From positions 32,064,651 through 32,128,650 of the forward strand of contig OX424558.1 in NCBI GenBank assembly GCA_949152475.1: a stretch of 64,000 nt of DNA. The letters run 5' to 3'. The stretch comes from Terebella lapidaria (lineage: Eukaryota; Annelida; Polychaeta; Terebellida; Terebellidae). The position numbers and the translations under genes were made by a program. How positions within the stretch are numbered: position 1 is the first letter of the stretch; each line of letters starts with the position of its first letter. Under the pieces are notes generated by a model. That model searched no databases and was not told the origin of the DNA. It worked only from the letters and a program-made list of their open reading frames with translations. Below, piece after piece: positions 1 through 64,000 of this stretch.

Positions 1-1419
1 TGAATGATTGACTGTTGAGAGTCACACACAAAACGACATATTGGTTATCATTTTCCCGGCATGTTTAATTAATGTTAACCCACTTTTTGCCACATTTATA
101 GCGAGTGTACTTCTTGGTTCGGATATCTACATATATTAGGTATGACCCTATATATCACCAGTTTGTTTCATTACTAAGATACCGGAGATGTGGTCCAAAA
201 CCCATTGACATTGCATTGCCTCTGTTATGGCATCCTCATCATCCACATTTTCATTTTAAGAGTTTATGGTCAATATTTCTGAAATTTTGAACAAGAGTAC
301 TAAAAATGTTTCAAGTGGAATGTATATATCAACCTACTACCTCCAATACAACTATATTTTGATGATACCAACAGCAAATATAAAAAAGATAAATTTTTTT
401 GGTATTTATGATCAATTGCTTACACCCAAAGACATACTCAAATATGAATACGATCAAATACTTACACCCAAAGGCATACTTAAATATAGTTCAAATATAC
501 AACCTTATGCTACAGGTGTATGACAAGACAATTCGAAAGGCCTGTCAGGGTGTGGTGGACACTTTCGACACTTTTCCCGTTATAATGGAGCTGTCTCAGC
601 TGTCCATATGCTTACTCCTAGAATGCTTCAACACAGAGCTTTTCCACAACGGATATTTCCACATTCAAATAGTTTTAATGCAGCGATCTGAGGTTTTAAT
701 TTTGATATTCAATGACATTGAAATGTCAAAAGGGAAGTTGCATGAGAAAAACTAGCATTTTGTGGCTTAATAGTATACATTTCTCTGTTGAGCCCTCTTA
801 GCCGTTGATTAATTTTGTTGTTCCAACTGCTCAATATTTCACCCTTCCAACATACCCGCTCCTAGCCTCCCATGATAAATTCGAGATTTCCATAGATGGC
901 ACAGTGTTAAACCAGTATCAGAACCAGATATCATAAATGAGGAGAAAAATTTGCCTGTTTATTCAACTCCTAGTAGGTTTCATAACATGTAGTTGGTTGC
1001 ATAACGTGCACAGTAAACCAACATTTTATTTCAACCTTGTATTTGAAATATAATTTAACACAATCAGGGACTCTATAGTCTATTTGCCAATCACACTCGT
1101 GATAAGATGGTGAAATTCATTCGTGGATATGTCCACGTGGGTTATTTTTAAAAATGCACGCCAGAATTTTTCTGCATGTTTGCTCCAAACGTGAGTCTAT
1201 GTCAACGAACATGTCACGTTCAGTACAATGTGTTAAAACTTCAACTGGACATGTTCAAACAAAAAAATAAAATTTAAATATGGTTTTGTGTATGTGATCT
1301 ATTTAAGCAGTGTACCATGGTGCAATCAAAACAAATCATTTTCTCGTTTGGTCACTCTGTTACTGTATAACAGTTTATATTTCGTATGGTACCATATAAC
1401 AAAGTATGTGAAAACATGT
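1..1419. other. AT-rich sequence without recognisable gene
   Basis: I see no gene with family features here. The longest open stretch (399-755, plus strand) has no motif I recognise, begins inside a small tandem repeat and has no homologous copy in the window to test for constraint. It is most likely a chance open frame. Confidence 0.5.
419..502. repeat. 42-bp imperfect tandem duplication
   Basis: Two adjacent units begin with CTTACACCCAAAG at 419 and 461 (period 42) and differ at a few positions. It is a simple local duplication. Confidence 0.75.
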
Positions 1420-1439
1420 TAATAATAGAACCTTCCTAT

Positions 1440-1960
1440 CAAATATCACACGTTTCCAATAAAGTGATAACGCGTCTGAGGTCAACCACCCTGGTATATC
1501 AAACTTGGGTTGGGTGCCCCGGGCAAAGGGAAACTGGGTTCTAATGTCACAGCCATTGTGGAAAGTATTAGATTTCTATCCAGCTCATAAAAGAGATTTT
1601 CTGCATCATTGCATTTTTCATTAAATAAAAAGCAAGAGACATACGAATGATATTTTGTCCACAACAAAGACAGATAAAACCATAAGAGGATTTTGGTAAG
1701 TCTTCTGTCGTTTCCTCTAATATGATTATGTAGGGAGAGCTCGGGAAGTCTGGTGACGTTGCACATTGATGAATAGAAGCCGCAGGAAGCCGGAAGATTT
1801 TGCTGGTAATGCACACCTGTCCATGCTAAGTTACATTTTCGAGTTTCATACATATTTTCGTAATCATAAAGCCTTCTCAGATAACTTCGCATTTGTAGTA
1901 TCTGCAGTCTTCTGTCGCTCTCTGTATCAGGTTTTATGCACAATATGAACAGCGATTGAA
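1440..1960. repeat. Diverged relative of the 7080-7600 segment
   Basis: This stretch aligns in order with 7080-7600 (and its duplicate near 56050-56590). Shared blocks include a CCACCCTG-like start, ATTGTGGAA followed by TATTAGATTT and TATCCAG, GCATTTTTCATTAAA, ATAAGAGGATTT and a GAGCTC-GGAAGT block. Identity is moderate with many indels. The minus-strand open frame (1482-1943) is not conserved as an open frame in the relatives, so I do not call a gene. Confidence 0.6.
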
Positions 1961-3163
1961 CTGATGAAGAGTAGGTGGATAGTAGTGTATCAAACAGTTT
2001 ACGCTGTTTGTTTAAAGACTCAACTTTTATTTTTGTATTAGTTGGTACAATGAACGGAATAATATAGGCAAACTTGATCGTGCAAAGTTCAATGGCAAAC
2101 TGTCAATATAACTGAAATTCATACATTAAAAAAGTCCACTCAGTGTATTTATTATCTGAGGTTTTCCGGTGTACGTTCGTATATATGTCAAATGCATTGT
2201 TATTGAATGACATATATGATTCCACGTAATCATGCAAGTGATATAATAGGTAATACACACACGTGTTGCAATATGAATGTCCATGTATACTACATGTCCA
2301 TGGTTACCAATTTATGATGTGGTATCGTCCCATGCTGATCAGATGGCTAATTACATTTCTTGGCTGGTGCCGGTAGGAAGTGAGATGGTCGTCACCAGGT
2401 ACTCCCACACTCCCGTTGCCTAGAAGCTAAAATTCTTGTTCGTAAATACATTGCTTCATCAATAGAGCGAGTGCAGGTTGTCACGGGTATTTCTCAGTAG
2501 ATATGAATTCAATACCACGATGCCCTACGACCATCAAGTGAGGAATACCAGATTCATATGCCAATAGTATTTATTACATTTGCACAAGACGTGATCGAAA
2601 TGAATTTTATGCCATCCATTGCAACATTCAAAAGAACCAATGACCATTGAAAATGTTCATCAAGTCTTGCGAGCATCACATAGTAGATTCAAGTGGAAGA
2701 GGACAACATTACTTCGTGCAGAAAAAGAGTGCTTCAAGACCAATTGTATGGCGTGCCCTTGAATACGAGAGTCATATAATGGATTTCTCAGACAGTAACG
2801 GTCTGCTGAACTAATGTGATATTTCAAGGTACAAATATAGAGGCACGTGGCATGTGTGGTTGAACTACACGTGCCATTGCAAAATGGCATGAAATTCGAT
2901 ATATTTCATGGGTCTGCCTTTAGACATGCCAAATATATGTGCTCGAGCCAAGATGCAAGAAAATACTACCCCTAGTGTCACAGAAATGTCGTCAAGTGCA
3001 CAGCATAAAAATTTGGTCATCCTATCAATATTATATTTCCATAAATATCGAAAAACAACATTATTGGCTGCCAAATATCAGTTGTGATTTCATTCAAAAG
3101 AGTTATGTTGTGTTTTTGAGTACAATGTTTGTTGAACTCGCGACTCACGAAAGATACATCATT
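1961..3163. other. AT-rich sequence, nothing recognised
   Basis: Only short frames are present and none resembles a known domain. No terminal inverted repeats or strong tandem repeats were found by eye. Confidence 0.5.
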
Positions 3164-3199
3164 TAGCAATGAGTCATCAAAATGTTATTTTTCAGGTCA

Positions 3200-4420
3200 A
3201 TCGATATGAATATCGAAGAGTGATTATAATGATGTGCCTAATTCGACAGTCGCTCTGAAGGACTACAGATTGACATGCCTGCTGCATGCCTGAGTAAATA
3301 GTGGATTGGTGAAGGTCACATGGCGGTAATGATTCAGTTTGTTTATTTTGTGTTAACCAGTTTTTAAAACACAAACAAGAATCGATAACAAGAGTGCAAT
3401 AATTCAACTATGTCAACGAAACCAGTCACATAATGCAAAAAAATGAGGATTCAAAACGATGTTCACATACTTGACCATAAATTTCATTTACATGATGTGA
3501 ATATACTTCTGCACTTACAAAAGAACGCAATACACAAACTAACGAAAATAACATGAACATACATTCAAAGTTGCTCACCGGAATAGTAAGCTATTTATGT
3601 GTACCCCTTTTTCGCCAATTACATATATTATTGTGTTTGAATCTACAGCATCCATCTCACACCAGTGACGAATGACTATAATTGGCACGAGCCCTTTGGA
3701 CCTTTTCAGAGGTAAATGGGTTGACGGTCATAAATCATCATTCATCAGTGGTCATCATCCATCCACCACGTGGTATTGAAATGATATATACATAAACGAC
3801 GTGCAACTTATGGAAACCATTATAACGAGGCTGTATATTGTTTCTGACCCAACGATTTGCTTTTCAGTTATGACGAGGAATTTTAAGTAACCTTTGTTAT
3901 ACAGTCACCAACATTTGGAGCCTTCACAAATCTCATGTAATTCCATTAGACAATGCAACCAATACTTCAATGACATCAATGATCGTACATGTATAACAGT
4001 TATGAATATAGTCAATGAATATATTTTGTTCAAGCCAATATGTTTTTTTCACATTTGAATTCCACAAGATCGAACGGACATATGAGGTTGATTATACATG
4101 GTTTGGCACACACACGCAGGAAGGACTGATAATGAGTAATGCTTTGGACGAATGATCATGACCTGACCCAACATGACCGCCATAAGGAAGTAAATATATA
4201 TGTTATCTAGTGGATATATTCCATTTGGTTGTTCGATCGAAGTGATGAATTTGCCGATGACTTTGTCAATTGTGATTACATGAGTGAGTGATGGATTGCT
4301 GAAGGTCACACAATAACGATATGATAACAGTAAAAACTTTTGCGTGCGTCAATTGTGTTTGTGTCCTTGGTACTGAACTAATTGACCAGGAAAAGCTAAC
4401 ATTGGTAATAACATAGCTAT
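3200..4420. repeat. Older diverged repeat segments inside the block
   Basis: Several blocks recur in diverged form elsewhere in the same large copy. The GATTGGTGAAGGTCACAT motif near 3302 recurs near 4291 and 10697. The CCAGTGACG...ATAATTGGCA segment near 3660 recurs near 8453. The sequence after ACAGATTGACA near 3262 recurs near 8010. They look like remnants of an old tandem duplication. I see no conserved reading frame in them. Confidence 0.5.
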
Positions 4421-4518
4421 CTGACTCATAATAACATTGTGTGATTAAAGTTTAAAATTGGACACATTTATTGTGGTTAGACTCGTTTTCGAAACCATCG
4501 ATGTCGGTAAATGAGGAT

Positions 4519-5252
4519 TTCACTTCTTTCCATTTCCCAGGATATTTTTTGGGCTTATGCATATTTTGAGTCCTATCAACTGATAGATATGTCAGTTGCA
4601 AAATAGTGACAATAGAACAGCACACATGGGTCTTGTCAGCTAAAATATCGAGGGATTTCCTCCTTCACTTCCTCGGTTCACTCGATGGCCTAGAATGCGG
4701 CCATGCGTGATATTTGCATATTCATGAGCTTTGTGAGTGTTGATGTCTCACATACGATGCCCATTCGTTTCGCGTTGTTGCTAGTTAAAAAATCGATTTC
4801 CGTGCATTTTCAGCAATGTCATGAAAAGATCAATATTCCGAAAAACTGATGTTTTATCCCAATATTCTATGTATGAATTATCGCATTTTACCAGGACGAT
4901 ACTGGAACGTAGGCGCATCCAGTGTGTTTATAATGACACGGTCCCAAACCATACTAAAATCGATTTCTTACCAGCAACAATGCGGAACGGCTGACCACCG
5001 TGGTTGAATGTGTGACGTGTCAGGTATTCCTCTCTCAAAGACCAAATTCAAGTGTAAACATAAACTTGCGCGCCTGTCAATCTTGATGTAAACACCACTT
5101 TTAGCCTTCTGTTTCGGGTGAAATAGCGCATAAATAGCCAGGTGTATGCGATTTTGGGAATCATGCTTAATTCGTTTTGATATAATTTTGTCAACTGAGC
5201 TGGTTTTTCAATTCGAACAAATATTAGTAACTAAGTGCAAATGCCTCTTTAA
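4519..5252 (+). mobile_element. TTAAAG-ended MITE, left end trimmed (family A)
   Basis: It matches 53563-54302 directly and 35940-36661 in inverse orientation. The right end reads ...TGCAAATGCCTCTTTAA, the complement of the left terminus TTAAAGYGGC seen in the other copies. The left terminus is missing here, removed by a deletion of about 30 bases relative to copy 2. No transposase-like frame is present, so this is a non-autonomous DNA transposon. The target duplication is not clear. Confidence 0.8.
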
Positions 5253-7060
5253 TTCAGATAGTATGACCAGATATATTGGATGTGTAGCAAACATGTGTGC
5301 GTTCGCATGACTTGGGTGGCTATTTACCTTCGAACGACATCAAAGTCAATGACCTTTCTCATGTATGTACAAAAAAAAGTACTTGATATTAAATCCCTTC
5401 CCCTTTCACCTTTATTACCACGCAAGATATGGTTATGCCATGTCCAACCAGAGATATTACCCATGAAAATGAAAGCCAACCAAATATAGTGATATTACTT
5501 TTAAAGACGGGGACTGTGATATCCGGAATAACGGGCATCTGGGACATAAAAAAAACCCTCAAGTGTCTTTGCTGACAGACAGGTTTTCGTTCCTGTCTGG
5601 GACTGCGGAAGTTCTTTCTGCGTAAAGAAATGCAATGCTATCGGTGGATGAGCAATAGCCTTTAATTACGTCGCATTTTGACGTACTGCTGAACAGAATT
5701 TGTATTAAAACACTATATGATCACACAGGAACTTCAATCTATAATATTAATTTTCCACAGGTTTTATTTTTTCAGCTTGGAATATTTGCAATGAAACGTG
5801 AATCTTCATCCATCGTAGTTGACATTGGGAAGATGAAATGAATGGATTTCTCCCTCAAACAGCAAGGGCACCGTACAGCAGAGCCCTGTTAATTCATATA
5901 GCCCTGTTTATGACCATGAATTTGTTTATGACAATAGCGGTGTTTATGTAGAGCCCATTTCCAGTTAATAATTTGCCTCTCTACAGAATATATTTTTACA
6001 CAACTTATATTATCAACTACCGATTTCCATTGGCAATGATTATTGTGAGATGAATGTAATTGCATACATATGATTTGATCCATATGGCCGAGTCATCCAA
6101 GCCCAGAAAACCTGCTATTAAGGGCCGGAAAACACAGATGGAGTTGGAGCGACAGTCACAGAAGCCACCATGGAAAAGTGGCCACATCAATGGATGCTTT
6201 ACATGCATACATGGGTTTCGTCCATCCATCCGTCTTTCAGCATTGGTTGCAATCCAAAGAAATCTTTCAGCATTATGACCAAACACAATAACTCATAAAA
6301 ACGCGTGGGTTCGTCGGCTGAATATTTTGGTTGCAACACCTGGAAAGTGGCAAAGTGTTGATGTTAGTTATGGCTAGCAATAATAATACACCACTCTCGG
6401 AACGATAATAAATGTATATGGTGGATAATAATTGCGTGTATATCTATCTATATTAGTCATTTCATTACATATTTAGTGGTTTCGTATATATTTCCAGTTA
6501 TTTGCACTGATTTTGCTACATAAGAATTAGTTCTATATTCTTATGATTAGTATATATTCCATGATCTATCTCGATTGAAAATCCAATTACTTGAGTTCTA
6601 CATTCTTCAAATAAGACAGTGGTATCAATATGTGTTCCACGATTATAGTTCTATGCGTGGGTTTCTTCAAAAGCATTTAGCACCATGTTTATTCCATCCG
6701 TGAGTCTCGTCAACAAAGAGCATATCACGTTGAGCCCAGAGTCCAGCGCCTTCAACGAGACATTGAAAACGAGACATAAAACTTGAAAATGAATGTTTTC
6801 TTGAAACTTTCTCGAAACTATTGAAGCTAGCATTCCATATCGCTAGCAAAATACATAGCTGTCAGTTGTAATCGCTATGGTACGTTGTAGCTCGTTGTTA
6901 TATGATACAAATGAACACTCAATATAGTGGATAAAGTCACTTCAATTCATTAGTTAGGATACATACGAAACATGTTATACAGTACATGAATTTGTTATTA
7001 CTTTACACACTTCAATGAAAGTACATTAACAAATAGCCACACAGTGTCGCACATACCAGA
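5253..7060. other. Block interior, no supported gene
   Basis: The most coding-like part is 6084-6278 on the plus strand, beginning MAESSKPRKP and rich in Lys, Arg and Gln. In the second copy (55065-55259) the changes I see alter amino acids (for example AIK to ASE and P to S), which argues against constraint. It could be a fragment of an exon. I do not recognise the protein. Confidence 0.4.
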
Positions 7061-7079
7061 TATCCTGACTTTCTTATCA

Positions 7080-7600
7080 AATATCACAGGGATATTTAAT
7101 AAAGAGGCCGACCATCCTGATATAACAAACTTGTGCTCGGCGCCTCCGGCAAAAGGAAGCTTTAGCCAGGTTCAAATGCCACTTTCATTGTGGAAGGTAT
7201 TAGATTTTTATCCAGGTCAGAAAAAATTGTTTATGCCTCACTGCATTTTTCATTAAAAATAAGCAAGCGCCAGACGCATGACATTTTTAATGAAACAGAG
7301 ATAGATATATCTATAAGAGGATTTGAGTTAGCCTTTTGTCACTGTTCCGTAATATGGTGATCTATAAGGAGCTCTGGAAGTGTGGAGTCTGCATTTTGGT
7401 GTCTCTAGCCATAACAAAATCTAACAGTTTTGTCCACAAATAATTGGACATAATATCAGTTCCAATACACAGTTTTATATTCTCGAAGTAATACTGATCC
7501 GGTAATTCTCGCATTGGAATATATTGTTTCTTTATCCATAAAATGGTTTTGTTCATAACATGGACACCGATTGAACTTAAAATCAGTCAGTGGATAGTAG
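7080..7600. repeat. Diverged relative of 1440-1960
   Basis: See the 1440-1960 entry. This member begins after GATATTTAATAAAG and runs past the GAGCTCTGGAAGTG block. Its duplicate in the second large copy is about 56050-56590. Confidence 0.6.
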
Positions 7601-8733
7601 TTCCTTTACCTATGCTATAGGAACTATATGGTACACTCATGGTTTTTTCTATTCTATACATACCTATGAGGTGGTTGTGTGTACTCGTCGCCAGTTTCTC
7701 GAGTCTCTTCGTGTATAAAGATAAATTTCGGTGCATAGAACTTAACTTGTCCACCAATACAGTTCCTGTTCATCAACACAGCAAATACAATTTAAATTTC
7801 AAATAATATGAATCGAGACTGACTCACCAGTATTTCGCATTATAGACACATTTCTCATCGCAAGGCTATTAATATCATTACACAGCTCCAACGACTCCAC
7901 TATACCAACGTATACCGTGCTTAGAATCAAGAAGTGTGTTCTTACTGATGGTCAATAGAGGAATGTTATTCATTGATAGTTTTCATCATATATTCGCTTT
8001 GGCAGCTTACAGATTGACAAATTACGTGCATGAACAAATATATGATAATTGATCGTCACACAAATAACGGTAGTAGTTTAGTTCTATTTGTTTTTACTGT
8101 ATCGATCTACCTTTCAAAATACGAAAAAGAATGGATAAGAAAGATGCATTATTCCAATCACAACAACGACAAGAATCACATGACGCACACTGGTAAGGAA
8201 TAAAAAACAACTATTTTATTGTGTTGAAATACTGTTAACTCTCTGTTCTTCTTCTTTGGATACTCATTGATATGCGTGCCAAGGTTGTGTTAGTGAAATA
8301 TTCATTTTACACCGAGATAAATAACATTTTGATATATTAGATATATTTATTTACTCACTGGAATAGCAGAAAACACCTGGGGTTAGTCAACAAAACTGAA
8401 GTTCACCAACTATATTTATTATTGTTTTTGTATCTGTTGTGCTCATTTTCCACCAGTGACGTATGACCACTGGTCATAATTGGCAACCTTATGACTCTTT
8501 TCAGGAACAAATGTGTTGAGGTAATAAATCATCTGTTATTAGTGTCTGAATGTGTCACATAGATTCGAAATGATCTTTGCGTAAACGACGTGCAACCCAG
8601 GGAAATAGATGATGCCATTTCTTGTCAGTGTACCATTTGATGAAGTAACTTGGTCATGCAATTGGGTTTAAATTTTAAAGTATTCTATACTGTGTGTCCA
8701 TTTCTGAATCCAATGTCGACACAATCCGGACAT

Positions 8734-8737
8734 TTAA
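8734..8737. other. Empty TTAA site of the MITE at 57737-58421
   Basis: Copy 1 reads CCGGACATTTAAAGAACTTC without interruption. Copy 2 has TTAA, 685 bp of transposon, then TTAA again at the same place. This is the unoccupied or precisely restored target. Confidence 0.9.
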
Positions 8738-8788
8738 AGAACTTCATTTAGCCCTTATATATATTGACGTATATGACCAGTGTTGTAT

Positions 8789-8878
8789 GACCATCCATAG
8801 CAGCCTGACCATCCATAGCAGCCTGACCATCCATAGCAGCCTGACCATCCATAGCAGCCTGACCATCCATAGCAGCCT
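8789..8878 (+). repeat. 18-bp minisatellite, five units
   Basis: Five perfect tandem units of GACCATCCATAGCAGCCT. The matching array in copy 2 (58477-58530) has three units. The frame reading THSSL-type repeats through it is a by-product of the 18-bp period. Confidence 0.97.
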
Positions 8879-9742
8879 TACTAGCTATTATACAAGCAGG
8901 TGACTTAATAGCACATACATGTGCTGAAACGAATTTCAATACCTCGTGCTACATTTTTCGATGTATGTTTAGTGATTTGATTCCATTTGTATTTTTGTCT
9001 TGCTGAATTGTCTATACGTTTTTGAAACCCTTCATACATCTCATATGATCTTGGTATATTATTTTGCTCACGTAAGGGTTCTGCGTACTGATGTACAAGT
9101 GAATTCGTCGTTATCAGCTCTACGTCTTACATGAATGGCAACCTGAACCTGGCTGGAATACAGAATGATAAAGATTAATCTGCTATGGATCTTTTTTTTT
9201 CAGAAAACCATTACTTTTACATTTGACTCATAGATACTATGTGGTTTGAATATATACAGCATAGATGTATGTATTAAACATGTGATTTATAGACATCCCG
9301 AAAAGGTGCAAACGAGTGAATAAAACATCCAAATAGCAGATATATGTTCAGAAGTATATAAGCAGTGCAATATGATCTCGAAGATGATTGTGAAAGCCAA
9401 ATCTTGTAGTCGGAATTCAGAACGATCCAACATGTGCTATGTACCGTTACAGTAGATTCATCATGATTTGGCACGCAAATAGAGGTAAAAGAACTAAACG
9501 TATTTTCGTAATAAATCGAAAGATTCCATGAGGTCTCTTCTCATTCAACTGATTACGAATTACCATGATATCGACTGCCATGCTGATGTCTATAAGTCAT
9601 CAACGTTGTCATGTATATGCTACATTTGGCAGTTCGGACAAGTCACTGAATGATGCCTGGAAAGGAAAGTATGTTTCACTTCGTCGATATCATTCGAGCT
9701 TATATTAGCATGAAAACACTCCGCTAGGCGGCGCGCGCAAGC

Positions 9743-10525
9743 AGTTTTTCGCGGGAGAGAAAAAAGTGAAGCTCGTTAAACCCGGTTTGGGTGGGGTCAT
9801 GTTACGGTCATTTTCGACCAATCAGAATGTCTTTTACATAGCATATTTGGTATGTAAGGAAAGGTTAGACATCGGCCTAGGTGACAAGAGCCCTCGTTTT
9901 GAGATCTGACCCAATTTTGGAGGTGAAAGTTCAGCTCAAAAAGTTTTTTCACTCCAAAAAACAAGTTAAAACTTTTTGTCGCCGATCATACATGATTTAA
10001 TTTGTGAATTGATGTTTTTTCTTCCATAATATAACGATATTTCAATCATAAACCCCTGTACTGCTTGGGAAATTGTTTCAAAATGAAGGGCCTGTCGTGT
10101 TTTATCTGCACGTCCGCCATCTGTTTAGTATTGGTTGGCACTCGAAGCCCCTATTATCGCCCATGTAAACAAGCTTGGCTATCGTTTTTTTTCGTTTTTT
10201 TTTTTATTGACCTTTGATAACATTACAGTAAAGGAGTACCTTGGACAAAATGCTACAATAAAACAATTTTTTGTGACTAGAATTTTGTCAGAAATGGCTT
10301 CAGTGATCATTTGTTCTACTTCTAATTGCCTGATGAGGGCAAATTTGACAACTTTGGGCACAATGATCACCACCAACGTCATATATTTTTAGTGTGTATG
10401 ATGTTGCAATGTGTAAAGTAATTAATATTGAATATTTTCAAGCCCTGAAATATGTATTATCACGTTTTGTTTGCATGTAAACAGCGAGCTTCACTTTTTT
10501 TGGACTTTTCGCTAATTTTTGTCTT
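9743..10525. mobile_element. Putative MITE with AAAAAAGTGAAGCTCG inverted ends
   Basis: The subterminal motif AAAAAAGTGAAGCTCG at 9760-9776 recurs inverted at 10493-10510, about 730 bases apart. Flanking TTTTCGCG- and AGCGAAAA-like sequence also pairs. No transposase frame is present. The same element is in copy 2 (59393-60207), where an internal poly-T part is replaced by a longer sequence. Exact ends and target duplication were not resolved. Confidence 0.6.
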
Positions 10526-11589
10526 CAGAAGGACCTAACGGTACCCCTCTTTGAAATGCTCTAGCACCTCTGCATCGATACCTACGGTCGATTTTGTTAC
10601 ATATTTGTTTTCCTGAAGCTTCAAGCTTTCTTTTGGTGTATTGTATGACCATGTAGACTCAATATTTCAGAAAGGTGTTGTCATGCTACTTATATGAACG
10701 TTTGATGGACTGGTGAAGGTCACATAACCATATGATAAGGATAACTGCTTTCACATGCGTCGATTTTATTTGCAACAATGGTATCGACGAAGTTTTATTC
10801 AGCCACTCGTCGCAACGAAACGGACCTGAATTAGATGTTTACAATTCTCTCAGTCTAGAAAACAAATTGATACATAACACGAATGCTACCGATGTACGTC
10901 AACACTGGTTAGAAACAAATTGGGTTCAGTGAACTTAGATTGTAAGGTAAATTTGTTTTGACAAGCTTCAGTCGTTGACCGTATAGGTTTGAAATGTCTA
11001 GAAACGGCATGCTATCCACAAAATCGCAAGTGGTTAAATATGTAAAAAAATTAGTTCAACACCCTCTTTTGGTTGAACCATACAAAACTGCCATCATCAT
11101 AGAGAATTTTTAATCCCAATGCATAGCATTCTATTTAGACATTCTATTTATGTTTTCTTCGTTTATTCATACATGTAAAGGTATGGAAAAATCTGTGACT
11201 CTCTGCCAATATCACTTCAACACTCCACTTGTTTCAGTACCCAAAGATTTTGCAGGCATTGCAGGCAACACAGCATTCTGTCAATATGCATGCCGTAGTT
11301 CTTACGATGCAGCATCCTTCCAAATGATGATATATAATTTTTGACATAACTGACGTCAACAGTGTTTCCAGAGGTGGATGTGTTGGCGGTTATACGTCAT
11401 AAGTCTCTCGAAAGTACCACTAGAATTGATATGATACATGTTGATACGACGTGTAACCCACCACCCTGTCAGTGATACAATTCATGGGCAATCCCTCATG
11501 TATAAGTGATTTTGTACAAGTGATTTTGTTCTATGAAACTACTTACCTAATAGTGGGCGTGATATGTAGGAGAGAACAATACATCCAAA

Positions 11590-12700
11590 AATAGGCGACT
11601 GCCATCACATCTAAATTTTCAGCTCAATGAGCAATATTCACGCAAGCATATCAGAGACGAAATCTTTTATGCTTGGCACATATCAGAGCATGATGCTCAC
11701 CATTTTCTGATATTCAGTCAAACATGTCTGCTAAGTATGCATTAAGTCGCAATATTCCAACGCACCATAAACTGGATGGAATCTCCAAATACTTTAACAA
11801 TGAGGCGACCCTGATGGTATTGAAGAACGGTCCCATTCGCTAAATAGTGGATATGCTCTGAAGTACAATTATCGGGATGAACCCCCAAAAAAATATTTTT
11901 GATCGCCATGAGGTTGGAAGCAATTATAATACCTAGGTTTGATTTCATGTGGACAATTCAGAATTTTTTTTGTACTCTAAAAATAAGTTTCAATATAGAG
12001 ATCAACACAAATAATTCAGGCAAGCAGGCTGTTTAGAGGTAATACAGTCGAAAATATCTTTGGCTGCATAACGTGGACAATTCAGAATTTTTTTTGTACT
12101 CTAAAAATAAGTTTCAATATAGAGATCAACACAAATAATTCAGGCAAGCAGGCTGTTTAGAGGTAATACAGTCGAAAATATCTTTGGCTGCATAACGTTA
12201 CCGGTTTGGTTTCGGAATTTTCATCACACACAAAAATGGTTTTTTTTAGTTACTCAATTACATCTTTGGTAATCATTTTAAGAGACATGACGGCACACTT
12301 TCTTGAGACGATCTTTTCTAGGATGAGTAATGTCCCATGAACCACATACTCGAAACGTGATGAACCAGTCTGTTCAACGGAATCAAGGCATGAGTGCAGC
12401 CATACTATTAATTTCCGTTGTAGAGTGCCGGAGAATCCAATCGATGAAAGTTTTATTGATAAGAAACGTGGAACGTGAATGAAGTAACTTGCTAACGCAA
12501 GGACATCATTCCAAATGTAGCGGTGATCCTGAAAATACTGTTTTCATGGTGATCGCAACTACCGACATCGTTAGGCAATTATCAATACCGTTAACTATTA
12601 AGTGTGGTAAGTATGATATATTTTGATTTTTATGTAGATGGAACAGCACTCTTTGATATTGCAAAGACTTCGCGTTGTCCCACGCTTAACAAAAAATAAA
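11590..12700. repeat. Repeat unit U0 of the diverged array
   Basis: Shares ordered blocks with units near 19.9-20.8, 23.0-24.1, 30.2-31.5 and 37.1-38.2 kb. The blocks are CTCAATGAGCA followed by GCAAGCAT; CTTRGCACATATCA with AAGATGCTCA; ATAGTGGATATG; a GATCGCCATGAGGTTGG block; GAGTAATGTCCC followed by GAACC; and AGTTTTATTGATAAGAAA. Diverged but collinear. I do not recognise the source sequence. Confidence 0.6.
11949..12196 (+). repeat. 124-bp perfect tandem duplication
   Basis: Units 11949-12072 and 12073-12196 both start GTGGACAATTCAG and end GGCTGCATAAC, and look identical. The second large copy has a single unit (about 61645-61768), so this duplication arose after the two copies separated. 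Confidence 0.95.
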
Positions 12701-13820
12701 CTTTGCATAATGCTGATGCTACTGTTATACATCCTGCCTAGATCCTGGATAACTTTGGACGTTCAGCAGATGGTGTACTTAAGGATTGACTGCGGGTAAC
12801 AAACCAAACACTGCAGTGAGCAGTTGTCCCATTCATTTATAATGTAAACATGAAGGTAACAAAATCAGCAGGACTACCCAACCTTTCTTCCCGAAACTTC
12901 ATTAACAGAGTTATGGATACCCATGGATGATGAACCGAGACATGGTTCTATAAAAACTATCACAGGATTTGTACAATTGATGATTACAGATATCACTTTT
13001 AAACGCGTCAACAAACAAGGCGTCGTACGTGTATCTTCAGCGTTACAAACAAGCTGTTTTTGGTATGTACGTTTTGTGGTGTGACCATCCAATAATAGAT
13101 GCATATACGACTTGAATTTCTGCGAGATGAATACAATAGGCGGATTTGGTGCACCCAAGCGCAACTCACCAGTGAGATTTACTAGCATTACTAATTGTCC
13201 GGAGTAAGAAATAATCCTGCCGTTGGGCATGTTTTGAGTGTACCTTGTCTTTTGAGAAAAAAGTCACAAAATGACATTTGAAAATGACAATTATCAGAGA
13301 ATTAATCGTATTTAGTCAAGAACCAAGTCTCGGTTGGTGATCTTTGATGGGTATAGGTCGCCACAGTAAATTCTGGTGCCAAATGGATGTTTGCAAATTC
13401 ATGATTTTGTTACCTTTATATTCACATTATGAGTGAATGGAGGACTGGCGCATTCCAGATTCGGGATTTTACATGCAGTTCGTCCTTAAGTAGTATTTGA
13501 CTCACCATGTGCTCAGTAAATTGAAGAGTGTAGTTTGTGACTCATACGTTCTCACTAATTTACTTTCTCTTCTATACAACTTCCCGCCTGCATCTGCAAA
13601 CGAACCATGGTACAGCCTCATTAACGCTCTGCATATAAACTGTACATTTGCCGGCACTGGCTATGCGCTGGGCAGGCACCTATAAGGCGCCCAGGTGCTA
13701 TAAAATCGAACGTGTCCCATCACGCTCCGACGTGCCTAAAATCGGAAATATTACACGATGTGTCATGTAAAAAAAATATACTTCGGCAGAGATGGTTTGC
13801 TATTGCTCAACTCAATGCCA
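12700..13820. other. No supported gene
   Basis: A 118-codon minus-strand frame (12874-13230) also stays open in copy 2 (62456-62812). The five differences I see between them are all amino-acid changes, so there is no sign of purifying selection. It has no recognisable domain. Confidence 0.5.
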
Positions 13821-13823
13821 ATT

Positions 13824-14377
13824 AACAAAAGGTAGTAAAACAGCAACAGAAGATGCTTCAGATTTGAAAAATCTAGCAATGCAGAAATGTCAACAAGCAA
13901 TATTGTAATCTGAGATGAAATGTATTTGGCAGTGATCACACTGTTGACAAAATGACATGCGAGGTAAGGATTTGATTGCCACTTAGTAGATCTGCATAAC
14001 ATTTTTGCTTTGGATCTGTACTAAGTAATGTGAAATGTAGAAAAATTACAGGACGGTCCGTGTGTCTGATTGATATCATTATTCATATCTTGCTTGGACT
14101 TATACTTGGATCTTGGGGATTCACCAGAGTCTCAGACTCCAGAAACAAATTGAGTAATAACTTGGCCAAGGTTGCAAATATACATTACAGTCTTCCGTGA
14201 CCTGTCAAAATCAGGCATGTTTTTTTACATGACTAAGAAACATCAGTGATGCTACTACAATTTTCAGGATGCGAAGTTTGGTAGATGTATACATTCATTA
14301 AAATTGCTATGTGAAGGATGAACTCACATCAATTATGTCTGTGTTATGGTGCTGTGTTAAGGATATCATGTGTCTCA
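13824..14377. repeat. Repeat unit U1, left part
   Basis: Starts at AAAGGTAGTAAAACAGCAACAG and aligns closely with 21633-22172 and with 63421-63964. A shorter diverged piece is at 40935-41130. The unit is interrupted at 14378 by a 4.7-kb insertion and resumes at 19083. Confidence 0.8.
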
Positions 14378-14441
14378 TAGTCCAGTTGCCAGACAACGAA
14401 CCTAGAAATTGTTGAAACAGCAAGGTTTTTGACATTAGAGC

Positions 14442-14462
14442 GTTGGGGGCGAAGCCCCCAAC
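14442..14462. other. Perfect GC hairpin
   Basis: GTTGGGGGC, loop GAA, GCCCCCAAC: a 9-bp perfect stem in otherwise AT-rich DNA. It sits in the 0.75-kb extra segment of the left arm of the 4.7-kb element. Confidence 0.85.
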
Positions 14463-14773
14463 CCTCTACATGTCTATGTGCTGACTTTGTCATGGAGGTT
14501 TCATGCCAACCTATCGACGCACGTTTTGGCATGTAAACGTTTAGATACCTACTTCAAATGAGGATTTTCTTCGTCCTTGATATAAAATCTCTCGAATTGA
14601 TGGGAAACTTTGACTATTCCACAGATATATCAGGCATGAATCGATGTGCTAGGTTAGAGAAATATACGTAAATGTTCAAATTATCCAAAAACGTCCCAAA
14701 ATGGCGGAGCCGATGGAAATTGACGTTCCCAGAATGCAAAGCGAATTTTACCACAATCACGAGTATTTTGAAA

Positions 14774-15023
14774 CACAATTTCTGTTCAGCAATTCATGCA
14801 TGCATACATGCATGTGGGCATCTGCGTGTGGACATTTTTGGCGTTATGAAGTAAACACAGCGATTCGTCTGCGATGCCACGGCTACATTTACCGTAATTT
14901 GACGTATTTTATCACAATTGAGCAATTCGTGCATGCATACATGCATGTGGGCATCTGCGTGTGGACATTTTTGGCGTTATGAAGTAAACACAGCGATTCG
15001 TCTGCGATGCCACGGCTACATTT
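14774..15023 (+). repeat. 133-bp tandem duplication
   Basis: Two units share a long near-identical stretch from GCATGCATACATGCATG to CACGGCTACATTT (ending at 14890 and 15023). The units include alternating TGCATGCA palindromes. The frames through it are repeat artefacts. Confidence 0.88.
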
Positions 15024-15185
15024 GAAATGAATTGGAATCATGTATCGGATGAAATTATAGCTTCTTATAGGGGGGACGCGAGTGGGGGGGGATGAGTAAC
15101 GTTGTGTAAGATACATTCAGCTGTCGTGGTGCTGATGATGTGCTCAAGCTCTAATGTCGTCTTCCGCAGTTTGCTGCATTTTCTT

Positions 15186-15475
15186 GTTTCATTGATTTGC
15201 ATTCATATGTGTCTCCAGGAGATTTTGAGCTTTGTTGGCACTGCGCCAACTTTGGGGAATATTTTTTATTCGCTAATTAGCATAATAACCGCTACATATG
15301 GATAATTAGCATAACCAAAACATAACTTTTTTAGTAATAGGCCTAGAATCAAGTGTGATAGCACTTTTCTACACAAGTCTGACCCAAGGAATTCATTTCT
15401 GGTGATTTTTTTTTGTGATCCAAGGTCAAGGTCACCGTATAAGATCGAGGTCAAGGTCAGTTTTCACACAAAATT
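15186..15475 (+). repeat. Left arm of internal inverted repeat
   Basis: Complementary to 18725-19015. Shared blocks include GTGTCTCCAGG, GGCGCAGTG, GTCTGACCCAAGGA and the AAGGTCAAGGTCA tracts. Together with the outer ends, the arms give the 4.7-kb element a long interrupted inverted structure. Confidence 0.85.
15422..15460 (+). promoter_or_regulatory. Cluster of AGGTCA half-sites
   Basis: Four AGGTCA half-sites occur within 40 bases, as two directly abutting pairs (AAGGTCAAGGTCA and GAGGTCAAGGTCA). The core matches the established half-site bound by nuclear receptors of the NR5A/ERR type. Whether any protein binds here is inference. The mirrored arm near 18745-18785 has related TGACCTTGA sites. 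Confidence 0.35.
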
Positions 15476-16399
15476 GTTAAAATTCACGGTTTTAGGGGAT
15501 ATGGACATTCATCCACACCAGTTGATTTTACTTTTTCATTTCTATGTGTAGTTCGCATTGTTGGAATGATAATTGTTACCTGTAATGGTGTATTGATTAA
15601 TTATGTGTGATAAACCATTGAGCAATGTTCACTCTGAGCAAAGTCAAACGGAAATTTCCTACCAAATTTCAGACTTCTATCGCAAAATTTGAAAATGTTG
15701 GCATTCTTTCCCAATATTAATTTTAGTTCCATCATTGAATTTATTGGTTCGCTTACAACTTTGTGTATTTGCTTGCTTTTGTACAAAATCAATATGTTTG
15801 TGTAGGCTACAACCTAATGTGTTTTTTGTTCCAAAACTACAACAATACTTCCAACTCTGGTAAATGTAAATATGACCATTTACTGGAATATGATCAGATT
15901 TCTGTTTGGGCTGAAATTCATATTCGGGTCGATAGTCAATTTTTGTTATAGAGGTCTGAGGTTCGTTAAAAAAGTGCCATTTGACAGCCCGATGAAGTAT
16001 GCCAAATTATAATACAATATCGTGAAGCATCTCAAAAATATCTGCAAAAAAACCCGATGTAAATGAGTAAGAATAATTATCAGAAAATATCGTTTTGTAA
16101 ACAAACGTGGCTTCAGATTTACAACATTTATCTTCAACTACACAATAATGACATCAAAAAGTGCAACTGCCAGTAATATATAAAGTCAATTCATGACCCA
16201 TCAAGCATTCACTACATTTTTTAAATAATGAGGTCAACACAGGGTGAAACATTCGGCAGAAAATATCCATTTTGCATTGGACATAGCATTGAAACAAATT
16301 ACCACGATTTTAGCGTTCATGGTAGTAATAGAAACAGTACGAGTTGACTGCTTCTGTGGGCTCATAACTTCATGTCCATTACTGTGATCAGCTGCGGCT
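15476..16399. other. Interior of 4.7-kb element, nothing recognised
   Basis: AT-rich with short frames only. No domain or repeat was seen. Confidence 0.4.
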
Positions 16400-17560
16400 G
16401 TAACGTTATACAAGAAAAATTACTATCCAACTTATCATCTCCCAGCATGCCGAGATTATTCTACAGGACAAATTCATTATTGTGTTGATGCTCATCCACA
16501 CTGTTCACCACCGCCTTATCTTTTTTGTGAACAGTTTATAACAATCGTCACCTGCAGAAAAAAATATGTGGTTCGGCCCAGTTCTGATGGTGACAACTGC
16601 AGCTGGTATCCTAGCAGGCCTTGTCCTTTGCTCAGCAGCCGCAACTGATGGCCCTCATCAACAGTGGTGTTCAAAGTGGGCCTCTTCTCCCAACCATATT
16701 CCAGATTCCTAACCATATTCTTTGAACGCATTTTGTCAGCTGCCGACTATAGCAGCATATGAAGATGAGCACAGCGCCCATGAAGAGACAAGTTGTCATA
16801 TGTCCGTGGTTGAGAGACTTGTGTCATTGACGTATCAATCCGTTACCCATATGACACCTGCAGAAAAACTGCTGTCCAACAACAGCTTCTGTTGCACTGT
16901 CCTCATCTATCATGTTCAGAGTCTTCAGCTTCTTCAGGAATGGAACCTTGCTTTGGTAAATGGATACTACAAAATATCACAACAAGTCACATGGGCACGA
17001 GCAACTGGGAGCAGAGCCTCTCTCCCATGTTGGCATAATTATGTGACGTTGGCATCGAGTCCGTTCCTACTTCTTCATCGGAACAGCAACTCTGTAGATC
17101 ACATCACACACGTCCAATTACTAGAAGCACTGAAATATCAGTGTAGTTGCTGAGAACTCTGACCATCTGACAGAGAGAATCAACGGCTTGAGACACCAAC
17201 TTCATCATGCAAGAAGATGCCCGACTTTGGAAAAAAGTGACTCTCAGAACTGTTCGACATTACAGGTGAGGATAATGCAACAGAAGCAACATCGGACCAG
17301 TTAGGGAGCAAGTTTTTGCAGTGCCGTATGGACAACCGATTGATACCTCAACAAGTGGAAAAATTGTGATATTCTGTATGTCGAGAGAAGGGGAAGCCGC
17401 TACGGATTGTGTCACTAACTCGGCCAGACAAGAACTTGTAACTTCAGAGGCCTCCTACTCATCTATGCTGCTATGCTAGGCACTTGAAATTGTGTCCTCT
17501 AGATGTCAGCATAAAAGATTATATTTGGGAAATGGAAGATGATATTTCATCTCATTGTAT
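16400..17560 (+). pseudogene. Decayed coding-like remnant, family unknown
   Basis: Base composition is less AT-rich than the surroundings, and short open pieces occur in changing plus-strand frames (for example a Cys/His-containing run near 16470-16620 and a 143-codon frame at 16722-17153). No piece is long or recognisable enough to name. A 24-base stretch near 17080 (ACAGCAACTCTGTAGATCAC...) recurs near 18505, hinting at internal rearrangement. It may be what is left of the element's own protein gene. I cannot show that. Confidence 0.3.
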
Positions 17561-17592
17561 CAACAGAGGCCCATCTGGACCATAACTGTTAA

Positions 17593-18298
17593 CCTTTTCG
17601 CTACTGAACCACCCCTCAGCCTCCATACTGAGACAATTCGTGTATGAATTTATAGGATTTGTATGTTTTGATTATTATTATTTAAATATGTTTCAGAATA
17701 ATTATGTGTGAAAATAAAGTCATATTATAGTGTGCTATTTCTATATAGTATAGTTTTCAACCTGGTTTCATCGGTTACTGTGGAAACAAGAAAAAAATCT
17801 AGGGACCAAACAGATGGCTATTACCATTTTCTTCACCATACAGCCATATTCGAATTTGTAATGAAATTATAATCCAGTACGTTTTATTTGAGTATTTGTA
17901 GTCTCCTATATTTGTGATGAAGTGAATATCGTGGGTTTTGATAGTATTTACAGCATGTCAATATCTTGATTAGTTATGGAGATATTAAAGTTTTAGCGAA
18001 AATGGTCTGTAGTCCGACCCATTGTATTCAGTACTTGTGACGTCATAAGGGTAATGAAAGGTTAATTGTTCAATTAACTAAACAGTCAATTAAGCTTCTA
18101 AATTTCAATCGGTGGCAATATGTATGTGCTAATTTAGCGTGTAGGTACATTCTCGGGTATATATAACATTAAATACAATCAGTGGACTGTTACCTATACA
18201 TGTATTGGTTGCCAAAGTTATGGTTACGCAGCGTAACCATCAGTACAGCAGGAGGGGTGTGGTATGGTTACGCAGCGTAACCATGAGTAGTGAAAAGG
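17593..18298 (-). mobile_element. TTAA-flanked MITE, piggyBac-like (family B)
   Basis: TTAA at 17589-17592 and 18299-18302 flanks a 706-bp element with ends CCTTTTCGCTACT and AGTAGTGAAAAGG. It is the inverse-orientation relative of 57737-58421. TTAA target duplications are the hallmark of piggyBac-superfamily elements. No transposase frame is present, so it is non-autonomous. Near one end it carries two copies (18220-18240, 18264-18284) of a palindrome with arm ATGGTTACGC. Confidence 0.88.
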
Positions 18299-18724
18299 TT
18301 AAGAGCATGCACATGTTGCAAATGCACAGTGAACCGGTTCGTGATGTTCGCTTTTACGTTGTCCCAAAAAAGAGAAGATAATAGTGAACAGTGAGGATGA
18401 GCAATTGATCAAGCAGTACTGGACATGAACTTGTGAGTACACAGTATAGTCAGATTATTTCGTTTGTGCGCACCAAATAATGACAAGAATTATAGAAGAC
18501 TACGAACAGCAACTCTGTAGATCACATCAATGCCACATGTCAAGCCAACGCCACGATGAAGGCTATTTGAATATTGGTCAACGATATATTGCACATCAGT
18601 AATTAATGAACCATCCTCAAGTTAATTCAAAAGGCATTCATGTATCAGTATTACATAAACACAGGAGTAAATCAGTGAAATCTAGAAATGCGAGAAGATA
18701 GCCATATCCCCTTAATCCAGAAGT

Positions 18725-19015
18725 TTTGACAAGTTTGTGTGAAAACTGACCTTGATCTTGATCTTATGTGGTGACCTTGACCATGGATCACAAAAGTTTC
18801 ACCAGAAATGAAATCCTTGGGTCAGACTTGTATCGAAAAGTGCTATCACACTCGATTCTAGGCTTATTACTAAAAAAAATTTTTTTTAATTATGCTAATT
18901 ATCCATGTCTGGGCTGTTAGTATACTAATTTACGAATAAAAAAAATTCCCCAAAGTTGGCGCAGTGACAACAAAGCTCAAAATCACCTGGAGACACACAT
19001 GAATGCATATCAATC
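18725..19015 (-). repeat. Right arm of internal inverted repeat
   Basis: Inverse complement of 15186-15475; see that entry. It lies directly inside the outer right end of the 4.7-kb element, whereas the left arm is separated from its outer end by about 0.75 kb of extra sequence. Confidence 0.85.
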
Positions 19016-19082
19016 CAAAAACCTTGCTGTTTCAACAATTTCTAGCTTCACTGTGGAAGGGATATAACCCGCAACTCGACTA

Positions 19083-20870
19083 TCATGGTATATATTTTAT
19101 TTAATTCACAATGTTGACGAAGTGTGCAGGATAGAGCGAATATGAAGAAAATGAACCTATATACCAAATATGTTAAGACACCATCCCCCACCCCACGCCC
19201 AACTATGTGATACACTGTTTGTAGTCCCAATTAGTTTTGAATGTCTCATTTCTTTGTTCTTTTAATGTCTCGTCTATGTGTCATTTATGTATCGACCTAA
19301 ACAAAGATCATATTGTTTGTACACTACCTTACAATTAAGATATGATAGGATTGAATTTATGAGACGTATACATAGTGTTTCTCATATCCCATTTTTATAA
19401 TTATGCATGATGCAATGAGCTAGAGGAGAAAATACAGTGTCACGTCAAGTGCTCTAGTTAGACTGTCAAGATTCTGTTAACACATGGGACCTTAACGGGC
19501 AATGTGGAGAATCTCAAAACACCGACAAGATAATGTTGATGGTATGTGATCAGGTGTATAATATATATATTTGGAGTTTGTCAATTCGAATCTGAGGCTG
19601 GTGATAAATAAGGAACAGTTAAATCATACAAGGAAGGTAATCGCAATGAAGCAGTCAGCAGACTAATTAACATTGGCGATGATATACTGGACATTCTAGC
19701 AGATAGCAGTGTTATTGAATTCGCTGATGTAAGGAAACGCCCACATGGTTGTTAAGCCAATCCTGTTCATTCAAGTGAGCTCAGTACAGTCTTGAATTAA
19801 TGTAAGTAAATAACGAAAATATTTAGGAATATCACGATCAATTTTGCACGAACATGTCAGTTTATTTTAGATACACCGTTAACCAATTATTTCATTCAGT
19901 TCTATTTCACCTGATTGTTTGTAATTGGGTGACCGATCAATCCTGTTCCCATTATCTCTATGTTTTCGAGTTCGATGAGCAGTATCCACGGAAGCATACA
20001 ATTCTGAAAAAGGAACAAAATTCGAACCACTCAGCACATATAATATCATGATGCTTCAATTACACGTCCGTGATAAAACCTGCATTCAGGCGTATTTTAA
20101 GAACGTACGGTCAACTCCAGTACATCTTGATTATGATTGAAACCAGATAACCTCGGCGGTACAGTATTATCTTCTCACTTCCTAAAATACCAGATATGTG
20201 TGTTGAAGTACAATCGATATGATGACCCAATAACTTATTTTAGATCTCCATGAGGTCGGACATGAGTATAATACAATACATACTAGATTTAATGAGGACA
20301 GATCAAAACGCTAAACACAAAAAATAAATTATAGAAATATCAGTATGAATAAAAAGAGTATTACTAAAAATTGATGGGCACAGGCGACAATCTCTTGGGT
20401 TGCATATCATATCTGGTTTCGTTTCAGAATTGACAGTTCACAAAACATTAAATATTACTTCAATTCAAAACGCTTAATGTGCTGTCTCCAGCACCCCTTT
20501 ATGAGAGGCCTGACGATATACGGCACAATTTATCAGGACGATTCTTTCTGAAACGAGTAAAGTCCCTTGATCCGTTGAACCACAAGCTCTCGAAATTTGA
20601 TGAACCATTCTGTTCATCGATGAAATAAGGCTTGAGTGCTGGAGTATTGCCTGTGAAAATAATTTCTGATATAAAATGTCGTAGAATTGGATTGATGCAA
20701 GTTTTATTAGTAATAAAATTGGAACATGAATAAAGTATTGCTGGCTGCAAAGAAATCATCCCAAACCCTCCCCTTCGTTGATAACTCCCTAAAGATGCAA
20801 ATTCCAAGCCAAACTGGAGAAAGATCATTTGTTTGTACACGTATGTGAAATTATTTTTGATATACATGTA
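19083..20870. repeat. Repeat unit U1, right part
   Basis: Resumes the unit interrupted at 14377 and aligns well with 22173-24170: ACCTATATACCAAATATGTT, ACACATGGGACCTTAACG, the NEAVSRLINIGDDILD-coding stretch near 19650, GGGTGACCGAT and GAACATGAATAAAGTATTG. A minus-strand frame (20499-20867) is shared in part with unit U2 (23787-24086), including the peptide GSRD, but I do not recognise it. Confidence 0.82.
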
Positions 20871-20879
20871 TTTAGTGCA

Positions 20880-21085
20880 TGGCTGGGGCCATTTCCTTTG
20901 TTGTTGACAGATTACTATTGAACAGAATTACCAGCAGGTTACTATTTCGGCAAAGAGGGACCCCTGCACTAAGTCAGATAATGCATGCGGGCGCGGGTTT
21001 CTCGTCAATAGTGGCCTCGTGCCCTTCGGGCACTCGGTCACTATTGGCGAGAGACCCTCGTCCTTGTGCATTATCCTATACTTAA
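20880..21085. mobile_element. GC-rich foldback insertion
   Basis: Present in U1 but absent at the matching place in U2, where sequence runs from the CATTTGTTTGTAC block to TTTTCTTGAATC. Its core 20977-21075 is a near-perfect hairpin: GATAATGCA pairs with TGCATTATC, CAATAGTG with CACTATTG, and the tip GTGCCC-TTC-GGGCAC (21019-21033) is perfect. The frame through it is a by-product of high GC. Confidence 0.75.
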
Positions 21086-21632
21086 TATTTTCCTGAATCC
21101 AGCCGGAAAAGGAAGTAGGCTTTCTAGACCTTATTTCTAACCCGTCATAGCCCTATTTGCTGATATTTTATTTATATGTAATATGTGTTTAAAGCAACTG
21201 CCTTTGAAAACAGGCATTATTTTTTTAAAACTATATTTCATATTAAACATGTGAAATTACCTCAATGTACATCGAACATTATGTTTGCAACCCAGTCTTT
21301 TGTGAAATTTTGCTCATTTGAACAAGTGGTTCACACTTGAATACAGGAACTGTATCCATCACACGCAGACGTAAACAAAGCATAAGTGTATGATGATGGA
21401 CCGACAATTCATGCACACCACTGTATATCACTGATTATTTTCAGTGAAATTAGCCCAAGGCTTCTATCCAAAATTTGATCCAGCAAGTCAATGTCAACGA
21501 AGTTCATACACAGCAAAAGTAATGGGGAGTCTTATGCATCAATTAAAATAAAACTTTACTGAAGGACCTAGAACAAATAGGCCCGTAGATTGTCATTCAT
21601 TTAAATAAATTGAAATTTTCTTTTGGTAGTAA
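21086..21632. other. Spacer between repeat units, nothing recognised
   Basis: The start (GGAAGTAGGCTTTCTAG) matches the end of unit U2 near 24205. The rest shows no gene or clear repeat. Confidence 0.4.
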
Positions 21633-24600
21633 AATTGAAAGGTAGTAAAAGAGCAACAGATGCTTCAGATTTGGAAAATCTAACAATGCAAAAATGTCAA
21701 CTAGCAATATTGTAATCTGAGACGAAGTGTATTTGGCAGTGATAACGCTGTTGACAAAATGACATGTGAGGTAAATATTGAGTTGCCACTTAGTAGATCT
21801 GCATTTATGCTTTGGTTTTGTACTGAGTAATGTGAAATGTAGGAAAAAGACGGTACGTGTGTCTGATTGATATCATTCATATCTCGCTTGGATTCATATC
21901 TTGGATCTTGGGGATTCACCAAAGTCCCAGACTCCAGAGACAAATTGAGTAATAACTTGGTCAAGGTTGCAAATATACATTACGGTCTTCCGTGACCTGT
22001 CAGAATCAGGCATGTTCTTTTACATGACTAAACAACATCAGTGGGGCTACTGAAATTTCTAGGATGCGAAGTTGTTTTGTAGATGTACCCATTAATTAAA
22101 TTTGTTATGTGAACGACGAATTCACGTCAACTATATTTTATGGTGGCGCGAATAGGATATCATGTGTATCATGGTATGTATTTTATTTCATTCACAATAG
22201 TGACGAGGTGTGCAGAATAGAGCGAATATGAAGAAAATGAACCTATATACCAAATATGTTAACGAAAAAACCCCAAAATATGTGATACACTGTTTGTAAT
22301 CAAAATTTGTTATGAATGTCTCATTTCTTTGTTCTTTTAATGTCTCGTTCATGTCTCATTTGTGTATCGACCTAAACAAGGATCATATAGTTTGCCCACT
22401 ACCTTACTCTTACACATGATAGGATTGGATATATGAGACGTATACAGAGTGTTTCTTATATCCCATTTTTATAATTATGCATAAAATGCAATGCGCTACA
22501 GGATAAAATACAGTGTCACGTCAAGTGGTCTAATTAGACTGTCAAGATTTTGTTAACATATGGGACCTTAACGAGCTACGTGGGGAATCTCAAAACACTG
22601 ACAAGATAATGTTGATGGTATGTGATCAGGTGTATAATATATAGATATATATATATATTTGGAGTTTGCTCAATTCCAATCTGAGGCTGGTGGTTAAAAA
22701 GGAATGGTTATATTGTACAAGGAAGTTAATCCCAATGAAGCTGTCAGCAGACTAATTAACATTGGCGATGATATACTGGACATGCTAGCGGATATGGCTG
22801 TTAGTGAATTTGCTGGTGAGAGGAAACGCCCACACGGTTGTCAAGCTAATCCTACTTCATTCCAGTGTGCTCAGTACAGTCTTGAATTAATGTAATTAAA
22901 TAACGAAACTATTTATGGATATTACGATAAATTTTGCATGAACATGTCATTTATTTTTAGATACATTGTTAATAAATTATTTCATTCAATTTTATTTCAC
23001 CTGATTGTTTGTAATTGGGTGACCGATTAATCCTGTTATCATTATCTCTATGTTTTCGAACTCGATGAGCGGTATCCACGGAAGCATGTAATTCTGGAAA
23101 AGGAACAAAATTCGAACCACTCAGCACATATAATATCATGATGCGTCAATTACACCTCCGTGATAAAACCTGCATTCAGGCGTATTTTTCGAACGTACGG
23201 TCAACTCCAGTACATCTCGATTATGTTTTAGACCAGACCACCCAGTGGTGCTTCCTGAAATATCAGATATGTGCGTTTAAAGTGGCCCGTCTTGCGGGCG
23301 AGTTCTACACACAGTCTCATGGCGTCATTGGTATTTGTCTAGATACTGTGGCAACCGGCAATGTAGGCAGGCCAATCATTCTTTACCCACTGTTTGCATA
23401 CACGATTAACGGCAATTTTCTAAGTATCTGTTGTCGAACTGTGCCCATTTCCTGTATATTCCCGGCTATCTCGAGATATGCTTTCAAGTTTGCGTGACAA
23501 ACAAGAATGCTAAATTTGGCTGATTTTAAAATTGATTCCAACTTTAAGTATCATCCATATGATGACCCAATAACTTATTTTCGATCACCATGAGGTCGGA
23601 TATGAACATATTACAATACATACTAGATTTAATGAGAACAAATCAAAACGCTAAACACAAAAAATAAGTTATCATATAAAGATAGTATTACTAAAACTTG
23701 ATGAGCACAGGCGACAATCTCTTGGGTTGCATATCATATCTGGTTTCGTGTCAGAATTGACAGTGCACAAAACATGAATTATTACTTCAATTCAACAAGC
23801 TCAAGGTGCTGTCTCCAGCACCCCTTTGCCAGAGGCCTGAATACACACGGCACAATTTCTCAGGACGACTCTTTCTGAGACGAGTAATGTCCCTTGAACC
23901 TATGAACCGCAAACTCTTGAAATTTAATGAACCATTCTGTTCATCAATGGAATGAGGCTTGAGTGCTGCAATATTGCCTGTGAAAATAATTTCCGATGTA
24001 AAATGTCGTAGAATTGAATCGATGCAAGTTTTATTGATAATAAAATTGGAACATGAATAAAGTATTGCTGGCTGCAAGGAAATCATTCCAAATCCTTCGT
24101 TGATGACTCCCTAAAGATGCGCATTCCGAGCCAAACTAGGAGAAAGATCATTTGTTTGTACATGTATTGTTTTATATAATATTTTCTTGAATCAAGCGGC
24201 AGCAGGAAGTAGGCTTTCTAGTCTTTACTTTTTACTCAATATAGCATGTACGAATATTTGCTGATATTTTATTCATATGCAATTAGTGTTCAAATGATGA
24301 ACAGCCATTCGGGACCATATGCGTATTATGGTCTCTTCGTTACATGTATGATATGAAACGTTTCACTATGTTCGCTCATCTTTAAGTGATGGTACCAATT
24401 TCGTTACCTCCCACCACCCACCACCCCGGACACGCACCGTGACACACGTAACAATTAATCCTGCTGCTGTGTTGCTCGTTTGAACCAGTGACAGAAATAG
24501 CTCCAGAGTTATGACATTATCATCAACTTCAAACGGTTTCTAGTGTATCTTCAAATTATTTTGTGTGTGTTGATATACACACTATATTCACTCGTGAATC

Positions 24601-25060
24601 TATATGTATATACGCATATATATTATAACAAGCTTGTACTTTCGACAAACCCTGCCGTCCACATTGCAAAACATATGAAACAAAGTGGCTCTCGTTCTCA
24701 CCTGACATTTCTCTCACGCTGAAGAGGCAGATATTGATAGAAAAAGAAACCCACCCATCTTTAGGACAACGCCGATTGGGCATATTGATTACCCGTGTTC
24801 ATCATATCACCTGAGAAGACATTAGCTATGAGTAAATACCTAGTTGAGTGTGTTGCTTGATCTGTCAGCTAATGTAACGTCAGGAAGTCCCTTACCAGGT
24901 CACGTAATGCCAAGAAAGTAAATGTAGTTTGAATGGTAATTACCTAACTTCTGACATTGCCTGTGCGCATAGTTCGATGACTGCATGGTCATTATAACGT
25001 GACTAGATGCACACATGCCACAAAAGATTTGATGGAACTAATATGACATACAAGCCCTCC
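21633..25060. repeat. Repeat unit U2 (uninterrupted reference unit)
   Basis: The most complete unit of the diverged array. It contains the segment that precedes the 4.7-kb insertion in U1 (21633-22172), the segment that follows it (22173-24170), and a tail (24600-25060) matched by 39450-39840. A 63-codon plus-strand frame at 22704-22895 (peptide NEAVSRLINIGDDILDML) is largely shared with U1, where it meets a stop. Its identity is unknown. Confidence 0.75.
23277..23547. mobile_element. Short MITE in U2, TTAAAGT ends
   Basis: Ends TTAAAGTGGC and (complement of the right end) TTAAAGTTGG. The sequence between is missing from U1, where the flanks join at ...GTGTTGAAGTACAATC near 20200. The termini resemble family A (TTAAAGYGGC), but the interior does not. 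Part of a 119-codon frame (23138-23497) runs through it and is therefore chimeric. Confidence 0.6.
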
Positions 25061-25668
25061 TGTTCTGAGTGGATATTGGCGCTTTATCTACCGCATTCTC
25101 TTCTTACACCTGCTCTACAAGACGTACATGGCAATGGTCAATATTAGTTCAAAACTTCTCTAGCCCACAGGAAGTTTACCGAGAAAATGCACATCGTTAA
25201 GCCATACAACTGCTTTTTGTTTCACTGATTTTGTCGCATCCACCTGCAGTTCAATGTCATCGAAAGATGTGCCAGATAGAGTCCGAAATGGCGTCCATAT
25301 GTACAGCTAGATATAATGTTAATTAATATATATCGAGCAAAATGTCCATAAGTGACATTTTTGTATCCCTCACAGGTAGTCTAAATTGTAATACTCGTGT
25401 GAAAAGAAACTGGAAAACCAACCCTCAACTTCCAGAACTGGATTTTTTCGCCGGAATCAGTCACAAGAGACGAAAATAATAAAAAAAACATTTGAAATAA
25501 TCCCATCCTGAATTATTTGTTAGTATTTTTGTGCAGCAGTTAATCTAACCATAAATTTCAGATGACACCCACGGATGGAAACCAGATGCAATGCCATGCC
25601 AATAGGTTATCTTATAAAATTGTTAATAGCCTAAAAAAAACTTGTAAAAAGTGGTGGTGTAATGTGAT
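25061..25668. other. Spacer with relic of a dispersed repeat
   Basis: No gene. Near 25585-25606 the text ATGCCATGCCAATAGGTTAT matches, inverted, a motif near 42512 next to the CGTCCGTC-rich stretch. It is probably a scrap of the same dispersed repeat family. Confidence 0.45.
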
Positions 25669-28600
25669 AGACGTGGAATCAATACCCAGTATTAAGTATT
25701 CCGAGCAAACAAAACAGGGTCCGTTATCCAATCTCATAGTCCGGGGACAGAAAGTCATATCAGGCATACGAAGTGAGAGAAAACAAAAATGACAGGGAAA
25801 CTCATGAACCTCCGTAAATGGCCATTAGGAGGTGAAATCAGGTGTTCCGGAAAGAGTGAGCATTTCCTGCCCCACTAGTGGCACCCGTCATGAATTCCCC
25901 AAAATTAACATGAAAATAGATCTAGTTGCATGGCAGACATGGATTTGCTGTATTTATCAACCAGATCATGATGACGTCCATATAATTTCTTAAACGCAGC
26001 TATAAGTCTTGGTAAAACATATCCTTGTCGTAGCAGTTTAGAGACTAGTTGGGCACTTCGATAGACAAAGTCCTCATATTTGCAACTAGCTCTGGAATAG
26101 CGTATAAGTTGAGAAACAAACACACCATATGCCGGTGACATAGGAATGTTGCTGCTTAGAAAAGGGAAATTGACTATGGAAAATTTGAAATCATCACGTT
26201 TGTTATATAATCTAGTTGACAGGTTAGAATCATTATCAATCTCCAACCTCAGGTCTAGATAGTTGGAAAAATTAGCGGATTCTGTAGTATCCTTAATTTC
26301 AAGTTCCTTAGGATATATGACATCCAAATAATCACCAAACTTGGGATTATTTAGCGACAATACATCATCTATGTATCGGAAAGTGAAATTAAAATTACAT
26401 GTTAGTTTCTTAGAACTTCCTCTTTGTAAATGTTGGATAAAATCTGATTCATATGAGTATAAAAACAGGTCTGCCAATAATGGTGCACAGTTTGTACCCA
26501 TGGGAATACCAATAGTTTGTTGAAATATTCGACCACCAAATTCCACAAAAATATTATCAATCAGAAAATTAACCATATTTACCACATCTATTTCAGTATA
26601 TTTGTATGGGGCATCAGAGTCGCCTTTAACAAAATAAGCGGTATTATATTTAACTACAATATAGTGGTACTGACGTTGTCCCTTTTTAGAGAAAAATGAA
26701 TTATTGAATAGTTTTTTAAGCTGAGATTTCAGTTCAGAATGAGGTATAGTTGTGTACAAAGTGGAGAAATCAAATGTTTTGATAGACGTTACTTTTGAAA
26801 GTGTGTGAGCAAGTAGACATTCCAATAAAGATTTGGAATTTTTTAATATCCACATTTGGTTTATACCACTTCTAGAATAGATGGTTTCAGAGTACTTTTG
26901 GAGACCCTGTTTAATTTTAGACAATATAATAGTTAATATTTTAGAAAGGGCTTTGGTAGAACATGATGCTGAATCTGAAATATATCTTTGTTTGTGTGGA
27001 TTTTTTTGCAACTTTGGGATCCAATATAAGTTCGGTAGATTAGAATCTTTACATGAGGTAGTAATACCAAACGAATGCAATACAGACAAATGATTTGATA
27101 AGATATCCTGTTTGGGCACGGTAATGGCTTGGTATGTACTATTGGAATTAGTATTGTTGGCAATACCCAGTTCGTCAAACAGGCACTGTATATAGTATGC
27201 TTTACAAACAAAAACAACTTTATTAGAAGCTTTATCTGCAGGGACAATGACGAACCTTTCTTGAAGTTTCAACAAACTATTAGTAACCACGGGATCATTG
27301 AAGACAGAGCTATATTTAGCACTAACTGACTTTGACAAAACATTAATGCGTTTGTTTACCAATGACCTAATCTGTTTGACCCATTCTGACAGAGAATCAG
27401 TTTCTGCCTTTTCTCGCTTTGTCCATTTTCTGGCATGCTCCTCAACTGCATCCATGATTAACTTAAAATTGTATCTCCATGAAAACGACGTGGGCTCTCT
27501 ATATTTGGGACCTTTGGACAAAATGTCTTTCAATGATTCATTCTCCACTATATTGAGGTCGCCTGAAATAACATGCCCAACTGGATCGTGTATGAACGGA
27601 GAGTTAATGCAAGTGCAGGAGGGTGGGTTATGTAAGAGATCATCAATATCCAAATCATTCAATGTTTGTTTGTAGTTGAAAATCTTGGAAGCAACAGATT
27701 TGGTATATGAGTAGGATAGAGATGGAGCGGCCGTGTCAATGAAGTATGATGGTACCTGGGACTGAACAGACTTATGATGTAATATATTACCGATGTTAAT
27801 TGCATCAATACCTTTATTGGCAAATTTTATCTTCAGAAAAGACCGTTTGGGTGGTATATATTCGGAATTCTGTGTTGGCTTATAAAGCCGATGATAAACA
27901 ATATCCATGATAATGGAATACAGACGAAATTCATAGCTATTGGTATTTCTGATATAGTGGGTAAGACATTGGTCCTCTAGTTCTTTAAGTTTAACATGAG
28001 GTATGGCAAATAATTTAGTGCGAACATAGTGCAGTCCAAGTGGTTGTTTCAATATTTCGAGTAGACCATCAAAGGAAATATTTTGAATAGATGGTCGATT
28101 ATAATGTCGTTGTCCATGGCTTCGTTTCCTATGTTTAAATGATGTAAATAAATTCATTACATTGACTGAACTGCATCCTGGGCTTGTCAGGTTTCCCACT
28201 GAACTGATATTATCGTTACAGCCATAAGGTGTAGCTGTGCCTAATTCACGTATCCAATGTTCTTCTCGTTTCCTGCGGGTGGGTGTACTTAATGAGGGAC
28301 TATTAGTATGGTGGTATATTTTTTCTATGACTCGAACTTTCATTGACAAAATAGAATGGTCATCCTGATTAAAATGTTGATAAAGTAGTTGATTAGAATT
28401 ATTATTGATGTTGGAACGATGACCATTAACTCTCTTGTTAAGCTGTCCTTTGGTTTCTCCAATATATACGAGACCACATATAGTGCATTCAATTCCATAT
28501 ACGATATTGCTGGTCTTGCAATTGATGTTTTCATAACTTTTACTAGTATATGTACGTTTGGTAAGTGAACTTGTGAACTGTGAGTCTGTAATTAATATAT

Positions 28601-29016
28601 CACAAGTTTTGCAGTTTTTAGCTCTACATTTATTAATACTATATTGACAATCATCACCCTCTGCTTTCATTATATCTGGAAGTTTGATTTTGCAATCTCT
28701 AATATTGATAAAATTACCCGAGTTGTTGTACCATAGGGAACGATCAGAAGAGACTACGTATGATGTTTTCATAATATCTGATATGATGAGTCTAGGGGCA
28801 CCTTCTGAGGAAGCTGTGACCGTGCCCTTGGACACAACTTTTTGACACCTTTTTATACTGGGCGCCGTGTCAACCAGTTTGTTTCCGTTGTCTTTGTACT
28901 GCATAGTTATTTCAAATACTAGGTTAAACCTAACTATACTAGGTTTACTGAGCTGATGGTGCCCGCGGGGACAAATAATTATCCACCAGCAAAGACACCG
29001 ACTCAGTTATAGTAAT
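25669..29016 (-). mobile_element. Full-length Naiad-type Penelope-like element, copy A
   Basis: Read on the minus strand: a short 5' leader (29016-28905, 112 bp), one uninterrupted 999-codon frame, and a 3' tail of about 236 bp ending ...ATTCCACGTCT. The 3' terminus is fixed by three copies (25669, 29017, 48471) that share sequence up to AGACGTGGAATC and differ beyond it. The 5' end abuts the 3' end of truncated copy B, giving the partial head-to-tail tandem typical of Penelope-like elements. It looks structurally whole. Confidence 0.88.
25905..28904 (-). CDS. Penelope-like reverse transcriptase with N-terminal GIY-YIG
   Basis: Single 999-residue protein that would copy element RNA into target DNA. 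A Cys-rich stretch lies at 86-101. A GIY-YIG endonuclease follows: YGIEC at 136-140, YIG at 147-149, Arg158 in NKRVNGH, and a Glu in RKREEHWIREL (211-221). A CxxC (140, 143) lies between the two hallmark motifs and His177/His183 follow, a possible zinc site. The CTC pair (430-432) with GHVISGDL (443-450) precedes the RT. RT blocks: VPADKAS 554-560, LYWIPKLQKNP 626-636, FDFSTLYTTIPH 711-722, GIPMGTNCAPLLAD 799-812, YIDD 844-847, YLDLRLE 882-888. Canonical Penelope elements carry GIY-YIG C-terminally. N-terminal placement plus CxC is the hallmark of the Naiad/Chlamys clade. Start: first in-frame Met. No required catalytic motif is missing. Confidence 0.93.
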   Translation of the reverse strand: MQYKDNGNKLVDTAPSIKRCQKVVSKGTVTASSEGAPRLIISDIMKTSYVVSSDRSLWYNNSGNFINIRDCKIKLPDIMKAEGDDCQYSINKCRAKNCKTCDILITDSQFTSSLTKRTYTSKSYENINCKTSNIVYGIECTICGLVYIGETKGQLNKRVNGHRSNINNNSNQLLYQHFNQDDHSILSMKVRVIEKIYHHTNSPSLSTPTRRKREEHWIRELGTATPYGCNDNISSVGNLTSPGCSSVNVMNLFTSFKHRKRSHGQRHYNRPSIQNISFDGLLEILKQPLGLHYVRTKLFAIPHVKLKELEDQCLTHYIRNTNSYEFRLYSIIMDIVYHRLYKPTQNSEYIPPKRSFLKIKFANKGIDAINIGNILHHKSVQSQVPSYFIDTAAPSLSYSYTKSVASKIFNYKQTLNDLDIDDLLHNPPSCTCINSPFIHDPVGHVISGDLNIVENESLKDILSKGPKYREPTSFSWRYNFKLIMDAVEEHARKWTKREKAETDSLSEWVKQIRSLVNKRINVLSKSVSAKYSSVFNDPVVTNSLLKLQERFVIVPADKASNKVVFVCKAYYIQCLFDELGIANNTNSNSTYQAITVPKQDILSNHLSVLHSFGITTSCKDSNLPNLYWIPKLQKNPHKQRYISDSASCSTKALSKILTIILSKIKQGLQKYSETIYSRSGINQMWILKNSKSLLECLLAHTLSKVTSIKTFDFSTLYTTIPHSELKSQLKKLFNNSFFSKKGQRQYHYIVVKYNTAYFVKGDSDAPYKYTEIDVVNMVNFLIDNIFVEFGGRIFQQTIGIPMGTNCAPLLADLFLYSYESDFIQHLQRGSSKKLTCNFNFTFRYIDDVLSLNNPKFGDYLDVIYPKELEIKDTTESANFSNYLDLRLEIDNDSNLSTRLYNKRDDFKFSIVNFPFLSSNIPMSPAYGVFVSQLIRYSRASCKYEDFVYRSAQLVSKLLRQGYVLPRLIAAFKKLYGRHHDLVDKYSKSMSAMQLDLFSC

Positions 29017-29969
29017 AGACGTGGAATCAATACCCAGTATTAAGTATTCCGAGCAAACAAAACAGGGTCCGTTATCCAATCTCATAGTCCGGGGACAGAA
29101 AGTCATATCAGGCATACGAAGTGAGAGAAAACAAAAATGACAGGGAAACTCATGAACCCCCGTAAATGGCCATTAGGAGGTGAAATCAGGTGTTCCGGAA
29201 AGAGTGAGCATTTCCTGCCCCACTAGTGGCACCCGTCATGAATTCCCCAAAATTAACATGAAAATAGATCTAGTTGCATGGCAGACATGGATTTGCTGTA
29301 TTTATCAACCAGATCATGATGACGTCCATAGAATTTCTTAAACGCAGCTATAAGTCTTGGTAAAACATATCCTTGTCGTAGCAGTTTAGAGACTAGCTGG
29401 GCACTTCGATAGACAAAGTCCTCATATTTGCAACTAGCTCTGGAATAGCGTATAAGTTGAGGAACAAACACACCATATGCCGGTGACATAGGAATGTTGC
29501 TGCTTAGAAAAGGGAAATTGACTATGGAAAAATTGAAATCATCACGTTTGTCATATAATCTAGTTGACAGGTTAGAATCATTATCAATCTCCAACCTCAG
29601 GTCTAGATAGTTGGAAAAATTAGCGGATTCTGTAGTATCCTTAATTTCAAGTTCCTTAGGATATATGACATCCAAATAATCACCAAACTTGGGATTATTT
29701 AGCGACAATACATCATCTATGTATCGGAAAGTGAAATTAAAATTACATGTTAGTTTCTTAGAACTTCCTCTTTGTAAATGTTGGATAAAATCTGATTCAT
29801 ATGAGTATAAAAACAGGTCTGCCAATAATGGTGCACAGTTTGTACCCATGGGAATACCAATAGTTTGTTGAAATATTCGACCACCAAATTCCACAAAAAT
29901 ATTATCAATCAGAAAATTAACCATATTTACCACATCTATTTCAGTATATTTGTATGGGGCATCAGAGTC
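29017..29969 (-). mobile_element. Penelope-like element copy B, 5'-truncated, tandem
   Basis: Same orientation as copy A and directly upstream of it. It keeps the complete 3' tail and the last part of the RT frame, and stops matching copy A at about 29969 (GGGGCATCAGAGTC, near residue 764). Beyond that the sequence belongs to array unit U3. The tail in front of A is what the Penelope literature calls a pseudo-LTR arrangement. It is not an LTR retrotransposon. Confidence 0.9.
29253..29933 (-). pseudogene. RT C-terminal fragment of copy B
   Basis: 226 codons equivalent to roughly residues 774-999 of copy A. They include GIPMGTNCAPLLAD, YIDD and YLDLRLE but lack GIY-YIG, the CxC region and the first RT blocks. 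Reading is uninterrupted. Differences from A are few: Asp for Asn901, Asn for Lys907, Pro for Ser931 and Phe for Leu974. The truncation removes the FDFSTLY aspartate, so it cannot be an active polymerase. Confidence 0.92.
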
Positions 29970-31560
29970 TCGTGAATGCTACTATTTTTTTCCTAGTCAT
30001 GTAACAATCTCTAAAACACTGACAAGATATATCGGTGGGTGGGTGATTAGGTTATAATCTTGGGGTATTGCTCAACTGGAGTCTGAGACTGGAAAATAAT
30101 AAAGACAGTTAATTACACAATGGAGTCGTCAGCCGATTGGTGGCAATGGCGATAATATACTGGACATGCTACCTTAACACAGTGTTAGTTAGTTCTTCCG
30201 TTCAATTGTATTTCACCTGACTGTTCGTAACTGAGTGACCGATTGATTTCCCATCATCTCTAATTTTTACAGCTCAATGAGCAGTATTCGAGAAAGCATG
30301 TAATTCCGAGGACGAAAGAAATATTTTAGGCTTAGCACATATCATGGCAAGATGCTCACCGCAGTAGATTATTCGTCAAACTCGTGGAATAACCTTTGGC
30401 ATTCAGGTGTTATTATCCATCTTACTGGAGTAAATCTTGATATTGTTTGATACCTGGATGACCCTGGCAGTATCAACCCATGATCTGCGAGACATATAGC
30501 GGATATGTGCGTTGAAGTACAACTGACAGGATGAGGCAATGCTTGATTTTTCATCGCCATAAGACTGAACAAAATTCTACAACTTTAGGATCGATTGCAT
30601 GTGGACGTCCTTATAAAAATAGTATTTTGTGTGTAGATAAGTTAAAATCCGGAATGGGTTTTATCACTGAGTGGTGAACAAAAATATTAGTAACTCAAGT
30701 TTCTCTATCTGACTGCATACAGGATATTGATTTTCAAGATAAAATTTAATCAAGCACTCCATAACTATTCTTATTCGATTTGGTTCCACAATTTACAGTA
30801 CAAAAAACGTGAGTTATTACATTAACTCAGCAGTCTAGTATAATTGTCGTTGGTATCAATTGTTGATCGCCATGAGATTGATTGCATGTGGACGCCAATA
30901 AAATTAGTATTTTCATGCATATAAATTCAAATCCAAAAGGGATTTTATTACTGAGTGGTGAACAGAAATACTAGTGACTCAAGTTCCTCTATCTGACTGC
31001 ATACCGGATATTGATTTTCGAGATGACACTTAATCAAGCACTCCATAATTATGCCTAATTGGTTCCACAATTTACAGTACAAATAACGTGAGTTATCACA
31101 TTACTTCAGCAGTCCAGCATTGTCGTCGGTACTCCTTATCAGAGAAATGAGGGTACGCGACACAATTTTCTGCGAGGATCGTTTCTGGAATGAGTAATAT
31201 CCCTTGAACCCACGAACCCCGAGCTCTCGAAACCTGATGAATCATTTTGTACACCAAAGGACGCAGGGTTTGAGTGTTGCAGTACTGCCCGTTAATTTCC
31301 GTCGTTGAATTCAATCGATGCAAGTTTTTTTGATAAGAAAGGGGGATATCAATGACGATATCTGACTAAAAGGGATATTTAATTGATGGGATATTCTTTT
31401 CCATTGTAAATTGTCGTAGACTTTAATCGATGCAATTTTATTGATAATAAAATCATTCCAAACCCATCGTTGATGACTCCCTAAAGATGCGCATTCCGAG
31501 CCAAACTAGGGGATAGATCATTTGCTAGTACATGTATGTGAAACTAAAGTGATTTATATA
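29970..31560. repeat. Repeat unit U3 of the diverged array
   Basis: Contains the blocks ACAATCTCTAAAACACTGACAAGATA, GTCTGAGACTGG, the NEAVSRL-like DNA (shifted in frame by one base), CTCAATGAGCAGTATTC, GGATGACCCTGGCAG, CCCTTGAACCCACGAACC and GATGACTCCCTAAAGATGCG, collinear with U2. More diverged than the U1/U2 pair. Confidence 0.7.
30552..31137 (+). repeat. Imperfect tandem repeat, about 275-312 bp
   Basis: Two units (30552-30863, 30864-31137) share ATCGCCATRAGA, GATTGCATGTGGACG, TTATYACTGAGTGGTGAACA, CTCTATCTGACTGCATAC and ACGTGAGTTATYACATTA. This is a duplication internal to U3. A single related copy is in U4 near 37430-37700. Confidence 0.85.
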
Positions 31561-33550
31561 AGTTTTTTCCTGAATCAAGCTTCATTTTCAACTCGTAAAC
31601 GCTACAACGTGAAGCTGTAAATTACAAGCCTCTGGTTTCCCACAATACACGCGAGTGGTGCTTGCCCACGTTGTAAAAATAAATTCGAATTATTTATTCG
31701 TCATAGCATGCATGAACTGATCTTTTATTTATTTGCGACATGTTTAACACGTTGGGTAAGCGCGTCATAACGTTCGGGCATATTTTAGTTGATAAATTGT
31801 AGAACATGCTGATTTATAGATTGGGATATGTTTCATCCAGATCTCCCAAGCAAACCCACACTTGGACAAAAATTGGTGTGATTATAGACATATTGGAAGA
31901 GAAAGACAAAACACTGAGAACAAAGGTTTTTCATCTGTTGTGTGCAATGTTTTCAATTAAAATATTGTGAATGTTAAATGGCGTGTAACAATCCTCAGAA
32001 AACAAATTACGTTTAAAATAAAATTTTAAAAAAACAGCCATGAAATATTTATTGCACAGACATATAACCTTGTTGAGCCATATAATAAATGTTTCTTGTC
32101 TTAACTATTTTTTGTGGTCAATGATAGACTTAACCAGTAAAACTAATGTTAACTTATTCTGTAATATTATTCTGTTTTCACTGAAAACATCAGTTCTTTA
32201 TTCTGTAAAAGAATCATGTGCCATTTACATTCATAGTACAGGTTATTGTAGTGATCACATGTCAAAATGAGTATTTTAATAATCCGTTTCTTGTGACTGT
32301 CTTTTTCATCGAGCCTGTGAGATCATCATTCATTGAAAACTCCCACCCACAGAGTGTTCACAAACCATGTGTGCTAAACAGGCCAATTTCAGCACAAAAT
32401 TTGTCGCTAATCGGCCAATCTGGTTACTATGGCAACCAAAATCGATTGGTGTCGTGATTTCACCATATGACGGTTCAGATTTGCACCATGTAAAGTGATC
32501 GCAAGAAAGTGCCTGCGGCGGACTCGGTGGCGGGGCGACGATCGCAAATCCATAATATCCGCCGACCTTCGTTTGGGGGATACAATTAATGAGGTTCAAT
32601 TCAATTCAATACTCTTCGTTACATATATATGTCAATGTAATAAAGTGAAGTGAAATGCAACCTTGTTTTGTTTTCGTCGATGTAATAAAGTGAAGTGAAA
32701 TGCAACCTCATTTTGTTTTCCGTGATTCCATGTTTTCTCATTCGTGCAGAAAAGTATTTCAAAGCTCAGAAAAGTACTTCAACTGTTTCAAGTCACTGTC
32801 ACAAGACGGCAAACAGACAAGGCCAATTTACTTGTATTACTTGATGGCGAACTTAAAAAACGTTGTCTTTCCGACGCCGATATTGTGGTGGATTAGTTAT
32901 TGTTATTGTTCACATGACAGCTGATATTATACTGGACTTTTTGTGAATTGCAATGTTTAAAGTTTGATGCTGGAAACTAAACAGATTTAGTTTTATAATA
33001 CTAGTAGTTGTTTTTGTTTACTGGTCAGCACAATTTGAAATATTTCTTTGTTCCTATTTTTGTGCTATATTTATTTGTTTATGTTTTCATGTTTATATTC
33101 TCTGACAGTATTGCATGTCCTGCACATAGCATAAATTAAGTATTTGTTTGATGAATGTTTTGCACCAAAACTATAATGTACAACAAAGTTGGTTTCATGA
33201 AAATTGCAAATACAGGTTCATACTTCATGTTTATTGTCGAAACATTTACACACATGCAAACACAAGAGTAAAACTGTATTATTACTCACATGCATTGCAT
33301 ACCACCAATATCCATCAAGCATGCAGATATGAAGAACAAAATGGCACAAAAATGTGAGTAAATAACAGTGCACACATTCTGACAGGTACAACATGTAAAT
33401 CCAACAAGCATATACAATATACATCATTCAAACTTAAGTAGGTCCTATATATATCTATGAGCATTGTATTTAGTATTTAATATAGACAGAAATAGCATGT
33501 ATACACATCTACGTAATCGATACATTCAGTACAGTAAAATTGTGTGAGAG
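31561..33550. other. AT-rich spacer, no supported gene
   Basis: Frames are short and unrecognised. A small CpG-richer patch lies at 32505-32575, just before a 45-bp tandem repeat. Nothing shows a promoter or exon convincingly. Confidence 0.4.
32631..32720 (+). repeat. 45-bp tandem duplication
   Basis: Units at 32631 and 32676 both read GTCRATGTAATAAAGTGAAG, continuing to TTTTGTTTTC, with a few mismatches. Confidence 0.9.
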
Positions 33551-33558
33551 GAATATGC

Positions 33559-33682
33559 ATTCAGAAAGAAAATGAAGATATAATACAGCAGGCCATTTAA
33601 TATACAATATCTGAAAATGTATTCAGAAAGAAAGATGAAGATATAATACAGGAGACCATTTAATACAATGTTTGAAAGTTTA
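33559..33682 (+). repeat. 62-bp imperfect tandem duplication
   Basis: Units start ATTCAGAAAGAAA at 33559 and 33621 and both continue ATGAAGATATAATACAG, then CCATTTAATA. Confidence 0.88.
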
Positions 33683-33849
33683 CCATTTCACAAGATAATT
33701 TTGAAACAAATTGAGACCGTAAACTAAATACAATCCCACTGTGGTCTTGTCACGTGGATTGACAGATAGGAATACATGTATATAACTGACAACATTATAA
33801 ATCCACACATCTGTACCATTGAAGCGTTTTTTTTTCTTTTATGCTTGGA

Positions 33850-34048
33850 GGGGGGGGGGGCAGGGGGGGGGGGGTTGCATTTCATTGTTGTACACTACAA
33901 TGGATCATGTAAAACAATATTTATGGGCGTTGGGATAGTTTTGTTTAATATTAAATTTGTGCATGATGTCTTGCAGTTTAAAAAAGCAATTTTTAATTTA
34001 TGGGTAATTGCCCTAAACAAATTGCCTCGCCACCCCCCCCCCCCCCCC
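33850..34048. repeat. Paired G-run and C-run
   Basis: G11-CA-G12 at 33850-33874 and C16 at 34033-34048 lie about 160 bases apart and could pair or form quadruplex structures. They could also be slippage-prone mononucleotide runs bounding an old insertion. Read lengths of such runs are often unreliable. Confidence 0.6.
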
Positions 34049-34368
34049 ATTTAATTATTGCTGGAATGGCCCATTAGTGTAGTGTATTTATGTCAACAAT
34101 AGTTAAATTAAATGCAACAAATTATTATTAACTGGTCATGGATAATAGTAAAGTAATAAAACAACGCTGCCAATTATTATATGCAGTAATTGACTAAAGT
34201 GAGAGACGCTGGAAATATCCATACGTAGTTACCAGTCAACCAATGAATACAAAGTAGGGAGTCATTGTACAGTTGCTCTGCTAGTTGCAAAGCAAAAAAT
34301 CATGTTACTTCAAGTGGTCTGTTAGCACTGTCAAGCATTACTAGCTGTCAAAATTTCTGTGAACACAT

Positions 34369-35030
34369 GGGTAAAGTCACATTTGCATCGAAGCCTACGC
34401 CATTGAGGAAACCATGCCCAAGGAGACTAAAATTTGGCCATTTCGGCTGGTTACCCACCTAATGCCCGAGGGTCATCCGTCACCATCGGGCAACAATCAG
34501 ACATCGTAAACACGTCGGTGGAGGCATCGGAAGAAGATAACGCTAAGTCATTTTCTTGGGGTGACCGATGGAAAAATGACATCGGTAATGAATCGCTAGC
34601 ACACCTGCCGATGGCCGGTCAGAGCCCTTTCAGATGCTAGCCAGGTGCCGAGCGGATCCACCAAATTCTTCGACCACCCAAATGGGTGGGTAACCACTGG
34701 GTATCCCTCGAGAGGCCGGATGTCCGGAAGGTGCCCCTCAGATAATCGGCCGATTTGTACATATCAGACGGTCACCGAGCAGGTATCAGGAGTGCATCAT
34801 GCAGTCTCCGGTAGAGCATCGGAGATTGGTCAGTCTCTCTTTAAATTCTTGGAAATGGAACAGACACTGCAAAGACGCGTGATTGTCGGTGGATATGATG
34901 GTCACCGGTGGTTTCATGACCACTCGTAAGATATGGGAAAGATGCCTGACAATCTATCACCGGCGGCAGGAACATCGGTAAATACCACCGATGTCCCCAC
35001 ATCGGCCGGCGACCTGTGCAAATGTGACCC
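34369..35030. mobile_element. GC-rich inserted element with GTCACATTTGCA ends
   Basis: Left end GGGTAAAGTCACATTTGCA and right end TGCAAATGTGACCC are inverted apart from a 3-base difference. Units U1 and U2 run through this point without it. The interior is much richer in GC than its surroundings and repeats CATCGG/CCGATG and GGTCACC motifs. Several overlapping frames of 68-94 codons exist in different phases. With few A/T-rich stops this is expected, and I recognise no protein. Confidence 0.65.
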
Positions 35031-35232
35031 AGGCATTTTCAACAAGTCATGTGAGAATCTCCAAAACGCTGGCAAGTTACATCGGTGGGTAAATGTATTA
35101 GGTTATAATCATGAAGTGTGGCTTTTGCTCAATTTTCAACATGAGACTGGGCAATGATAGTGATCACAGTTAAATACACAATGGAGTTTTCAGCAATTTG
35201 ATGACAATGGTAATAATATAACGGAGTCCTGA

Positions 35233-36830
35233 CATGGGGCGAATACTTCACTTCTACATGAATACGAATATGAATACCTATTTTTACAATGTATTCAAAG
35301 ACGAATACGAATACTTATGGAAGTATTCATCAATACATAACTCATGCTGTGATAGATATAACGTCATTCACGTGCGAAAAAAATATTGATAATATTTATG
35401 GTAAAAACATTCATTGCAAAATGAAAAGTGTTGATTGCTCAGTTCTTATTTCAGAAGATCCCGAATATAATTACAAAATATTCAACAAACATGAAACATC
35501 AATGGATAACATCACACAGTGGTGTGCACAAAACCGGTGTAAAGAAACTGGGCAAATTATTGCTTGATGTCAACTATGTCTTAAATGTTTCATTTGGTCA
35601 TTTTATCAAAACATGACATCCAGGGCAGAAATTAACTCAAGGGATCAACTCACAGATATCAGTCAGGAACTTGGGGATCTAAGATGATATAATTGTACAT
35701 GAAAGACCATGCAAGAAATAATATACCACAGTCAGCATCTTCCGCTCCAGATGACATCACACACACTCTGTCTTGTATAGATTAACTGATCTAACAAGCC
35801 AGCGTGTATGGTTGATTAGTTTATTGTTGTTTGGGCAGTAGGGGGTGGGGGGGAGATCGCAAAATGTCGGTGTATGTGTTCGGAATTGAGCTGGCAGGTG
35901 TGAATTGGACTGTGAAAAGGGCCGCAAATGAGACTCTAATTAAAGCGGCATTTGCACTTAGTTACTAATATTTGTTCGAATTGAAAAACCAGCTCAGTTG
36001 ACAAAATTATATCAAAACAATTAACCATGATCACCAAAATCGCATACACATGGCTATTTATGCGCTATTTCACCCGCAACAGAAGGCTGAAAGTGGTGTT
36101 CACATCACAATTGACAGGCGCGCAAGTTTCTGTTTATGTTTACATTGGAATCAGGTCTTTGAGAGAGGAATCAGTGACACGTCACACATTCAACCACGGT
36201 GGCCATCCGTTCCGCATTGTTGGTGGTAAGAAATCGATTTTAGTATGGTTTGGGTCCGTGTCATTATAAACACACTGGATGCGCCTACTTTCCAACATAG
36301 AATATTGGTGTACAACACCAGTTTCTCGGAATATTAATTTTTCATGACATTTCTGAAAATGCGCGGAATTCGTTTTTTTAACCATCAACGACGCGAAACG
36401 AATGGGCACCGTATGTGAGACATCAACACTCACCAAGCTCATGAATATGCAAATATCAAGCATGGCCGCATGCTAGGTCATCGAGTGAACTGAGGAAGTG
36501 ACCGAGGAAACCCCTCGAAATTTTATCTCACAAGACCCGTGTGTGCTGTTCTATTGTCACTATTTTGCAACTGACATGTCTATCAGTTGATGGGACTCAA
36601 AATATGCATAGGCCCAAAAAAATATTCTGGGAAGTGGAAGGAAGTGAAAGAGCCGCTTTAATATATTAAACAGTATTCATGAAAGTATTCCAGATATGAA
36701 TACTTTGACCTTGTATTCGAATACGAATACACCACGGATTCTATAGAAGTATTCGAATACGAACATGAATACTTGAGAAAAGGTATTCAAATATATTCGA
36801 ATACGAATACCGAATATGAATACCCCAATG
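35233..36830. mobile_element. GAATAC-rich DNA element, possibly hAT-type
   Basis: The ends CATGGGGCGAATAC and (complement of the right end) CATTGGGGTATTC are inverted. Both subterminal regions (35240-35330 and 36670-36825) are packed with GAATACGAATAC motifs, as in hAT-like non-autonomous elements with subterminal repeats. I could not confirm an 8-bp target duplication, so the superfamily is tentative. A family A MITE (35940-36661) is nested inside; without it the element is about 875 bp. Confidence 0.6.
35940..36661 (-). mobile_element. Family A MITE, nested
   Basis: Terminal inverted repeats TTAAAGCGGC at both ends. The interior matches 53563-54302 in inverse orientation. This copy retains both ends and defines the family at about 720-740 bp. 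Confidence 0.88.
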
Positions 36831-38002
36831 TCTGTAAAGGACTTTAGAATGTGAATTGTTAGTGAGTTCGCCAGTGTCTTGAAGAAACACTTACATGGCT
36901 GTCAACCACATCTTTGTACAAATCAGTGTGTTTGTCGCATTACCCCCTCATGTGCCTGAAAACAATCATGCATTAAAACTGTACAAATGAAACTATTGAT
37001 GGGTGGTACCATTGGTATTTCACGAAGGCACGAGTGCTACCTTAATACACTGTTAACTAGTTTGTTCGTTCAATTGTATTTCACCTGATTATTCGTAATT
37101 GGGTGACCGATTAATTTTGTTTCCATCATCTCTAAAATTTCGAGCTCAATAAGCAGGTTTCATTAAAGCATGTAATACTGAGGACGAAACGAGATATATT
37201 CTACACTTAGCACATATCATAGCAAGATGCTCAGCGTTAATAGACTTTCAGTCAAACGCCTGGGATAAAACCTGCATTTAGATGATATTATCCATCTTAC
37301 TCGAGTAAGTCATGATATTGCTTGATATCTAGATGACCCTGGTGGTACCGATAAAAGATCTATGAGACATATAGCGGATATGTTCGTTCAGGTACAACTG
37401 ACAGGATGACGTGATGATTTATTTTTGATCTGTATAAGTTTTAATATAATTCTAATACATTTAAGATTGATTGCATATGGACACCAAAAATATAATTCTA
37501 TATGAAGATTAATTCGAATTCGAAAGGGGTTTTACATGCATTACTGATTGATGAAGGGAAACAAGATACTTGGGTTTTTCTATCTCTCTCTCCCTGCATA
37601 TCTGATATTGATTTTAGAGATGATACTTATTCAAGTGCTCCCTAGCTTTGGTTTTTCGATTTGGTTGCAGAATTTACAGTACACGAAACGTGAATTATTT
37701 CATAAGTTCAGCATTGTTGTTGGTATTTTTGTCTGCGAATACACGGCACATTTCCTGCGAGGATATTTTCCGGGATGAGTAATGTCCCTTGAACCCACGA
37801 ACCCCGAGCTCTCGAAACCTGATGAATCATTCTGTACATCAATGGTGCAGCACTCAAGGGTTTGAGTGCTGCAGTACTGCCCGTTAATTTCCGTCATTGA
37901 GTTTAGTCGCTGCATGTTTTATTGATAAGAAAGTAGGATATTAATTATGTCGTATGCATCCATGAGAACTCATAAAGACATCCAGCGAAGATGAAATACG
38001 CA
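36831..38002. other. Remainder of U4, no gene
   Basis: Unit sequence only. The minus-strand frame at 37700-37915 contains GSRDITH, which also appears in the same frame in U2 (GSRDITR), with related text in U0 (GSWDITH). The shared peptide is short and unrecognised. Confidence 0.45.
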
Positions 38003-39170
38003 TAATATTTTAGGTATGCAATCTTCTGTCGACAAAATGAAACAGTTATCAATGCTACCATAACCCCCGGTTTGTCAAGTTTGACATACGTGATTATTAA
38101 ATATATTGTGTTTAGGTTTGAATGACACAATCTATATCACCAACAATTTTTTATATTGCAAATACTTCATCGCATTGTCCCATGCACGATCTTTGAGACA
38201 CGAGTATGCTATTTACATAATATTGTTAATTTTTAGAATTTTGCCTTATGTTCTATAGATGATTTACATACTTACAAGTAATTCATTTGAAGATATATAG
38301 GATATCCGATTTTAATCATCATTAAATGCTATATTCGTGATACAACAAGCTTGAGAATATTATTAAGCCGAAAATATTATATGATGTTAATATATTGAAG
38401 AACACTAATGTATACATCAGTATCTATATGTTTTGTCCCTAACGTGAGTGTTTTGGGACATAATTCCAAACAAAGTCACCAACAGGCCCTTCGTTCTTCA
38501 TTCGAAATAATATGCAATTATTATATATGACGTGGAAATGATCAAGTATTATGACATATTTTACAGCGTGAATGAAGTTAAATGTTTAATATTTTAGGTA
38601 TGCAATCTTCTGTCGACAAAATAAAACAGTTATCAATGCTATCATAACCCCCGGTTTGTCAAGTTTGACATACGTGATTATTAAATATATTGTGTTTAGG
38701 TGTGAATGACACAATCTATATCACCAACAATTTTTTATATTGCAAATACTTCATCGCATTGTCCCATGCACGATCTTTGAGACACGAGTATGCTATTTAC
38801 ATAATATTGTTAATTTTTAGAATTTTGCCTTATGTTCTATAGATGATTTACATACTTACAAGTAATTCATTTGAAGATATATAGGATATCCGATTTTAAT
38901 CATCATTAAATGCTATATTCGTGATACAACAAGCTTGGGAATATTATTAAGCCGAAAATATTATATGATGTTAATATATTGAAGAACACTAATGTATACA
39001 TCAGTATCTATATGTTTTGTCCCTAACGTGAGTGTTTTGGGACATAATTCCAAACAAAGTCACCAACAGGCCCTCCGTTCTTCATTCGAAATAATATGCA
39101 ATTATTATCTATGATGTGGAAATGATCAAGTATTATGACATATTTTACAGGGTGAATGAAGTTGAATGTT
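38003..39170 (+). repeat. 584-bp tandem duplication
   Basis: Units 38003-38586 and 38587-39170 are nearly identical from TAATATTTTAGGTATGC to GTGAATGAAGTTRAATGTT. Only a handful of substitutions separate them, so the duplication is recent compared with the unit array. Confidence 0.95.
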
Positions 39171-39449
39171 CAGATTACAGAAATGAAAAAGACATTGAGA
39201 CTGTTTTGTATACTTATTCTGATAATTCTCATACATTAAAGCATCATATGTTTAGCAATATTACGATGAATAAAATAATATGTTTTAGGCTATGCATGAG
39301 TCTTTTAAAAGATATTCACCAATTTATTGCGAGTTTGGTATGTACCAAATCATACTTAGGTTGTATGATAGATGTGGTTATTTTGATATCACTTGAAATT
39401 TAATGTGTGTATATAACAAACTCACTGCAGCACAAGCCTTATTTTTTCA
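39171..39449. other. No supported gene
   Basis: A 95-codon plus-strand frame starts inside the second 584-bp unit and runs to 39403. I do not recognise it, and it has no relative in the first unit. Confidence 0.35.
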
Positions 39450-39840
39450 TATAGCAAATATATGAGACAACGTAGTTTTTGTTCTTACATGTTATCACGC
39501 TCCTCGAGCAGACATCGATCAATGATATAAACACCTCATCCAATTTTAGGACGACATGCTTGCCCAATAAAAATCATATCATCCGAGAACACTAAAACAA
39601 TGACATAAAATAATAATAATACCTCCTTAAGTGTGTTACGTGGTCGATCAGCGAAGTCAACGTCAAGAAGTTCCTTATCGAGACACGTAACGCTGAGAGA
39701 GCAAATATTGTCGATTACTTAACGTCTGAAATAACAAGTTCGATAGCTTGTTGACTGCACTGGCACTGTAATGTGAACAGACGCACGTGTGCCGAAATAT
39801 AATGGATGGTTCTCCTGTATTTTGTAAATATGAAACTGAC
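39450..39840. repeat. Array-unit tail matching 24600-25060
   Basis: Diverged but collinear: CGTCA-GAAGT-CCTTA, CACGTAACGC near 39685 (CACGTAATGC in U2), ATAGCTTGTTGACTGCA near 39745 (TTCGATGACTGCATGG in U2) and the ACTGACATACAAG-like end. Confidence 0.55.
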
Positions 39841-40934
39841 AAGAGCGGTACGCAGGAACTATATATGGGTTGCAAAATAGATAATGGGGCTTCAGGTACT
39901 GCATGGGTACTCGTCAATCCACAAATTCACACAAATATTTATTAAACAATATATTGATCTATATCATGTATATAAAGCAAAAACTGAAGAAACCTTTCTA
40001 GTGTTATTATTAGATGGATCAGCTGATGATTCACAAATATCATGCTTGATTAATACTTTTGGGTTATCTGCTTATAAGTATCATGGGAGAAAAACTATCA
40101 TGGCTTCATTCAAAATGCCCCATCAAAATATAAATGGGAAATGGGAGCTATGTATCTTTGTTGCGGCATACTGTAATTACATTTATTTTCGCGTGCACTT
40201 ATTTTCGCGAATTGCCCCATACGGACATTTTCGCGAATGTGACCCCGAAAAAAACTTCGTATATAAATCCGTGATCAAGACGTCATTTTTGCCCACCGAT
40301 AAATCCCTCACATCCACACCTGTAACGGTCGGCCGTATGTCAAAATAATATACTCATTATGATTATTACCTACTGTCACGACGAAGCCGGTTCTGCCACT
40401 GATTGATTGCAATCCTTGATGATGAATAGGGGGTGAATGTATCAACAAACCCAATGTTTGTGTTTGTCGGCACTGTCCAAAAGCAATGAACCGTGATCAT
40501 GTATTTTTGGGGGAGATGCGCTAGTTGAATTAGTCACAGTCAAATGACTGCATATCGTTTCTTTGATTGGTGTTCGAACTTCGATTTTAATCCACTTCCC
40601 ATGTTTTCAGCATAACGGTGTGCGTCACAGTTTCGGAGTATTCAATAAATTCATCCATTTCTCAAAAGAATTGGAGTTTTTCTTTATACCTTTGTGTCAT
40701 TTGATCTGTCTGATAATGTAATTTTGTTGAGTGGAGAAATGCATCAGAAGAAGCTTGGTGTGAAAAAGCTAAGAAGGCGAAAATGTCAAATTTAAATATT
40801 TTGAACCCAGATAAGGTGTACTTGACACCATTTCTGACGTTGGAAAATAATGTTCATCATTGAGATTGCATTTTGCCACATGGTGCACCTAAGTTAGCCC
40901 TTGGCTTTTCTTTGTTTTGATAAGTATCGTGCAG
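39841..40934. other. No supported gene; TTTTCGCG motif cluster
   Basis: A 154-codon frame (39884-40348) runs through a cluster of three ATTTTCGCG motifs at 40190-40240, a pattern typical of dispersed repeats. I therefore do not call it a gene. Confidence 0.4.
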
Positions 40935-41130
40935 TGTAAAAATTGACAAGTCCGTGTGTGTGTCTGATTGATATCATAACTCATAACTTGGATCTTGGGG
41001 GATTCAACAAAGTGTGAGATTCCAGAAACAAATTGACCAATCACACACTCAAGGTTGCAAATACGCATTGGGTAGTTTTAGGTGATCTGTCAAAATCAGG
41101 CTTGTATCTTGCATGACTAAACATCATAAG
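40935..41130. repeat. Fragment of the array-unit left part
   Basis: Matches 14060-14225 and 21855-22025: GTGTCTGATTGATATCAT, ATCTTGGGG-ATTCA, CCAGAAACAAATTGA, CAAGGTTGCAAATA, CTGTCAAAATCAGGC and CATGACTAA. A diverged, isolated piece. Confidence 0.75.
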
Positions 41131-41885
41131 TCATAGAATCACACTCTCGGGTATACAAGATCGTTTTTATATGTATCCGTTTTATATGTATATATGGAAA
41201 TGTAATTAATCTATAAACGAAACTGGAATCACATGGTTTATGTCTCCACTAGGTTTTCTTTTTATATTGGCCTATTCTATTCAGTCTATTTACGCCAAAT
41301 CTATGATTTATGTACGTACACTGGAATCAGGACACATATGCAGCAAGACTTGTTTTTCTTTCTTACAGTTCTTCAAACTTGGACATTGAGATTTGATAAT
41401 GGACCTTATTCTGATCGCTCGGATTGCTCTGTATACGTGATTCTATGTTTATTTACTTAGACTGGTATAATCACTTTTTGGTTTTCTGGTTAAAATTATC
41501 AATAGCAGTTCTCAGAGTAGCTGTACAGTGCAAAAGTTCCAAAGCGCACACGTATTTGTCTAAATTTGACACTGAAATTCGGATTTTAAAAATAGTTTGC
41601 ATGGAACGGTTCCCATGCAGTGATGCAGAAGTAGATATCACTTGAAACTCTTTTGTGTATGGTATATTTTAGTGACGAAATCCAAAATATTCAGTTTGAT
41701 TATTTTGTGTTGAAACTTAATGTCTTTGTTTATGTTAGCGCAGATGTCAACAATCCGTTCACATCGTGCGCTATTACGGTATGTTCAAACTCTACTGCAG
41801 GGTCAGGCAGACGTGATTTGGGGATGTTACAGTGCTATGTTATCTAATATATGCTAGCCAATTGATTCATATCAAATTAAAAAAA
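41131..41885. other. No supported gene
   Basis: Short frames only, the longest about 75 codons, none recognised. Confidence 0.4.
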
Positions 41886-43547
41886 TAGCCCGAGGGCTAA
41901 GACAGGTTACCGGACAAAATATGTTTTATATTTTAGATATAAGGCATTTTGTCCTGTAACAGTGAAAATAAGGTCACTGGTTGAATGCAACGTCATGAGA
42001 ATATCCAGCAAACATGTATATCATTCCCAATATGTCTATTGTTTGCTAAGCTGTAAGTTCAATAACAAGTAAAACAAAATAGCAATTTTGTTCTATGACC
42101 TTGAAAACAAGGTCGAAGGTCGAATTAATGGTCATCAAAAATAAAGTCAATAATAAGCGAGATATTAGCCATTTTGTTCTCTGACCTTGGAACTGAGGTC
42201 AGAGGTCAAATTCAAGGTCACGAGAATATTCAGCATATATCATTTCCTATATGTCCACAATTGATTCCTAGTCTCTAATCTCAATACCAAGTGAGATATT
42301 AGGCTTAATGTGTCCCATTATAAAGCATAGGAGAAATTAACATGAGAAAGTCCCATTTGGGCCCAAAATGGCCCACTTCGAGCGATTCAAGGGCAACGAA
42401 ATATATACATGTCACAGGGGTACATATGGGGAGTGTTGTGCATCAGTAAGAAAAAAAAGTTTCTGAACAGATTTTGAGAGAACAAAGTCCAAAATTGGCA
42501 CCTATGGTCCGATAACCTATTGGCATGGCGTTGTGTCCGGCGTCCATCCGTCTGTCCGTCGTCCGTCCACATTTTTATCTTTAAAGTTTACGGTCGAATC
42601 TTTCTGAAATTTTGCACAAAAATAGCTAAAAATATTTTCAGGTAAGATTTTTTTTCTTTTTTTGATTTTCGCATTTTCCTCGACATGGCGGCCATTTTCG
42701 TTGAAAAATGCCCAATTTTGGACTTTGACGGCCATTTTCTCGAAAACTGTTCAGACAGTTTTGAGATTCTTGTTTCAAAAGATTCCCCTTATGGACCTCT
42801 GTGATGTGTATAAGTTTGGTTGCCCTTGAATCGCCAGTCTGCGTGTGCCGGCCATTTTTTATTTTTGATGAGTCGGCGAAAAAAAAATTTTCACCCCAAA
42901 TCGCATTACTATCGATTTTGGAACATTTCCAGGGGGGAAAAAATTTCACCCTTTGAAAAAAATTTTGGAAAATTTTTTCCTTTATAATGAGAGCTGCCAG
43001 AACTGTACTCATAGAACGCCTGAAGATAGAGCTTAGAAATTGGCACTTTCAAATGGGAAGTCATATATGGCGACTTGTGTGGTGACCTTGGATGACCTTA
43101 AAAGGTCAAAACAGCCATTTCTGTGTCAAAAAATGCCCAGATTTGCCTCTATAGATGGAATGCTTGCAGATAAAGCTTATCTTTGGGTTAATACATAGTT
43201 TGCATTATGAACATATAGGAAGACATATATGGCACAACTAATGATGACCTTGAACTTGACCTCAGATGACCTTGAGTGCAAAATGTCTGACTCGGAATGT
43301 GCATATTGGCCTGAGCGGCCTATACACTTGCACCCAGACGTATCTTTGTATTATGAACATATAAAAAAACCAAATACCGTACCCGTACATGTAATGGTGA
43401 CATTGAAGTTCACACAGATGACCTCGATTGGTAAATCTCATGGTCATAATATTCACACTGATAACCTTGATTGATAAATCTCAAGGTCTGTTACATTCCG
43501 TTATCCGAACCAAAATTGTCCGGTAACCTATCTTAGCCTTTGGGTTA
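41886..43547. mobile_element. TA-flanked DNA element with long inverted ends
   Basis: Left end TAGCCCGAGGGCTAAGACAG continues GTTACCGGACAA. The complement of the right end, TAACCCAAAGGCTAAGATAG, continues the same way. TA at each edge suggests a Tc1/mariner-type target. The interior (1.66 kb) has no transposase frame but repeated ACCTTG/AAGGTCA tracts (42098-42225, 43080-43270, 43470-43490), an internal diverged tandem repeat (about 41990-42300) and a CGTCCGTC-rich stretch at 42538-42570 common in invertebrate repeats. Non-autonomous or heavily decayed. Confidence 0.72.
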
Positions 43548-43559
43548 ATTTATTCAATA

Positions 43560-43745
43560 TGCCAATAGATGGCGTGGGTTCGTTTACCGCTGATATATCC
43601 CTTCCTCCATGTAATTGACCAGCCTTGGGGTTATTGGTGATTACCGTGACCCTAATGGATGGTCTATTCGTGATTCATATCCTCAAGATATATAAATGCA
43701 CCGGTGGGATTCCCCTCAGCCGATAGAGTGCCTCCAAGTCATATC
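43560..43745 (+). repeat. Direct repeat, left copy
   Basis: Related to 45455-45640: GGCKTGGGTTCRTTTACCGCT, CCTCCATGTAATTGACCAG, GGGGTTAYTGGT and GATATAYA. The copies are about 1.9 kb apart with moderate identity. What they bound is unknown. Confidence 0.75.
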
Positions 43746-45454
43746 TTTTATTATTAGTATGCTTCACTCGTTGAATATATTGTGGTCTGATTGTGCACTG
43801 GAGTCAACAATAGCTTATTTAAAGTCATAGTAGCAAGGTACCATTATATGATTTTATTCCTGTTCACATAAAGGCATTGTGGACATTTGGTGATGAAAAA
43901 GGTGTTCGCGTTAATTGGTAACTAATAACAGCGACATATAATGGAATATTTTGACCCAGTATTGCAATCGCCTTCTCCAGCTGATGAAAGAAATAGCTTC
44001 GGCAATTTCCGTAATCGTGACGTCAGTTGAGGCAGAATGTGCTTTGATGGCTGGCCAAAAACGTAAAATACGTAGTTTGTTGGCCAGCTCGAAGCAGGGA
44101 TAATCACCTCAAAATGCATGCTATTCAACAAATAACACGCAAAAACCAGCAAATACTGGACATCTTGCAGTTCAACAAACCTCCGTTCTGGCTGAATAAA
44201 TAGTGCTGATTCTAAATATCAAGACAAGAAATGCCGTATTTTTGCCATCTCACCCCTTCACTTGAATTGTCAAACATAGACCAGGGGAATGAATATGCGA
44301 CATGCAGTTTATCTTGCTGGCTACATGTACTTTCAGGCCTGCATCAACTGACGTCACAAACCACGTGACCCACACTAAAATCAGGGTCAAAATCTTCGGC
44401 AATTTACGGAGGGAGTGCCTATTTGGTTCAATATCTCTAAACCCACTGATTGTAGATGTAAAATTCGTTCCAATTTATGGAAAACTATTCATAATAGACT
44501 AAATGAAAATCACTTTCATCGGCATGCTACTAAGTCTTTAACGAAATAAGAATAACATGATCATTGTCATGCTTATTAGTAAAGTATGCAAACTCGCCAT
44601 AATCTGTCGAATATGATGGACAACAATCTGTTTGGAGAATTTACTAATGCCTGAAAGATATTTTACCTGGGTTGACACATAGGCATATAATCCTCAAGGT
44701 TGACTTTTACACTATTCGAATGTGAGGTTATGAGAATTATGACCTGTCACAACTAGATTGTGTGAGGAACCTGATGATTTTAATTTCTCCGTAGTCAACG
44801 TCCCTCTCCTAAATAGTAGCACTCCTATGCCGGCAACATAATGTTGCGTTGATTTACTATTACTAGCTAATCCCTAATAAATGTCTGTAAGAGATTCTAT
44901 GGACGTGAAATCTATTAGCTACGTGGATCAATCACGTATACATAATCCAAAACAAATAAGCATCACAACGTCTGAATCTGATTTCTGGTATTCAAGAACC
45001 GAAAGAGTTCCGCTTAGCCATCCTGCTCGACTGCTCTGTGGGAGGTGTCTGTGGATTTAGATTCCACTATGCACCTGTGGGTTCATGGAGTTTTCGAAAG
45101 TTTTCCAAATTGTTCGGAATAGTTTATACTAGATATTTATCACAGGCCTATTTACCCTGCGTCCCTTTACATCATACAAATATTCGTCCGGATAGAGAAA
45201 TAAGGAGAAAAGCACAGAAATATATAGCAGCCATTCGAGCAGCCCGTGTATGTAGTTCACATGGTCCACAACATGAAAAGGCTGTGCCTAGAAGTGCTCA
45301 TCATGTACATACATAACATATATGAATCAGATGCACAACAATTCTGTTTACCTATTTGGATGAAAGTGAATCCCCTTTCATGTTAGTGCTTTCACCTTCA
45401 GTATTTCCTATTCTATCTATAATTGGCTTGTGATTCACCCTACAGTCCCTGGTT
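43746..45454. other. Sequence between direct repeats, no gene recognised
   Basis: A 92-codon plus-strand frame (45038-45316) is basic near its end (IRRKAQKYIAAIRAAR) but matches no family I know. No repeat ends were found. Confidence 0.35.
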
Positions 45455-45640
45455 TTACCAATAATTGGCTTGGGTTCATTTACCGCTGCCGTGTGTCCCC
45501 TCCTCCATGTAATTGACCAGACATGGGGTTACTGGTAATTACGGTTACCCTAGAGGATTATGTATACGTGATTGATGTTCGCAGGATATACATCTGCTAG
45601 TAGGGTTCACCCTAGTCTTTGCCCTGTATCCACTTCGTGA
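45455..45640 (+). repeat. Direct repeat, right copy
   Basis: See 43560-43745. Confidence 0.75.
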
Positions 45641-46083
45641 CTTTTGTCATGTTTCTCTTGTCCGATATCAACCAAATAACGCCCTATGTGTGGTTTCATT
45701 TTGCGAGGGGTCCAGAAACGATCAAGGACAAAATAAAAGCACGTGCAGGCAGTATTTGGTTTATTATATATCTACAATAACGTTTTTCAGTATGTAAACA
45801 ATGAGTTCAATTAATTAGAGCACGGTTGGAATATGGCTGGTAGCTAGGGTGGAATACGGAAGTTTATCTCCCACGCCCTACCCCCCCCCCCACCAGCCGG
45901 GTTACATTGAAAAATGAAGCAGCAACACGATGAGCTATATAATACATATTATTATTTGCAATATTACATAAACACAACAATGTTATGCATTAAGATGCAG
46001 TGTGTACGGCCTGTGATTTGATGATAAAAACTCGTCCCATGTTCAGTATACTCATCCTGATGTTCAGTATTATACAAATATTG
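45641..46083. other. AT-rich, C-run near 45884, no gene
   Basis: Nothing recognisable apart from a C-rich run. Confidence 0.4.
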
Positions 46084-46214
46084 ACTTTTGATTAGGTGAA
46101 TACAAAAAATGTACGTGAAAATATGTACCTCTCGCAAAAGACATATTCACCAAGCTTGCGAGGTGAATATGTCTTTTACGAGAGGTACATTCACGTATTC
46201 ACCTAATCAAAAGT
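46084..46214. repeat. Long imperfect hairpin (foldback)
   Basis: Left arm from ACTTTTGATTAGGTGAATAC (46084) pairs with the right arm ending GTATTCACCTAATCAAAAGT (46214). Inner pairing is ACCTCTCG-AAAAGACATATTCACC against GGTGAATATGTCTTTT-CGAGAGGT. The spacer is under 15 bases. The left arm carries about 15 extra bases. A diverged echo (GCGAGAGGTACATA) occurs near 49151, on the far side of the Tc1 insertion. Confidence 0.93.
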
Positions 46215-46688
46215 TCATATTTGTTTTATTATATAATACATGTGAAATGTTTATACAAATACTGAAGCAAAGTTTATGTATGACGTGGATGTTATGATAT
46301 AAACATACAGTCACCTCCGAAAGTTTGGGCCCACTTGAAAAAAATTGAGGTTTTTTTTCCCATTCTATGTCACTTTTGAAAGTGTTTTCAGTTGAACCCA
46401 GCCATGAGTGTAATTTTCATATTCGTCAATGTGACAATAAGTATGATAGAACTCTTCTAAGAATTTAAAATGCATTATTCAACAATTGTGTAAGGTTTAA
46501 TCCACTTTACCCTAATTTTCAACAGAAATCAAAAAGAAAAATTTTTCATGAATATGTTAATCATGTCCATAACAACATAAACGGCAAACCAAATCAGCAA
46601 CAACACTGAAAAAAACAAACTGATATCAATATGACACAGTTCATACTACAATTAGTCAATTTCAATACTTAGTGTGGCCCCCTTGAGC

Positions 46689-47557
46689 CTAGATACAAGC
46701 CCAATCCAGGCTGGTATGGATTGCACCAAGTCCTAACACCTCTCTGGAAACTCCATTCCGAAAACCATGGATGCGGTCCTCTAGTTCTGCTAGGTTGGTC
46801 TTTAAAGACCTTGACCTTTGGGACATTTGAGCAATATCTGCCCACAAGTTCTGGATGGGGCTCAGATCCGGACTTTGTGATGGCCATTTTAGCACTGATT
46901 CTGTTGGACTCTTTCCCTTCGGCGACGAGGCGAGAGCGATGGCAGGGTGTGCCAACATCCTGCATGGTGTTTTGGTCCCTATACCGGAGCACGTGCGCTG
47001 ATGACACCAGGCTGTCACCCAGAATGCCCCTGGTTATTCTGTGTCCCTCTGATTGTGTGGGACAGACTGACCTCTCTGAATAGCAGGCATCCCATGACCC
47101 CACACTAAGACACCACCACCAAACTTTTCTGTCGGCGGTGATGTTCTCTGGAAAATATTCTTCATCAGCTCTGTTGTAGACATGGACCCTATTGATGTAG
47201 TAAAGGTTGAATTTAGAATCGCCCATGAATAACGCCACTGACAAAACCAGACCTCGTAATGATGACAGAAGTCAAGGCAAGACGTGCTTTGGAGCCTTGG
47301 AGTTGCTTTGGAGTGAGTTTAGGCTTCCATCTGGCCATTATTCGAACCGGCTGCTTTCAGCGGTTGGCGAACTATTGTTCGAGAAGCATGAACACCATGG
47401 TAGCTCCAAAGTGCACTGAACTCAAGAACAGTGCCATGTCTGTTCTGCTCACAGTGACGTACCAGGAGCCGGCCATCCCTGGCAGTGGGTACAGCAGGTT
47501 TCGCGATCTTGGGCGGTCTCCAACATCTCCCGCTCTTACGTATCAGGCTATAGCAAG
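46689..47557 (-). pseudogene. Tc1 transposase, catalytic part (broken)
   Basis: The peptide WPSQSPDLSPIQNLW is the Tc1/mariner DDE signature, usually WPSQSPDLNPIENLW. Here the catalytic Glu of the usual IENLW is Gln. Upstream, GDSKFNL and a QDVGTPCHRSRLVAE-like stretch correspond to the first and second catalytic Asp regions (usual forms SDESKFNL and QDGAPCHRSR), but they fall in different frames with several stops between. The gene is dead. Confidence 0.88.
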
Positions 47558-48471
47558 GTAAATATGGTTAATTTTCTGATTGATAATATTTTTGTGGAAT
47601 TTGGTGGTCGAATATTTCAACAAACTATTGGTATTCCCATGGGTACAAACTGTGCACCATTATTGGCAGACCTGTTTTTATACTCATATGAATCAGATTT
47701 TATCCAACATTTACAAAGAGGAGGTTCTAAGAAACTAACATGTAATTTTAATTTCACTTTCCGATACATAGATGATGTATTGTCGCTAAATAATCCCAAG
47801 TTTGGTGATTATTTGGATGTCATATATCCTAAGGAACTTGAAATTAAGGATACTACAGAATCCGCTAATTTTTCCAACTATCTAGACCTGAGGTTGGAGA
47901 TTGATAATGATTCTAACCTGTCAACTAGATTATATGACAAACGTGATGATTTCAATTTTTCCATAGTCAATTTCCCTTTTCTAAGCAGCAACATTCCTAT
48001 GTCACCGGCATATGGTGTGTTTGTTTCTCAACTTATACGCTATTCCAGAGCTAGTTGCAAATATGAGGACTTTGTCTATCGAAGTGCCCAGCTAGTCTCT
48101 AAACTGCTACGACAAGGATATGTTTTACCAAGACTTATCGCTGCGTTTAAGAAATTCTATGGACGTCATCATGATCTGGTTGATAAATACAGCAAATCCA
48201 TGTCTGCCATGCAACTAGATCTGTTTTCATGTTAATTTTGGGGAATTCATGACGGGTGCCACTAGTGGGGCAGGAAATGCTCACTCTTTCCGGAACACCT
48301 GATTTCACCTCCTGATGGCCATTTACGGGGGTTCATGAGTTTCCCTGTCATTTTTGTTTTCTCTCACTTTGTATGCCTGATATGACTTTCTGTCCCCGGA
48401 CTATGAGATTGGATAACGGACCCTGTTTTGTTTGCTCGGAATACTTGATACTGGGTATTGATTCCACGTCT
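47558..48471 (+). mobile_element. Penelope-like element copy C, 5'-truncated
   Basis: Opposite orientation to A and B. Begins at AATATGGTTAATTTTC (near residue 775 of A) and ends exactly at the shared 3' terminus ATTCCACGTCT. It interrupts the Tc1 transposase between its DNA-binding and catalytic parts. No clear target duplication was seen. Confidence 0.92.
47564..48235 (+). pseudogene. RT C-terminal fragment of copy C
   Basis: 223 codons, uninterrupted, equivalent to the last part of the 999-residue RT, with YIDD present. Shares Asp901, Asn907 and Phe974 with copy B against copy A, and has a private Gly in RGGSKK. It lacks the endonuclease and most of the RT. Confidence 0.92.
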
Positions 48472-48580
48472 TTCACTCTCTTGCAGGAGTACCCATCTTC
48501 GGCTGCTATAGCCCTCCGGCTCTTCCTGTGCTTTTGAAGTCCGCACATCTGGATCGCTCAAATCCGTTCAGCTCAGCCAT
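48472..48580 (-). pseudogene. Tc1 transposase, N-terminal HTH part (broken)
   Basis: Starts MAELNGFERSRC at 48580 and, in the next frame, gives GLQKHRKSRRAIAAEDGYS, which fits the Tc1 N-terminal helix-turn-helix (usual RAIAAEVGCS-like). The change of frame and the Penelope insertion directly after it show it is inactive. Confidence 0.75.
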
Positions 48581-48958
48581 GGTCAGGAACATGTTGCACT
48601 GATAATTTTTCAGATCCCAATTTATAACATCATTGTCGATCAATAAATGTGTTGTCAGTAGAGTGATATGAAAAACAAGCTTGTGAAATGATTTGTGAAA
48701 GTCAATGGTTTGTTTGCACAATTTTATGATGGTGTTTTGGATACTGTGATTTACATTACTTCCAACATTTTTACATTGAAAGTCACAGTATGGACATTTT
48801 ATTGTTTCCTATGGGAACTGAAACTATGCTTCTTGATCATGTTCATAAATACTAGCTATATTACGAATTTGTTTTATGAATATCATGGCCAGAACACAAT
48901 GCGCATGCCATGAAATTGAACTCCTGTGGGTGGGCCCAAAAGTTTGGAGGTGACTGTA

Positions 48959-51900
48959 ATACATCTATCATGTGTTGATTCGAATGAGTACTACGCCAGT
49001 AACGTATTTAAATACCAATTTGATGTCAAGATTTCAAGAACACAAACGAGGAATGGTTTCTGAAACAAGCTTATTCAATTCACCATATCACTAGATACGC
49101 GATACTAGTAACAGAAAAAAAAAACACGAAAAAGCATTTGAATTGTTCTTTGGCGAGAGGTACATATTTGTGATATGGACCGATCGGTGAATATAAAAAA
49201 AAATTTGACCGGTTGGTCTGGTGAATATGCACTTTTATGCATAGAGCGTGACCCGCTTTTAACCAATGACAACGTCGGGATTCTTAGTAGTATATAATAA
49301 TAGGATGATCCTGATTGCTCTGTCAAATCACTAGGCATGAACGATGACGCTTCCAAAAAGACACATAAGAAACAACAACGAAATGCCTCTCGCCTTGAAG
49401 TGAGTGCGTTCATGGTCAAGACAATAGTGTGACATTTCCTTCCAGTGCAGTTTGACAATGTGAAGTGTTGTATCTTAGTCATAAATTAAGGTGGTGTTAT
49501 CTACGACAACATTGTCAACCATTGATTTCATGCAGGTGAGTTTTTTCACCAAGCGCTAAAATTCTCAGGATCCAATTGCACGTTTTCCACTTTGGTAGAT
49601 ATCCATGATCTTTTAGACCATGGTGCACGATGAAAACTCCACAAACCATGTGCTGGAGCATGAATCAATCCAGTCCCACTCACTCGGCAATAGAAAAATT
49701 TACAAGTGATGAAGATGAAGACCATTTGTGTGTGTTTCTATGTGTATTTAATATTATCGTTCTCACCGTGAATCATAGAGAACCAGCTAATAGGCCTATT
49801 AAGGAACGTGTGTTGGTATCAGATATAATTTTGCTTCTATTCAACAATTGCACGGAATGGGGAATACTGTTTCCAGAATCTATTCTGTCATGCCCATATA
49901 TGTCACAAAGCTCGCACACACAAGTGATGAATGATTATATACATACGTGTATAAAACAATCAACTACTGGTCACCGCCAACCTAAGTAGATCAAAAGTTC
50001 TCAGCAACATTCTGCTACGAAATCAACACAAAACTTTGAATGATCTGACTGATAGCAGTAACGTACGGGAAAACGAATGAATCATTTAGTCACATGTTCT
50101 TCTTCTGAAATAGTTCCCACATGTCAGATACGTTCCTACAGTGCGACACATTCAGTCACACTATTGTGAACATGATACATGTATGAACCAAACAGGGAAT
50201 TTTCACATTCAAAATGTATGAGGATATCTAAAGTACAAAATGTGACCAATGTTTCAACGATTTTATAGCAATGTACACTCAGAAGTTCGATAAGGACCTC
50301 GGAATTTCGAGGTTATAAACTAGGGATAAATACGGATTCTCATTCAAAGTGAAGATAAAAAATAACTCATTTGTTGGCCTCCCAGCACCCCTACACTCAT
50401 CCCGCTCCAGCACAGACGTCACAAATACAGACATCGTTGATATCCGAGCCAAGTCATCCCGCGAATGGGGAAAAATACCTCACGAACTGGAAAAATACCT
50501 CTTGATGGGGGAAATGCGGTACAGACAGAGAGCATTTCTAGGTGAATGGTTAAATTGTAGATATACGGTTGTATGATGTATATGTTTAAAATATGGCTGA
50601 TTTATCACTACACCCTGTACTGTTTTTGACTTCATTTCCATGTCAAGTCATTTACCGTCATGTTCAATCATGCTCAAATATGGTGACAAATAGTTCATGA
50701 CATGAAATACTACAATTTGTAGCAGACATAAGTTCACACACTGTCATTAATCTTCATTACGTTTGAAACTACATGACAAACCCCAGACGACACAGGACCT
50801 CAATGTATTTGAGTCAATTAATCTTGTGAACGTTTTTCGATAGATGTCTGGTGATATGGCAATGAAACAAGAAGGGTGAACTCAATGTTCAGTAGTATGT
50901 CATGATTGTAAGCATTTTTTAAGTGACTATAAGTCAGTTTAAATAATTGACATAGTTTGATATCAAAGATTAGCGTAATAGTATTCATGCCCCGAGTACA
51001 CATTTTCTCAACATCCATTCCTTTCTGCCATTTCTTATCAAAGCATTGTGAAGTGTTTAGTTCAAAGGTGTCTATGGAAAACGTTATTGAAATATTATAC
51101 GCCTGTTTAGGCTTACATCACACGTGACAGGATGAGCTTTTTCATGGGTTCATGATGCACTCTTTATAATGAGATAAACTAATAGTGTCAAGATCGGATG
51201 TCTAATTTAACTTGGTGATGGTCATCATAAACTACATGGATCTTTTTGCACTCATATATAGAAATAATGTTATACAAATTAGTCGATGTATGTATACGTA
51301 TTTTCCATAATAACATCAGAGATGTGAGAATTTGCAAATGACCAAAATTGTAATTTGCTATATTTTGCTATATTTATTCATAGAATATGTTGACATGAAT
51401 ATATGTGTCCAATGCAGGTGTGCAGCTACATCCATGCATTTGCTAGTGTTATGTTACACATAATATAGATGGAGTTGTGAATTTTTTGGTGACTGGTAAT
51501 TACCAGTTATTCTTAAACTACTGGAGGTGGCAAATTCCTTGTCAACAGATTGAAAAGTGTGTTTTTGCTACTGTGCTTGATGAGTTTTTGGTCAACTCAT
51601 GTTGTCTTGTTGTCTTTTAACGGATTTTTCTACATTACAAGCGTCGTGTTATGTTACACAATGTCAAAAAAAACACGCCGCATCTGCAAGTGACATCCTG
51701 AGGGATGAAATCTCCGGTTCATGCCAAAGACACCTCTACCACGAGTCTGTATGATAGTTATTTGCTTCTCAGAATAGAGGTAAAGACGGAAGTGAATATG
51801 TCGCAGAGTGACGATGAAAGCAGAAAGGAGTAATGCTATTCCTCATATAGATTGTGTCACTCGTCATTACGGAAATAAAGTGTTGATCTTATTTTAATAA

Positions 51901-52274
51901 TCGCCAGTGACAACCGATTCACAAAACTTGCCACTGAGTGGGTGATTAATTTATCAGGAATAATTGGGCTTCTTCGGTGATAGAAGTAAACTAAAAAATA
52001 TCACATTATATCAGAATAGAATGGTCTATCCATTGTATTGATCTGACGTTGTTGGTTTTTCTCCAACTTTTCTTGTCTGGCATATAATGGCTTGTGGAAA
52101 ATTGATATTGATATGATATGCGTCGTTTAAGAGTAAACTCTTGATGTTTTAATGTGACAAAACCGCTGCTGGTGTTGATTAACTGTCTTCCATACTGTAC
52201 TAAAATACAACTAAGGTATGTATCATATGTTTAGTTTGGTCCATTTGAAGTTCATAGTTATGAGTTACTGGTGC
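48959..52274. other. AT-rich sequence without supported gene
   Basis: Frames reach 119-125 codons (49105-49482 minus, 49630-49989 plus) but show no domain. GTGTTATGTTACACA occurs twice (near 51447 and 51646), a spaced palindrome-like motif about 200 bases apart. Around 49140-49260 there is sequence related to the 46084-46214 foldback, suggesting an older element split by the Tc1 insertion. Confidence 0.4.
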
Positions 52275-53562
52275 TAGCAATGAGTCAGGGAAATTTTATT
52301 TTTCAGGTCAATCGACATGAATTTATAGATTATAATGATGTGCCTAACTCGACAGTCGCTCTGGAAGACTACAGATTGACATGCTGTATGCCTGAGTAAA
52401 TAGTGGATTGGTGAAGGTCACATGGCGGTAATGATTCAATTTGTTTATTCTGTGTTATAACCAGTTTTTAAAATACGAACAAGAATCGATAACAAAAGTG
52501 CAATAATTCAAATTTGCCAACGAAACCAATCACATAATGTGAATATACTTCTGTACTTACAAAAGAACACAAACACAAACTAATGAAAATAACATAAACA
52601 TACATTCAAAGTTGATCCCCGGAATAGTAACCTATTTACGCATACCCCTTTTTCACCAATTACATTTATTATTGTATTTGTGTATGCAGGATCCATCTCA
52701 CACCAGTGACGTTTGACGAATGACTATAATTGGCAGGAGCCCTTTGGACATTTTCAGAGGTAAATGCGTTGACAGTCATAAATCATCATCCATAAGTGCC
52801 TGAATGTATCACTTGGTATTGAAATGATATATACATAAACGACGTGCAATTCATGGAAACCATTATACGAGGTTGTATATTGTTTCCGACCCAACGATTT
52901 GCTTTTTAGTTATGACGAGGAACTTCAAGTCACCTTTGTTATACAGTCACCAACATTTCGAGCCTTCACAACTCTCATTTAATTCCATTAGACAATGCAA
53001 CCAATACTCCAATGATCCTACACGTATAAAATTTATGGTCAATGAATATATTTTGTTCAAGCCAATATGTTTTTCACACTTTAATTCCACAAGATCGAAC
53101 GAACATATGAGGTTGATTTTACATGGTTTGGCACACACACGCAGGAAGGACTGATAATGAATGATGTTTTGGAAGAATGATCATGACCTGACCCAACATG
53201 ACCGCCATAAGAAAGTAGATATATATGTTATCTAGTGGATATACTCCATTTGGTTGTTCGATCGAAGTGATGAATTTGCCAGGGACGGAATGTGTTCTTC
53301 ACTACTTTGCCAATTGTGACTGCATGAGTGAGTGATGGATTGCTGAAGGTCACACAATAACCATATGAAAACTTTTGCGTGCGTTAATTGTGTTTGTGTC
53401 CTTGTTACTGAACTAATTGACCAGGAAAAGCTAATATTGGTAATAACATGGCTATCTGACTCATAATAACATTGTGTGATTAAAGTTTAAAATTGGACAC
53501 ATTTATTGTGGTTAGACTCGTTCTCGAAACCATCGAAGTCGGTAAATGAGAAGGAATTTTAC

Positions 53563-54302
53563 TTAAAGTGGCTCTTTCACTTCTTCCCACTTCCCAGAAT
53601 ATTTTTTGGGCCTATGCATATTTTGAGTCCTATCAACTGATAGATATGTCAGTTGCAAAATAGTGACAATAGAACAATGGGTCTTGTCAGCTAAAATATC
53701 GAGGGATTTCCTCGGTCACTTCCTCGGTTCACATGATGGCCTAGAATGCGGCCATGCGTGATATTTGCATATTCACGAGCTTGGGGAGTGTTGATGTCTC
53801 ACATACGATGCCTATTCGTTTCGCGTTGTTGCTAGTTAAAAAAACGATTTCCGCTCATTTTCAGCAATGTCATGAAAAGATCAATATTCCGAAAAACTGG
53901 TGTTTTATCGCAATATTCTATGTATGAGTTATCGCATTTTACCAGGACAATAATGGAACGTAGGCGCATCCAGTGTGTTTATAATGACACGGACCCAAAC
54001 CATACTAAAATCAATTTCTCACCAGCAACAATGCGGAACGGCTGACCACCGTGGTTGAATGTGTGACATGTCATGTATTCCTCTCTCAAAGACCAAATTC
54101 AAATGTAAACATAAACTTGCGCGCCTGTCATTCTTGATGTAAACACCACTTTTAGCCTTCTGTTTCGGGTGAAATAGCGCATAAATAGCCAGGTTTATGC
54201 GATTTTGGGGATCATGCTTAATTGGTTTGATATAATTTTGTCAACTGAGCTGGTTTTTCAATTCGAACAAATATTAGTAACTAAGTGCAAATGCCGCTTT
54301 AA
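53563..54302 (+). mobile_element. Family A MITE in copy 2
   Basis: Ends TTAAAGTGGCTCTTTCAC and the complement of ...GCAAATGCCGCTTTAA. Complete at both ends, unlike its counterpart at 4519-5252. Confidence 0.88.
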
Positions 54303-57300
54303 TTCAGATAGTATGACTTGGGTGGTTATTTACCTTCGAACGACATCAAAGTCAATGACCTTTCTCATGCATGTACAAAAAAAGTACTTGATATTAAATC
54401 CCTTCCCCTTTCACCTTTATTACCACGCAAGATATGGTTATGCCATGTCCAACCAGAGATATTACCCATGAAAATGAAAGCCAACCCAATATAGTGATGT
54501 CACTTTTGAAGACGGGGACTGTGATATCCGGAATAACGAGCATCTGGGACATAAAAAAAAACTCAAGTGTCTTTGCTGACAGACAGGTTTTCGTTCCCGT
54601 CTAGGACTGCGGAAGTTCTTTCTGCGTAAAGAAATGCAATGCTATCGGTGGATATGCAATAGCCTTTTATTACGTCGCATTTTGACGTACTGCTGAACAG
54701 AATTTGTATTAAAACACTATATGATCACACAGACACTTCAGGTTTTATTTTTCCAGCTTGGAATATTTGCAATGAAACGTGAATCTTCATCCATCGTAGT
54801 TGACATTGGGAAGATGAAATGAATGGATTTCTCCCTCAAACAACAAGGGCACCGTACAGCAGAGCCCTGTTAATTCATATAGCCCTGTTTATGACCATGA
54901 ATTTGTTTATGACAATCGCGGTGTTTATGTAGAGCCCAATTCCAGTTAATAATTTGCCTCTCTACAGAATATATTTTTACACAACTTATAATATCAAATA
55001 CCGATTCCCATTGGCAATGATTATTGTGAGATTAATGTAATTGCATACATATAATTTGATCCATATGGCCGAGTCATCCAAGCCCAGAAAACCTGCTAGT
55101 GAGGGCCGGAAAACACAGATGGAGTTGGAGCGACAGTCACAGAAGCCATCATGGAAAAGTGGCCACATCAATGGATGCTTTACATGCATACATGGGTTTC
55201 GTCCATCCATCCGTCTTTCAGCATTGGTTGCAATCCGCAGAAATATGTCAGCATTATGATAACTCATAAAAACGCGTGGGTTCATCGGCTGAATATTTTG
55301 GTTGCAACACCTGGAAAGGGGCACAGTGTTGATGTTAGTTATGGCTAGCAATGATAATACAGCACTCTCGGAACGATAATAAATGTATATGGTGGATAAT
55401 AACTGCGTGTATATCTATCTATATTAGTCATTTCATTACATATTTAGTGGTTTCGTATATATTTCCAGTTATCTGCACTGATTTTGCTACATAAGAATTA
55501 GTTTTATATTCCTATGATTAGTATATATTCCATGATCTATCTCGATTGAAAATCCAATTATTTGTGTTCGAGGTTCTTGAGATAAGACAGTGGTATCAAT
55601 ATGTGGTCCACGATTATAGTGCTATGCGTGGGTTGCTTCAAAAGCATTTAGCATCATGTTTATTCCATCCGTGAGTCTCGTCAACAAAGAGCACATCACG
55701 TTCAGCCCAGAGTCCAGCGCCTTAAACGAGACATTGAAAACGAGACATAAAACTTGAAAATGAATGTTTTCTTGAAACTTTCTCGAAACTATTGAACTGG
55801 CATTCCATATCGCTCGCAAAATACATAGCTTTCAGGTGTAATCGCTATGGTACGTTGTAGCTCGTTGTTATATGATACAAATGAGCACTCAATAAATTGG
55901 GTAAATTCACTTTAATTCATTAGTTAGGATACATACGAAACATGTTATACAATACATGAATTTGTTATTACTTTACACACTTTTATGAAAGTACATTAAC
56001 AAATAGCCACACAGTGTCGCACATACCAGATATTCTGACGTTCTTATCAAATATCACAGGGATATTTAATAAAGTGAATACATGTCTGAGGTCGACCACC
56101 CTGATATAACAAACTTGTGCTCGGCGCCTCCGGCAAAAGGAAGCTTTTGCCAGGTTAAAATGCCACTTTCATTGTGGAAGGTATTATATTTTTATCCAGG
56201 TCAAAAAAAATTGTTTATGCATCACTGCATTTTTCATTAAAAATAAGCAAGCGACAGACGCATGACATTTTTAATGAAACAGAGATAGATATATCTATAA
56301 GAGGATTTGAGTTAGCCTTATGTCACTGTTCCGTAATATGGTTATCTATAAGGAGCTCTGGAAGTGTGGAATCTGCATTTTGATATCTTTAGCCATAACA
56401 AAATCTAACAGTTTTGTCCATAAATAATTGGACATAATATCAGTTCCAATACACAGTTTTATATTCGCGAAGTAAAACTGATACGGTAATTCTTGCATTG
56501 GAATATCTTGTTTCTTTATCCATAAAATGGTTTTATTCATAACATGGACACCGATTGAACTTAAAATGAGTCAGTGGATAGTAGTTCATTTACCTATGCT
56601 ATAGGAACTATATGGTACACTCATGGCTTTTTCTATTCTATACATACCTATGAGGTGGTTGTGTGTACTCGTCGCCAGTTTCTCGAGTCTCTTCGTGTAT
56701 AAAGATAAATTTTGGTGCATAGAACTTAACTTGTCCACCAATACAGTTCCTGTTCATCAACACAGCAAAGACAATTCAAATTTCAAATAATATAAATCGA
56801 GACTGACTCACCAGTATTTCGCATTATAGACACATTTCTCATCGCAAGGCTATTAATATCATTACACAGCTCCAACGACTCCACTATACCAACGTATGAG
56901 TGTGAGAATGACATTCCGTGCTTAGAATCAAGAAGTGTGTTCTTACTGATGGTCAATAGAGGAATGTAATTCATTGATAGTGTTCATCATATATTCGCTT
57001 TGACAGCTTACAGATTGACAAATTACGTGCATGAATAAATATATGATTGGTCGTCACACAAATAACGGTAGTAGTTTAGTTCTATTTGTTTTTACTGTAT
57101 CGATCTACCTTTCAAAATACGACAAATAATGGATAAGAAAGATGCATTATTCCAATCACAACAACGACAAGAATCACATGACGCACACTGGTAAGGAATA
57201 AAAAACAACTATTTTATTGTGTTGAAATACTGGTAACTCTCTGTTCTTCTTCTTTGGATACTCATCGATATGCGTGCCAAGGTTGTGTTAGTGAAATATT

Positions 57301-57736
57301 CATTTTACACCGAGATAAATAACATTTTGATATATTAGATATATTTATTTACTCACTGGAATAACAGAAAACACCTGGGGTTAGTCAACAAAACTGAAGT
57401 TCACCAGCTATATTTATTATTGTTTTTATATCTGTTGTGCTCATTTCCCACCAGTGACGTATGACCACTAGTCATAATTGGCAACCTTATGACTCTTTTC
57501 AGGAACAAATGTGTTGAGGTAATAAATCATCTGTTATTAGTGTCTGAATGTGTCACGTAGATTCGAAATGATCTATGCGTAAACGACGTGCAACCCAGGA
57601 AAATAGATGATGCCATTTCTTGTCAGTGTACCATTTGATGAAGTAACTTGGTCATGCAATTGGGTTTAAATTTTAAAGTATTCTATACTGTGTGTCCATT
57701 TCTGAATCCAATGTCGGACACAATCCGGACATTTAA

Positions 57737-58421
57737 CCTTTTCACTACTCATGGTTACGCTGCGTAACCATACCACACCCCTGCTGCTGTACTGATGGTT
57801 ACGCTGCGTAACCATAACTTTGTTAACCTATAGATGTATGGTTAACTGCACACTGATTGTATTTAATGTTACATATACCCGAGAATGTATCTACACACTA
57901 AACTAGCACATACAGATTGCCACCGATTGAAATTTAAAAACTTAATTGACTGTTTAGTTAATTGATCACAAGTACCGATCACCATGGGTCGGACTACAGA
58001 CAATTTTCACTAAAACTTTAATATCTCCATAACTAATCAAGCTATTGACATGCTGTAAACACTATCAAAACTCACGATATTCACTTCGTCACAAATATAG
58101 AAGACTACAAGTACTCAAGTAAAACGTATTGGATTATATTTCATTTCACATTCGAATATGGCTGTATGATAAAGAAAATGGAAATAGCCACCTGTTTGGT
58201 CCCTAGATTGTTGTCTTGTTTCCACAGTCACTGATGAATCGGGATTGAAAAGTATACTACTAAAGTATATAGAAATAGCACACTATAATATGACTTTATT
58301 TTCACACATAATTATTCTGAAATATCTTTGAATAAAAATAACCAAAAATATAGAAATCCTATCAATTCATACATGAATTGGCTCAGTATGGGGCTTGAGG
58401 GGTAGGTCAGTAGCGAAAAGG
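57737..58421 (+). mobile_element. TTAA-flanked MITE, piggyBac-like (family B), copy 2 only
   Basis: 685 bp with ends CCTTTTCACTACT and AGTAGCGAAAAGG, flanked by TTAA at 57733-57736 and 58422-58425. The empty site is at 8734-8737. Two ATGGTTACGC palindromes lie at 57751-57771 and 57795-57815. No coding capacity. Confidence 0.93.
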
Positions 58422-58476
58422 TTAAAGAACTTCATTTAGCCCTTATATATATTGACGTATATGACCAGTGTTGTAT

Positions 58477-58530
58477 GACCATCCATAGCAGCCTGACCAT
58501 CCATAGCAGCCTGACCATCCATAGCAGCCT
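58477..58530 (+). repeat. 18-bp minisatellite, three units
   Basis: Same unit as 8789-8878, two repeats fewer. Confidence 0.97.
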
Positions 58531-59392
58531 TACTAACTATTATACAAGCAGGTGACTTAATAGCACATACATGTGCTGAAACGAATTTCAAAACCTCGTG
58601 CTACATTTTTCGATGTATGTTTAGTGGTTTGATTCCATTTGTATTTTTGTCTTGCTGAATTGTCTATACGTTTTTGAAACCCTTCATACATCTCATATGA
58701 TTTTTGGTATATTATTTTGCTCGCGTAAGGGTTCTGCGTACTGATGTACAAGTGAATTCGTCGTTATCAGCTCTACGTCTTACATGAATGGCAACCTGAA
58801 CTTGGCTGGAATACAGAATGATAAAGATTAATCTGCTATGGATCTTTTTTTTCAGAAAACCATTACTTTTACATTTGACTCATAGATACTATGTGGTTTG
58901 AATATATACAGCATAGATGTATGTATTAAACATGTGATTTATAGACATCCCGAAAAGGTGCAAACGAGTGAATAAAACATCCAAATAGCAGATATATGTT
59001 CAGAAATATATAAGCAGTGCAATATGATCTCGAAGATGATTGTGAAAGCCAAATCTTGTAGTCGGAATTCAGAACGATCCAACATGTGCTATGTACCGTT
59101 ACAGTAGATTCATCATGATTTGGCACGCAAATAGAGGTAAAAGAACTAAACGTATTTTTGTAATAAATCAAAAGATTCCATGAGGTCTCTTCTCATTCAA
59201 CTGATTACGAATTACCATGATATCGACTGCCATGCTGATGTTTATAAGTCATCAACGTTGTCATGTATATGCTACATTTGGCAGTTCGGACAAGTCACTG
59301 AATGATGCCTGGAAAGGAAAGTATGTTTCACTTCGTCGATATCATTCGAGCTTATATTAGCATGACAACACTCCGCTAGGCGGCGCGCGCAA

Positions 59393-60207
59393 GCAGTTTT
59401 TCGCGGGAGCGAAAAAAGTGAAGCTCGTTAAACCCGGTTTGGGTGGGGTCATGTTACGGTCATTTTCGACCAATCAGAATGTCTTTTACATAGCATATTT
59501 GGTATGTAAGGAAAGGTTAGACATCGGCCTAGGTGACAAGAGCCCTCGTTCTGAGATCTGACCCATTTTTGGAGGTAAAAGTTCAGCTCAAAGTTTTTTT
59601 TCACTCCAAAAAAACAAGTTAAAACTTCTTGTCGCCGATCATACATGATTTAATTTGTGAATTGATGTTTTTTCTTTCATAATATAACGATATTTCAATC
59701 ATAAACCCCCGTACTGCTTGGGAAATTGCTTCAAAATGAAGGGCCTGTCGTGTTTTATCTGCACTTCCGCCATCTGTTTAGTATTGGTTGGCACTCGAAG
59801 CCCCTATTATCGCCCATGTAAACAAGCTTGGCTATCGTTTTTTGGAGACATCAGAGAAAAAATTCTATTTTGGGCATATCTCATAAGATTTTTTTATTGA
59901 CCTTTGATAACATTACAGTAAAGGAGTACCTTGGACATTTTGCTACAAATAAAACAATTTTTTGTGACTAGAATTTCGTCAGAAATGGCTTCAGTGATCA
60001 TTTGTTCTACTTCTAATGGCCTGATGAGGGCAAATTTGACAACTTTGGGCACAATGATCACCACCAACGTCATATATTTTTAGTGTGTATGATGTTGCAA
60101 TGTGTAAAGTAATTAATATTGAATATTTTCAAGCCCTGAAATATGTATTATCACGTTTTGTTTGCGTGTAAACAGCGAGCTTCACTTTTTTGGACTTTTC
60201 GCTAATT
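59393..60207. mobile_element. Putative MITE, second copy
   Basis: Counterpart of 9743-10525, with inverted AAAAAAGTGAAGCTCG motifs at 59411-59426 and 60175-60191. It carries a longer internal segment at about 59838-59895. Confidence 0.6.
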
Positions 60208-61289
60208 TTTGTCTTCAGAAGGACCTAACGGTACCCCTCTTTGAAATGCTCTAGCACCTCTGCACCTCTGCATACCTACGGTCGATTTTGTTACATATTT
60301 GTTTTCCTGAAGCTTCAAGCTTTCTTTTGGTGTATTGTATGACCATGTAGACCCAATATTTCAGAAAGGTGTTGTCATGCTACTTATATGAACGTTTGAT
60401 GGACTGGTGAAGGTCACATAACCATATGATAAGGATAACTGCTTTCACATGCGTCGATTTTATTTGCAACAATGGTATCGACCAAGTTTTATTCAGCCAC
60501 TCGTCGCAATGAAACGGACCTGAATTAGATGTTTACAATTCTCTCAGTCTAGAAAACAAATTGATACATAACACGAATGCTACCGATGTACGTCAACACT
60601 GGTTAGAAACAAATTGGGTTTAGTGAACTTAGATTGTAAGGTAAATTTGTTTTGACAAGCTTCAGTCGTTGACCGTATAGGTTTGATATGTCTAGAAACG
60701 GCATGCTATCCACAAAATCGCAAGTGGTTAAATATGTAAAAAATTTAGTTCAACACCCTCTTTTGATTGAACCATACAAAACTGCCATCATCATAGAGAA
60801 TTTTTAATCCCAATGCATAGCATTCTATTTAGACATTCTATTTATGTTTTCTTCGTTTAATCATACATGCAAAGGTATGGAAAAATCTATGACTCTCTGC
60901 CAATATCACTTCAACACTCCACTTGTTTCAGTACCCAAAGATTTTGCAGGCATTGCAGGCAACACAGCATTCTGTCAATATGCATGCCGTAGTTCTTACG
61001 ATGCAGCATCCTTCCAAATGATGATATATAATTTTTGACATAACTGACGTCAACAGTGTTTCCAGAGGTGGATGTGTTGGAGGTTATACGTCATAAGTCT
61101 CTCGAAAGTACCACTAGAATTGATATGATACATGTTGATACGACGTGTAACCCACCACCCTGTCAGTGATACAATTCATGGGCAATCCCTCATGTATAAG
61201 TGATTTTGTACAAGTGATTTTGTTCTATGAAACTACTTACCTAATAGTGGGCGTGATATGTAGGAGAGAACAATACATCCAAGAATAGG

Positions 61290-62275
61290 CGACTGCCATC
61301 ACATCTAAATTTTCAGCTCAATGAGCAATATTCACGCAAGCATATCAGAGACGAAATCTTTTATGCTTGGCACATATCAGAGCATGATGCTCACCATTTT
61401 CTGATATTCAGTCAAACATGTCTGCTAAGTATGCATTAAGTCGCAATATTCCAACGCACCATAAACTGGATTGAATCTCCAAATACTTTAACAATGAGGC
61501 GACCCTGATGGTATTGAAGAACGGTCCCATTCGCTAAATAGTGGATATGTTCTGAAGTACAATTATCGGGATGAACCCCAAAAAAAATATTTTTGATCGC
61601 CATGAGGTTGGAAGCAATTATAATACCTAGGTTTGATTTCATGTGGACAATTCAGAATTTTTTTTGTACTCTAAAAATAAGTTTCAATATAGAGATCAAC
61701 ACAAATAATTCAGGCAAGCAGGCTGTTTAGAGGTAATACAGTCGAAAATATCTTTGGCTGCATAACGTTACCGGTTTGGTGTCGGAATTTTCATCACACA
61801 CAAAAATGTTTTTTTTTTAGTTACTCAATTACATCTTTGGTAATCATTTTAAGAGACATGACGGCACCCTTTTTGAGACGATCTTTTCTAGGATGAGTAA
61901 TGTCCCATGAACCACATACTCGAAACGTGATGAACCAGTCTGTTCAACGGAATCAAGGCATGAGTGCAGCCATACTATTAATTTCCGTTGTAGAGTGCCG
62001 GAGAATCCAATCGATGAAAGTTTTATTGATAAGAAACGTGGAACGTGAATGAAGTAACTTGCTAACGCAAGGACATCATTCCAAATGTAGCGGTGATCCT
62101 GAAAATACTGTTTTCATGGTGATCGCATCTACCGACATCGTTAGGCAATTATCAATATTGTTAACTATTAAGTGTGGTAAGTATGATATATTTTGATTTT
62201 TATGTAGATGGAACAGCACTCTTTGATATTGCAAAGACTTCGCGTTGTCCCACGCTTATTCGTTTTCTTAACAAA
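61290..62275. repeat. Repeat unit U0, second copy
   Basis: Counterpart of 11590-12700 with a single 124-bp segment in place of two. Confidence 0.65.
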
Positions 62276-63420
62276 AAATAAACTTTGCATAATGCTGATG
62301 CTACTTTTATACATCCTGCCTAGATCCTGGATAACTTTGGACGTTCAGCAGATGGTGTACTTAAGGATTGACTGCGGGTAACAAACCAAACACTGCAGTG
62401 AGCAGTTGCCCCATTCATTTATAATGTAAACATGAAGGTAACAAAATCAGCAGGACTACCCAACCTTTCTTCCCGAAACTTCGTTAACAGAGTTATGGAT
62501 ACCCATGGATGATGAACCGAGACATGGTTCTATAAAAAGTATCACAGGATTTGTACAATTGATGATTACAGATATCACTTTTACACGCGTCAACAAACAA
62601 GGCGTCGTACGTGTATCTTCAGGGTTACAAACAAGCTGTTTTTGGTATGTACGTTTTGTGGTGTGACGATCCAATAATAGATGCATATACGACTTGAATT
62701 TCTGCGAGATGAATACAATAGGCGGATTTGGTGCACCCAAGCGCAACTCACCAGTGAGCTTTACTAGCATTACTAATTGTCCGGAGTAAGAAATAATCCT
62801 GCCGTTGGGCATGTTTTGAGTGTACCTTGTCTTTTGAGAAAAAAGTCACAAAATGACATTTGAAAATGACAATTGTCAGAGAATTAATCGTATTTAGTCA
62901 AGAACCAAGTCTCGGTTGGTGATCTTTGATGGGTATAGGTCGCCACAGTAAATTCTGGTGCCAAATGGATGTTTGCAAATTCATGATTTTGTTACCTTTA
63001 TATTCACATTATGAGTGAATGGAGGACTGGCGCATTCCAGATTCGGGATTTTACATGCAGTTCGTCCTTAAGTAGTATTTGACTCACCATGTGCTTAGTA
63101 AATTGAAGAGTGTAGTTTGGCTGTAGTTTGTGACTCATACGTTCTCACTAATTTACTTTCTCTTCTATACAACTTCCCGCCTGCATCTGCAAACGAACCA
63201 TGGTACAGCCTCATTAACGCTCTGCATATAAACTGTACATTTGCCGGCACTGGCTATGCGCTGGGCAGGCAACTATAAGGCGCCCAGGTGCTATAAAATC
63301 GAACGTGTCCCATCACGCTCCGACGTGCCTAAAATCGGAAATATTACACGATGTGTCATGTAAAAAAAATATACTTCGGCAGAGATGGTTTGCTATTGCT
63401 CAACTCAATGCCATTTAACA

Positions 63421-63964
63421 AAAGGTAGTAAAACAGCAACAGAAGATGCTTCGGATTTGAAAAATCTAGCAATGCAGAAATGTCAACAAGCAATATTGTA
63501 ATCTGAGATGAAGTGTATTTGGCAGTGATCACACTGTTGACAAAATGACATGCGAGGTAAGGATTTGATTGCCACTTAGTAGATCTGCATAACATTTTTG
63601 CTTTGGATCTGTACTAAGTAATGTGAAATGTAGAAAAATTACAGGGCGGTCCGTGTGTCTGATTGATATCATTATTCATATCTTGCTTGGACTTATACTT
63701 GGATCTTGGGGATTCACCAGAGTCTCAGACTCCAGAAACAAATTGAGTAATAACTTGGTCAAGGTTGCAAATATACATTACAGTCTTCCGTGACCTGTCA
63801 GAATCAGGCATGTTTTTTTACATGACTAAGAAACATCAGTGATGCTACTACAATTGTCAGGATGCGAAGTTTGGTAGATGTATACATTCATTAAAATTGC
63901 TATGTGAAGGATGAACTCACATCAATTATGTCTGTGTTATGGTGCTGTGTTAAGGATATCATGT
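63421..63964. repeat. Array-unit left part in copy 2
   Basis: Counterpart of 13824-14377. It is followed at 63965 by the left end TAGTCCAGTTGCC of the 4.7-kb element, which then leaves the window. Confidence 0.85.
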
Positions 63965-64000
63965 GTCTCATAGTCCAGTTGCCAGACAACGAACCTAGAA

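Follow-up and report, generated by a model that had tools for sequence, protein, structure and literature searches.

A conserved hairpin beside the copy ends of a Naiad-type Penelope-like element and of short tandem repeats in Terebella lapidaria

The window, i.e., the whole stretch of 64,000 nucleotides of Terebella lapidaria DNA that was analysed, holds a complete unit of a Penelope-like element (PLE) on its minus strand, joined to a 5′-truncated copy in a pseudo-LTR, or tandem, layout, and a further solo copy of the same family on the plus strand. The following features were recognized:

25664..29011, minus: complete element unit, 3348 bp, with its 3′ end at 25664
25664..25904, minus: 3′ UTR, 241 nt, up to the 3′ end
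25905..28904, minus: main ORF, 999 aa, ATG to TAA; GIY-YIG nuclease, CxC linker, reverse transcriptase (RT)
26355..27005, minus: reverse transcriptase match, aa 634-850 (Pfam RVT_1)
26364-26375, minus: YIDD, aa 844-847 (motif reading)
26634..26711, minus: 26-aa insertion between RT motifs A and B, aa 732-757, at the IFD position (sequence alignment only)
27609..27617, minus: CxC motif, CTC, aa 430-432 (motif reading)
28236..28505, minus: GIY-YIG nuclease match, aa 134-223 (Pfam profile and alignment)
28940..29015, minus: E2, conserved RNA hairpin (model match), directly after the 3′-end/junction site; P1 pairs 29007-29002 with 28952-28947
29012..29969, minus: 5′-truncated head-to-tail copy (pseudo-LTR), joined to the complete unit at 29012/29011
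29253..29933, minus: fragment of the C-terminal part of the ORF, belonging to the truncated copy and offset from the end of the main ORF by exactly one period of 3348 bp
47557..48476, plus: solo 5′-truncated copy, same family and 3′ end, with an ORF fragment at 47564-48235

The frame from 25905 to 28904, proposed in the initial annotation with no strand given, is open for 999 aa on the minus strand, while the plus strand at these positions has stops throughout the printed frame. The motifs named there were found at the same residues, namely YGI at 136, YIG at 147-149, GHVISGDL at 443 and YIDD at 844-847, with the CxxC inside the nuclease at 140-143. The Pfam GIY-YIG profile matched aa 134-223 above its cut-off (E=6e-5), and RVT_1 matched aa 634-850 with E=1.5e-5 and a bit score under the cut-off. 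These domain matches, together with the same-genome matches, of which all 46 that were scored are near-full copies with 96-100% amino acid identity, argue that the ORF is not a chance frame. The nuclease is N-terminal and the reverse transcriptase C-terminal, with CTC between them (CSC in a second family, family 2), in agreement with the permuted order and CxC linker suggested earlier, and the 26-aa insertion is seen in an alignment of three Naiad rows from two families against six canonical rows of the same genome. The putative zinc site of the nuclease is present as C/C/H/H, but it is not peculiar to this element, as C140, C143, H162 and H177 are kept in all nine aligned nuclease rows (two Naiad, seven canonical PLEs of this genome). 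The histidine pair that had been singled out (H177/H183, H-x5-H) is probably not the right one, since the histidines kept in all nine rows are H162 and H177. Single-sequence structure models had mean pLDDT values too low for use (38 for the nuclease, 35 for the RT). A single-sequence search found no relatives among solved structures, a profile search gave one irrelevant match (E 0.0073), and no relatives were confirmed in viral and prokaryote contigs.

As assigned by domain order and motifs, the window element is a Naiad-type Penelope-like element. The Naiad clade is said to be characterized by an N-terminal EN, a CxC linker, a C/C/H/H nuclease and an IFD, and reportedly also by pseudo-LTRs, lack of a hammerhead, thousands of copies and an insertion bias towards microsatellites. 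The window element agrees with this description in the EN-CxC-RT order, the C/C/H/H nuclease, an insertion at the candidate IFD position, the pseudo-LTRs, the lack of a hammerhead motif in the unit and the thousands of copies. It differs in the microsatellite bias, which is not strictly defining: none of 18 insertion sites (20 loci, minus six whose 5′ boundary was not reached, plus four added) lies directly in a microsatellite, as judged by eye. At the same 18 sites, no target-site duplication above background was detected, the longest flank matches having a mean of 6.2 compared with 6.0 in mismatched flanks. Canonical Penelope/Poseidon elements likewise have a homologous RT and EN, an internal common 3′ end and tandem copies, and the canonical loci of this genome are 21-28% (RT) and 27-36% (EN) identical to the window protein; with their C-terminal EN, however, the domain order is reversed. 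The protein is thus of a known kind, and the novelty appears to lie outside the ORF, in the E2 hairpin.

The family of the window element (family 1) has at least 5,658 3′ ends in the genome, counted with up to 2 mismatches, mostly belonging to 5′-truncated copies, along with 72 head-to-tail junctions and 104 unit starts. The 46 near-full ORFs are a lower bound because there were 10,452 first-look candidates; five of them carry an internal stop. At least 42 of the 46 have an E2 start upstream and at least 36 a head-to-tail junction, and four have neither among the matches listed, which include 100 of the 104 unit starts. Family 2, the other Naiad family, shows 60% protein identity to family 1. 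As for the host, mitochondrial COX1 can be translated without interruption under the invertebrate code, which was the code selected for the reading, and a search for a molluscan haemocyanin domain, which gave no match in any control genome either, found none.

E2 is a hairpin of about 61 nt with P1 as its outer helix. In an alignment of 20 sequences (three from family 1, one from family 2 and 16 from a short tandem element described below), 98.7% of 378 cells are paired, and four pairs are altered on both sides, all of them in the single family-2 row. None of 500 shuffles reached the observed values of pairing, both-side changes or covariation score, while the count of further pair types was equalled in 102 of 500. 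When slid along the alignment, the structure paired in 34-48% of cells, and with a shift of -1 two pairs were still altered on both sides. The E2 model gave 14 matches in the window and 59 loci, none of them in the 31 other GIY-YIG loci of this set, and the hairpin is known from this one genome. No E2 match was found in the stretches compared of L083, L084 and L086, nor in that of L082, a relative with 78-87% identity over longer stretches. The E2 pattern occurred in one viral contig, which scored 14.7 bits with the model, and in 19 prokaryote-genome stretches, identified by pattern only; all were taken as chance. In a literature search that did not extend to Craig et al. 2021 (MBE 38:5005), a work on the Naiad clade, neither E2 nor short elements carrying it were found described.

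E2 lies directly after the place where DNA copies end. Sampled copies in three families stop 2-7 nt before P1, and 56 of 58 stop 4-7 nt before it. The 60 sampled ends were chosen by an anchor whose last base is 7 nt before P1, so that shorter ends would be missed; they lie 0-5 nt past the anchor at 20 of 20 places in family 1, 20 of 20 in family 2 and 18 of 20 in the short element, where the remaining two are tandem junctions. Ends located independently of the anchor agree in family 1 (the window, its solo copy and L003-L006), family 2 (L039, L040, L043) and the short element (L071, L074, L077, L079, L080, L081). The spacing from the 3′ end to E2 is thus nearly constant in three families despite their different end sequences, and in the head-to-tail copies examined 107-110 nt separate the common 3′ end from the ORF that follows downstream. 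Alternatively, E2 could serve as a promoter or as a start element for transcription and lie at the unit boundary for reasons unrelated to reverse transcription. In favour of this, it belongs to the 5′ UTR, with its end about 42 nt short of the ORF, and at five loci on C2 it is found again in 76-bp repeats that precede the ORF. We regard this as quite improbable, given that conservation tracks RNA base pairing and that nearly the same short spacing accompanies different end sequences.

The short element consists of non-coding tandem units of about 363 bp with 8,269 3′ ends in the genome; when one unit is set in tandem, none of the six frames stays open for more than 77 codons. Compared with the family-1 unit by BLAST (E 0.01), only nt 7-69 match, and these 63 nt are the E2 stretch. 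No BLAST match to family 2 was obtained at E 0.01, and for this family the E2 link with the short element is suggested by motif and model. Such a pattern could arise if the window held an ordinary Naiad copy and the short repeats had by chance retained part of the 5′ UTR of an old Naiad. The protein, being of a known kind, would fit this, but thousands of short repeats keep the E2 stretch and nothing else that matches the Naiad unit by BLAST, and pairing in E2 is conserved, which makes this origin very unlikely.

Another possibility is that E2 is a self-cleaving ribozyme of a kind not described before, which takes the place of the hammerhead and cuts tandem transcripts just upstream of P1, giving unit-length RNAs, perhaps circles, with reverse transcription from the cut end. 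In its favour, the unpaired letters of E2 are strongly conserved and copy ends cluster just upstream of it. Moreover, a sense-strand motif search found hammerhead-like cores downstream of the ORF at canonical loci, e.g., L014, L032 and L037, and none in the family-1 unit or at 12 short-element loci; family 2 had one match inside the ORF and none in the UTRs as compared. This loose motif also gives matches that look like chance. Canonical loci of the genome combine a hammerhead-like motif with no E2 found, the opposite of the window family. Rfam listed no hammerhead in Naiad-type or canonical PLE loci, or in the short-element loci L070, L074, L079 and L080. The short repeats also resemble animal retrozymes, which, as described in PMC7229834, are short tandem units (150-450 bp) that have both a structured RNA, the hammerhead, and tandem copies in common with PLEs, whereas the 363-bp units show no hammerhead by motif or Rfam and carry E2 instead. 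On the other hand, no Rfam family covers E2 up to E 5 (nor did Rfam list a hammerhead in the canonical loci), no pairing is apparent across the putative cut, the ends vary by a few nucleotides, and in vitro insertion of PAc, a canonical element of Anolis, did not need its ribozyme, according to PMC11167929. Taken together, we consider a self-cleaving E2 rather unlikely, and it is more doubtful still that E2 represents a new ribozyme class of the Naiad branch, with the 363-bp arrays as hammerhead-free retrozymes spread by the Naiad protein. A Pistol ribozyme match at 28815-28878 (19.3 bits against a cut-off of 34.5, E=3.3) was taken as chance because it is far under the cut-off and lies in the ORF start, which does not align with family-2 DNA (the match begins at unit position 396); an ALIL match was also far under its cut-off and was rejected.

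The explanation we favour, and hold to be moderately probable, is that E2 is a signal that positions the reverse transcriptase. The RNA of the element would derive from head-to-tail copies, and E2, just 3′ of the fixed internal site, would be bound by the element protein. Reverse transcription would start a few nucleotides (mostly 4-7) upstream of P1 and proceed along the RNA in the direction of its 5′ end, crossing the ORF and entering the preceding copy. E2 on the 3′ side would be required yet not copied, so that single copies would be dead on arrival and only pseudo-LTR copies would keep E2 and move again. The short elements of about 363 bp, carrying E2, may be moved in trans by the Naiad protein. 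A parallel is offered by PAc, in which the RT start is internal to the RNA, at +111-118, and RNA is required to +172, as given in PMC11167929; there, the start lies inside the ORF, in contrast to the window family with its 3′ end upstream of the ORF.

A conserved hairpin a few nucleotides from the copy end, common to a gene-less element and two autonomous Naiad families, offers a single short RNA with which to ask why Penelope-like elements occur in tandem and how their RT chooses its start. It also points to what might mobilise a class of satellite-like repeats, and to an RNA partner for a nuclease-RT enzyme, the PLE RT being held related to telomerase in PMC11167929. E2 could thereby account for the copying of such elements and for the passengers that they take with them.

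The earlier suggestion of a recent or active copy describes the family better than the window copy itself. Between the window protein and one that is identical in three other copies there are 22 aa differences, and at these sites family 2 sides with the three copies at 12, with the window at one and with neither at nine. The window copy is probably not a source element. Its nearest relative is L002, located 55.7 kb off, with the same flanks over the stretch compared, and is therefore a duplicate of the locus rather than a second insertion.

The open frame of 999 codons at 25905-28904, reported in the initial annotation together with the residue positions of its motifs, was borne out by our analysis and lies on the minus strand. 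It belongs to a Naiad-type Penelope-like element (PLE), here family 1, with the following features:

25664-29011, minus strand: complete unit, 3348 bp
29012-29969: truncated copy, 958 bp, abutting the complete unit
47557-48476, inverted relative to the main unit: solo truncated copy
aa 134-223 of the 999-aa ORF, minus strand: GIY-YIG nuclease (domain match)
aa 430-432 of the 999-aa ORF, minus strand: CxC motif (motif position)
999-aa ORF, minus strand: reverse transcriptase (RT; domain match), with YIDD at aa 844-847 (motif position)

The arrangement of the truncated copy and the complete unit is the pseudo-LTR layout of PLEs. Canonical PLEs in the same genome have the RT first and the nuclease last. 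When aligned with canonical PLEs, residues C140, C143, H162 and H177 of the nuclease were kept in 9/9 rows, and both Naiad families of the genome carry, relative to six canonical rows, a 26-aa insertion at the IFD position, which lies between motifs A and B of the RT. The second family (family 2, locus L039) encodes a 60% identical protein, with 1038 codons between stops, and further diverged Naiad copies are present. The Naiad clade features used here, including an insertion bias for microsatellites, are reportedly those of Craig et al. 2021; at the 18 insertion sites inspected here, in contrast, no microsatellite was seen by eye directly at the ends, and there were no target duplications above background.

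A protein search of the genome (761.6 Mb, 438 contigs) gave near-full ORF copies of family 1 in all 46 scored matches, at 96-100% identity, 5 of them with an internal stop; this number is a lower bound, since 46 of 10,452 first-look candidates were scored. The 3′-terminal 34 nt were found at 5,658 places at ≤2 mismatches (0 for the reversed pattern), against only 72 head-to-tail junctions and 104 unit starts, so most copies are 5′-truncated. Among the near-full copies, 36 of 46 have a seamless junction immediately upstream, 6 have a unit start without a junction and 4 have neither among the 100 unit starts listed; two of these four, which were fetched, start at unit positions 161 and 177. A subfamily with a rearranged 3′ UTR (L046, L047, L063, L064) shows internal duplications of unit positions 3224-3314 and 3106-3345, and its 5′ truncations differ.

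Of five copies examined closely, three encode an identical protein, with 3-4 synonymous differences per pair. The window copy differs from this common protein at 22 aa positions, with 22 non-synonymous vs 11 or 10 synonymous changes, and at these positions family 2 sides with the three copies in 12, with the window in 1 and with neither in 9. A locus 55.7 kb away (L002) matches window 25133-30404 save for an insertion at the ORF end, and as its flanks match too, L002 is a locus duplicate and not a second insertion. The suggestion of a recent or active copy fits family 1, which is young, better than the window copy itself, which is unlikely to be a source element.

Where copies stand head to tail, 107-110 nt separate the 3′ end from the ORF downstream of it. 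A putative RNA hairpin of ~61 nt, E2, directly follows this end and stops ~42 nt short of the ORF. The layout recurs in family 2, although the sequence differs. Folding of the 226-nt region was only modestly better than that of shuffled sequences (z -1.7; equalled or beaten by 11 of 200), and the case for E2 rests on conservation. In an alignment of 20 sequences (3 of family 1, 1 of family 2 and 16 of a short element), 98.7% of 378 cells were paired and both sides were changed in 4 pairs, all stemming from the single family-2 row, which limits the compensatory evidence. None of 500 shuffles reached the pairing, the double-change count or the covariation score, while the number of further pair types was equalled in 102 of 500; slid structures were 34-48% paired, and one such structure also had 2 pairs changed on both sides. 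The conserved base pairing makes a promoter, as which E2 could also be read, a less likely explanation. A covariance model gave 14 matches in the window and 59 loci, all in Naiad or short-repeat sequence (one weak, L034, 29 bits), and none in 31 other GIY-YIG loci within ~1.5 kb each side of the nuclease, a span smaller than whole elements.

The short element is a ~363-bp tandem repeat, with no stop-free run >77 codons in a tandem of one unit. An E2-core pattern leaving out family 1 occurs at 4,149 places, many of them in arrays of this unit, and its 3′-end motif at 8,269 places at ≤2 mismatches. BLAST against the family-1 unit matched only 63 nt, the hairpin, and gave no match to family 2 at E 0.01, where the likeness is visible by motif and model. 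Apart from E2 itself, the evidence on this element comes from outside the window. One array (L070, L071; G000:C1:13159500-13165800) seemingly lies, by eye, inside a Gypsy-like pol sequence; on its 5′ side the array is bordered by a series of short, scrambled repeats.

The 3′ ends of the two families and the short element differ in sequence, and all lie a few nt before P1, the outer helix of E2. Extra nt past the point 7 nt before P1 were counted at 20 places per family. These were chosen among the 100 places listed first out of 5,658 (family 1), 268 (family 2) and 8,269 (short element), avoiding inner array units of the short element. Family 1 had 0 in 11, 1 in 8 and 2 in 1; family 2 had 0 in 5, 1 in 6, 2 in 4, 3 in 4 and 5 in 1; the short element had 0 in 7, 1 in 5, 2 in 3, 3 in 2 and 5 in 1, the other 2 being tandem junctions. 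Ends therefore lie 4-7 nt before P1 in 56/58 and 2 nt in 2/58, some of the extra matched nt being due to chance. The search pattern ended at the 7-nt point and so covers ends at or past it; ends met without it agree (family 1: window, 4 nt before the expected P1 start, solo copy and L003-L006; family 2: L039, L040, L043; short element: L071, L074, L077, L079, L080, L081).

For PAc, a purified PLE protein of Anolis, the RT starts inside its RNA and, by the published numbers, requires a further ~54-61 nt of template past the start point (PMC11167929); here, E2 ends ~68 nt beyond the site. By analogy, we propose that E2 is the Naiad counterpart of the PAc recognition element: the Naiad protein would bind E2, with the RT starting just upstream. 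Lying 3′ of the start, E2 would not be copied, and a new copy would consequently be transmissible only with an internal junction. Such a mechanism would account for the pseudo-LTRs, the 72 junctions among 5,658 ends and the short elements sharing E2, which would move in trans by the Naiad protein.

The strongest rival is that E2 represents a new ribozyme, as its position is comparable to that of the hammerhead in retrozymes and PLEs, and animal retrozymes have both the hammerhead and the tandem arrangement in common with PLEs (PMC7229834). A loose sense-strand motif search found hammerhead-like cores after the ORF in canonical loci (e.g., L014, L032, L037), none in the family-1 unit, none in 12 short-repeat loci and a single match inside the family-2 ORF. 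Rfam reported no hammerhead in canonical loci either, and the lack of an Rfam hit in Naiads therefore carries little weight.

Several other structures were observed. Five loci ~8-9 kb apart (G000:C2:52243139-52279247; L067 is one) each carry six E2-containing 76-bp repeats ahead of an ORF free of internal stops, and hold 30 of the 100 listed unit starts. At another unit start (L066, G000:C5:28368934), the sequence before E2 resembles the end of the 363-bp element, not Naiad 3′ sequence, possibly reflecting a template switch at the E2 boundary. A stretch just after the stop codon, GGGTG...ACACCTGAT, looks alike in both Naiad families (25837-25886, minus strand, also 29185-29234; L039, L040, L043) and may be another RNA element. 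A 584-bp unit without the E2 core motif forms two head-to-tail copies at 38003-39170 (98.5% identity). Window 3164-14407 and 52275-64000 are long direct repeats ~49 kb apart (89-99% identity) which, together with the duplicate locus L002, are nested segmental duplications; the 18-bp tandem repeat TGACCATCCATAGCAGCC occurs once per half, with 5 copies at 8788-8878 and 3 at 58476-58530. The mitochondrial COX1 is open throughout under the invertebrate code, on which basis the genome is taken to be that of an invertebrate, and a second COX1-like sequence, in two pieces, lies at G000:C417:44633-46450, with a 703-aa frame containing in-frame TGA codons.
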